A stretch of 64,000 nt of DNA, taken from assembly GCA_963965975.1 (NCBI GenBank), contig OZ014414.1:8737230-8801229 (forward strand), given 5' to 3'. A program made the position numbers and the translations under genes. The notes under the pieces are model-generated. The model did not search any database, had not been told where the DNA came from, and saw only the letters and a list, made by a program, of their open reading frames with translations. Below, piece after piece: positions 1-64,000 of the stretch (within the stretch, counting starts at the first letter, position 1; every line of letters begins with the position of its first letter). Origin of the DNA: Xestospongia bergquistia (lineage: Eukaryota; Porifera; Demospongiae; Haplosclerida; Petrosiidae).

Positions 1-186
1 GATGAAGGTTTATCAGAGCAATCAATTCAATTAAAAAAGAGTGTTGCTTATAACTATTCAACCACACAATCAACATCATCAACAAATATGGGAGATATTT
101 CATTGGAACAATCAATTCAATTAAATGAAAATGTTGCTTATAATGTTGTAACTAAACGATCAGTGGATTATCTCAAAATACTATAA
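1..186 (+). CDS. Last exon (cytoplasmic tail) of upstream kinase-less receptor, copy 0, partial
   Basis: The reading frame is open from base 1 to a TAA at 184-186 and gives 61 residues. They align without gaps to the end of the two complete receptors downstream, including both repeats of the type SIQLxxxVAYN. The first repeat reads SVAYN instead of NVAYN, so it loses the NxxY motif. The second, ENVAYN, keeps it. The tail ends DYLKIL where the other copies end DYLTMF, so the YxxM motif is also missing. The rest of the gene lies upstream of the window. Function is inferred only from the paralogues. Confidence 0.85.
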   Translation, partial: DEGLSEQSIQLKKSVAYNYSTTQSTSSTNMGDISLEQSIQLNENVAYNVVTKRSVDYLKIL

Positions 187-286
187 TAAATAATTATATT
201 GTTTTACTTTCAATGTGTTTTTATGTACAAAGTTGTTATTACATTCACAATTTACTTCACAATCATCCAACAATTTAATACCACTG

Positions 287-630
287 AGATCACCATCACT
301 ATTGCTGTCGCTATTACCATCACTATTAGTCACTATCACCATCACTATCACATTCACTATCACCATCACTATTACCATCACTATCACCATCACTATCACC
401 ATCACTATTACCATCACTATCACTATCACCATCACTATCACATTCACTATCACCATCACTATTACCATCACTATCACCATCACTATCACCATCACTATTA
501 CCATCACTATCACCATCACTATCACCATCACTATTACCATCACTATTACCATCACTATTACAGTCACTATCACCATCACTATTACCATCACTATCACCAT
601 CACTATCACTGTCATTATCACTACCAGTTG
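287..630. repeat. Microsatellite of CACCAT/CACTAT hexamers
   Basis: About 340 bp of near-perfect alternating CACCAT, CACTAT and TACCAT hexamers directly downstream of receptor copy 0. Because the period is a multiple of three, it opens long His/Tyr- or Thr/Ile-rich frames on both strands. These are composition artefacts. Confidence 0.97.
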
Positions 631-839
631 ATACAATAACTAAATTAGTTTATGTAAGTACTTAATAGTAAATATCAGAATGATTATACAACATTACCAT
701 TACAAGTTGTTTCCATGGTGATTGACTATGGATAGATAGAACACTTGGATGAAATAATGGATGTAAAGGATAGATCGATGAAGACAACATGATATGATTG
801 GAAACAGACTGACATTTTAATAAACAAAGAAACAAACAT

Positions 840-1939
840 ATCAATAGCTAATATATAATTTCTAATTCAGTGGGTGTATTTGTTAAATATTAAGCTAATA
901 CATAAGGTTTCTATTTACGTTGGAATACTTATAAATCTCATAACTTAACTCCAAATTTCTATGTGTGTGTAATTGAAATTTTAAACTTTTCATATCTCTA
1001 TAATAAATTTGAAATACTACACTATAACTGTGTACTCTAATCTTGTAAGTGTGGTCAACCAAGTGGGAACTAACCCTCTCTCATACACATCCCTGTATTT
1101 ATCCACAAAAACGATTGGCACCTGTACACGCCTCCTATCGCCATGAGACAAACTCCTTCATCCACAACAATCACTAAAGTAAGTCCTCATTCTTTGCCAA
1201 TTAATACTTCACTAAAACCTCTAACCACCTGGTTAGAGTTGTCAAACTGGTATTACCAGTCTGGCCACAAATGCTGAATGATAACTTATTCCTATCACAT
1301 CAATCATAGAATTTAATTACTACATATGTACATATGGTGTTAATGCATTACATATTATTAATTGATACGATTCATTGGTGACAATGATATCATTACCACT
1401 AATTAATAATAATAACATTACCATTGTTTAATGAAGCCATGTAATACCAACACTAATATATTGGTCCTCATGGAGTACTATTATAGTCTTTATAGTCCTA
1501 ACTTAAGATAGATATAGAATAGTCAGTATTGTTGACAGTATTGAGTCATAAGGCACATTGATCTAAGGCCATCATGTCTTTGACTACATTGATTATCAAG
1601 TATGTCCCAGAAAGGAGGAGCTATAAATAAACCCGATAACAATACCTAATACAATGTATTTGTTTATTATTCTCACCTTTATGAGGTGAATATGTAAGTT
1701 TTGTCAATGTTATGATTATCACACATTGACTAACATGGTTATTCACAGTGCTCCTACTTCATTCCACAACTGAAACCATTCAACATTACAGGAAGTCCAT
1801 ACTTTGTTGTGGATAAAGCCAAATGTATACAAATAACTGAAGTATAGATTTGTGTCATATAACGAGACTATTTAAACTTAGTCTATTGTCCTCCTTCGAT
1901 CAGTCAGACACAACACTTTGAAATATTTTGTTTATCAAG
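840..1939 (+). other. Receptor intergenic block with presumed promoter of copy 1
   Basis: No gene is seen here. The 3'-flank part (about 870-1020) and the 5'-flank part (about 1280-1939) recur around the next receptor copy at about 9460-9660 and 9750-10341, so the tandem unit includes its intergenic DNA. About 1025-1280 is not found in the later spacer and is unexplained. The last 70 bp before the start codon, including the string TCAGTCAGACACAACACTTTG, is almost identical in both complete copies and probably holds the transcription start and 5' UTR. Confidence 0.55.
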
Positions 1940-3648
1940 ATGCAACTAGTTCAGATTGGATTGTTAGTGACTGTAGTCATTGTGGTTTCTACAACTGCAG
2001 CTCAAGCAATTATCTGTACAAATTTAATTAATGATAAAGTAAGTTTTTAAATATGCTTTACAATTAATATTGATGTTATTAATAATTTTCAGAATACATG
2101 CAGCAATTGGCAGTCAGATATCAACATTACAAATGAGTCATCAACTTCAGTATTAGTACAATGGAGACATTATACAATGAACAATGGTGATGAAATTCTA
2201 TATAATATAACTTACAGTAGGACTCCTGCTTCTGGTACTGTTATGTCACAAACAGTAAGCTATATATTTAATGTATATACTTATTTGATAATCTATTCCT
2301 ATATTAAATACTCTGACCTCAATTTAACTTTAATTCATAAAACACACAACATTTCAACATATAACGGTATGGTACTACGACACCATCTATTCTAATTTTT
2401 GTCATCTCCTTATTGCACGCTTGAAAAGACTCCAAGTTGAAATGTTGTGCAATATATGAAATATATTTTAGTCAATTGAGACTGTTTGATTGGTTGCTGA
2501 CCCATTCAATATATAATATCATTTTCTTACTATTTTCTGAAGCTGCATTGGAGACTTGTTACTTGTAAGACTCCTTTTGTATTTACTTGTATTATTTCTC
2601 TTGATATATATAGAATGCCATGTATTTAAATAATGTAAACACTTTGTGTTATCAGCCATACATGTGCATGTAGATATTAAAAAGATTAAAAAGATGTAAA
2701 TTGAGATTTAGTGATGTTCAAGGATAAGTGGTAATAATAAAAAGGTCCAGCATGTAAAGAAAAAAATGTCTAATATAACAATTATGTGTTGTACATGACA
2801 ATATAAGTTAAGATCTCAACAGAAAACGTTATAGTGCAGACTGAAAGATGTTCTGCATAATGATCAAATCATTCAGGGTCACAAGTACTTATTTATATAA
2901 TGAAAAGAGAAGGATTGTAATGCTCACATGTACATGTCTTAATATTTTCGAAAATAGGTGTGGTTAGTTAGGAATATTAGTGGCCTGTATTGTTGGATGG
3001 ACTCTTAAATTAGATAATGGAGCAATCAGGTACTAACTGAAGGTTGCTTGTCTGATTCCGGCAATGTCCAATTTTCTTAATTCTCTCAGAAACATTAGGT
3101 CACATGCATACTGCAGATATCTTATATACACATAAATATATTATAATATTTAAGTTACTTTAACTTGTATTAGCTATTACAATGTACAATTCTATATACT
3201 AATTAACGATTATATTGAATACAACTCTTGAGAAATAATGCTGACAAGATACAATTATTAAGTAACATTTCATAACAATAATTCAATTTGGGAAACCACA
3301 ATATCATGTGTTGAAGGGAAGTCTTTTAAAGTAAAATATATTACCTCACATTAGCTAACTAGTTTTTATATATAAGAAATTCACCAAATTTGGTATCTTA
3401 GGGAAATGATATAAACAGAGATCTTCAAAATTTCTCATAAACAATGATTCACATATGGAGCGAATTCATCAATTAACTGTATATATCCTCTTTTGTAGGA
3501 GTTCACTACAAACAACAGTACTATATTGGTATATCTACTACCAAATACAACATATTGTATAATTGTATGTGTTAATAACACTGTCACTAATACATGTTGT
3601 GCAAGCAACTTCAGAACTACTGGTAATCAGATAACATTATAATGATAA

Positions 3649-3711
<63 letters not shown>

Positions 3712-4814
3712 CTTTATTTTTAGATTCTAGTTGTGCTTGTCATTAAGTGTTCAAAACACAATAATGTAGCAAAAGCAAAAAATGGCTACTCAATTATTTG
3801 CCTCATTCACATAATGATATAGCATACATGTATATAAGGACATATGAATTAGCATACTTACTCTGTCACTTATCTACATAGTTACTGGTAAATACAGCAC
3901 ATGCTTGCTATATGTACTTACATGTACTCGATGAAGTAAATTAATTTAAAAAGCAATTAATTATTATATTTTTAATAGACCAAATCAAACAAAATCAAGT
4001 TCAAAATGTTAGAGCTCATGTATATTATCCATTGTTAAAGAACCAAAACATTATATCTGCTCAAGTAATATGGACAAGTCTACCATCTACACTACAAATT
4101 CGTTCTTATGAAGTACAGATATTCACTGCTAATGCTAACAAGTTACCTATTGAAGTGAGTTTATATATAACTGACAAATTATGGTCTACCGCTCGCTCTT
4201 AAGATTTATTTTTGTTTGTTGTTAAGTGTTCAAAACACAATTATATAATGATATAATAGAAAAAAATGGCTACTCTTGCCTCATTAATTAAACTGTTTTA
4301 TTTAATGCTTACCTGAGTGTGATGTTATCTAAAATTTTATAGGGTAGTCCTTTTTTAAATTTGTCTTCATCTGATCCATTTAAAATACTTGAGAGGAGAA
4401 GTGAGATAAATGAACTCCAATTTCCATTGGAAAAAAACAATGAATACATCATACAAGTAAGAGACAAATTAAACATTATTATTATTATTATATTATTATT
4501 ATTATTATTATTTATGTGAGAACAAACGACTATATTAATTAATTCTTTATTACTAGATCAGAGGAATATGTGATAGAACTGATTATCCTTTTTCAGAACC
4601 AATTAAAATTAGCACATTCTGTAAGTACATTATAATGATCATCAATTATACATAATGCTTAGCAATAAGATACACACACAACATATCATTTTAAGAGATG
4701 ACTAGAAACATGTTCTGGTTTAATGTTACATTCATAATTGTATAGGATGTGATCTGTGTCAGAATTATTAACCCAAATATTAAAATTAGCATAATTAACA
4801 TACCAATATATATA

Positions 4815-4849
<35 letters not shown>

Positions 4850-7800
4850 AACAGGAATGTCATCATGTCTCTATGAAGCACACATATCACACTCCATATA
4901 ATTGAGCTGCGACCATTATCTATACTTGTATACTTTTTCTACCTTCATTAGTTCATGAACCTACAGTTGAACTATACATGACCACAGCTCAAGGAGGTCA
5001 TTTATTAGTACATCCACCTGGACTCTCTGAACCACTTATAGAAGAAGCAGTACAAATAAACATCCATTCTCCCATTGCTCTGGACAAGATGTCAAGAGAT
5101 ATATTTTACATTCAATACACCAATTTGTTTAATATTATTGAACAGTACACAATAATCAAGTCAAACATGGACAATCCATCACAGCAACTTTCTGTAAGTA
5201 CTTTAATTCTATACAATATTAACAATTTTATGCAATAAATGTCTCTTTATATATCTTAAAATAAATTGAATCTTATAAAACAATATAATTGACTTTGACT
5301 ATTTAAAATTCTGTTTTGTTATAGTCCAGCATACTAGACTATTATTAATAAAAGTCTTAGTTTTAATACTCTATATAATAATGACTATAATTTTATAACA
5401 GATATTTTTATGCAATAAGTATCTCCTTATATTTCTTGAAATAAATTGAATCTTATGAAGCAATAGAGTTGACTTAAATTTTTATGATTTTGTTTTGTTA
5501 TATTCCAACATACTCAACTATTATTAAATATTAGTAATAGTATTATTAATATTAGTAATAGTATTATTAAATAATAAAAGTCTTAGCTATTATTATATGT
5601 ATTAATGATATCTATTTTTCTATATATACAGTTTATTATTTGATTTTATTCTTTATTATAGCTACATACTTTTATCAATTTAAAACCACTGGCTATGACA
5701 TACGATTGGATAGCTGAGGAACTTTACATCATCTTCTATCAATCATTTTTTAATCGTCTTATAGTTTATAGTTTGACTACTCAATACATGTACAATAGTA
5801 TATATTTAGTTTATAATAGAGTGAGTGGTATATCATACTTAACAGAAGTAGAGATGACTTTTAATCCATTTGAAAGGTAAGTATTTTTCCAATGCATGCT
5901 ACATGACTGTCACAGATTGTCACATGACTGTCACACTACACACATGACTCAAATAGTTGCACAGTCATCATTTACAGTTTTTTTTGTTGCATGATACATA
6001 TCTAATTTAGAGTATAACGATTTTATGACGGAAATTTTAGAAAACTTTTATTATTTCTTGTTTCTATGTAGACTTCTTTATTGGACAGAATACAATGCAG
6101 CTGACTCCAATAACACCTCAATTTATCGTTTAGCCTTTGATGGTCTTCGATCTTTCTCCACTCTACTATATACTGGTACAATTACATCTGCTTTAACTGA
6201 AGATGTACTAAGGAAATGTCTCTATGTTATAAACCACCAGTCGCTTCAAATTATACCAATACCACTACAAAGTGATTCTATTTGTTATGGTCCTTATCAA
6301 ATAGAGAATGCATTTTCAGCAAGTAAGCACTAGCTAGTCCTAAAGAAATTAGTTTGTTCAATATTGTTATAGTATATTGAACACACCTATAATAATTATT
6401 AATGTAATACAATAACAATCAATCTAACACACTATCAAATATCAATGTTCTTACTCCATTTAATTATAGATATAGCCAGTGCTAAACTAACTGTGGATGA
6501 TACTGGTATATATTTTATTGGAATTCGTAATCAAGAAAAAACAATAACATGTTATAATTTTAATGATAATTCAATGCAACTTGTGTTCCAAGATGGTAAT
6601 CTTGCAAACAACATTACCGCCATTGAAACCACAAGCCCAGGAACACAGCCACTACCAAATGGTAGGAATAATAAGATTTATAATTTAATGTTCTTTACTT
6701 CATAAACAAAATTAGCTCTCATTTGCCTGTCACCTGATTTCTCAAATGTTAATAATCGTCCACATCCAAGAGTAAAAAGTAATACTACAATCAGTATTCT
6801 ATTATTGTGGGATGAGCCAGAATGGCCATCAAACTGCACTGGGATGTCAAGACCTCCATTACTGTACAGAGTATATGTCAAAGATCTTAATGGAGTATTT
6901 CTGAAAGGATATAATCCAAAGGTATGTGGTGAATGGATCCTCATCACTATAAATAACCTCATTGAGGACAAGTCATTATTGTATATTTTCTATCATTCTG
7001 TTAAAGGTTTCATTTAGCTATAAATTTATTGTCTATAATTATAAAATGAGTGTATACTAAAGAAAATTGTCTATTATTATCTTAACAATATGTCATACAT
7101 TACTCCTCTATAGAAAACATACTATCCAGGAATCAATATTACTAAGTTGACATCAGGAGTTAATTATAACATCACAATATCAGCCAAAACTGACTATACA
7201 ATAGCATCACCAAATGATCTATTATTAGGACAACCACTAATTGCAGCTCCTTTACAACAAGGTCAGTAATTGAAGACATATAGCATATTAATGATATCTG
7301 TGTCTTTTGTTATAGAGATTACATCATCTTTACCTTTGCCTACTCAGCATTTTTCTCATTCAGGTATGTCTATAACATAAGAATTATTTAGCAAAACTTT
7401 TATAACAAGTACATTTTGTGCTCATAATGAATTAATATAATATTATTTTATTGGCGTCTTGTATAATTCTAAGTATATAGGGATAGCATCTTACCTTTCA
7501 AATTCAAGTACATCTAAATAAAACATGTTAATTCAATATATTATTCTTTATGGTGAACATGCACAGTAGTAGTATAACTATATTACCAATATCCTCTACA
7601 ACTCTTAGATCAGGTAACACATTGTTATGGTCATGCATACACGACGTGTGTGCACACATATACAAACATACACATACGTACTTGCTAGTAGAGCGTGTTG
7701 TTATTGAAATAAGACTACTTCGTTTAACAACCACCAAATCTATTCATTACTGAACTACAATTCCTATGGTTTTTCTTTATTAAATAACACACATAACTGT

Positions 7801-8708
7801 AGAAATATTATTTCAATATCACTGATTATTAATACATTATATCAATTAAAAATTAATGCTAAAATTTAGGGCTTCAATCAATCTTAAGACTTGGTATTTA
7901 TGTAATAGTCATGACTGATACATTAAAAATTATTATATATTTATTTTTTTACAGTGACCAGTGAAAGTGATTCTTCTCTAGTACCAACATCGTCAACAAC
8001 TTTATCAGGTATAATGATTATAATAATTGAAGTACAATATTAAATTTCAAATGTTTTTATTGTTCCTCTTTAGATAATAACCCTCAATCGACAAACAATT
8101 TACTAATTATTATTGGTGTGTCCCTTTCAATTGCTTTGCTAATAATAGTAATCTTCATTGTAATTGTAATCATATTAATTGTTAGATATAATCGTTGTGT
8201 AAAGAGTAAAGGTCAATCCTCTTCAACTCATCAAACACAAACAGTCTCAGATAATCCAATATTTGATGAAAACGGTTTGGTTACAATGATCTATGATGAT
8301 CCTTCACTTTATTATGCTGAGAATGATCACGACCATCTTACTTCACCTACATCACATGGACATAATCCTGTTACAATATTGGAGGAAATAGGAACAAATA
8401 TCACTCCATTAGACGCAACATATGAAACTATTTCTAGTGACGTCACTACATCATTAGAACAATATTATTATGTTAGTAGACCAGAGAGTGATTCCACAGC
8501 AGTTTATATAGTACCTAATAGAGATGAAGGTTTATCAGAGCAATCAATTCAGTTAAAAAAGAATGTTGCTTACAACTCTTCAACCACACAATCAACATCA
8601 TCAAGAAATATGGGAGATGTTTCATTGGAACAATCAATTCAATTAAGTGAAAATGTTGCTTATAATCTTTTAACTGAGAAATCAGAAGATTATCTCACAA
8701 TGTTCTAA
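1940..8708 (+). CDS. ROS1-like kinase-less single-pass receptor, copy 1 (909 aa)
   Basis: Exons: 1940-2038, 2093-2254, 3499-3622, 3979-4154, 4343-4456, 4557-4620, 4952-5193, 5662-5876, 6072-6322, 6470-6661, 6716-6921, 7114-7261, 7316-7363, 7955-8008, 8074-8708. All phases join, giving 2730 nt. A signal peptide (residues 1-24) is followed by two FN3-like domains (about 34-246), a YWTD-type propeller region (about 247-546, with YDWIAEELY and LLYWTEYN), a third FN3 (about 547-664), a Ser/Thr-rich stalk, a membrane helix (708-735) and a 174-residue tail. FN3 plus YWTD ectodomains occur in ROS1/Sevenless kinases, but no kinase exon is present. The tail has NxxY (NVAYN, twice), an ITIM-like VAYNLL, YETI, YIVP and a terminal YLTM, so binding of SH2 and PTB proteins is inferred. 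The ligand is unknown. Confidence 0.85.
3652..3707. repeat. (AT)n-(GA)n microsatellite in receptor copy 1 intron 3
   Basis: A run of TA dinucleotides passes directly into a GA run. An (AT)n run also lies just after exon 3 of copy 2 (about 12440-12480), without the GA part, and another at about 4807-4846 in copy 1. Confidence 0.95.
7481..7507 (+). other. Candidate optional 27-bp stalk exon, copy 1
   Basis: An AG acceptor (7479-7480) is followed by 27 bases and a GTACAT donor. Its phase (2+24+1) matches the flanking phase-1 stalk exons, so inclusion adds nine residues (GIASYLSNS). If the weak donor is ignored, the frame stops 12 bases later and yields a receptor without membrane helix or tail. 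The same arrangement is kept in copy 2 at 16042-16068. No transcript evidence is available. Confidence 0.4.
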
Positions 8709-8869
8709 CTCACATTTGTTATATAAATTGTTTTGATTTTCAATTTCATTTTGTATAATCATAAAATTAATATTTTAGTAAAGATATGTTCTAGTATAAA
8801 TGTTGTTGTAAGTAGATTTATGTCCAAATAATGAAGTGCGTTTTTATTATAATTTTATTCTTCAAAGAC

Positions 8870-9470
8870 ATCAGTGATCATGCTGTAGTGTTAAGCAATA
8901 ACTTATTCCTATTACATCAATCATAGAGTTTGATTTGGTAAATAGTGCATTGTCTCTATGTAATATATCACATTTTATTTAATTGGTATAATTCATTGGT
9001 GATAATAACATCATTATTACTAATTAATAATAATATTAAGCACCCATACGATATTAACACTAATATATTGCTAAAAGACAGCCTTAATGGAGAACTAGTG
9101 TATAGAGTCCTAACTTGGGATAAATAAAAGACAGTCTGTACTCTTGACAGTATTGAGTCATAAGGGACATTGATCTAAGGCCATCATGTATTTGACTACA
9201 TTGATAATCAAATGTGTCCCAGAAAGGAGGAGGCATAAATAAACCTGATAACAATACCTAATAATATGTATTCAACCAACAAACACTTTACTAATTATTA
9301 TTATTGGTGTATCCCTTTCAAATCATTACCATTACAAGTCGTTTCCATGGTGATTGACTTCTTATTGTCAGATACAATGGCAACACAGTTGATGACATCC
9401 TCTGGTACTTCTACAATACAAGCAAACAAACAGATCAATAGTTATTGTGTAGTTTCTATTTAGTGGGTGT
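8870..9470 (+). pseudogene. Collapsed relic receptor unit (5' flank fused to TM-exon fragment and 3' flank)
   Basis: About 8890-9265 repeats the 5'-flank block seen before copy 1. At 9268-9325 it is joined to a piece of the last receptor exon, coding for the start of the membrane helix (QPTNTLLIIIIGVSLS). This is followed by 3'-flank sequence like that at about 690-720. The rest of the gene is missing. A complete unit probably stood here and was lost by internal deletion. Confidence 0.6.
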
Positions 9471-10341
9471 ATTACTAAAATATTTAGCTAATACATGAGG
9501 TTTCTGTGTTCGATGGAACACTTGTACATGTCACTTACCACATAACTTACCTCCAATTTTGTATAACATTTACATTCTATGTGGGTGTAATTGAAATTTT
9601 AAACTTTTCATGTCTCTATTATAAATTTGAAATACTACACTGCATTTCAAATTTTGAATTATTTCTTACTAAATGAGTACAATTTTACTATGTCTTTTTT
9701 GCCATAAAATTACTTTTTTCTTTTTATAGAAGAAAGGAAGATCACACTGATGTAATACATCACATTTATTTAATTGATATAATTCATTGGTGATAATGAC
9801 ATCGTTATTACTAATTAATAATAATATTATTGTTCAATGCAGCCATACAATGCTAACATTAACATATTACAGACATATTACATGTCATAAATTAAGACAG
9901 ATATGGAGTAGTCAGTATTGTTGACAGTATTGAGTCATATGGTACATTGATCCAAGGCCAACATGTATTTGACTAGATTGATCATCAAGTGTGTCCCAGA
10001 AATGAGGAGGTATAAATAAAATCAATAACATTATGTCATTATAATATATCTGTTTATTATTATCACCATTATGTCTATCAGGTAGCGGAGAGAATGTGCA
10101 ACTTTTTTGGATGTCATGATCATGACACATGGACTAACATAGTTATTTAAAGCTACTCCTGCTCCATTCCACAACTGAAACCATTCAACATTACAGGAAG
10201 TTAATACTTTGTTGTGTATAAATTAAATATATATACAACCAAAGTATAGACTAGTGCCATATAATGACACTACTTAAATACACTCTATTGTCCTCTTTGG
10301 ATCAGTCAGACACAACACTTTGAAATATTTTGTTTACCAAG

Positions 10342-12439
10342 ATGCAACTAGTTCAGATTGGATTGTTAGTGACTTTAGTCACTGTGGTTTCTACAACTGC
10401 AGCTCAAGCAATTATCTGTACAAATTTAACAAATGATGGAGTAAGTTTTTATATGTTCTACGATTAATATTGATGTTATTAATTTTCAGAATACATACAG
10501 TAATTGGCAGTCAGATATTATCATTACAAATGAGTCATCAACTTCAGTATTAGTACAATGGAGACATTATACCATGAACAGTGATGATGAAATTCTATAT
10601 AATATAACTTACAGTGGGACTCCTGCCTCTGGTGGTGTTATATCACAAACAGTAAGCGATATGTTTAAAGTATATTCTTTATTTGATAATCTCTTCTTTT
10701 GTTAAATACTCTGACCTCAGTTTAGTATACCTACTAAGTATAATATTAACTTATCCCATTTTGAAAATTTTGACATATTTTGATGTTGAACACTAATGAA
10801 GATAAAGGGTTAAACAGCTTAAATACACATAAGTTAGTTCAGGACTTTGGATCAAAGCTATAGGTTCACCTTTAGTGAATGACATTTTGGAAACAATGCT
10901 GGTTATTTATATAGCAGTCCTTTAAGTTTGTTATCGTGGTTGATTGCTCTTTACAAAGCTTAATATTGGTTCATTATAAAATATATTAGCTGTTGTGCTT
11001 AGGAAATTGAATTCCAACAGTTTTAACTAAAGATAGATGGCTATAATGACATTGTAATTGGATTGTTTATTTATAATAAATATTGAGTGGAGGAGCAACC
11101 AATCAATCAGTCCCAATTAACTTAAATTTAATTCAAAAAAACATATGATAGTATTACAACATATGATAGTATGACACTATGACATCATCTATTCTAATTT
11201 TTGTCATCTCCTTATTGCACACTTGAAATAGACTATATGTCAAAATATTGTATATTTTATGAATTAAATTTGAGTTAATTGAGACTGATTAATTGGTTAC
11301 TGCTCCATTCAATATTTAATATTATTCTCTTACTATTTTTGTGAAACTACATTGGAAACTTGTTACCTGTACGGCCCTTTTTTATTTATTTGTGTTATTT
11401 ATTTTGACGTAGAATGTCACATATTTAAATAATGTGTACACTTTATGTTATCTGCCATACATGTGCATGTAGATATTAAAAGATTAAAAAGATGTCAATA
11501 GAGATTTAATAATGTTCAAGATAAGTGGTAACAATAAAAAAAGGTCCAATATCTAAAGAAAAAATGTCTGATATAACAATGATGTGTTTGTACATGATCA
11601 TATAAGTTAAGATCTCAACAGAAAACATTATAGTACAAAGATGAAATGTATTTTGCCATAATGATCAAATCATTCAGGGTCAAAAGTACTTATTTATATA
11701 ATGAATAGAGAAGGATTGTAATGCTCACATGTAGATAGAACTATGTCTTAGTGAAACAGATATGGTTCATTAGGGATGTTATAAGTGGCCTAATAGGCTC
11801 TTAACTTAGATAGTAGAGCAATCAGGTACTAACAGATGGTTACTAGTTTGATTCCGGCTATATCCACTTTTTCTTCTCAATACTCTCTGGATCATTTAGG
11901 TCATATATATATACCACATATATCTTGTATACACACAATATATAATTATTATAATATTTAAGTTAGTTTAACTTATATTAGCTATTACAATGCTGTACCC
12001 TAACTGGTGACCATAGTGAATATAACTCTTTGAGAAATAATGCTGATAAGATACAATCATGAAGTAACAATTCATAACAATAAATCAATTTGGGAAAACC
12101 ACAATATCATGTGCTGAATGGGAAGTCTTTTAAAGTATATTTTATTTCATCATATAGCTAGCTAGTTTGTATATAAGATATTGACCAAATTTAGAATCTC
12201 AGGGAAACAGATCGAGGTCTTCAAGATTAACAAGGATTTACATAAGAAATAAATCAATTAATTAACTCTGTATTTCCTCTCTTGTAGGAGTTCACAACAA
12301 ACAACAGTACTATATTGGTATATCTACTACCAAATACTACATACTGTATACTGGTATGTGTTAATAACACTATCAATTATACATGTTGTGCAAGCAACTT
12401 CAGAACTACTGGTAAATCAGATAACATTATAATGATATA

Positions 12440-12483
<44 letters not shown>

Positions 12484-15400
12484 AGACATTGTATGTACAC
12501 TGACAACTTTATTGTGAACTACTTTTTTTTAGATTTTAGTTTTGCTTGTTATTAAGTGTTCAAAACACAATAATATAGCAAAAGCAAAAAATGGCTACTC
12601 AATTATTTGCCTCATTCACATAATGATATAGCATACATAAGGACATATGAATTAACATACTTGCTCTGCCAGTTATCTACATAGTTACTAGTAAATACAA
12701 CCCATGTTTGCTATATGTACTTACATGTACTTGATGAATTAAATTAATTGAAAAAGCAATTAATCGTTATATTTTTAATAGACCAAATCAAACAAAATCA
12801 AGTTCAAAATGTTAGAGCTCACATATATTATCCATTGTTAAAGAACCAAAACATTATATCTGCTCAAGTAATATGGAAAAGTCTACCATCTACACTACAA
12901 ATTCGTTCTTATGAAGTACAGATATTCACTGCTAATGCTAACAAGTTACCTATTGAAGTGAGTTTATATATTTTATGGTGCACCACTTGATTTTTTGATT
13001 TATTAAATTTGTTTGTTGGTAAGTGTTCAAAACACAATTATATAATGATATAATAGAAAAAAATTGGTTACTTGACTCATTATATTTTATTTAATGCTTA
13101 CCTGTTATCTAAAATTTTATAGGGTAGTCCTTTCTTTAGTTTGTCTTCATCTGATCCATTTAAAATACTTGAGAGGAGAAGTGAGATAAATGAACTCCAA
13201 TTTCCATTAGAAAAGAACAACGAATACATCATACAAGTAAGAGACAAATTAAACATTATTATTATTATATTATTATTATTATTATTATTTATGTGAGAAC
13301 AAACGACTATGTTAATTAATTCTTTATTACTAGATCAGAGGAATATGTGATAGAACTGATTATCCTTTTTCAGAACCAATTAAAATCAGCACATTCTGTA
13401 AGTACATTATAATGATCATCAATTATACATAATGCTTAGCAATAAGATATATATACAACATTTCTTTCCAAGAGAAAACATGTTCTGGTTTAATGTTACA
13501 CCCATAATTGTATGGGGTGTGATCTGGTCGGAATTACCGGTATTAAAATTAGCATAACCAGCATGCCTATATATATATACATAACAGGAATGCCAACATG
13601 TCTCTATGAAGCACACAGATCATGTCCCATATAATTAAACTGGCACAAATATCTATTCTTGAGCAATCTCTTCCACCTTCATTAGTTCATGAACCTACAC
13701 TTGAGCTATACATGACCACTGCTCAAGGAGGTCATTTATTAGTACATCCACCTGGACTCTCTGAACCACTTATAGAAGAAGCAGTACAGATGAACATATA
13801 TACTCCCATTGGAATTTCACTGGACAAGATGTCAAGAGATATATTTTACGTCCAATACACAAATTTTTTAAATCTTTATGAACTGTACAGAATAATCAAG
13901 TCAAACATAGACAACCCATCAGAGCAACGTTCTGTAAGTACTTTTAATACTCTATATTATAATGACTATAATTTTATAGCAGATATTTTTATGCAATAAG
14001 TATCTCCTTATATTTCTTGAAATAAATTGAATCTTATGAAGCAATAGAGTTGACTCAAATTTTTATGATTTTGTTTTGTTATATTCCAACATACTCAACT
14101 ATTATTAAATATTAGTAATAGTATTATTAATATTAGTAATAGTATTATTAAATAATAAAAGTCTTAGCTATTATATAAATTAATGATATCTATTTTTCTA
14201 TATATTAAGTCTACTGTTTGATTTAATTCTTTATATAGCTCCGTACTTTTTCTACTTTAAGACTTCTGGCTATGACATACGATTGGATAGCTAAGGAGCT
14301 TTACATCATCTTCTTTAATTCATTTTTGAATCGTCTTATATTTTATAGTTTGTCTACTCAATACAATATTAAACATTTAGTTTATAATAGAGTGAGTGAC
14401 ATATCAGACTCAACAGAAGTAAAGATGACTTTTAATCCATTTGAAAGGTAAGTTTTTTTCAATGCATACTACATGGCTGTCACATGACTGTCACATTGCA
14501 TGCATGACTCAAATAGTTGCACAGTCATCATTTATGGTTTTTGTTGCATGATACATATCTATTTTAGAGTATAACTATTTTATGAGTGAAATTTTAGAAA
14601 ACTTTTATTATTTCTTGTTTCTATGTAGACTTCTTTATTGGACAGAATACAATACGGCTGACCCCAATAACACCTCAATTTATCGTTTAACCTTAGATGG
14701 TCATCAATCATTCTCCACGCTACTATATAATGGTACAATTACATCTGCTTTAACTGAAGACATACTAAGAAAATGTCTCTATGTTATAAACCACCAGTCG
14801 CTTCAAATTATACCAATACCACTACAAAGTGATTCTATTTGTTATGGTCCTTATCAAATAGAGAATACATTTTCAGCAAGTAAGCACTAGCTAGTTCTAA
14901 AGAAATTAGTTTGCATTTTGTAGTATATTGAACACACCTCTAATAATTATTACTATAATACAATAACAATCAATCTAATACACTATCAAATGTCAATGTT
15001 CTTACTCCATTTAATTATAGATATAGCCAGTGCTAAACTAACTGTGGATGATACTGGTATATATTTTATTGGAATTCATAATCAAGAAAAAACAATTATA
15101 ACATACTTTAATTTTAATGATAATTCAATGCAACTTGTGTTCCAAGACAGTAATCTTGCAAACAACATTACCTCCATCAAAACAACAAGCCCAGGAACAC
15201 AACCATTACCAAATGGTAGGAATAATAAGATTTATAATTTAATGTTCTTTACTTCATAAACAAAATTAGCTCTCATTTGCCTGTCACCTGATTTCTCAAA
15301 TGTTAATAATCGTCCACATCCAAGAGTGAAAAGTAATACTACAACTAGTATTCTATTATCATGGAATAAACCACAATGGCCATCAAACTGCACTGGAATG

Positions 15401-16186
15401 TCAAAACCTCCATTACTGTACAGAGTATATGTCAAAGATCTTAATGGAGTATTTGTGAAAGGATATAATCCAAAGGTATGTGGTGAATGGATCCTCATCA
15501 CTATAAATAACCTCATTGAAGACAAGTCACTACTGTAGATTTTCTATCATTCTGGTTAAAGGTTTCATTTAGCTATAAAATTTACTGTCTATAAAATTGT
15601 AAAATATAGAAAGTATACTCAGAAAAATTGTCTATTATTATCTTAACAATATGTCATACATTACTCCTCTATAGAAAACTTACAATCCAGGAATAAATAT
15701 TACTAAGTTGACATCAGGAGTTAATTATAACATCACAATATCAGCCAAAACTGACTATACAATAGCATCACCAAATGATCTACTATTAGGTCAACCACTC
15801 ATTGCAGCTCCTTTACAACAAGGTCAGTAAAGAAAGACATGTATTATGTTCATGATGTCCATCCTTGTCTTTTGTTATAGAGATTTCATCATTACCTTTA
15901 CCAACCAAGCTTTCTTCTCATTCAGGTATATCTACAATATAAGTATTATCTCTATCAAACTTTACAATAAGTACATTCTGTGATGATTATATATTAACCC
16001 TAATATTTTTTTCTGTGTCTTGTTCAATTGCAAATATTTAGGGATAGCATCTAATGTTTCAATTTCAAGTACAACTAAATAAAACATGTTAATTCAATAT
16101 ATTACTCTTTATGGTGAACATGCACAGTAGTAGTATAACTATAATACCAATATCCTCTACAACTAACATAATTATGGTCGAACACA

Positions 16187-16217
<31 letters not shown>

Positions 16218-17268
16218 TGCATACACACACATACATACTTGCTTGTAGAGAGTGTTGTTATTGAAATAAGACTACTTCATTTAACAGTCACTAAATCTAT
16301 TCATTACTGAACTACAATTCCTATGGTTTTTCTTTATTAAATAACACACATAACTGTAGAAATATTATTTCAATATCACTGATTATTAATACATTATATC
16401 AATTAAAAAATAATACTAAAGTTTAGGGCTTCAATCAATCTTAAGCCTTGGTACTTAAGATTGTCTTGAACTATAATACTAATTACTAATATGTTAAATA
16501 TTATAATATATTTATTTTGTTACAGTGACCAGTGAAAGTGGTTTTTCTCTAGTACCAACACCATCTACAACTCCTTTATCAGGTATAATGATTGTAGTAA
16601 TTTATTAAAGTACAATATTATATTTCAAATGTTTTTACTGTTCCCATTTAGATAATAATCCTCAATCAACAACCATTTTACTAGTTATTATTGGTGTGTC
16701 CCTTGCAATTGTTTTGCTAATAATAGTAATCTTCATAGTCATATTAATTGTTAGATATAATTGTTGTGTAAAGAGTAAAGGTCAATCCTCTTCAACTCAT
16801 CAGACACAAACAGTCTCAGATAACCCAATATTTCATGACAATGGTTTGGTTACAATGATCTATGATGATCCTTCACTTTATTATGCTGAGAATGATCATG
16901 ACCATCTTACTTCACCTACATCACATGGACATAATTCTATTGCAATATCAGAGGAGATAGGGACAAATATCACTCCATTAGACGCAACATATGAAACTAT
17001 TTCTAGTGATGTCACTGCATCATTAGAACAATATTATTATGTTAGTAGACCAGAGAGTGATTCCACAGCAGTACCAACTAGAGATGAAGGTTTATCAGAG
17101 CAATCAATTCAGTTAAAAAAGAATGTTGCTTATAACTCTTCAACCACACAATCAACATCATCAAGAAATGTGGGAGATGTTTCATTGGAACAATCAATTC
17201 AATTAAGTGAAAATGTTGCTTATAACCTTTTAACTGAGAAATCAGAAGATTATCTCACAATGTTCTAA
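10342..17268 (+). CDS. ROS1-like kinase-less single-pass receptor, copy 2 (904 aa)
   Basis: Exons: 10342-10440, 10490-10651, 12288-12411, 12782-12957, 13123-13236, 13334-13397, 13686-13933, 14239-14447, 14629-14879, 15021-15215, 15270-15475, 15675-15822, 15881-15925, 16526-16582, 16652-17268, total 2715 nt in frame. Order and phases match copy 1 exactly. Length differences are whole codons: two extra in exon 7, two fewer in exon 8, one extra in exon 10. Signal peptide, three FN3-like domains, propeller region (YDWIAKELY, LLYWTEYN), membrane helix and tyrosine-rich tail are all kept. The tail lacks the YIVP site of copy 1 (DSTAVPTRDEG against DSTAVYIVPNRDEG), and the membrane helix is a few residues shorter. 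A recent tandem duplicate, probably with a changed signalling tail. Confidence 0.85.
16185..16219. repeat. (CA)n microsatellite in receptor copy 2 stalk intron
   Basis: About 17 CA dinucleotides. It replaces the stretch where copy 1 has a mixed CACATA tract at about 7650-7680. Confidence 0.9.
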
Positions 17269-17420
17269 CTTACATTTGTTATATAAATTGTTTTGATTTT
17301 CAATTTCATTTTGTATAATCATAAAATTGATATATTGGAATACTCTAGTAAATAGTGTCATAAGTAGATTTATTTCCAAATAAGGAACGTTACTTTGTAA
17401 TTTTATATTCAAAGACATCA

Positions 17421-17831
17421 GTGCTCATAATCATATTAATTGTTAGATATAATTGTTGTATAAAGAGTAAAGGTCAACCTTCTTCAACTCATCAAACACA
17501 AACAGTCTCAGATAACCCAATATTTCATGACAATGGTTTAGTTACAATGATCTATGATGATTCTTCACTTTATTATACTTCACGACCATCTTATACTTCA
17601 CGTATATAATATCACTCCATTAGACACAACATATATATGAAACTATTTCTAGTGATGTCACTGGATCATCGGAACATTATTATTATATTGGTAGACCATT
17701 CTACAGCAGTTTATAGAATACCAAAAAATGAGCAATCAATTCCTTTAAATGAAAACGAAAATGAAAATGTTGCTTACAGCAAACAATCAGAGGATTATCT
17801 CCAAATGCTTAAACTTATTTTTGTTATATAA
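17421..17831 (+). pseudogene. Tail-only receptor fragment, copy 3
   Basis: Homology to the last receptor exon starts inside the membrane helix (IILIVRYNCC) and runs through the juxtamembrane and first tyrosine motifs (MIYDDSSLYY). A deletion and frameshift near 17580-17640 interrupt it, and the end resumes as ENVAYSKQSEDYLQML. No signal peptide or ectodomain precedes it. The 5' edge joins receptor 3'-flank sequence (AAAGACATCAGTG) directly to the exon, so it arose by unequal recombination within the array. Confidence 0.8.
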
Positions 17832-18223
17832 GTGGTTGATTTTCAATTTCATTATGTATAATCATAAAATTAATACACTAGTAAAAATAAACTCTAAGTA
17901 AATTTATGTTCAAAATAAAGAAGTTGGCCGACTAATTTTAGTATGAAAGGTATATGCACTATTATTTCAGAAGTTCCTGTTTTTAATTTGTTAAATAGAC
18001 ATACCAATATGCTTATATAAAATACACATGTACACATGCACATGTGATTTATACATTTTCTATACAGGTAAATACTTTATACAACAATTAATTGAAATTT
18101 AATGAAACGCTTTTAATTTTTTCCATAATTATGTACATTTATTATTAAGTAAACAATTATTAGTAATTAGTAATTATAGTAGAGAAACAATTATAAAGAG
18201 GAAACACAAAGAGGAAATGGAAG

Positions 18224-20534
18224 TTACATATCTTCCACACTCCATTTATAGGCAAACTCTTCTTGAGCTTTTTTCTCAGCTTTAAGTGCATACTGAGTAT
18301 TCTCATATCCATTAGATCGATCAATACCATCCCATCTATAACCAGGACGAATACCAAATCTATTTTGTGGCCAAGAACCTTGATAAGTTGGTTTTTCTAT
18401 AGACACATTAAAACAAAGTAAATAGAAAAGATTTTTACATTTAAAAATATAGTATAATCAGTAATAACATAGATTACTTAAGTCTACAACAACAAATAAT
18501 TGTAATAATTGATTTGTAATTGTTTCAATAATCACAATATTTTGACGGACCACTAACAGTAAAGAGTGAAACAAATGAAACCTTTTATTACTTTAAAACA
18601 TGATAGTCATGCTCGTTATTCTAGCACTCATCATAAAAAGAAATAAAATTCAGTGAGCGTCAATATTCAATAAGTATGTATTAGTTTAATTTGTGAAGTT
18701 CATAAGTCACATACAACAATAGAATAAAATAATATGAACTTAAACAATCTTAGTATGGCCTGTCATGGGAAGCATGTCAGATAAAAAAGTTGTATTTATT
18801 ACTTTTCTATATTAGTCTTACAATATATATTGAAGGAGACTGGTAGTAGTCTAATAGATACCAATGCATGTGCTGTAGAATGAGCTTATCAATTGTCATA
18901 TTATCTTTACCTTTTTTCTGTTTCTTTTTATTTTTAGTGTCTTTATTTCCTTTGTTTTTCTTCTTCATAAATGCTAACATTGGATCACCTTCTCTTTCTC
19001 TCTCTTTCAAGAGTCTCTCTAAGTCTTCATCATCACGATATCGAGCTAAAGGTTTTGACATCTCATAAAGGTCGTCAGCATGTTTCTCTTGAGCTGACTG
19101 CACTTGTGCTACACTAAAGGGTTAAAATTACACACACTAAAGGGTTAAAATAACACTATGTTCATATTGTAGTAACTCCTATCATATTATCTGTCTAATC
19201 ATCAATTGATCCCTTTGATACTATCCATCCATCAATCCATTCATCCATCCATCCATCTATCTATCCATCAATCCATCCATTCATCCATCCATCTATCCAT
19301 CAGTCTGTCCATTTGTTTATCCACTAACCCTCTTCCCCATTGAGCAAATACAGCATCATCCTCTTTCTTTTTTCTCTCTTCTTCTTCAGTTAACACTTTC
19401 TCAGTTTTAGGATCTATTCTTCTCCCTTCTTTATCTCTGTACACTGTCTCAGCTTGACGACCTGATATTAATGGATCTAAGGACCTGATAAACTTCTCTC
19501 TCTCGGCATTTGCCCTAGCTATTTCTTCTTTTAAACCATCTGCAGATTGTAACCCTACTTTTGATCCTAACAATGTTCTACTACTACTTAGTTCAGTGGC
19601 CGGTTGTGTTGGAGGTGAAGAGCTAACAGCTTCATTATGACTTCTTCTAAGAGGGCTTTTATCAAATTCATGCTTCACAGAGGGAATCAATTTTTTGTCA
19701 GTTTGGTCTTGACCCTTTCCTTTTGATGGTCTATTTGGGCTTCTTTCTCTTAGTGGACTGAGATCAGGAGAGCCATGTCGACCCCTTCTTGGGGGGCTAA
19801 ATCTTGATTTTCGTTGTCCAGGTCCTTTTTTGTTAGCATTGGTATTTGGTTGAGATGTGGTACTATTTCTTCTAGGGGGATTTAAATCAGGTTCAGGGGT
19901 TCCTGAATCATGTCTAGTTCTCCTCCTGGGGGGACTGACATCAGGTGAGTCATGCCTCTCTCTGATCCTTTTAGACCCTACTTTATCATCGCCATCTTGT
20001 GGTCTCTTTCTTCTTGGAGGACTAAAATCTCTCGGAGAAGCTTTTCTATTCTGCCTTGGTGGACTGAAATCAGGTGAGCTATCTCTATCATTCCTTCTAC
20101 GAGGACTGAGATCAGGAGAATCATGTCGTCTATTCCGTCTCCTTGGAGATGTATCTCTACTTCCAGGAGGGGAGGGTGTTAAATCCTTTTCAACTTTAAC
20201 AATGGATAAGTTAACTGGATCTACTGTTTGTACAGCTTTCCATTTAAAACTGAATTCTGGCCTGTCATCTGTGATATCTATTACAATAGGGGCATCCTCT
20301 GAAAGGAAATAAAAAGAATGATGAGTTAATAATTAATTGATTTGTTACCATACCTGGGTCTTCGTCATCATCATCATCTTGTTGAGGGGTTAAATTTTTC
20401 CAGTCCAGGTCATCATCGTGAATAACAACGTTTTTAAGCTTCTTGATTTTCTTTTTCGTCTTCTTGGTCTTGTCATCTCCTCCTCCACTGTCGTTTGAAA
20501 GGTACTTCTTCAAGTACTCTATTTTTGATGCCAT
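18224..20534 (-). CDS. BUD13: BUD13 homologue, RES complex splicing factor (504 aa)
   Basis: Exons in coding order: 20534-20354, 20298-19325, 19097-18911, 18396-18224; the phases join to 1515 nt. The N-terminus ([11 protein letters not shown]) and the acidic WKNLTPQQ region match the family. The middle has about seven degenerate RHDSPDxSPPRR repeats, as in vertebrate BUD13. The C-terminus holds the conserved core: [41 protein letters not shown], then [19 protein letters not shown] and the final [12 protein letters not shown]13 acts in the nucleus in the RES complex (with Pml1/SNIP1 and Snu17/RBMX2) on the activated spliceosome. The exon 3 acceptor is the least certain junction. An AATAAA on the coding strand lies at 18143-18138. 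Confidence 0.93.
19222..19315. repeat. (CCAT/CTAT)n microsatellite in BUD13 intron 2
   Basis: Imperfect four-base CCAT repeats interspersed with CAAT and CTAT. Similar ATCC-type tracts lie in the kinase pseudogene introns at 36740-36790 and 46510-46570. Confidence 0.9.
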
Positions 20535-20595
20535 ACTGTTTAATATTACTTTTATACGACTTACTAGAACATTATGGTAGAGTACACGCGTTACT
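20535..20595. promoter_or_regulatory. Bidirectional promoter between BUD13 and diacylglycerol lipase
   Basis: Only 61 bp separate the two divergent start codons. Both 5' UTRs and core promoters must overlap here or lie inside the opposite gene. No clear TATA box is seen; the segment contains an ACGCGT near its right end. Confidence 0.7.
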
Positions 20596-23500
20596 ATGGC
20601 AACACGAATTCGACGTTTACGAGCCGATGACAGCTTTTCTTCGAAGAGTATAAATTCTGGAGATTCAAGTGATTTAGAAAATATGCCTGCACTGAAAGCA
20701 TTCAATATAAAATGGAAAATTGGTAGTGACGACTTTGTTTTTCCATACATGTTCTCAATCTTCATGAGATGTCTCTGGTAAGTGTTCAGACAGCTAGCTC
20801 ATAGTACATCACCGCATACTTAGTGCACTTTGAGTAACCTCCACTTCATACGTCTTCATAAATTATATTACACATATTATATAAATTAATATATGACATA
20901 GTTGTCTATCCTAATATATAATATGATGCACTTCCAATTCATTGTCCATATCTGTCCTAGGTTTGCATCAATAGTCTATGTGTTAGTGGATTATGACAAA
21001 CAATATCAATGTGATGATGAGCATCTACTAAAGATATACATCTGTACTCTTATGGGACTACAAATTGTAGCAGTATTCATACAATTAATAGTGATTATTG
21101 TTAGTTCTCGTGGCACAATAGCTGACTCACAACCGAGAAGATACTTAAAATGGATACTTTATATACAAACTGTTGTATTCGTTGTAGAACTAATATGGGA
21201 TATTGTGGGCGTTATTTGGAGTTTTGATCCAACTATTGATTGCTCATCATCTCATCAAGTTCTTATTTTAGCTCGAATTGTCCTTACATGGAATTTAATA
21301 TCATCCGTTTCCATAGCAACATATGTACTCATTCGTATTGGTGTCTGTGAATTAGTTTGTCCGAGAACTCCTGATAGACTCCGTTATGAAAAATTAAAAC
21401 CTTCTAGAAGTTTCGGAGGAAGGAGACTTTCTCGTGTGAGTAGCTATTCAATGAATCAACACAAAAGACAGAGAAAATGGCAATGGTATTTACAGAGTAT
21501 GTTCTGTTGTATCAATTTGAAAGAGAAACAAAAGAATGTCTTTACTGAAGTGTCTGCAACATTGGCAACTGCCTTTACTAAATTTCGAGGTTATGTACTG
21601 TCTGATATACTAGCAGGAATGGCTTTACTAAGAATGAAACAAAGCAACGAGAGGGTAAACTGAAGTATGATTAGACTTGTAAAATAATTTTAGAATTATA
21701 CTAGGTACTGATCATGCATGTGATATAAAAATATTTACAAAGATTTTGTTGTTATTATATTTAACTTATAGAAAAAAAGAGAAGATTATGGAGGTTTTTC
21801 CTCTACAAGAAAGTTGCTAAAATTCTCTGAAAAGGTAGAAAATAATACAATTATTTTCATGTCTTACTCTCTATCTCACCCATTCACTCAGGGAGTAAGC
21901 AGTCACACCAAAAGAATGGCACGATATCTGAAATATTCCATGGGAAGTTATGGCTGGATGTTGTTTGTATATACAAAAGGATTGTCTGGTCTTCTAAAGT
22001 TGTTGTTTAAATCTTTATGTTGGTAAGATTATTACCATTCTTTCTTATTTCTTTTGGCCATATATCATCATGAATTTGTCAGTCCATCCATTCATTCATT
22101 AATCCATTGATCTATCATTCAATCATCCATTTGTCAATTTCTTTAGTTGTCTTAGGAAGAAAGAAGATGGTGAGCTCTCACGAACAATAATAGGTGACAA
22201 TTGGTTTAAGGGGAGCACCAATTCTATCCTTACTTGGACTGGTATTAATGAAATGGATATAATATATGCTAACTTTAATAGTGAAGTAAGTCTCCATTGA
22301 TATTGTCAACATAGTTTAATGGTCATATGAAGTTGTTCATATATACATCATCACTATAATCATCTATTTATCTATCTCTCCATCCATCTCTTACTGACTT
22401 TATTCTGTTATTATTGCAATATAACAACTATATTTATAATTTGAACAAATCCATTAGGTGTATTGTCCGGCATTTTATGTAGCATTAGATCATAAAGAAC
22501 GCAGTGTAGTAGTTTCAATAAGAGGAACACTGTCAGTTTTGGTAAGAAAACAATAACAATGCAGTAAATAATATCATCATATGTACATATACATATACAT
22601 GTACATGTATATGTATATATACATGTACATATACATGTACATCTATAAGTACATGTACATGTATATGTACATATACATGTACATATACATATAATATACT
22701 ATGGTAACAATTGTTTGTTACATATTAGGATGCTCTTACTGATCTCAGTGCACATCCTGGTCTATTAATGACTAAAGACTCCGTCAAGTTCTACGCCCAC
22801 CAGGTATTACTGTAATGAGTTAAATGTCCCTTAATATTAAGAGCAATAATTAATATATTTACTAGGGAATGATTAATACTGCTCAGTGTCTTCATTTGAA
22901 ACTTGAAGGAGAAGGCATACTACAGCGAATATTTCATATCTATCCAGTTAGTAATAGTCTTATTTCACTAGCCATATCATATATTTTGCTTGTCATCTGA
23001 TTATTATTATGCTCATGTGATAACCATATGACAAGTCAAACATTAGTCATGTGATTGGTCGTGTGATTCATATTCTATTTATTTCTAGTCTTATAAGTTA
23101 GTGATAACTGGACATTCTCTTGGAGCTGGTGTGGCTGCATTACTTGCTATGTTATTACAACCTATCTATCCTAAGCTACATTGTTATGCCTACTCACCAC
23201 CAGGTGGTTTAATTAAGTGAGTGCGTGTGCTATGTCTAGAGTACATTACCATAATTATAGTATATTTACATATAATACATGTACATTGTGGTACATATAT
23301 GTACAAATAGTTACTTATTTGTTTGTAATTATCTTAGGTCATATACTAATTTTGACTGTCTTTTAATTTCATTAATTTGTTTTATATTCTTTTATAGTAT
23401 GCCAGCAGTACATCATACTAAACCATTTATAACCTCTATTGTGTTAGGAGATGATCTGGTACCAAGGTATATGATACATACCATTAACTAGTAGTGGTTG

Positions 23501-26500
23501 GTCGATTGTAACTTGAAATGTATATGTACGTGTATTTATTACAATGTATCAGAGAGGGAGTAATGCTATGTACCAATGAACAACCATTTATAGATTGAAC
23601 ATGTAAAATTAATGTAAAGTAGTACACTCATTAAATTAAACCTCCTACAATGTAAGTAGGTTGTAAAGATATAGTAAGTAGAGTAGCCACATTGGCTCTT
23701 AGAGAATGTCCAGCTATCACTAACTTATAAGACTAATTCAGAACATCCTTTGTGATTAACAGTCTACTTATATAGTAACTTATAACTTGGAGTATATCTA
23801 GGACACTTGTTCTAGTCCCATACTAATACTTTAGTGTATTATACAACCTCTATATTGAAGACACTAGTTCTAGTCCCATACTAATACTTTAGTGTATTAT
23901 ACAACCTCTACACTTGTTCTAGTTCAATACACTAATACTTTAGTGTATTATACAAACTCTATATGGAGGACGTGTTAATGAGATTCACAGTTTTGACAAA
24001 CATCACTAACACTATAATAATACAAGCTATAGTGGTACATGTAAATTTACATGTGAACATGTACATGTCTTGTACAAATGAACACAATTAATTTACCAAA
24101 TCAATTTTATAGGCTCAGTCTACAAAATTTTGAATTGTTCAGTGAGCAAGTACTACATCAACTACAAACCAGCAGAGTACCAAAAGTGAGAAATCATAAG
24201 TGTATCAAAGCCCAGCTGGTAGTAACCACAACAAACTACATGTTGATATTAAATTTGAAATTTAAATTAGCCTCACCAGCTGTGATTATATAGAGACATT
24301 ACCAGCTGTGTCTTTGACACACAGTCAACAGCCAAGGACATTTCATACCAGATGTGCACTCATGCAAGAATCTAAGATTAATCATGTTTAAGCATATGTT
24401 ATATATGGAGGTTGAAGTAAGAGACATAAGTTATTTGTTGACCTGAAATGGAGCAATCTGATTGGTCAAATAAGGCATAGTATAGTGCAGCATTAATTAT
24501 TTTTATTACCTAAAATGAGTTGTTATTTGAACATGTCACTGAGTGTAGTAGTCTAAAAGGTTAGAAAGATGACTTACATATAAGTACATGTAACATTAAT
24601 GGTAAACTAAACAAGGAAGTATATTCATTCACATGTATATGTACACAGTTACATGTACATGTACACATTCATGTTGATGTCATATCGTAAGATCATATAT
24701 ACATGCTTTAGATATTCCTCTGTCTGATGACATTTCCATAATATGTACTACATGTATTGTAGTGAGTATGTTATTAACATTTAATTACAATGAATTATAA
24801 TACTAGTAGACCAAAGTCTCTCTCTCTCTTTCTCTTTCTCTCTCTCTCTCTCCTTTCTCTCCAGTTTCAAATCTTTATAGACAGTTTCCTTCATTGGGCT
24901 GGGCTAAAAACACCCAAGTATCATTGTCATAAAGATAGTACTGAGAACTTAATAAATATTGAAGCATTTACAACAAAAACCAAACAGAATGCACATGGAT
25001 TAACTTTGGATTCAGACGAGGTATTATGTAAGATCTACTAGTACTTTATAACAGATATATACATGTACTTGTACATGTAATCACTCTCTTATTAGTAGTG
25101 ACATCACATGCTTTTCCTTCAATCATAGGAATTATTTGATGATGAGGATGAGAATGACATGAAACAGCTCTCAGATCATCATATCAATACTGATCCCATC
25201 ACTGGTAAAAGGATTGTAGCACCACGAGAAAGACCAGACCTCTTTCTACCTGGTCGTATCATTCACTTAACAAAAGGACCCCCCCTAGCAAAGTATGTAA
25301 TAATATAACAATAATTTAATTTACAAGAAAACATTTTATATTACAAGATTACAAGAAATCATGTTTACTTGTAATGTTTTCATGTAAATAAAAATTCATA
25401 TCTGTATATTATATTACCACAACACTAAGATAGGCGGGGCCTGTCCCTACATGTAACGCATGCTAACAATAGTCAGAATATAGTATATAATATCTCATTA
25501 CAAGACATAACATTAAATAAATGACTTAATACTTAATATAAAAGTGAATTGTAGTGAACCAATTAACTGTCAGTAAGTTTAAAGCAACTACTTTTAACTG
25601 CCTGGTGATAATTCGATGACTTTCTTAGTATTACATACACAGTAGTCTACTATACATACTTATGCTTGTGCGACATATGTAGTCATAACAACATCACAAA
25701 AGCACTATTCATTCAGCCTGCCTTACTAGTCTATCTCAGTAAGGTGACTTTGTCTCACATTTTGTTCACACATCTACAACGACATTAATGCAAGTCACAT
25801 GTTGGTACGTCAAAACTAGTGGACACTATACATATTATTATTAAAGTAGACTATTACAGTATATAGTAGTAAGACATAAACGTCAAAACTAGTGGACACT
25901 ATACATAGTATTATTAAACTAGACTATTACAGTATATAGTAGTAAGACATAAACAACTTTACCTGTATGGACGGTGAAAGGTTTCAGACAATGCACATTA
26001 AATTGTTGTTACCATGGTAACATTATAGTATTGTGCCATATAAAGTACAGTGAGAGTGGAACATGGATTATGAGGATCAAGGAACAAAAATATAATTTGC
26101 TTAGCCAATTATGATAGCTCATATATCCAGAATAATGGTGTATGACAACATAGTAACAGCATTATCTGTCATAGTAACGTTTTTGTGGATTTGCAATTAG
26201 ACCATAAAATTTTATGAATGTTGTTACAACACCCACTACACCAAACAATAGCCCTTGTACATGTTTTATTAAAAGTGCATCATGTATGATGTTTGGTATA
26301 ACTCAGTAGGGTGCATATTTAACTCTCTTATATAGTCCAACTTTACTGGTTTAGGAGCTAACTTGTAAAATTAAACATTTTAAAAGATGAGGCTGAAGGC
26401 ACAGTCACTTAAGATAGTGATATAAATTATTGTCTTGTCTTCTTTTTATTAATTTTGTATAATTATGGATATGATTAGTTTGTCATTTTGTTTTCTACAG

Positions 26501-26660
26501 TTGCTTTGGACTTTGCAGATATCGTCCCATTATTGCAGAATGGACTGCACAGACAGAATTCTCTGAAATGTTGCTTGATAAGGACATTGTCTCTGATCAT
26601 ATGCCTAATGCATTACTAAATGTACTTAACAAGTTAATAAAACAAGAACGCATACAATAA
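20596..26660 (+). CDS. sn-1-specific diacylglycerol lipase (732 aa)
   Basis: Exons: 20596-20777, 20961-21654, 21772-21834, 21892-22022, 22147-22285, 22458-22541, 22729-22803, 22866-22946, 23089-23216, 23398-23466, 24113-24185, 24865-25020, 25129-25292, 26501-26660, total 2199 nt in frame. The start resembles metazoan DAGL ([12 protein letters not shown]) and about four membrane segments follow. The lipase fold shows [10 protein letters not shown], the nucleophile in [15 protein letters not shown], the acid in VLGDDLVPR and the histidine region PGRIIHL. The enzyme cuts diacylglycerol to 2-arachidonoylglycerol-type monoacylglycerol at the plasma membrane. Without a long C-terminal tail it is closer in size to DAGL-beta than DAGL-alpha. 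The 57-bp intron 21835-21891 is in frame and could be retained. Confidence 0.93.
22572..22696. repeat. Palindromic ATGTAC/ATATAC hexamer array in lipase intron
   Basis: Alternating TACATG, TACATA and TATATG units form many overlapping self-complementary steps. The same sequence type occurs at 31496-31615. Confidence 0.9.
23650..24005. mobile_element. Short relative of the 58-bp Foldback-like element, in lipase intron 10
   Basis: About 23803-23970 holds roughly three degenerate copies of the 58-bp unit (CACTTGTTCTAGTCCCATAC...) found in WAVE intron 2. The left flank (about 23745-23800) is the reverse complement of the spacer at about 30110-30165. The right flank (GTTAATGAGATTCACAGTTTTG) is the reverse complement of the sequence before the first WAVE array at about 29300-29325. 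Shared unique flanks identify it as the same interspersed element, inverted and with fewer units. Confidence 0.65.
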
Positions 26661-26661
26661 T

Positions 26662-26667
26662 AATAAA
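26662..26667 (+). terminator. Poly(A) signal of diacylglycerol lipase
   Basis: AATAAA begins one base after the TAA stop codon, so the 3' UTR is probably only a few tens of bases. The next gene starts about 230 bp later. Confidence 0.6.
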
Positions 26668-26899
26668 GATACTTCAAACACAATAATTTTTAAAATTATT
26701 ATTAAAAATTTATTATGCAGAACGTATAACGATATTCATGATCCAATTCAGTGACGTATTAATTGAGTTATTGCCTTAATAGAATTTTAATTAATAGTTT
26801 AGTACATACGTGCTAGTATCACTTCACTTGTTCAGTCTACACAAGTTTACTTTGCTATTCCGTCGTTTGCAAAGAGTACTGTTGTTTTATGCTAAAGAA

Positions 26900-29800
26900 A
26901 TGCCTTTAGCTGTACGTTATGTGCAACCGAAACGTCTCTGTAGGGGACCATTGCCGAGAGGCGTCAAGAACGAACTCCATGCAGTTGCTGTCCTTTCACT
27001 GGCTGGCACGATTCGTCAGATGAGCAGTCTTGCTAAACACGCAGAGGGTCTTTTGGGAGAACTGTGCGATACTCTTGGCAAATATAACGAACGCACCTTA
27101 TCCCTACAAAACCGAGTTACTCACCTCAGAAAAAAAGTCATTCCAAGCTTGGACATTCAAGCTGAAGGTACATGGACCAGCTGTAATATTTATTCTAGTT
27201 TACTTTCTTTTTTTGAACAGCTGACTATAATGCTGAAGTTATATTAGCAGAGGACCATTTTCAAAGTGATCATCATATCAGTCAGCAATTGTTATGTGTC
27301 AAAACTGCACCAGAGGCTCTTCTGGAACAGTACGAATCATCTGAGAAAGTCCCTCCGCTACATCACTTCACTCCTCACTTTGAAGATGGACGAAATGCTA
27401 TGCACATTTATTCAAACCCTGAGTTCTTCTTCAACAGCTGGAGAGCCAACATGGAGAGAGATGCTATGAAAAGACGATCGGGAGGAAATTTGGACTCAGT
27501 GGTACGTCCTTAAAAACTTAAACTATTACTTACAAAATATCACTTAACTCTTTAACACAATGCCCATTTTATTGGAATACACCATTTCTCTTTATTAACA
27601 AAATGTACTGCTTCATTGTACATGTACATGTATTATTACAGAATAATATAGTTAATGGAGTTATGCTTTTGCTATAATGAGCTTGTTTGTGTATTGTTTA
27701 TCTTCACAAGAATCCCTAGGACTCTACATTTGTAAAGTGTCCACTTCCTTTCCAAATCTTTGTTAGGTTTCCTATTTAATTACTCTAGTCTTCATATAGT
27801 ATTGTTATGATGATCCCTACTGTTGAGAATTACATGAAATGTTCATGTAATAACGCACAGTACATTTCCTTCTTTATAATAAAAGCATAATCTTAGGTTA
27901 TGTCTAGAGTACTAGTAATGCCATACTTTAATGTGAAAATAATACAGTTAGGTTCTGATGTTTAAGGTTAGGGTCTGGAGTCTAGTTTAACTTCTTATTA
28001 CAATTCAATGTTCTATTACCAACACTGCCTAAATTTTAATTGTTTAATTTACTCACCACTGAAATATATCATAAATTACTATAATATTGTATCATAAAGA
28101 TTAAAGGTATATAATAGTTGATATAACATCCTCTCTCTTATGTTATACCTTTCACCTTATAACCATATATCACTATATCTTAATATGGTATAATTACACT
28201 AGTGACACGGCAATATGTAAATTCGATATCAACTAACATGTGCATGTATAAATTAATAATTGTGTTATGGTATAGTAAGTTATAGTAAGTAATACTATGA
28301 CAACCATTGAAGATTAGAGGATTGTATCACTTTTATAGTTTATAGGATATCTCAAAGTTATTATAACAGTGATATGGGATGTCAGTATAAATTATACAAA
28401 TTTACATCATACTGAATCAGTAACTTTGCTTTTTGTTTTTAACTTCTTAATATCATTACAAGCTTACATAGTACACTTTCTTCTAGTATGAGAAGAATTC
28501 TTCTAATATCTTGACAAGAGAGAAGAAATAGCATTATCATAACTCTTCATGTTAACTTATGAATATACTAACATTATATCTTAGCATACTACAGCATTCT
28601 CAGTAGTATATGAACCAAAATAGCTTTCTTTATCTTCTCCTACTTGTTTTTATATAATGGCTGACTAAACATCATTTTCATTCTTCCTATTAGCTATTGT
28701 CTATTCTCCAATAGGAGAGATATCTCTTATTAACATGACAAGAAAACACGTTACGCTTGTTCAGTTTTTTTCATAGATGCATCAATCACTTACCTAACAT
28801 ATATTACAGAATAGAGCTGTTGTGTTTGTTCATACAGCAATAAAAACTGGGCATGTAGTCTGTGTTATGTATAATTAGTTGCTATGACTATGAGGTAATA
28901 TGTACATTATTAGTTACCATGGTGATAACATGGTGTGAAACTATCTTTTTGTTTTGAATCGAATTATATTGTATTGTCTTTGATCTCGTGTCAATGAATC
29001 AAATCATGAGAAATTCTTTTTTTGGGTGTGTGCATATTAATTCTGTTATGTTTGGTTTTTGTTACTATTGTAAAAATAATGAGTTTAGACTTGTTAAAAA
29101 AGTATGTTTAAAGTCTTCTTCTCAAAAATATTGCTCGGTACCTTTGAGGTAGGAATTATCAGTAAAATATAATGGAATCAACTAACTCTAACAAAATGGA
29201 GTTACTACATAATCAATTAGTGATTATGATTGTGTCATGTGATCATGATGTATGGTTATTAACCACTATTGTTTACATTATGATAGTGATAATGGTACCT
29301 GCCAAAACTGTGAACCACATTAACATGTCCTCACTATAATGGTAAATAATATGTTGAAGTATTAGTATGGGAAGTGTCCTCAATATAGAGGTTGTATAAT
29401 AGACTAAAGTATTAGTATGGGACTAGTACAAGTGTCCTCAATATAGAGGTTGTATAATAGACTAAAGTATTAGTATGGGACTAGAACTAGTGTCCTCAAT
29501 ATAGAGGTTGTATAATACACTAAAGTATTAGTATGAGACTAGAACAAGTGTCCTCAATATAGAGGTTGTACAATACACTAAAGTATTAGTATGAGACTAG
29601 AACAAGTGTCCTCAATATAGAGGTTGTATAATACACTAAAGTATTAGTATGAGACTAGAACAAGTGTCCTCAATATAGAGGTTGTACAATACACTAAAGT
29701 ATTAGTATGAGACTAGAACAAGTGTCCTCAATATAGAGGTTGTATAATAGACTAAAGTATTAGTATGGGACTAGTACAAGTGTCCTCAATATAGAGGTTG

Positions 29801-32800
29801 TATAATAGACTAAAGTATTAGTATGGGACTAGAAGTAGTGTCCTCAATATAGAGGTTGTATAATACACTAAAGTATTAGTATGGGACTAGAACAAGTGTC
29901 CTCAATATAGAGGGTGTCCTAAATCAGTGTCCATTATTAGTGGTAGTATATGTGTGTAGTATAGTTTGTATTTACAGTGACAAACTAGTAGTATATTTCA
30001 TAAGATAGAATGATATTAAAGGAGATCTAATTTAATTATAAACAATAACTGTCACATCTTGTACAACAAATTAATGTGTTAATATAACATAACAAACCTA
30101 CAAATTATTAGTTACTATATAAGTAGATTGTTAATGATAAAGGATACTCTAAATTAACGACATTCTCTGTCTTAGGACACTTGTTCTAGTCCCATACTAA
30201 TACTTTAGTCTATTATACAACCTCTATATTGAGGACACTTGTTCTAGTCCCATACTAATACTTTAGTGTATTATATAACCTCTATATTGAGGACACTTGT
30301 ACTAGTCCCATACTAATACTTTAGTGTATTATATAACCTCTATATTGAGGACACTTGTACTAGTCCCATACTAATACTTTAGTGTATTATACAACCTCTA
30401 TATTGAGGACGCTTGTTCTAGTCCCATACTAATACTTTAGTCTATTATACAACCTCTATATTGAGGACACTTGTACTAGTCCCATACTAATACTTTAGTG
30501 TATTATACAACCTCTATATTGAGGACGCTTGTTCTAGTCCCATACTAATACTTTAGTCTATTATACAACCTCTATATTGAGGACACTTGTACTAGTCCCA
30601 TACTAATACTTTAGTGTATTATACAACCTCTATATTGAGGACGCTTGTTCTAGTCCCATACTAATACTTTAGTGTATTATACAACCTCTATATTGAGGAC
30701 ACTTGTACTAGTCCCATACTAATACTTTAGTGTATTATACAACATCTATATTGAGGACACTTTGTATGTTATTTAAAGAATATCTTTATTCTAAAATTAT
30801 TTTCTAAAGTTTTAAAGTGTCTAATATAGAGAGATTTTAATATAGGTATAATTATTATATTCATGTAAAATTTGTTTAATCTAATATTTCATCAATGAAG
30901 TATTGTTGTTGTTAAGACACCACCTGATAGTGACCACTTCAAACAAGACACATTACTGGTCACTAGATTATCTATTACATGCCTCCACACATTCATTATG
31001 TACTTCAAATTATTGTTTATTACTGAAGTATGTCTAACGTAACAACTTAGTGTTACTTGTTGACAATTTAGTATCAAAGGGTTAATATTATAACGCGATA
31101 CTTTTTTCTGTCTTCACCCTTTCACATTTTACTAACAGCAATCTGGTTGCCATGACAATCTTTGTACATGGACATGTATTTATTTTAATCCCTACTCTGT
31201 ATACATGCATTTTGTTATAACCACTATCTTTGTGACGACAAAACCATCAGTAAAATATTATAATGTCATATTCTAGGCCTATGTTTTAAGGTTTATGAAA
31301 CTTCACAGTTGAATTTAAGAAACATAGCTATTACAGTGCTTACATGGGAGTTGTTTCCTAACCACACCCCGAAACATTTCTAAAACATAGGACTAAAGTG
31401 TGGCATCGTATAACGTGACATTGAATTTTTTGTCACTATTAAATAACTTAAAATGTACATGCATATGTCTCTGATGATTATAGCACTATGGAATATATAC
31501 ATGTACATATATATGTATATATACATGTACATATACATGTATATGTACATGTATATATTCATGTATATATACATGTATATGTACATGTATATATACATGT
31601 ACATATACATGTATATTGTGTACATTGTTATAGTAATAAGTAATATTATATTTATATTGTGAAATATTGCCTAGCTGGTTATTGACCCTATATAATTGTA
31701 ATTCTGTTGACATGTACAAATAAGTTGCTGACTTAGTCTTATCAAGAGTTTCATAACATTTACATACTTATATCTGGTATAATATTTATATATTGAATTT
31801 GGAATTCATTTTTTCGTGTCTATTTGGTTAATGATAATTTCATGTACCCAACAAAAGCCATTTAATATGTACAAGTGCAGGTCATTCGTGTGCCTCTTTG
31901 TCTCCTAGTACTGTGAACAGTTTTGTCACATTATGTAAGATGATTTTTATAATAGATATCTTATGTCATGATGTTCTATAGAGGTAGCTATCCTAGGTCA
32001 CTGTGGTAAGTCCTGATGTTCACTAGTCTAGAGCTTACTAATGGTAGCTATCCTAGGTCACTGTCGTAAGTACTGATGTTCACTAGTCTAGAGCTTACTA
32101 ATGGTAGCTATCTTAGGTCACTGTGGTAAGTACTGATGTTCACTAGTCTAGAGCTTACTAATGGTAGCTATTCTAGGTCACTGTGGTAAGTACTGATGTT
32201 CGCTAGTCTAGAGCTTACTATAATGGTAGCTATCCTAGGTCACTGTGGTAAGTACTGATATTTACTAGTCTAGAGCTTACTAATGGTAGCTATCCTAGGT
32301 CACTGTGGTAAGTACTGATGTTCACTAGTCTAGAGCTTACTAATGGTAGCTATTCTAGGTCACTGTGGTAAGTACTGATGTTCGCTAGTCTAGAGCTTAC
32401 TATAATGGTAGCTATCCTAGGTCACTGTGGTAAGTACTGATATTTACTAGTCTAGAGCTTACTAATGGTAGCTATCCTAGGTCACTGTGGTAAGTACTGA
32501 TATTTACTAGTCTAGAGCTTACTAATGGTAGCTATTGTGGCAAATACTGATGTCTGTTACTCTTTATATGATCGACATATGTCTTTGGCTCTGCGTCAAA
32601 TACCACAATATATAAATGGGATATTATAGACGTAATACAATCAGTTTTTGATGCCAAACATATGACCTCCTCCACTTCAAACTATTCTAACAAGAGACAT
32701 AGACACCATTAGTATACATATCATTAGTATACAGGTTACATGTAGGTAGATCTTATTGCTGTTAAATACACATATTACCTACCACAACAACTATTATTAT

Positions 32801-33677
32801 TATAATTGTATTGAATTATAAATTATAACTATTGTGTTAGTACACTTCGTGATGACATATAACTGGACCATTGCCCAGTCAAATGATCTGTAGTTAATTT
32901 GGGGGATTGTTGCTTGAACTGTCATATGTACTTAACCACAGTAATGTTGGATAGCTACCATTAGTAAGCTCTAGACCAGTGAACATCAGTACTCACCACA
33001 GTGACCCAGGATAGCTACCATTAGTAAGCTCTAGACTAGTTAACATCAGTACTTACCACAGTGACCTAGGATTGCTACCATTAGTAAGCTCTAAAGTAGT
33101 ACCTACCACAGTGACCTTGTAGTTACTATTATTAGCCTCTGGGCTAACTCATTGGTAAAGTCTAGACAATTATTGTATCATTACATACCACAATGACTAA
33201 ATGAAAATATCATACATATAAAGCAGTAATGATGTTTATGTCAAGTGTATTGTGAAGTATGTACACACTGGTGCTATGTGGTGTCTACATTTGACTAGTA
33301 CAATATCCTTAAATAGACATTCTATTTTGTTAATGCACTAGTTGTTAAGGGACTATTTGGTATTGTTGTTAATTACATCATGTTTGTTTATTGGTATGTC
33401 TTCAATGAATGTCCCTTTGGTATATACATGTACATGTATTGAATATTAATAAATCAATGATGAATGAGTCTGTAATGGATGGATAGATAGTCAACTAATG
33501 GACAGATGATATCAATATTACATTTAAATGTAATATCTATTGTCAGAATTAATCACACTCCATCTACTATTGATCCATTTCATCCATCTATTCATCCATT
33601 CATACAATAGTCTGTAATCACTACTACACAATAATATTATAACACATAATATATTTAACACACTGTCATGTTATTAT

Positions 33678-33726
<49 letters not shown>

Positions 33727-35614
33727 GCAGATAGAGGAATCAACAGAGGTCGTACAAAAACAACCTACTAACAATCGTAAGAAAGGAGCTAAAAATGATA
33801 CAAGTTATAGTTCTACTCTACCTATCAGAGTAAAAGCTCGTAAACGATCAAGTCCTCCAGTACCACACATATTTAGTTCTGTTCGAGGCAGAAACAATCG
33901 TAAACAACGACCAGTTATTAGTGATGACATGTATACTAGTAGTCAGAATCATAGTGAATCCTCAGGATATATGAGTCAGCATTCTTCATACAACTCCTTA
34001 CTTGATCAAGAGAGTTTTAATAGTTTAAACAGTCAAGATAGAATTAGAAACTACAAGAGTACCTCCTCTCTTTCTTCTACTGCCAATGATCCTAAGAATA
34101 TCTCCTCAACAACCCCAAAAGCATCCAATGGGGACTTAACACAACCTCCTAATAAACCTAGGGTTCTTAATCGTACTAGGTCATCTTCAAGTGACAGAAG
34201 TGGGTGGAGTCATAAGGGTGTGGTTGCTAAGGAAAATGGGATACATCTACTTCAAACTAATGGGTCAGTCTCACCCAATGTCTTTGATGATGATGTCATT
34301 GATAACAGAGAAGATACACCACCAATGTCCAAGTATTCACCTCATAAGGAATCCTTACCCACTAGTCTTAATGGCTTAGAGGGTTCACCAATAGTGACGA
34401 GGAAAAAATCCTTTCCTGGTAAATTAAGCCCACCTATTATTAGCCCTACAGCCAGTCCTGAAATAAGGCGGAGAGTAGAGATGTTAACAACACAAGTTGT
34501 ATCTCAAAGTTCTCATGATTCAGAAATTAATGTGTTCAGTTTTCCTGATCCTCTTGAAATATTGAAAACTCACAGACTCTCAACAGAATTGACATTATTA
34601 AATGGTATTAGTGACCTTTCACCAGATGATTTCCCACCTATCGATCAAAACGCCTATTCATATGGTCAACCAGACTCACAAAATTTTCAAACTGGTTCTA
34701 AAAACCAGCCTAGTCCACCTCGGCATCGTCGGGCTCCCAGTCCACCTAAGGGTGGTTCTCCAAGACGCCGGTCTATGTCTCTGAGCAATTCTAGTCAGGA
34801 GAGTCCGCGACCTCGTCTTAAATCTCAAGGTAGTTTAAGTGGGAGCTCACCACATCGTACATCTGACCAAAGTCTCAAAATGTCCCCTAGCATCCCAAAG
34901 CGAAAAGCTCCACCACCTCCATCCCCAGGAAAGGAAAAACGTACCTCTAGACATTTAAGTTTAGAAGGAACACCCACTTCTATCACTATTGACAAATTTA
35001 AATATCCTCCTGTACAAGACAAGGGTTCTGAAATTATTAAAAATAATCCTTCATCCCCTATTAGAGGATCTGTAGAACTACAGAGGGAGCTCTCAAAGGA
35101 ACTAGTAAGAAGATCAAGTAAGTTAGTACAACAAGAGGAACATATATATCACAAGATACCAGAGAGACAAATGAGTCAAGAAATTGAAAAAACAAAAAAT
35201 GTTCCAGGACCTCAAGAAAAAGAACATGTTTACCACAAGATATCTGAAATACAAGCTAGTCGTGATAAAGTGGTGAAGAGACAAGAGAAAGATGCTGTTC
35301 ATTCCAAAATCAATCTTGTACAAGATAAGAAATCAAGTCACGATAAAGAAAAGAAAAAAGTCAAAAATGCCAATCAAATTTTAAAAGCATCTGGTGTTAA
35401 TACTGTTATCACATCTGAGCGTAGTAATCTTTTGGCGGCAATTAGACATGGTATGCAGCTGAACAAAGTCAAAAGCGAAGAAGACAAGAGACACGATGAT
35501 TCTCCCATGCCGTGGGATGTAGCAGCCATATTGGAACGAAGACAAGCATTAGCTAACTCTGATAATGAGTTTGAAGAAGCTGCAGTACAGGAAGCTGAAT
35601 GGGAAGACATGTGA
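26900..35614 (+). CDS. WAVE/SCAR actin nucleation-promoting factor (810 aa)
   Basis: Exons: 26900-27167, 27221-27501, 33731-35614; total 2433 nt in frame. Residues 1 to about 183 form the WAVE homology domain (MPLAVRYVQPKRLCRG, LPRGVKNEL, IRQMSSLAKHAE, then YSNPEFFFNSW), which binds Abi and HSPC300 in the WAVE regulatory complex. A long Ser/Pro-rich linker with a short KAPPPPSPGK tract (about residue 575) follows. A WH2 motif (SNLLAAIRHGMQLNKV, about 747) and central/acidic tail ending EAEWEDM bind actin and Arp2/3. The start follows the family; an in-frame ATG at 26810 would add 30 unrelated residues. Intron 2 is 6.2 kb, far longer than its neighbours. The exon 3 acceptor is a TAGCAG tandem site. 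Confidence 0.95.
27502..29290. other. First part of WAVE intron 2, no gene seen
   Basis: AT-rich sequence without a convincing frame or repeat. It opens with the GTACGT donor of WAVE exon 2. Confidence 0.6.
29298..30766. mobile_element. Foldback-like element: two inverted arrays of a 58-bp repeat
   Basis: About ten tandem copies of a 58-bp unit (GTGTCCTCAATATAGAGG...) run from 29355 to 29920. After a spacer of about 255 bp, about ten copies of its reverse complement (CCTCTATATTGAGGACAC...) run from 30176 to 30765. Units differ by a few bases. Long inverted repeats made of short tandem repeats are typical of Foldback/Galileo-type DNA elements. No transposase frame is present. The pair could fold into a long hairpin inside the WAVE pre-mRNA. 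Confidence 0.75.
31496..31616. repeat. Palindromic ATGTAC/ATGTAT hexamer array in WAVE intron 2
   Basis: TACATG, TATATG and TACATA steps over about 120 bp, open on both strands as Met/Tyr- or Val/His-rich frames. No coding meaning is likely. Confidence 0.92.
31978..33135. mobile_element. Second Foldback-like element: inverted arrays of a 60-bp repeat
   Basis: From 31983 to about 32545 there are about nine copies of a 60-bp unit (GGTAGCTATCCTAGGTCACT...). After about 400 bp of non-repeated sequence, three copies of the reverse complement (AGTGACC...GGATAGCTACC) lie at about 32945-33120. The unit is unrelated to the 58-bp unit but the layout is the same. Two units carry an extra TA before the TAATGG junction. 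No transposase frame is seen in the spacer. Confidence 0.7.
33678..33730 (+). promoter_or_regulatory. (CT)n polypyrimidine tract and NAGNAG acceptor of WAVE exon 3
   Basis: About 21 TC dinucleotides end in TCCATAGCAG. The microsatellite itself is the polypyrimidine tract. Splicing after TAG would add one glutamine relative to splicing after CAG; both keep the frame. The lipase exon at 24865 has a similar CT-rich tract. Confidence 0.7.
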
Positions 35615-36353
35615 GCTGTTGCTTAGCAACTAGAAATGGTAAACAAACAAAAGTAACAAGCAACAAATCAAAACAAACAAACAATTTGAACAACAACATT
35701 ATCATCATCTCATCACATAATCTTGTCTAATATAATTTTGTTAATAACTTATCATTTTATTGATATAATATTATGTCCATATATGGAATTATAGTTCATT
35801 TACCTACTCTTCTCTCCATAGCAACAGAGGTAACCAATTCATCCTATCACATCACTTTCTAATTTGTATGACATCTCTCTTTTCTCTTTTATTAGCTATT
35901 TAGAGCTAATAAAATAACAATATATACTTATTATAAAAGAGATTTAACTAATATTCCACAGATCATTACCACAAACACTGATAATGTCATTGTTATTTAG
36001 TCTCTCACATAATATATCATATTATATTAACACACACACAGACATATTGTATAATATATTATGTCATTATTGTTATTAACAATCAGTTTATTAAATTAAG
36101 TTATTAATTATTAATATTAAAATCAAATATATCCATATTAATTATTATAATTATTAATTTGTTTATTATAATTGTTATTATTGTATTATAATAATATGAT
36201 TTGATTACATGTAATTGATAATTACATGTACATGTAGATCAGTAGCTTTATATGACTACATGTAGATCAATAGTTACATTGTTCTAAATATTGATATATC
36301 TATATTACTTGATAGATATAACTGTCTACATGTATATGTATGTTTGTGAATTG
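35615..36353. other. WAVE 3' flank and intergenic region
   Basis: Very AT-rich. It should hold the WAVE 3' UTR. Nothing else is recognised. Confidence 0.5.
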
Positions 36354-36360
36354 TTTTTAG

Positions 36361-36521
36361 ATTTGACCCAGGAAGAGAGAATATTAATGGTAGATTGTGC
36401 AAGTGAAAATTCAAAGGATGATTTGAAGGGACACGATAGGAGGATGACATCATCATATAGGATAATGGATGAACTTGAGAAGAAAGATAACTGGAATAAT
36501 GATATCATGACTAACAGTTAA
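36361..36521 (+). other. Possible orphan terminal exon
   Basis: After a TTTTTAG acceptor the frame stays open to a TAA at 36519-36521. It codes an acidic, Asp/Lys-rich peptide (LTQEERILMVDCASEN...) that I do not recognise. It could be a remnant of the duplicated kinase locus, an alternative last exon of WAVE, or chance. Confidence 0.25.
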
Positions 36522-36802
36522 GAGGTTTAACAGTCAATAATAATAATATGTAATGTTCATTGTTTTATGTAATTTAGTGTGAAATTATTTCTACTACTAT
36601 TATTAGGAAAGTAATACAATTAGTAAATGAAAAGAATGGAGATCTTTTGTCTAAACATTTACTATATTATTTTATATAATTCCTTCTTTAGTCTACTAGT
36701 CTATCTGTCCATTTATTTATCCTAATGTCCATTTGACCGTCTATCCATTCATCCATACATATACCATTCATCCATACATCCATCCATTCATTTCTTTTAT
36801 AG

Positions 36803-37795
<993 letters not shown>

Positions 37796-38186
37796 CTAGA
37801 TTAGATCATATTATTATTAGAAATAATAGAGTTGTCTATTAATATCATCTCACCATTTATTATGTGAGTGAGTAAACGTCTCTACTTCAGAAATATGTAT
37901 TGTTGGACTTGAACAGTTGACAATTTTCATTATTCAACTGAACTGATCTCATTATTATAGTTAAATTGTAGTCTTCAATATCTTAATGATTAATTGAATT
38001 AATGGAGTTTTTTATTAAAACACAAAAGACACTTAATAACAAAGCTAATATAAAGAGTATCAATAACAATACTAGATTTGTAATGATAATAAAATTAAAT
38101 AAGAAGTAAAAAGATTAATTATTATTAATTATTAACAATTAATTAATAAATATGAACAATATGTGTGTGCTATATTCATGATAATT

Positions 38187-38851
38187 CTAAAATAGATAAG
38201 AAATATTTTGCTTTAATTGACTTACAGAGTTGAGATCTTTGAATGATGAGGGAAGGGAATTAGAAATAGAATATGGATCCCAAACAGTGGAAGACTTCTT
38301 GTTCATTTTTTTAAATAGAGACCAGAAGTCCTTGGAAGTTGAAGAAGAGGATAGCTTGTGGAAGAAGGTAGATTTCAAATGATGTTGGTATACGTAAGAG
38401 AATGTTTTGTTTCTACAAATGTGATATTGAGACATCAGTGATGATGATTTAGTTCTTTTGGTTTTAGTAAATAGAGCATTATGTTTGTGAATACAAGAAA
38501 GGAGGTGGTTGTTGGCCCAGGGTGGTGAATTTTTAATAGACACTAATTTAGATGGGATCATTACTTCAATAAAGACTACTTTAAACATGGACCAAGAGTA
38601 ATTGACATCAGTGGAGGATAAGAGAGGATTACATTAGCTGTTTTAAAGTCACCTTTACTATAATGCCAAATATTACAAAGGTTCTTAGAAGATGGTATGT
38701 AATGTTGTCTTAAAGGGACAATGAACAATAACAAATTACAAGACAAAATGGAGGAAGAAAAAAAGAAGGACATGACAAGTTTGGACAAGTCTATAATGTA
38801 TATGTGTAGATAAGAGGTGACCCCACTTATTATGTTATAAGTTACTGCCAA
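38187..38851 (-). mobile_element. LINE (CR1/L2-like) ORF2 remnant, copy 1
   Basis: Two overlapping frames read the region between endonuclease and reverse transcriptase of a non-LTR element (NIWHYSKGDFKTANVIL; then PSKLVSIKNSPPWANNHLL). They jump directly to the extreme C-terminal region (SISNSLPSSFKDLNSV). The reverse transcriptase core is deleted and a frameshift separates the two frames. Confidence 0.65.
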
Positions 38852-38965
38852 CTAAATGTATTGTGGATGTAGTACTAATAAATGTAAAATGATTAATACT
38901 GAGCATGCAGACTTACATGTATTGCACTACTAACACACTTACTATTAGCAGTTCACATATGTACC

Positions 38966-39281
38966 ATGGCTACTAAATACCGTCAACTATCAATTTGTCC
39001 TAAGACCTTACTTAGCTCCTAAATTGGTACAGTCCAATTTTATGATACCTGGAGTTGTTTCATCCAAGAGTTGATTTGGACAAGTCTATAAATTGCTAGA
39101 GAAATTGAACAAAGTTAATTCTAATGAAGGACTTTTTGATAATGACAAAGAGGTACAGTTTGTTTTGTAGAATGATGATTGTCTACCTATTGAGAGTATA
39201 TACATTGTACAGGTTCAGTTTGATAATGCAGCAATAGACCTACTACATTATGTTATGACTGAATGGGGAAAAACAGTGTAG
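38966..39281 (+). pseudogene. Unidentified duplicated fragment, copy 1
   Basis: A frame starts MATKYRQLSICPKTLL and soon stops. Another frame ending LPIESIYIVQVQFDNAAIDLLHYVMTEWGKTV runs to a TAG but contains a stop where copy 2 (49714-50031) has Trp. Family not recognised. Confidence 0.4.
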
Positions 39282-39299
39282 GGATATCTATAAAGAGCT

Positions 39300-39839
39300 G
39301 AAGAGTTAAATTTACATGAAGAGTCTCTGATCAATTATCTGTGTAAGATAATGAAATCACACATAAAAATTAGAATAAACTTATTGAGAGAGGAGGAGGA
39401 GCTATTGATGGATGGTTGAGAATTGGAGGAGGAGATATAGAGGGAGGGTTGAGAGTTTGAGAAGGAGTACTGTAAGGAGGGTGGAATTTTGGAGAAGGAG
39501 TGGTAGAGAAAGAGTGAAGAATTAGAGGTAATGATAATATAATGATAGAGGAAGTTGAAGAAAAGCTGGGCTCAGAAGATGTAGGAATGGAAATAGAACT
39601 GACAGCAGAGCAGGATAACATTTGTACTTTGTGAGAGATAGAGTCAATTGAACAGCTTTTATTTCAGGAATAATAGTAGACATTGGTTTACAGGTATTTT
39701 CAAGTTTTACTAGCCTATCTTTTAGCTGAGTAATATCACTTGTTAGGACAGATACTGAGGAGACTAGAGACTTCACACAGTAAGGACAAATGAAGGGATA
39801 GTTTGCAGCAACAGTGGACATTAGAGAAGTAAGTGTCAA
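39300..39839 (-). mobile_element. LINE ORF1 remnant (PHD end, coiled coil, Ser/Pro-rich region), copy 1
   Basis: The coding strand reads the end of a PHD finger (YPFICPYCVKSL), a short coiled coil (ITQLKDRLVKLEN) and a Ser/Pro-rich stretch. It corresponds to the 50085-50960 copy but is cut at the PHD finger, so the 2A-like region is missing. It abuts the end of LRR gene A. Confidence 0.6.
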
Positions 39840-39899
39840 GCAAAACTGCTCTATTTTTATTGTCTACTAGTTTTGTTAGAAACAACAAACTACTTACTA

Positions 39900-42800
39900 T
39901 TACCAGAACACAAGTCTGTCTTTAATAACTTGATAACTGTCTAACGTCTTACAATACTCTTTATGTTGTCTTGATAAGTGTAGTTTCCTTATTGTAGTAT
40001 TTTTATTAAGTGATGTACATATTGTCTTGATATCATCATTGTTTAGTGAAGTATTGTAGAGATATAGTCTTGTCAATGATGTAGTTGTTTGTATTAGATC
40101 TGCTATTGTACTGGTACTAACTGAAGTGATCTGATGATTACGTCCGATGTTCAACACAGTCAATGTTTGGTTTTTAGTAAGTCCTTCACAGATATATCGG
40201 ACTCCATTATCAGTGATGTTACAGTTGTAGAGATGTAGTTCTTTTAAAGTTGTATTACTTGATAACATAGTAGATAAGTGAGTTATATCTTCATCTGTGA
40301 TATCAGTAACATTAGACAACACTAACTGTTCAAGTGTTTTATTATTAAAGAGACTATCACTGACTTGTTTGATAACACCAGTAAGTGAAGAGGACAACAG
40401 CTGTAGTATCTTTATTGTTTTATTAGTTTTTAGTATCTCTGATAATATCGATACACACTTACTGTCCAATAAAGTGTTCCATATCTCAAGTCTCCTCACT
40501 GTACACTTATTAAGATTGTTTATAATAACTGCTGTACTTTCAGGAGATGATGAGATGAGACGAATACTCCATTCTTTTCCTGTTTGTTGTTCTTTTATTA
40601 ATTTACTTATAACATCTTCACTTTGTAATACACTTGGACTAGTGAGTCTAACACTATTGATAACATCATTCCACTGAACACTTCCAGTGTCTCCTGTTAT
40701 AAAACAGAGTTAGTATATAGTATAGTACACACATAGTAATATATACTATAACACACTACAATACACTGAAGAAGAAAGGAAGCCATTACTGTTTACTGAC
40801 TACGGTTAATATGGAAACGAGGAAATAGAAGGCGGGGCTTATTATCCTGAATTTACTGAGATGTTCCTTTTAAATTACTGATTTACTTTTAGTTGGTCTA
40901 GCTACAGTAAGTCATGTTGATATATTACATCATTTTAATTTGTGAATTTATTGTAGTTATAGTAACAGATAGTCTGTTATGGCCAGCCCCTTTGCTTAGA
41001 GAGGAAGGGTTTGGTAGTCCATACTATAGTACAGTTGTCTCTTTCACTAACATTCCTGATACAACTATTGAACTTGTATCAGACAAACCACATTGTTTTT
41101 ACAGTGGGTGTGGGTGGAAATTTCTTTGATCTAAAAGTGCAGGATCTACAAACAAACATCATTAGATGTCTCATTCTGAAATATTGACTTCTTTGTCCTT
41201 TCTTGTTTTATTGTATTACAATATCTTTCATTTAGTCATGTTGATTTAACTCTGTAGAAATATTCATTGTAGTCTCACAAACCAACTTAAAAGAAAGGGG
41301 CTGAGTTAATTATGTTCCTTTTATATTAACATATAATAAGGTTTACATAAAATTAAATTCTTTTTCATCAACTGTAATATGCTACCAGATCCTTCCTCTC
41401 TAAGTGAAGGGGGCTGACCTCATCAGACTATATATGGTATTATAGTATACAATGTGGTTCTATCATAACAAGATTAGTTATAATGACATCATTATTACTT
41501 ATGTCCATTATAGGTGGAGTCAACTAAGACACAGTCAATTGTATTAATATTTGTCAGTAACAATATATGTAGTAGTTAGTCCATTTAGTTGCTATTCATG
41601 TCAATAAAGTTACATTATAAATAACAATACTTGTAGTGTATGTGTATTTTATTATATTATAATTATAATAAACTAATATAACATTCTCTAAGTCTTACCT
41701 CTTTTGTCTGACTCTTCATCCTTTGTCTCTTTATTATCATCATAGTCCTTTAATATATCATGTAATACTGGAGACTCTATATAAGATACTTATATTAAAC
41801 ATGTACATGTATATAGTGTAATATGATAACACTTAATATAAACATTTTATAGATCTTATCATAATCATAACTCTATCATATTATACTGACACTAAGGGAG
41901 TCTATAGTAAATATGGAAATTCATTTTTTATATATTATTAATTTAATTATTGTGGTTTGAGAATTATGAATATAATTTACAATATAATAATTTGTGGTTT
42001 ATAAATTTAATAATTATTAACATTATTGATTGTAAGAGATAGAATATTATCATATAAACTTACTTGGAGGAGTGGTTTCATCTTTATTATCAGCTGAACC
42101 TTTTAACTGATCTTTTAACTCTAATATTAGTGGAGACTCTAGTAGTTACAATTAAGACATATATATTAGTAACAATATTATATTATTACCTGTAGTTTCA
42201 TGTGTGGATTCTTCTTGGATGGATTTTGTTTGTGTTTCCTCAAATCCTTGATCAGTTACTGGTTTATGAACCTTTAGTATGAATGCTAGATCTAGTAACA
42301 ATGTCATATAATGAGAAGTCACTAATACCAGTTACCTTTCAAGCTCTGTTTTAACTCCTCAATCTGTTGGTCTCTCTCTCTTACTTGTAAAGTCAATGAC
42401 GTTATTATTTCTTGTAGTGTCTCTAGCTCTTTCTGTCTCTCAGCAGACACTGACAGTATATTCTTCTCAATAGCTTTATATAAAATGAGAAGAAAATTGA
42501 TCACTAATATATTATGTAAAATACTGACAACATTGGACTTGTCATTGATGTTGTATTAATTTACCTTCCTTTGTTTTCACAAGTGATGTTAAATCTTCAA
42601 TTGTTTTTTCTTTCATTTCTCTTGTTTCTATATAAAGGAATATTAATTTATTAATCAGATATATCATATAATAGACAGTTATTAAATAAAGCAATAGTTG
42701 TACACAATATACCTTCATTTTGTCTGACAATAGATGACATTTGTATAGTCATCTTTTTCCGAATGGTTTGTTCTAGTTCCAAACGACTTTTCAACTCCTT

Positions 42801-44994
42801 TGTATTCTCTTCTACAATAGTTGTAATCTCCTATATATCAATAAACAACACATGTAGTAACTGTTGTCTAATACTATTACTACCTTGTCTCTTTGATGTT
42901 TATCATAAATGTTACAATATCCAATTGTAAGTTGAATTAATCCTTTTTTCTTCATTTCTTCAAGTGTCTCCTGAGCTCTGGCAATAATTACGGTGGTTAG
43001 ACTGAGTGGAAAAAAACAAGTGACAATGATAGACCTGCCACTTCTTAAATCAAGAATCTCTACATTTCCTCCAACTGATTCAGCAATAATGTCTCGTATA
43101 TCTTGTAATGTGTAGTCAGTAGGATCCCAGTCTAAGACAAAGATGGCTGTCTCACATCGGAGAAAAGAAGGAGTTCTTGTTTCTTTGAAATTTTCATCCA
43201 GACAAAGAGAAGCTTTTGTTTTTTCACAAAATGTTTGAACATCATCTTTGTATGTTTGTATATATGTCTCTGCTTCTTTAACATCAAAACGCTCCACAAT
43301 ACCCTCAAGACAATTGATATTAATCAGTGTACAATGATTTCTCACAACTGTTAGGACTTCATCAATACATTTAGTGTTGTCTATTTCAGATTGAAGGTGA
43401 GAGTAACCATCTTCAAGAAATAGTTTCAGTTCCTCCAGAGGTGGAGGGCTTGCTTTAATAGCTTTTCGAATTTTACTAAAGGATACTGCAAACTTTCTTC
43501 TAATAGACCCAAATATAGAGTCTAACTTGCGAGGTATTTTAATACTTCTTGTCAATGAAGCTTCATCTACAGATATTAAAAATGAAACTGTTAAATGTCA
43601 CAATTAACCTGGACCTAATGTTAACTGGTTCTCAAGCAAAGATGGATTATCTAATATTTATCTAATTAATTAGTTTAATTTATTTATTATCTAATGTTTG
43701 ATATAATGAAAATACATTCTAAATTACATAATGACTACCTTTACTAACTGCAGTAACACTAGGTTGTACTTCAACAGCATTATCTTCTGATAATACTTTC
43801 TCTACAAAGAATATTTATTTTAAGAATTGTATTTATAACTAGCATTTTATACTTACCATAATCCTTTAAGATAGCATTAGCACATGGTACAGTGCTAGTA
43901 AATTTTAACAATATATTAGCAAACACCTCCAGGTGATGGTAGTTGGTATGTACAGCATGACGTACAGCTTTTAGCAGAAGAAAAATTGCTTCTTTCTCGG
44001 AATGAGATTGCGCAGTAGTTTTCACATTAAACAAAGTTGTCTGTGAAATAACTCTCTCTTCACAGAGTAATTGAGCTACTCTAATAGGATAATGAAGAGA
44101 CTGAGAGAGAGTACCATAATGACAACATAAAATGTCACTGGCATGATCTTCATGACTACTATAACTTGTCATTACTACCTCTTGAACATTAGCTACTGTT
44201 GTCTGGTCATCTGGAAATGTTTGACCTATTAACAATATGTATTAATTATAAATTATTTAATTGACCTCTTACCATATTCACTGATAATTCTCTCAGATAG
44301 TGTTTTTGTCTCTTCAAACTTGGACAGTACTGTTGCTAACATTTTCAACTTCTTATGATCTGAAGATATTGTTATATGTATAGCAGATAACAAAGTTGTC
44401 TTCTTCTCATCTGGAGATCCTTGTAATGATTCCATCTTATCAAGTGTTTCTTCACTAATGCATCTCTCACTAAATAAGAGCTGGGACACTTTTACTGGAT
44501 TAATCAGACACTGTAACAGTGTATCATTATGACACTGAAGAATAGCAGTTGCTTCATTAGCTGGGGACTGAGAGTCCATTCCTATAATAAGAACAGTACA
44601 CAATCTATTAACAAACTAGTAATATAACATTTATAACATGATGTATATGTAAAAGGTTCTTGTACTTACTAGTAGGAAGACTACTGGATTTTCTCAACAT
44701 TTGCTCATACTCGTGGGCAACAGTGATTTCTTCAATGACTTCCTTCCTCAAAGCATCTATAACTTGTCTTCTAGTAGCATCAGGTTTGGTATCTAACCAC
44801 AACTCAAACATTTTTGTTGTTTTGTATGTGGAGTCATCTGGTAGCTTGTGAATATCTTCTAACTTCTTAGCGTTCAGTTTCAACTGAATTCCCAACTGAT
44901 ACCATTTACTACCAATACGAATATGTTCACATAATTCATCAAGAGTAGGTTTCTCTTCTAGAATCTCCTCAAAAGATAGGTTTCTTGTAGCCAT
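39900..44994 (-). CDS. Death / CARD-like x2 / coiled-coil / LRR protein, gene A (1038 aa, intact)
   Basis: Exons in coding order: 44994-44670, 44581-44273, 44225-43857, 43801-43739, 43566-42884, 42830-42713, 42627-42565, 42473-42336, 42291-42190, 42138-42064, 41776-41699, 40693-39900; 3117 nt in frame. Residues 1-108 form a Death domain (LDELCEHIRIGSKWYQLG, FELWLDTKPDATRRQVIDAL). Residues 109-334 hold two related helical CARD-like modules (SQLLFSERCIS; AQLLCEERVIS). Residues 356-583 are an unassigned domain with FVLDWDPTDYTL and SIIVTCFFPLSL. Residues 583-774 are coiled coil and acidic linker; 775-1038 are about eight LRRs of NLR/ribonuclease-inhibitor type. No NACHT domain and no Walker A motif are seen. 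A cytosolic innate-immune or death-signalling receptor or adaptor is inferred. Confidence 0.85.
40969..41431. mobile_element. MITE-like element with about 48-bp imperfect inverted ends, in gene A intron 11
   Basis: The left end ATAGTCTG...GCCCCTTTGCTTAGAGAGGAAGG is mirrored by the right end CCTTCCTCTCTAAGTGAAGGGGGC...CAGACTAT. A related copy lies at the same place in gene B (about 52416-52861). Only a left-arm trace is seen in gene C near 58794-58830. A plus-strand frame at 40914-41129 overlaps the left arm. Confidence 0.55.
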
Positions 44995-45458
44995 TGCTCT
45001 TTGTATGGTGACACACCCAGTGAATTTGGTGACCTTTTGGGTGGGCTCATCACATAAGATATAAGGACCACACCCATCTTAATAATAATCATAACATGAG
45101 TGGCAGTTAAATTTGAACTGTTAAGTATTACAAGTTAGTATTGTATTCATCTCTTGTTATCTGATCTATCCTCCAATATTATGTATCTAGTATTTTAACA
45201 TGTAACTATATTATATTACAATATTATAATGTTCTATTGTTCAGTACTGGCTGTATTAATTTATATTCAAGGACTTAATGATATGTAGATCATATTTGTT
45301 GTTATATTTGGACATATTTTCGAAGTCATCCACATACTAATAATGAGCTAACATGTGATGAGGTGAAGTAATATTACTACTATTATAATGTTATGTTAAT
45401 AATAGTTGTAGGATCTTATCATATCAAGTTATAAAACATGTCTGTTCTTTATCTGTAG
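44995..45458. other. Upstream region of LRR gene A
   Basis: No gene recognised. The gene A promoter and 5' UTR should lie in the first part, near the GGTGTGTCACC-like inverted segments at about 45005-45040. Confidence 0.4.
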
Positions 45459-47751
45459 TACCTGATCCAGTAACTGGACTCAAATCTCTTCTCTATGGAC
45501 CTGATAATATTTTCTTTTATTGGAATAACTCTAGAGGAACATCATAGAGTCTTGCAGACGATTGATGCATACATTATGGAAGATCAGGTATGTGGGTGTG
45601 GTTTACATGTAAGCACTTTATGTCTCTGACAATATACATAATGTTAATCTATTTTTCATCTATCTATTGTTATATTCTATTTATAGCCCAACCAACCAAC
45701 GTAGTGAAAACTCATCCTCAGTATCTGGCTATCCTCTTCAACTTATTAACTAATCTCTCCGCCTACACTAATTATAACCTGTACATTCGATGGACCTACA
45801 AGTCTATAGAGTACAATGGAACAGAATATACAGCTGGAGTCTTTGAGAGTTTAAGTATCACTGAATTAACAAGATGTAATATTTACTGACAATTATTTAA
45901 TATACTATACATTTAGTACATGTATACATGTATTTTAGATAAACATTTATAAATACTTTATCATATTAAAATATGTCCTAATATGGTAACAATGTTCTGT
46001 CTTATTTAATTATATTATAATTGTATCTTTCTCTCTCTCCCCTCCCATTCAGGTTTATTGATCGAGGTGAATTTGGTGAAGTATACCAAGGTACAGCTGT
46101 AGATATCCTAGGTCAAGGTACAGGCCCCACCCCTGTGGCTGTTAAGAAAATGAGGAAAGGCAGTACAGCTGAGGAACAGGAAGTTCCTGTTGGAAGCAGC
46201 TCTAATGAGGTCATTATATTTTGTTTATATTCTCTCAGTTCATTTCTCTCAATTACAGTAACTTCAATCATCAAAACATTGTTAAGGTGTTAGGGGTGTG
46301 TCTTGATAATGATCCTATTTATATCATCATGGAATTAATGCCAGGGGGTGATTTATTGAAATTCCTAAGAGAAGCTAAACGAGAACATGTGAGTGTCACA
46401 TGATAAATAAAATCACTTGATCTAATTATACACTCTATTAAAACTATCTATCAATTTATTCTTTAGTCTACTAGTCTATCTGTCCATTCATTTATCCTAA
46501 TGTCCATTTGACCGTCTATCCATTCATCCATACACATACCATTCATCCATATATCCATCCATTCATTTCTTTTATAGGGTCCTCCATTATTAACTTTAGC
46601 AGAACTTGTTCAGATAGCATTAGATGTTGCTCAAGGTTGTCGATACTTGGAGCAAACTCATTTTATTCACAGAGATCTTGCTGCACGCAATTGTCTTGTG
46701 TCAAGTAAAGGAGCAGATCGTGTTGTAAAGATTGGTGACTTTGGTCTTGCTAAAGATCTGTATAGCCAAGTCTACTACCAAGTTAGAGAGAGAGAGAGAG
46801 ACTGTAATTTATATCTCCTTCAAGGGAAGTTTACAATTGAGTCAGATATTTGGTAAGTGAAAGTTGAAGTGGTTATTATAAAGATATCATTATTGTAAAG
46901 GTCTTATGGAGTACTTCTGTGGGAGATTATGACATTTGGTAATCAACCATATCCTGGTAGAATAAACCAAGAGGTTCTCTAGTTTGTAACGGGAGGAGGA
47001 AGATTAGATAAACCAGAGAACTGTCCAGGAAGATTGTATGTTGAATGGATGGACATATGAATGTATGGATGGATCAATAAACTAATAGATGAATGTTTAG
47101 ATATGAGACAAATGAATGGACAGTTAAATAATTCAATGGATCAATGGACAAATGAATGGATCAATAGATTAATATATATTAATAAATGTATTAATCATTA
47201 GATGATATCAGTATATTTATGACTAGATATTAAATGAATGAATAGGAAAGTGTATATATTGATAGTCTGACTGACTTAGTTCTAATATTATAATTGTTAA
47301 TTCTATTATTTGTAGATACAAACTAATGTTGATGTGTTGGAAGAGGTATGCCAGTGAGCGACCTCACTTTGCACAAATAGTAGATGTTATAGCATCATTC
47401 TTAGAACATGTTAACAATAAAAGAGATAGTTATTATTCTGATGATGATGATGAAGATTTAGAAGAGGTCCTACAACGAAGAAACTCTAGACCTTCAAGAA
47501 CATCATCTGTACGATCAGGTAAGACCATTTATTCATCTATCAACTCATGTATCTGTCCATCTACAACACCATATGTCCATTTCCCCTCATCCATTTGTCC
47601 ATAAATCCATGTACTCATACAAGTATCCATCCATTCATTTTTCCTTCCATTTAGTCCTTTCATTTGTCCATTCTTTCATTTATTCATCCATTTTATAGGT
47701 ATTGTAAATCTAGCTCGTCAAGGTAGTATGCGAATTCATAACAGTTTCTGA
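45459..47751 (+). pseudogene. Receptor tyrosine kinase pseudogene with ectodomain and N-lobe pieces, copy 2
   Basis: Pieces in order: 45459-45590 (LLYGPDNIFFYWNNSRGT, then a stop) and about 45688-45886 (FN3-like, SAYTNYNLYIRW). From 46053 the N-lobe reads GEFGEVYQG and PVAVKKM, followed at 46259 by [12 protein letters not shown]. The intact catalytic loop and DFG piece is at 46578-46781 ([11 protein letters not shown]). The exon with the APE motif is deleted, joining TATATCT to CCTTCAAGGG near 46820. A TAG interrupts EVLQF. The tail is at about 47315-47520 and 47699-47751. No transmembrane exon is found. The ectodomain resembles the ROS1-like group. Non-functional. Confidence 0.88.
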
Positions 47752-47999
47752 TAGAAAACAGTTTCTGATAGAAAAGAACTCGACTCACATCAGAATCATA
47801 CTGGAATCATAAAAATCATATTGTAAATCTAGATACTAGATTAGATCATATTATTATTAGAAAATATTATTATTTAAGATTATATAAAAATTATATACAA
47901 AACTAATATAAAGAGTATCAATAATAATACTAGATTCTAAATTCTAGAATAAGAATATAATAAGTAAAAGATTAATGATAAGTGATGATATTGACAGAT

Positions 48000-48900
48000 G
48001 AATTAGTTGAGATCTTTGAATGAGGAGGGAAGAGAATTCTACAGGGAGATAGCACTGGGAAGGAAGGAGTTGAGGGTAGCAGAAGATCTGGAGAAGGGCA
48101 GATTCAGATTAAATGGATGGAAAGAACGTAAATTATAAGAGGACTGATTTTGAAATGAAAATGAGCCAGCAGGAATGTAGAGATTACTATAAATAAACTT
48201 GTATAATAAGTGTGAATGAATAATTAGAAATAGTGACAGAGAGAAGGATTAGTTCAAGATTCAAGGAGGATGGGATTACTTTGAATGAAAGTGAAGATTT
48301 AATATAAACAACTATTCCACCACCATGGTGGGAACAATCTTTATGAACACAGTGATAATTAGGTATAGAGATCTCATTGTCAGAAATGTCAGGAGACAAT
48401 CAGTACTCAGAAATACAAACAATATCAGGGAAGGAAGAGGAATATATAACAGCAAGATCATCTAGTTTAGGTAGAAGACTTCTAGTATTGAAGTGTAAGA
48501 TTTTTAATGAGCTGGATTTGCAGGAGAGAGAGGTGGACTTAATAGAGTTAACAACAGAGAAGCTATGTACATTAAGTCTTGAAGATATGGAGGATGATGG
48601 ACAATTTGGTTGAGAGGAAGAGGTTGCTGAGGAGTGACATATTTCAGAGGAAGTTGATTTACAAGAGGTGAGGGAAGAAAGCGGAGGTTTTTGAGGATGA
48701 GAGTAAGGATGAGGATTGATGTTGGTGGGGAAATGTTGTGGAAGAGAGGATGATGGAGGATGATGCATGGGATGATATTGAGGAGATGGTACACAGGAAA
48801 AAAGTATTGAATACATTCATTGTTTTATTGATGTAAATGAGATGGTTTATACTACAATTACAATAGTAAATATTCCATTCATTTTGTACCATGTTTTTTT
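48000..48900 (-). mobile_element. LINE remnant copy 2: endonuclease start joined to ORF2 C-terminus
   Basis: The coding strand reads an AP-endonuclease-type N-terminus (KILHFNTRSLLPKLDDL, PDIVCISEY) with one TGA in place of Trp. It continues as LSPDISDNEISIPNYH and HHGGGIVVYIKSSL. At about 48200 this jumps to the last ORF2 segment (NLRSFHPFNLNLPFSRSSATLNSF, LWNSLPSSF). The reverse transcriptase is deleted. Confidence 0.75.
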
Positions 48901-49079
48901 TTACATAATATATATATGATGGATTTATTACAATTGTTGTATTAACATTGTAGATTTTACAACGTCTTTACACTGTTGTATTAATGTTGTAAATTATGAA
49001 AAAGTAATATTGTAATTAAAGAAAAAACATCTGTAAATAACAAAAATGTATTTAAAATATTCCAACAGTATAAACTTAG

Positions 49080-49700
49080 TTTAGTAATGTGTGGTCAATG
49101 AGTGGAGCAAATATCAAGTTTTTCCTGTTCTCCTAAAACAGTAAAGTTCATAGAAAAGCTCATAAGTAGTGAAGGGTAACTCCCTGAGAACCCTCCAAGT
49201 GTTGAACACATAAACAACAAATCTGGCACATCATTTAGATCTATCTGTTGTCTTGATAGATCTTCTATACTTTAGGACACACTGACGTAGTAGCAAAGGT
49301 CTAATGTTAGGATTTGTGATACATGAAGTCTCCATGTCTAAAAGTTATTTTATTCACTCCATGAGTTAATTTGATCATTGCTAGAAAACTAAATAAAATT
49401 ATTACTAATGAAGTATTTTTTTCATAAGGTCAAGTTTGTTTTGTATCTATCTATTCATCCATTCAGTATCCTTACCAGGATAAACATTAAAGAGATAGAC
49501 ATTGATGGTATGATAATTAGGAAAGCGCTAGACTACCAACTATAATGTATTGTTGATGTAGTACTAATAAATTAATTGGGAAAGTGCTAGACTACCAACT
49601 ATAATGTATTGTTGATGTAGTACTAATAAATGTAAAATGATTAATACTGATCATGTAGACTTACATGTATTGCACTACTAACACACTTACTATTAGCAGT
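49080..49700. other. Spacer with a short local duplication
   Basis: About 49529-49570 and 49575-49630 repeat the same segment (GCTAGACTACCAACTATAATG). Otherwise nothing is recognised. Confidence 0.5.
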
Positions 49701-49713
49701 TCACATATGTACC

Positions 49714-50031
49714 ATGGCTACTAAATACCATCAACTATCAATTTGTCCTAAGACCTTACTTAGCTCCTAAATCAGTACAGTCCAATTTTATGATACCTGG
49801 AGTTCTGTTTCATCCAAGAGTTGATTTGGACAAGTCTATAAATTGCTAGAGAAATTGAACAAAGTTAATTCTAATGAAGGACTTTTTGATAATTACGAAG
49901 AGGTACAGTTTGCTTTGTGGAATGATGATTGTCTACCTATTGAGAGTATATACATTGTACAGGTTCAGTTTGATAATGTAGCAATAGACATCCTACATCA
50001 TGTTATGACTGAATGGGGAAAAACAGTGTAG
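49714..50031 (+). pseudogene. Unidentified duplicated fragment, copy 2
   Basis: As at 38966-39281: an ATG frame that stops early and a second frame (EKLNKVNSNEGLFDNYEE ... HVMTEWGKTV) open to a TAG at 50029-50031. Here the Trp codon that is a stop in copy 1 is intact. It may be the last exon of a lost gene. Family not recognised. Confidence 0.4.
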
Positions 50032-50389
50032 GGATATCTATAAAGAGCTGAAGAGTTAAATTTACATGAAGAGTCTCTGATCAATTATCTGTGTAAGATA
50101 ATGAAATCACACATAAAAATTAGAATAAACTTATTGAGAGAGGAGGAGGAGCTATTGATGGATGGTTGAGAATTGGAGGAGGAGCTATAGAGGGAGGGTT
50201 GAGAGTTTGAGAAGGAGTACTGTAAGGAGGGTGGAATTTTAGAGAAGGAGTGGTAGAGAAAGAGTGAAGAATTGGAGGTAATGATAATGTAATGATAGAG
50301 GAAGATGAAGAAAGCTGGAATAATAGTAGACATTGGTTTACAGGTATTTTCAAGTTTTACTAGCCTATCTTTTAGCTGAGTAATATCAC

Positions 50390-50560
50390 TTGTTAAGACA
50401 AATACTGAGGAGACTAGAGACTTCACACAGTAAGGACAGATACTGAGGAGACTAGAGACTTCACACAGTAAGGACAGATACTGAGGAGACTAGAGACTTC
50501 ACACAGTAAGGACAGATAATGAGGAGAATAGAGACTTCACACAGTAAGGACAAATGAAGG
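50390..50560. repeat. Four tandem copies of a 38-bp unit inside the LINE PHD end
   Basis: The unit GACAGATACTGAGGAGACTA...CACAGTAAG is repeated. Because 38 is not a multiple of three, each copy shifts the frame, so the expansion inactivated the LINE ORF1. Confidence 0.85.
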
Positions 50561-50693
50561 GATAGTTAGCAGCAACAGTGGGAGAGATGTTAACACATTC
50601 ACTATGAGACCAACAAGACTCACATTCTATCATGTGGCCAGTGTCTTCTTGGGTCAAACAGACACACGTCACAACATCTTCTTTATCATTTCC

Positions 50694-50720
50694 AGGACCT
50701 GGATTTAATTCAATGTTGCC
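50694..50720 (-). other. 2A-like ribosome-skipping motif
   Basis: Codes GNIELNPGP directly after a run of leucines. The 2A consensus is D(V/I)ExNPGP; here the first Asp is Asn. The PHD finger follows it. Confidence 0.75.
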
Positions 50721-52415
50721 AGAGAGTAGAAGAAGGAGAAGAAGTAGAACTATAGCTTGGTACGTTGATGAACTACTACGATGGAGGTGAGAAAAAGACT
50801 TTGTCAGATATCTACGATGTCTGGGTCGATTTGGTACAAAAACAAGACCATACATGTAACAGGTGATGTGTAGACTTCTTTCCTCGAGAGACAGTTTCTG
50901 AGAGAAGGCAGCGTACGAGTGGAAAGACAGAAAAAAGAAGCACATCAGAAATAGCTGACCGCGCGCCATTTTGATACTAGAATATTGTCATCTCTGAATA
51001 TAAGACAGGTCATGTTGACTTCTTTAGGTGGTCTAAAATATAATGCAAGTACATTTCTCATTGCTTGAGGTCTTCTCTCGCCACAAAGGGTTAAAAATAA
51101 TACTCCGCCCACAAATAATAATTATAGCGACCAGCTGTTAGAGAGACAAAAAAGTGCGACGTTAGAGAAGTAAGTGTCAAGCAAAACTGCTCTATTTTTA
51201 TTGTCTACTAGTTTTGTTAGAGAAATAAATTGTTTATAAAAGAAGAGAAAAAGAAATCATGAGTAATTTAAAGATAAAATAAAAGTGAGCGAGAAGACAA
51301 ATTAAGAATAAACAACAAACTACTTACTATTACACGAACACAAGTCTGTCTTCAATAACTTGATAACTGTCTAACTTCTTACAATACTCTTTATATTGTC
51401 TTGATAAGTATAGTTCCCTTATTGTAGTATTTTTATTAAGTGATGTACATATTGTCTTGATATCATCATTGTTTAGTGAAGTATTGTAGAGATATAGTCT
51501 TGTCAATGATGTAGTTGTTTGTATTAGATCTGCTATTGTACTGGTACTAACTGAAGTGATCTGAGGATTATGTCCGATGTCCAAAATAGTCAATGTTTGG
51601 TTTTTAGTAAGCCCTTCACGAATATATCGGACTCCATCATCAGTGATGTTACAGTTGTAGAGTTCTAGTTCTTTTAAAGTTGTATTACTTGATAACATAG
51701 TAGATAAGTGAGTTATATCTTCATCTGTGATATCAGTAACATGAGACAACACTAACTGTTCAAGTGTTTTATTATTAAAGAGACCATCACTGACTTGTTT
51801 GATAACACCAGTAAGTGAAGAGGAACGCAGCCGTAGTCTCTTTATTGTTTTATTAGTTTTTAGTATCTCTGATAATATCGATACACACTTACTGTCTAAT
51901 AAAGTGTTCTCTATACCAAGTCTCCACACTGTACACTTATTGAGATTGTTTATAATAACTGCAGTACTTTCAGGAGATGATGAGTAGAGATCAATACTCC
52001 ATTCTTTTCCTGTTTGTTGTTCTTTTATTAATTTACTTATAACATCTTCACTTTGTAATACACTTGGACTAGTGAGTCTAACAATATTGTCATCATCATA
52101 TCTACTCCACTGAACACTTCCAGTGTCTCCTGTTATAAAACAGAGTTAGTATATAATATAGTACACACATAGTAATATATACTATAACACACTACAATAT
52201 ACAGACAATACACTGAAGAAGAAAGGAAGCCATTACTGTTTACTGACTATGGTTATTATGGCAACGAGCAAATAGGAGGCGGGGCTTATTATCCTGAATT
52301 TACTGAGATGTTCCTTTTAAATTACTGATTTACTTTTAGTTGGTCTAGCTACAGTAAGTCATGTTAATATATTACATCATTTTAATTTGTGAATTTATTG
52401 TAGTTATAGTAACAG

Positions 52416-52862
52416 ATAGTCTAGTATGGCCAGCCCCTTTGCTTAGAGAGGAAGGGTTTGATAGTTCATACTATAGTAGTTGTCTTAACATTCCTGATAC
52501 AACTATTGAACTTGTATCAGACAAACCACATTGTTTTTACAGTGGGTGTGGGTGGAAATTTCTTTGATCTAAAAGTGCAGGATCTACAAACAAACATCAT
52601 TAGATGTTTCATTATGAAATATTGACTTCTTTGTCCTTTCTTATTTTATTGTATTACAATATCTTTCATTTAATCACTTAACTCTGTAAAAATATTCATT
52701 GTAGTCTCACAAACCAACTTAAGAGAAAGGGGCTGAGTTAATTATGTTCCTTTTATATTAACATATAATAAGGTTTACATAAAATTAAATTCTTTTTCAT
52801 CAACTGTAATATGCTACCAGATCCTTCCTCTCTAAGCGAAGGGGCTGACCTCATCAGACTAT
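52416..52862. mobile_element. MITE-like element with inverted ends, in gene B
   Basis: Same element and position as 40969-41431 (left arm GCCCCTTTGCTTAGAGAGGAAGG, right arm CCTTCCTCTCTAAGCGAAGGGGC), inherited with the segmental duplication. Confidence 0.5.
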
Positions 52863-53987
52863 ATATGGTATTATAGTATACAATGTGGTTCTATCATAAC
52901 AAGAATAGTTATAATGACATCATTATTACTTATGTCCATTATAGGTGGAGTCAACTAAGACACAGTCAAGTGTATTAATATTTGTCAGTAACAATAATAT
53001 ATGTAGTAGTTAGTCCATTTTAGTTGTTATTCATGTCAATAAAGTTACACTATAAATAACAATACTTGTAGTATATGTGTATTTTATTATATTATAATTA
53101 TAATAAACTAATATAACATTCTCTAAGTCTTACCTCTTTTGTCTGACTCTTCATCCTTTGTCTCTTTATCATCATCATAGTCCTTTAATATATCATGTAA
53201 TACTGGAGATTCTATATAAGATACTTATATTAAACATGTACATGTATATAGTGTAATATGATAACACTTAATATAAACATTTTATAGATCTTATCATAAT
53301 CATAACTCTATCATATTATACTGACACTAAGGGAGTGTATAGTAAATATGGAAATTCATTTTTTATATATTATGAATTTAATTATTGTGGTTTGAGAATT
53401 ATGAATATAATTTACACTATAATAATTTGTGGTTTATAAATTTAATAATTATTAACATTATTGATTGTAAGAGATAGAATATTATCATATAAACTTACTT
53501 GGAGGAGTGGTTTCATCTTTATTATCAGCTGAACCTTTTAACTGATCTTTTAACTCTAATATTAGTGGAGACTCTAGTAGTCACAATTAAGACATATATA
53601 TTATTAACAATATTATATTATTACCTGTAGTTTCATGTGTGGACTCTTCTTGGATGGATTTTGTTTGTGTTTCCTCAACTCCTTGATCAGTTACTGGTTT
53701 ACGAACATTTGGTATGAATGCTAGATCTAGTAACAATGTCATATAATGAGAAGTCACTAATACCAGTTACCTTTCAAGGTCTGTTTTAACTCCTCAATCT
53801 GTTGGTCTCTCTCTCTTACTTGTAAAGTCAATGACGTTATTATTTCTTGTAGTGTCTCTAGTTCTTTCTGTCTCTCAGTAGACACTGACAGTATATTCTT
53901 CTCAATAGCTTTATATAAAATGAGAAGAAAATTGATCACTAATATATTATGTAAAATACTGACAACATTGGACACATAGATTGCATT

Positions 53988-54396
53988 CAGGGTTTCATTT
54001 AGAAAAATGGACCAGGGGGGGTCAAAATAATACTTAGAGAAAATTTAGGGGGCGAAAGGACTGCGCGCAACAGAGTGCCCTCTAGGGGAGTCTGGAGGCA
54101 TGCCCCCAGAAAATTTTTGAGTTTTAGACCCTCTGAGATCGCTTGTGGCACATTTTCAGACCATTTGTGGTTTTCAAACGACATAGAATAGAAAGAGTAG
54201 AAGAATAGCTATTTAGATTAAAAATTGTATATTCTCCTTGTGTTTAGCCTAAGGTTATATAATATTGTATATTACTTGTGTTGAGTTTCAGTCCTGTATT
54301 CATTACATCCAATTACCCCTTGAAAAAAATGGCTAACCTAATTTCCAGGGGGGGGGGGGAAGGCAAATGCCCCCTCCTAAGCTAAATGAAACCCTG
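53988..54396. mobile_element. 409-bp hAT-like MITE inserted in a gene B intron
   Basis: The ends are CAGGGTTTCATTTAG and CTAAATGAAACCCTG, a perfect 15-bp inverted repeat with the CAGGG start usual for hAT elements. Genes A and C lack it at the same site. It is flanked by a 28-bp direct duplication of intron sequence (53946-53973 and 54397-54424) plus 14 extra bases on the left. This is longer than the 8-bp duplication expected for hAT. It contains poly-G tracts and no transposase. Confidence 0.75.
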
Positions 54397-55205
54397 ATTA
54401 TGTAAAATACTGACAACATTGGACTTGTCATTGATGTTGTATTAATTTACCTTCCTTTGTTTTCACAAGTGATGTTAAATCTTCAATTGTCTTTTCTTTC
54501 ATTTCTCTTGTTTCTATATAAAGGAACATTAAGTTATTAATCATATATATCATATAATAGATAGTTATTAAATAAAACAATAGTTGTACACAATATACCT
54601 TCATTTTGTCTGACAATAGATGACATTTGTATAGTCATCTTTTTCCGGATGGTTTGTTCTAGTTCCAGACGACTTCTTAACTCCTTTGTGTTCTCTTCTA
54701 CAATAGTTCTAACCTCCTATATATCAATAAACAACACATGTAGTAACTGTTGTCTAATACTATTATTACCTTGTCTCTTTGATATTTATCATAAACGGTA
54801 CAATATCCAACTGTAAGTTGAATTAATCCTTTTTTCTTGACTTCTTCAAGTGTCTCCTGAGCTCTTGCAATAATTGATGTGGTTAGACTGAGTGGAAAAA
54901 AACAGGTGACAATGATAGACCTGCCCTCTCTAATGACACGAATCTCCACATTTCCTTCAACTGATTCAGCAATAATATCTCGTATATCTTGTAATGTGTA
55001 GTTGGTAGGATCCCAGTCTAAGACAAAAATGGCTGTCTCACATTTGAGAAGAGAACGACTTTTGCTTTCTTTGAAGGTTTCTTCCAGACAAAGAGAAGCT
55101 TTTGTTTCCTTACAAAATGACTGAACAATATTTTTGTATGCTTGTATATGTGTCTCAGCTTCTTCAATATTCATCCATACATCTATCCATTCATTCCTTT
55201 TATAG

Positions 55206-56430
<1,225 letters not shown>

Positions 56431-56639
56431 AGAGTATGCTCCATAGAAAGAACAACTTGTCAGAATCATACTGGAATCATATTATTATTAGAAAATATTA
56501 TTATTTAAGATTATATACAAAATTATATACAAAACTAATATAAAGAGTATCAATAACAATTAAAATAAGTAAAGGATTAATGATAAGTGATGATATTGAC
56601 AGAATAAAAATAAATTAATAAATAAATATTAACAATATA

Positions 56640-57350
56640 ACTCTACAATAAATAAGAAATATTTTGCTTAAACTGACTTATAGGGTTAAGATCTTTTAAT
56701 GAAGATGGAAGGGAATTCTACAGGGAGATAGCACTGGGAAAGAAGGAGCCGAGGGTAGCAGAAGATCTGGAGAAGAGCAGATTCAGATTAAATGGATGGA
56801 AAGAATGTAAATTATAAGAGGATTGATTTTGAAATGAAAAAGAGCCAGCAGGAATGTAGAGATTACTATAAATAAACTTGTACAATAGAACAAGCTTGGA
56901 TGTTGTTCTGTGAGAGGATAGAGAAGGAAGATTAAAGAGTCACAGAACAATCTTTACGAACACAGCAATAATTAGGTATAGAGATCTCATTGTCAGTAAT
57001 GTTAGGAGACAACCAACACTCAGAAATACAAACAATATCAGGGAAGGAAGAGGAATATATAAGAGCAAGATCATCTAGTTTAGGTAGAAGACTTCTAGTA
57101 TTGAAGTGTTAGATTTTTAATGAGATTTTTAATGAGCTGGATTTGCAGGAGAGAGAGTTGGACTTAATACAGTTAGCAACAGAGAAGCTAGACTGTTTAT
57201 TAAGTCTTGAAGATATGGAGGATGATGGACAATTTGGTTGAGAGGAAAGGTTGCTGGAAATGTGTTAACATCTCTCCCGATGTTGCTGCTAATTATCCAG
57301 TGTGGAAAGACAGAAAAAAGAAGCACATCAGAAACAGCTGACCGCGCGCC
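56640..57350 (-). mobile_element. LINE remnant copy 3, with inverted segment
   Basis: Equivalent to the 48000-50980 material but much reduced: ORF2 C-terminal region (about 56690-56880), part of the endonuclease region (about 56960-57240), then a junction to the 5' end of ORF1 (about 57300-57350). At about 57256-57299 a short segment of the PHD region is inverted relative to copy 2. Confidence 0.65.
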
Positions 57351-57717
57351 ATTTTGATACTAGAATATTTTTATCTCTGCATATAAGACAGGTCATGTTG
57401 ACTTCTTTAGGTGGTCTAAAATGTAATGCAAGTACATTTCTCATTGCTTGAGGTCTTCTCTCGCCATAAAGGGTTAAAAATAATACTCCGCCCACAAATA
57501 ATAATTACAGGCGCCAAGTGACCAGCTGTTAGAGAGACAAAAAAGTGCGATGTTAGAGAAGTAAGTGTCAAGCAAAACTGCTCTATTTTTATTGTCTACT
57601 AGTTTTGTTAGAGAAATAAATTGTTAATAAACGAAGAGAAAAGAAAGTTAAAAGAAATTTAAAGATAAAATAAAAGTGAGCGAGAAGACAAATTAAGAAT
57701 AAACAACAAACTACTTA

Positions 57718-60700
57718 CTATTGCCAAAACTGAAGTCTGTCTTTAATAACTTGATAATTGTCTAACTTCTTACAATACTCTTCATCTTGTCTTGATAAGT
57801 GTAGTTTCCTTATTGTAGTATTTTTATTAAGTGATGTACATATTGTCTTGATATCATCATTGTTCAGTGAAGTATAGTCAAGATATAGTTCTGTCAATGA
57901 TGTAGTTGTTTGTATTAGATCTGCTATTGTACTGGTACTAACTGAAGTGATCTGAGGATTATGACTGATGTTCAAAGTAGTCAATGTTTGGTTTTTAGTA
58001 AGTCCTTCACAGATATATCGGACTCCATTATCAGTGATGTTACAGTTGTTGAGATATAGTACTTTTAAAGTTGTATTACTTGATAACATAGTAGATAAGT
58101 GAGTTATATCTTCATCTGTGATATCAGTAACATCTAACAACCATAACTGTTCAAGTGTTTTATTATTAAAGAGACTATCACTGACTTGTTTGATACCACC
58201 AGTAAGTGAAGAGGCGTTCAGCACTAGTTCCTTTATTGTTTTATTAGTTTTTAGTATCTTTGATAATATCGATACACACATACTGTCCAATGAAGTGTTC
58301 TCTATATGAAGTCTCTCCACTGTACACTTATTAAGATTGTTTATAATAACTGCAGTACTTTCAGGAGATGATGAGAAGAGATAAATACTCCATTCTTTTC
58401 CTGTTTGTTGTTCTTTTATTAATTTACTTATAACATCTTCACTTTCTAATACACTTGGACTAGTGAGCCATACTCTATTGATATCATCTCTCCACTGAAC
58501 ACTTTCAGTGTCTCCTGTTATAAAACAGAGTTAGTATATAGTATAGTACACACATAGTAATATATACTATAACACAGATAATACACTGAAGAAGAAAGGA
58601 AGGCATTACTGATTACTGAATGTGGTTACTATGGCAACGAATTGCAGGAGGCGTGGCTTATGGTTAAATTTCAAAATTTGAGGTCTGGTGTGTTCTATGT
58701 TTTAATTTACGTTCTACTGGTTATAGAGGAACAATTCTATCACTACATATATAGAACACTACTATATAATTCTGGTATTCATACATCAACTTAGTCTGGT
58801 GAGATCAACCCCTTTGCTTTGAGAGGAATTGTAGCTTATCAATCTTTTCCTGACAAAACACATTTTTATAGTTTAGTGTGACAATAAACTGTTTTGATCT
58901 AATACAAGATCTGAAAATGAATTATTCTTTAGACATTTCCTGTTTGAATATGTCCTGTTTGTTGTTTCTTAACATGTATACTTTTATTGTTAAGTGAAAT
59001 GTTATCACAGCATTTCTCTTCAATCAAAGGGAAAAAAGCTTTGCCTTTTAGTGTGTCTACTGGGTACTTTGCACTCTAATTGACAAAAGGTCCAATACTT
59101 TCCAACTTCTTAGTAAAAGTTAGTGATTCTCCAATGACAGCTATGGTGCTAGTATTTTTAGTTCACGCTCAATGTATCGATAAAGATAACTGCTAAAAGT
59201 TAGTAAAACTGTCATAACTTTCCAAAGAAGTATTTTGGCAAAAATTCTCACTTTAAAAAGTTGGAAAATGTCATAAGCTGTATGTAGGAGGTTTTTATTG
59301 AATTCTCAAGTCTTTGCTAAAAGCTGTGCTTTTTTCAAAATGTTTTTCAGACTTTAATAACAATAATTAAGAGGTTAATAACAATACTTGTAGTGTATGT
59401 GTATTTTAATATATCATGTAATATTGGAGACTCTATATAAGATACTTATATTAAACATGTACATGTATATAGTGTAATATGATAACACTTAATATAAACA
59501 TTTTATAGATCTTATCATAATCATAACTCTATCATATTATACTGACACTAAGGGAGTCTATAGTAAATATGGAAATTCATTTTTTATATATTATGAATTT
59601 AATTATTGTGGTTTGAGAATTATGAATATAATTTACACTATAATAATTTGTGGTTTATAAATTTAATAATTATTAACATTATTGATTGTAAGAGATAGAA
59701 TATAAACTTACTTGGAGGAGTGGTTTCATCTTTATTATCAGCTGAACCTTTTAACTGATCTTTTAACTCTAATATTAGTGGAGACTCTAGTAGTCACAAT
59801 TAAGACATATATATTAGTAACAATATTATATTATTACCTGTAGTTTCATGTGTGGACTCTTCTTGGATGGATTTTGTTTGTGTTTCCTCAAGTCCTTGAT
59901 AAGTTACTGGTTTACGAACCTTTGATATGAATGCTAGATCTAGTAACAATGTCATATAATGAGAAGTCACTAATACCAGTTACCTTTCAAGCTCTGTTTT
60001 AACTCCTTAATCTGTTGGTCTCTCTCCCTTAGCTGTAAGGTCAATGACGTTACTATTTCTTGTAGTGTCTCTAGCTCTTTCAGTCTCTCAGCAGACACTG
60101 ACAGTATATTCATCTCAATAGCTTTATATAAAATGAGAAGAAAATTGATCACTAATATATTATGTAAAATACTGACAACATTGGACTTGTCATTGATGTT
60201 GTATTAATTTACCTTCCTTTGTTTTCACAAGTGATGTTAAATCTTCAATTGTCTTTTCTTTCATTTCTCTTGTTTCTATATAAAGGAACATTAAGTTATT
60301 AATCAGATATATCATATAATAGACAGTTATTAAATAAAACAATAGTGTACACAATATACCTTCATTTTGTCTGATAATAGATGACATTTGTATAGTCATC
60401 TTTTTCCGCATGGTTTGTTCTAGTTCCAGACAACTTCTTAACTCCTTTGTGTTCTCTTCTATAATAGTTCTAATCTCCTATATATCAATAAACAACACAT
60501 GTAGTAACTGTTGTCTAATACTATTACTACCTTGTCTCTTTGATGTTTGTCATAAATGGTACAATGACCAACTGTAAGTTGAAGTAATCCTCTCCTCTTC
60601 ACTGATTCAAGAGTCTCCTGAGTTTTGGTAATAAGTAGAGTTGTCAGATTGAGTGGGAAGGTACAGGTCACAATGATGGAGTTACCCTCTGTCACAATAA

Positions 60701-62830
60701 TTACTCTAACTCTTTTATTTAATCTTTCAAAGGCAACTGACAAAAGGTTTTTAATGTCAGTCAATGAAGTCTTGTCAGGATCCCATTCAAGAACAAATTT
60801 AGCAGTCTCACATTTGAGAGGAGAACTGGTTGACACCACAAGAGATTCCTGGAGACTTAAACGTGTTGTTACTGTGGAACAAAACTCCTCAATAGCATCT
60901 TCATAAGCTTTAATATGAACATAAACTTCTTCAACATTAATTTCGTCAGCAATGGCTTTTAAAATCTCAATGTCAATCAATGTACACTTAACTTTGACAA
61001 TTTCTAGCACATCATCAAGTGTATTAATGCTGAGACTTGCTAATTGAGGGGTGAGGTCAGGATAACAATCTCGGAGAAATGTTTTCAACTTTTCAGAAGT
61101 TATAGATGTCTCTTTAATAACATTTCGAATTTTGTTGAAAGTTGTTCCAAATTTTACTCTCATTGAATTAAATTTGGGACTCATACTTCTTGGAACAAAA
61201 ATCCCATCTATGATATAGTAAATATTATTAAATGAATATAAAGGATATTACCTTGAATAGACTCATTGTTTATATGAGATAGACTATGAGTAGATCCTAT
61301 AATAAGAGATATAATATGATAATAATATTAATATTAACACAATATACCTTCACTGAGTAGTAGTGGTTTAGTGTGTATTGTTCTATCTTCAAATGATTGC
61401 TCTATAATTTTAATAATATTTTAAAATTATATTATGTAATAAACTTAATAACTTACTATAGTTAGTCATTATGACATCACCTAATTTAATATTCTCAGTG
61501 AATTTTTGAAGTACACTGGCAAACACTTTTAGGTTACGATAGTTGCTATGGACAGCACCACGTACAGCTTTTAATAGTGACATTAATGGCTGAGTAGATA
61601 TAGTTAGTGTATCATCTGAAATGACACCTTCTCCATGAAGTAGTTCTGCTACTTGAATTGGATTTTGAAGAGATTGAGAGAGAGTACCATAATGACAACG
61701 TAAAATGTCACTGGCATGGACTGTAATAAAATAAATAAAATTTATAAATACATTTCAGTTAGTCAACAGTATATTATCATGTACCATTATAATCAGATGT
61801 TAGTTCTAAATCATGTCTCTCCTTCTTCCTTTTTAAGTCATCATCTGATATCTCTTTATCTTCTAGTGGTTGCTTTCTACTTGGATTTGACATATCCCAT
61901 TTTGTCATCACATTAGATTCCTATAACACCATAGTAACACTTAGTTGTATAATATAGTACAATAACCTTATGAATAGTGCCCTCTGATGTGATACGATTT
62001 TCAGATTCTGTAACCTCCATTGAATCATTATGACTTGTTCTTCCTATCTCTTGAGCAATATCAGTCTTCATCCGGTCATATATCTGAGCTGTAGATATTC
62101 AAGAGAAAACACCACTATTAATCCAGATAATATGAAAATATTTTCTCACTATATTCACTGATAATTTTCTCAGATAGAATTTTTGTCTCTTCAAACTTGG
62201 ACAGTACTGTTGCTAACACTTTCAAATTCTTGTGATCTGAAGATATTGCTATATGTATAGCAGATAACAGAGTTGTCTTCTTCTCATCCAGAATACCCTC
62301 CATTGTCTCCATCTTATCAAGTGTACCTTCATTGATACATCTATCACTAAATAAGAGCTGAGACACTTTTACAGGATTAATCATAGACTGTGATAATGTA
62401 TCATTATGATGATAAAGAATAACAATGGCTTCAGTAGCTAAAGAGTCCATTCCTGTAATAAAAATAATGACACATACTATCTTATCAATCAGATTCACTC
62501 ACCAGTAGAGATACAACATTTTCTTAATAGGACCAGCTCATACTCATGAGCAATAGTGATTTCTTCAATGACTTCCTTCTTCAAAGCATCTATAACTTGT
62601 CTTCTGGTAGCATTAGGGTTGGTATCTAACCACAACTCAAACATTCTTGATGTTTTGTAAGTAGAATCTTCTGGTAACTTTTGAATATCATCTCTTAACT
62701 TCTTAGGATCCAGTTTTAACAGGATTCCTAACTGATACCATTTACCACCAATACGAATATGTTCACATAATTCATCAAGAGCTGGTTTCTCTTCTAATAA
62801 TTTCTCAAAAGAAAGATTTATTGCAGCCAT
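57718..62830 (-). CDS. Death / CARD-like x2 / coiled-coil / LRR protein, gene C (1073 aa if one damaged exon is skipped)
   Basis: Exons in coding order: 62830-62503, 62452-62150, 62088-61967, 61920-61785, 61720-61457, 61401-61348, 61296-61252, 61207-60531, 60477-60360, 60275-60213, 60121-59984, 59939-59838, 59786-59712, 58514-57718; 3222 nt in frame. Death domain at 1-109 (LDELCEHIRIGGKWYQLG), first CARD-like module at 110-210, charged linker (exons 3-4, absent from gene A), second CARD-like module (about 297-384), middle domain (about 418-643, FVLEWDPDKTSL, SIIVTCTFPLNL), coiled coil and LRRs. The acidic-linker exon equivalent to gene A exon 11 has lost its donor (59406-59432); skipping it keeps the frame. 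The N-terminal half is clearly diverged from gene A while the coiled-coil exons are nearly identical. Confidence 0.75.
59406..59432 (-). pseudogene. Truncated acidic-linker exon in gene C
   Basis: The acceptor side and the first nine codons (SPILHDILK) match gene A exon 11 (41776-41699). About 100 bp holding the rest of the exon and its GT donor are deleted. Read through, the frame stops 19 codons later. Confidence 0.75.
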
Positions 62831-63019
62831 TGCTTCTTTGTCGGAGAGAAGCGGATAAAGACAAGAATGTTTCCACAAGAATGGATATGTTATATATTCA
62901 TAGCAACTAAATAAACAGTAGGCGGAGTAACAATTACTAATTATACTGTTAAAAGTAAAAAGCAAGTGATGTCTTGTGTAGTAAACAAACTCAAAAGTAA
63001 GTGATTAGATCTAGTGTAG

Positions 63020-63454
63020 TCATTCTTCTATTTTAATTGACTTTATCTTAATGCAACTTGAGCAGATCCATGCAGCAGTTGGTGGATTTTCAATATTCAC
63101 ACATGTCCTACAAAATAGATGGTAATATTATATGTTAATCTTAGTCTGTATATTGTTACCAAATCTAGTATATATAATATACCATTTAATATACTTACCA
63201 GTGAAACCATCTGCAGCAGTCATCACATTCTATCATGTTTCTGTGTGTTGTAGATAGTTGGCAATGAGAGCACATCCATTCAAGACGTTTGGTAGTCACT
63301 GTGGTTTTGTGTTGATGATAGTATGGTTGAAGTGTAATGCCACCTTACCTAGTTGTTGTAATACTTCCCATACTTCATTTGTCATGTATTCCTGAATGTT
63401 AGAGATATCAAAGTCAATTATCTCATCAGGTAGGCTGTCCATTTTCTTTTTCAT
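63020..63454 (-). CDS. PHD-finger protein or C-terminal PHD of the adjacent protease
   Basis: Exons in coding order: 63454-63349, 63298-63199, 63107-63020, joining in frame to 98 codons if the ATG at 63454 is used. The first exon codes an acidic helix-like segment (SLPDEIIDFDISNIQEYM). The second and third form a PHD finger: WMCSHC, MIECDDCCRWFHW, TCVN, WICSSC. PHD fingers bind zinc and often histone tails. An in-frame stop lies just upstream of the ATG. Splicing to the upstream protease exons is possible but was not resolved. Confidence 0.65.
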
Positions 63455-63789
63455 TTGTACCAGTGTTAATTTGCATTGTTTGTTGTTCCATTAATGATCT
63501 TATCTGCTCTATCTTTGGTACATAACAATATTAGAGTATCTATAAAGGGAAAGTAATTGTTATTTTATTGTTTAATGTTAGATTTAGTCATACAGATATG
63601 TGGCTTTCTTTGTCATATCCAATCTTGTGTCATTGTTTAATTGTTTTTCAATTTCTTCTTTTTCAGTGTTCTTTGGCGTTGCTAGTCTAACTGATGGTTT
63701 TTTGGTCTTTTTGTTAAAACATTTACCAAGTCTGTTGGTGTCACCTATCATGAAATTTTATGATATTGATACTGAATTAAAAAACTTAC

Positions 63790-64000
63790 CAATGCATCAT
63801 CAAACTCATACCATCCCTCAGCTGTACGAGCATATGACACATAATGACCTGCTTGTGGGGTAGAGCCAATGTGCACAATAATGGAGGACAGAATATATCG
63901 TTTTGTGTTTGCCTAAATATGAACAAGTTAATTATGTCATCTCGTAACTTCAGTTGATAGAAACACCTTTTTATCATGGACTTCTACTGACTCAGTAATA
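63790..64000 (-). CDS. Ubiquitin-specific protease, C-terminal catalytic part (partial)
   Basis: Two exons in coding order: 64000-63967 (continues beyond the window) and 63912-63790. The second codes the USP histidine box: KRYILSSIIVHIGST, then QAGHYVSYAR and GWYEFDDAL. It carries the catalytic His and the later conserved Asp. USPs are cysteine proteases that remove ubiquitin. The Cys box must lie outside the window. After 63790 the exact splice to further exons is unclear: a frame from an acceptor near 63750 stops after about 20 codons. A PHD finger follows on the same strand. Confidence 0.75.

Follow-up and report, generated by a model that had tools for sequence, protein, structure and literature searches.

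In three tandem genes (A, B and C) of the sponge Xestospongia bergquistia, and in the gene family to which they are assigned, amino-acid change in the terminal leucine-rich repeat (LRR) exon is concentrated at particular positions of the predicted strands. The same exon is homogenized by comparison with a second exon of these genes, is independent of its flanks in content and is near linkage equilibrium. We consider it probable that these genes encode recognition receptors with a concertedly evolving LRR scaffold and with recognition residues kept diverse by selection, as in the HNWD genes of fungi.

Gene architecture and family

The three genes lie within a 64,000-nucleotide stretch of DNA (the window), and their parts, all on the reverse (-) strand, are as follows.

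39900..40693, -, gene A terminal LRR exon with nine strand windows and the stop codon at its end (open frame 39900-40709 plus acceptor)
40694..40850, -, gene A intron stretch adjoining the LRR exon, similar in most of 28 copies (limits approximate)
41690..42837, -, short exons of gene A that follow the TRADD-N-like exon and precede the LRR exon, open frames with splice-like sites (approximate, predicted splicing)
42872..43572, -, gene A TRADD-N-like exon, a helical bundle and then beta-alpha-beta-beta-alpha-beta (limits approximate)
43850..44200, -, gene A exon with a putative Death-like helical domain, open frame 43780-44241, resembling the 44257..44578 exon by eye (limits approximate)
44257..44578, -, gene A exon with a putative Death-like helical domain, open frame 44253-44615 with splice-like ends (limits approximate)
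44670..44994, -, first coding exon of gene A, carrying the Death domain, with its Met at about 44994 (donor limit approximate)
51330..52129, -, gene B terminal LRR exon, open frame 51330-52145, 90% identical to A
54698..55237, -, gene B TRADD-N-like exon, shortened, open frame of 179 aa (homology with A extends to 55170)
57718..58514, -, gene C terminal LRR exon, open frame 57718-58530, 86% identical to A
58214..58317, -, patch in gene C, 104 bp with 17 of the 22 substitutions that separate C from its duplicate (L058/L091)
60459..61247, -, gene C TRADD-N-like exon, open frame, 47% identical to that of A
61410..63004, -, three exons at the N-terminal end of gene C, homologous in DNA to those of A (77-82%)

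The initial annotation had placed the three LRR exons at the coordinates given above, and the open frames agree with it, as does the acceptor AACAG|GA, which sets the exon starts at 40693 (A), 52129 (B) and 58514 (C). On the basis of sequence comparison and structure models, A, B and C are best read as members of a Death/TRADD-N-like/LRR receptor family without NACHT, and the repertoire as germline-encoded, with about a hundred genes or more. The first coding exon of A matched Pfam Death (E 1.9e-7), which places a Death-superfamily domain at the N-terminus; neither of the two putative Death-like exons that follow it (44257..44578 and 43850..44200) had a Pfam match above the cut-off. A TRADD-N domain is marked by an RRM-like fold and by a conserved serine where beta2 turns into beta3; the exon of A is called TRADD-N-like here, from the secondary structure of an AlphaFold model (mean pLDDT 69.7). 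No Foldseek match at E 0.001 or better was obtained for this model, and weak matches to coronavirus spike helices among solved structures (E 0.002 and up) were taken as coiled-coil chance. The exon is under purifying selection (median dN/dS 0.31 in 17 copies from 30 upstream-exon loci). The short exons at 41690..42837 look coiled-coil-like by eye, and the block 41749-43033 of gene A is conserved in gene C too. No Death exon was recognized upstream of the TRADD-N-like exon of gene B, and the N-terminal exons of gene C gave no Pfam match of their own, though they are homologous to A by DNA. The 47% identity between the TRADD-N-like exons of C and A comes from a hand-picked set of 54 sequences (another hand-picked set had n=44). 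NACHT was found by Pfam in none of ten stretches tested from the window, and of the 95 NACHT matches listed in the genome (103 of 156 candidates scored) none lies within C4 8.43-9.64 Mb.

Genome-wide, the TRADD-N-like exon of A has 146 matches, its 44257..44578 exon 150 and the LRR exon at least 145, of which 60 lie inside a single 1.2-Mb interval (the C4:8.43-9.64 Mb cluster). The LRR exons of A and B each have an identical second copy, at C4:8851121 and C4:8862554, respectively. From 91 LRR exons, two that stop early (L033 and L039, 245 aa) were removed and two exact duplicates were merged, which left 87 copies; most counts used the 77 of them with pN to A <0.12, and flank comparisons used 28 distinct copies with 1.5-kb flanks (378 pairs).

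The LRR exon of A matched Pfam LRR_6 (E 2e-7), and by sequence and model the family has a variable C-terminus with LRRs. Profile comparison with ribonuclease inhibitor gave E 2.6e-34 and with NLRP3 about 4e-21, as expected of a ribonuclease-inhibitor-type (RI-type) LRR C-terminus, and this LRR class suggests that the protein is cytosolic. In Foldseek, the AlphaFold model (pLDDT 93) matched NLRP3 (8.7e-11) as well as NLRP9 and NOD2. The variable sites also map as the initial annotation had anticipated, in that the nine x3-x7 windows overlap the nine strands of the model, six of them wholly; for the last three repeats, the model strand ends shortly before x7.

Amino-acid change at strand positions

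As originally described, no gap is needed to align the repeats of the three LRR exons, and all quoted strand strings were found in the translations. About 25 of about 36 variable sites had been assigned to the strand window. The clustering holds, with a recount of 39 sites (from codon 45), of which 24 fall at the x positions of xxLxLxx that make up 40 of the 225 positions (hypergeometric P=3.6e-12), and 19 fall at x3, x5 and x7, which make up only 24 (P=9.7e-13). The strand window had been taken as a third of each repeat, whereas the seven-residue windows cover 56 of 225 positions (25%), and the enrichment is therefore stronger than was claimed. Eight codons differ silently only, none of them at x positions. 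The introns had been called nearly identical in all three copies; this is true of A and B (95.6% over 39880-42538), whereas C matches in blocks only, with no homology reported between A 40842 and 41749.

Pairwise counts with a site bootstrap were used in place of M7/M8 site models, because near linkage equilibrium breaks the assumption of a single tree. Among the 77 copies, pN/pS was 2.34 at x3/x5/x7 (95% 1.72-3.36), 1.30 at x2/x8 (0.63-2.55), 0.20 at the strand leucines and 0.70 at the remaining positions, and pN exceeded pS at x3/x5/x7 in 2,000 of 2,000 site bootstraps. By these counts, residues of the predicted interaction face are under diversifying selection and the leucines of the same strands are conserved. 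The proposal of such selection on the predicted ligand face is thus supported, and the suggested comparison by position, made as pN/pS, gave the highest value at x3/x5/x7.

Silent divergence equally concentrated on the strands had been named as evidence against this proposal. Silent-only change was 0.049 (0.029-0.075) at strand codons versus 0.037 (0.030-0.047), which is not a significant difference, and so no significant concentration on the strands was observed. The point estimate was a third higher at strand codons. At codons hit more than once, the pathways of NG86 inflate pS, which is why silent-only change was measured as well. It should be noted that NG86 pS itself was higher at strand codons (0.166 vs 0.070), which counts against the proposal; we take it for an effect of pathway counting, given that silent-only change has no significant excess.

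Homogenization and exchange of the LRR exon

Silent divergence across 16 genes was 0.041 in the LRR background versus 0.394 in the TRADD-N-like exon (the upstream exon of L026 was left out), and 119 of the 120 pairs had the lower value in the LRR exon. Strand pN (0.366) comes near to the value of the TRADD-N-like exon; measured against gene age (0.39 silent divergence), a strand pN of 0.37 is not accelerated. The nearness of the two values would fit relaxed constraint, in which the strand x positions simply vary freely and the repertoire does not serve recognition. However, pN exceeds pS at the strands in all bootstraps inside a homogenized exon, which relaxation cannot give, and the residues are strongly biased, with Y enriched 7.3x, R 6.0x and W 5.9x in the 77 copies. 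We regard relaxed constraint as highly improbable. Among these 77 copies, 73 distinct 27-residue faces were counted.

With A as the only reference, identity ranged from 84 to 92% in the LRR exon and from 36 to 93% in the upstream exon (rho 0.20, p 0.2; 44 of the 59 listed LRR genes had a partner, 43 without A). Upstream homology ended 125-175 bp from the exon in 193 of the 378 pairs of copies with longer flanks. In copy L025, intron similarity beside the exon was lost much earlier than in the others. Such sharp limits would be expected under birth-and-death only, that is, if an LRR exon cassette had spread recently into older genes, exchange had then ended and point mutation under positive selection had followed; a star-like history would give low linkage too, and few individual exchange tracts are significant. 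This explanation appears unlikely, because pairs with about 2% flank difference diverge in the exon, in strands and background, like other pairs, which is not tree-like. Concave pN was 0.362 and background pN 0.030 in 25 pairs with similar upstream flanks (median mismatch 1.9%), compared with 0.365 and 0.030 in the other 353 pairs, and 0.375 and 0.031 in nine pairs with both flanks similar. Silent divergence of the exon was slightly higher in the flank-similar pairs (0.048 vs 0.034, p 6e-5), which counts against our reading. Strictly biallelic background sites were also as incompatible as under free shuffling, with four gametes in 220 of 378 background site pairs where 200 were expected.

Linkage (r2) was 0.11 between sites 1-3 bp apart and had dropped to 0.014-0.021 between sites more than 10 bp apart, with a null of 0.013; background-only r2 stayed at 0.022-0.025, somewhat above null, and this counts against our reading. 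A longest-run tract test gave 111 of 2926 pairs at p<0.01 versus 29 expected, and the pair of C and L058 was the only one with a tract significant at 0.05 after global correction. Since the exon is homogenized and exchanged independently of its flanks, strand diversity is better read as kept and reshuffled variation than as rapid substitution arising anew gene by gene.

A recent patch replacement in gene C

Gene C differs from its duplicate by 22 substitutions in 8.6 kb; apart from the 17 in the listed patch, the remaining five lie at 63340-63729, and the patch records one recent replacement. Ten codons in it changed, all with a change of amino acid, and five of the ten are at x3/x5/x7 (C/L058 is the fifth most similar exon pair). 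That ten codons changed in one patch against five other substitutions in 8.6 kb also argues against birth-and-death only. A donor was not found among the 85 other copies, nor in the genome, where the best match was 93% over 131 bp (40 scored of 147 candidates). At eight of the ten codons, both states occur in other copies at the same site; the most unusual variants of C, at codons 84 and 91, turn up in two other copies, a different one for each. The missing donor and this split both count against our reading.

The patch bears on targeted hypermutation of strand codons by a diversity-generating or deaminase-like process. Such a process would account for variation that is codon-precise and reaches many residues, for ten codons changed at once with no donor found, and for flank-similar pairs with many strand differences (9 to 20 strand codons in 39 of 40 listed pairs, of 54 with at least 500 bp of upstream homology). 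Nevertheless, in the closest flank-similar pairs the exon background differs as much as between other copies, and thus exon content as a whole is exchanged; silent change at the interleaved leucine codons is only slightly raised, and at eight of the ten codons both states are present elsewhere. In the four exon pairs with the highest similarity (L008/L009, L047/L049, L052/L057 and L007/L020), none of 26 differences falls at x3/x5/x7 and two fall at x2/x8, which also speaks against hypermutation, but this evidence is biased because the pairs were picked by exon similarity and exchanged exons were so excluded by construction. The sixth most similar pair (L027/L050) has 12 of 23 changed codons at x3/x5/x7. 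Overall, we consider hypermutation very unlikely.

Proposed mechanism and known systems

Under the preferred reading of concerted evolution with diversifying selection, the product would be an intracellular receptor with a Death-like plus TRADD-N-like N-terminus, a coiled-coil-like linker and then eight to nine RI-type LRRs, the LRRs being encoded together on a single 3'-terminal exon. Ligands would bind to the concave face of the LRRs, and binding may release or cluster the Death/TRADD-N part, which would then signal to trigger defence or the death of the cell. The LRR scaffold would be homogenized, and strand variants reshuffled, by gene conversion or a similar process of exchange among the copies, whereas diversifying and probably frequency-dependent selection would keep many residues at x3, x5 and x7. 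Ligand binding, signalling, a role in immunity or allorecognition, and gene conversion as the physical process are what we infer from the pattern.

A bolder reading, which we hold to be rather unlikely, is that an early-branching animal keeps a germline library of exchangeable paratopes for anticipatory recognition. The 0.8-kb LRR exon, or parts of it, would move among about 100 or more death-signalling genes that are divergent in other respects, every individual would have its own combination, and some of the exchange may be somatic. If true, anticipatory recognition of microbes or non-self sponges would have been built without immunoglobulins or NACHT. A somatic share of exchange is allowed by the patch in gene C, for which no donor was found.

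The initial annotation likened the pattern to plant NLRs and jawless-vertebrate VLRs, and the former likeness holds as a mode of evolution, the latter for the concave-face pattern only. Lamprey VLRs combine a conserved LRR scaffold with hypervariable concave-face residues and gene-conversion-like copying, but they are extracellular receptors whose assembly is somatic and whose LRRs belong to another class, whereas the present variation is germline (read from one assembly) and the LRRs are RI-type. Plant NLR clusters such as RPP8 reportedly resemble the present family in having duplicated paralogues, intergenic exchange and extreme polymorphism; plant NLRs have a nucleotide-binding domain and another LRR class. 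The zebrafish NLR family is said to have a Death-fold N-terminus and an RI-type LRR C-terminus, as here. Animal NLRs, however, carry NACHT between the N-terminal domain and the LRRs, whereas the tested exons of the present family have none. In Dysidea, according to the available part of the report (PMC12909245), NLRs likewise have a Death-fold N-terminus and an RI-type LRR C-terminus.

The closest likeness in evolution is to fungal HNWD het-d/het-e, in which, as far as the accessible part of the source goes, repeats evolve in concert between genes and a few interaction-face residues per repeat are under diversifying selection (PMC1805685); a concerted recognition domain and diversifying selection at the interaction face are both found in the present family. 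The HNWD genes are fungal and have WD40 repeats, which vary in number and whose units are exchanged, whereas the present family is from an animal and has RI-type LRRs, constant in number in the aligned copies, and no NACHT. In architecture, the nearest relatives are NCOA6-clade TRADD-N proteins, for which the consulted portion of one report describes a very large lineage-specific expansion (357 proteins) in the sponge Amphimedon, with a Death-like/TRADD-N/LRR architecture (PMC8195603). The present family resembles them in its Death and LRR parts and has a TRADD-N-like exon between these. That portion deals with architectures and column entropy; compared with it, strand-specific selection, LRR-exon homogenization and exchange are seen in the present family only. 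The Amphimedon proteins are described there with an SH3 before the LRRs, whereas none was recognized by eye in the open frames at 40700-42900 of gene A. Neither hypervariability nor exchange was found described for this architecture in the open-access literature searched.

The results offer sequence-level evidence that an animal diversifies the predicted ligand face of a large, putatively intracellular receptor family with the scaffold held fixed. The contrast between exons (0.04 vs 0.39 silent), together with that between exon and flank, makes an unusually clear natural experiment on selection and exchange, and with the variable residues, genes and cluster named, how sponges recognize microbes or non-self tissue with specificity becomes directly testable. 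The same strand-specific pattern was seen in 51 related protein records (of 120 listed; P0045-P0120, at least 275 aa), mostly of a second subfamily and at least one of them (P0048) from this genome.

Strand differences among the three window genes

The terminal LRR exons of the three tandem Death/LRR genes were located as the initial annotation had placed them, with open frames:

39900-40693, - strand, LRR exon of gene A
51330-52129, - strand, LRR exon of gene B
57718-58514, - strand, LRR exon of gene C

The clustering of their differences on predicted ligand-facing strands was also borne out. From codon 45 onward (225 positions), 24 of the 39 variable amino-acid sites fell on the 40 x positions of the motif xxLxLxx (P=3.6e-12), and 19 of the 39 belonged to the 24 x3/x5/x7 positions (P=9.7e-13). 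At a further eight codons the genes differed by silent change only, none of them at x positions. The near-identity claimed for the introns was found for A versus B and failed in the other comparisons among the three genes. The LRRs are of the ribonuclease-inhibitor type, both by profile and by fold, a class in which x3, x5 and x7 face the concave side. In an AlphaFold model of the LRR exon (pLDDT 93), the nine x3-x7 windows overlapped nine strands. The overlap was complete for six windows, and x7 of the final three repeats lay one or two residues beyond the strand end.

Probable selection on the predicted concave face

The sample was enlarged from the window's own genome (G000, 146 Mb in 21 contigs), in which the window is C4:8737230-8801229. 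A search with the LRR exon gave at least 145 matches (143 of 459 candidates scored), and 60 of the matches listed, one of these partial, lay in C4:8.43-9.64 Mb. We read exons from 90 loci and from C, 91 in all; with two carrying early stops removed and two exact duplicates merged, 87 distinct exons were left, of which 77 were close to A and served for pN/pS over all pairs. At L033 (C4:9488453) and L039 (C4:9499268), a stop leaves only 245 aa of the frame in the LRR exon.

Among the 77 copies, pN/pS was 2.34 (1.72-3.36) at the 27 x3/x5/x7 codons (pN 0.388), 1.30 (0.63-2.55) at the 18 x2/x8 codons, 0.20 (0.11-0.35) at the 18 codons of the two strand leucines and 0.70 (0.51-0.94) at the remaining 199 LRR-exon codons. 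Mean amino-acid diversity was 0.65 at x3/x5/x7, 0.32 at x2/x8, 0.04 at the strand leucines and 0.10 elsewhere. Tyr, Arg and Trp were abundant among strand residues, and 73 distinct 27-residue faces occurred in the 77 copies. NG86 pS was higher at strand codons (0.166 versus 0.070). Because NG86 averages across multi-step paths, we added a silent-only measure restricted to pairs with identical amino acid and identical first two bases, which gave 0.049 (0.029-0.075) at x3/x5/x7, 0.079 (0.044-0.116) at the interleaved leucines and 0.037 (0.030-0.047) elsewhere. Thus, silent change, whose equal concentration at the strands the initial annotation counted against its claim, was not significantly concentrated at the strand x codons, the point estimate there being one third higher.

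The pattern was replicated in 51 related protein records of at least 275 aa each (mean diversity 0.55 at x3/x5/x7 versus 0.12 elsewhere, P 2.7e-12). At least one of these comes from this genome, since P0048 is identical to one of its copies; P0051, the one record tested, had no full-length copy above 86% here, and therefore the records are not all from this assembly.

A mutation hot spot at the strands is a possible but less likely source of the variation. In the four most similar exon pairs, a sample biased by selection on exon similarity, none of 26 nucleotide differences fell at x3/x5/x7, a class that held 40% of the differences between random copies. Near-identical pairs of genomic copy and protein record (P0043, P0100, P0103, P0030, P0004 and P0118), likewise chosen by similarity, had 35 differing sites, 3 of them at x3/x5/x7; one of the 35 was probably a start-codon effect. 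Ten more records were identical or showed only a first-residue V/L to M change, which we read as the start codon.

Homogenisation and probable exchange of the LRR exon

Both exons were read for 16 genes. Median silent divergence of the upstream TRADD-N-like exon was 0.394, compared with 0.041 for the LRR background, which had the lower value in 119 of 120 pairs; LRR strand pN was 0.366. Across 43 genes, identity to A was 84-92% for the LRR exon and 36-93% for the upstream exon, with no significant correlation between the two (rho 0.20, p 0.2). Thus, the LRR exon has undergone homogenisation or replacement across genes whose other parts are old, with the strands exempt from this process. For the TRADD-N-like exon, a median dN/dS of 0.31 in 17 copies indicates purifying selection. 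It should be noted that strand change is about the silent rate when set against gene age, yet far in excess when set against the homogenised exon, and both statements are required.

The strongest evidence for exchange was the flank comparison. Of the pairs formed by 28 copies for which 1.5-kb flanks were read, 25 counted as similar: their upstream flanks matched over 1 kb or more with no more than 2.5% mismatch (median 1.9%). Concave pN was 0.362 in these and 0.365 in the 353 other pairs, and background pN was 0.030 in both. Nine pairs similar on both flanks gave 0.375 and 0.031, respectively; one of them, L007/L020, had no strand differences. Thus, exon content moves without regard to the flank on either side. 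In the 25 pairs, silent divergence of the exon was 0.048 versus 0.034 in the others (p 6e-5); its excess over flank mismatch would be expected if sequence were imported from a pool shared by the family, and its slight excess over the other pairs is unexplained. L010 (C4:8449269) and L021 (C4:8457556) have both 1.4-kb flanks within 1.5%, yet differ at 43 exon codons, of which 15 alter the amino acid at an x3/x5/x7 position; the pair is a good target for tracing exchange. Between sites, r2 fell to 0.014-0.021 past 10 bp (0.013 expected under independence) and stayed at 0.022-0.025 for background sites only. Strictly biallelic background sites formed 378 pairs, of which 220 showed all four gametes; free shuffling predicts 200.

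A recent change was found in a duplicated block:

39903-63794 (C4:8777132 on) and C4:8851121 on, duplicated block; offset 73,989 bp for A and B, 77,380 bp for C

A and B showed zero differences from their own copies over 3.8 kb. C differed from its copy at C4:8872333 by 22 substitutions over 8,626 aligned bp. Of these, 17 fall within 58214-58317 of the LRR exon and the remaining five within 63340-63729. The 17 altered ten codons, all with amino-acid change. For eight of these codons, other copies carry both states at the corresponding position, which is what a templated transfer would produce. However, scoring 40 of 147 candidates revealed no donor (best match 93%). Either a genuine duplication of very recent date or the serial placement of two haplotypes would account for the block, and the patch in C holds in both cases.

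The interpretation that these results support best is a germline-encoded set of intracellular receptors, with the LRR scaffold in concerted evolution and the putative binding face selected for diversity. Domains and mode of evolution suggest a role in defence or allorecognition. The closest mechanistic precedent found is the fungal HNWD family (PMC1805685); no description of this pattern in a sponge was found in the open-access papers searched, most matches being judged by title and abstract opening.

Other features of the window and genome

Further features were observed in the window:

46021-47604, + strand, tyrosine-kinase-like exons (PK_Tyr_Ser-Thr, E 9.8e-24)
55593-56290, + strand, tyrosine-kinase-like exons (PK_Tyr_Ser-Thr, E 7.8e-13)
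50499-50987, - strand, open frame with N-terminal hydrophobic stretch, NIELNPGP and a PHD finger just below the Pfam cut-off (E 7.9e-6)
8031-8708 and 16609-17268, + strand, two open frames, both with weak, sub-threshold matches of a similar kind to transmembrane families

The kinase-like exons lie between the Death/LRR genes on the opposite strand, and their pieces 47275-47604 and 55961-56290 are almost identical. In gene B (54698-57300), the TRADD-N-like exon is shortened and no Death exons were recognised upstream of it, kinase-like exons being present there instead; this gene may be truncated or spliced differently. The 50499-50987 frame, whose NIELNPGP is a 2A-like motif, is probably ORF1 of a non-LTR retroelement, and a related piece lies a short way downstream of LRR exon A. 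The two transmembrane-type frames possibly represent a second tandem family. Elsewhere in the genome, NACHT-encoding frames (at least 95 among the matches listed) form separate groups at C4:7.97-8.33 Mb, C2:8.83-9.15 Mb and C10:4.6-6.05 Mb.
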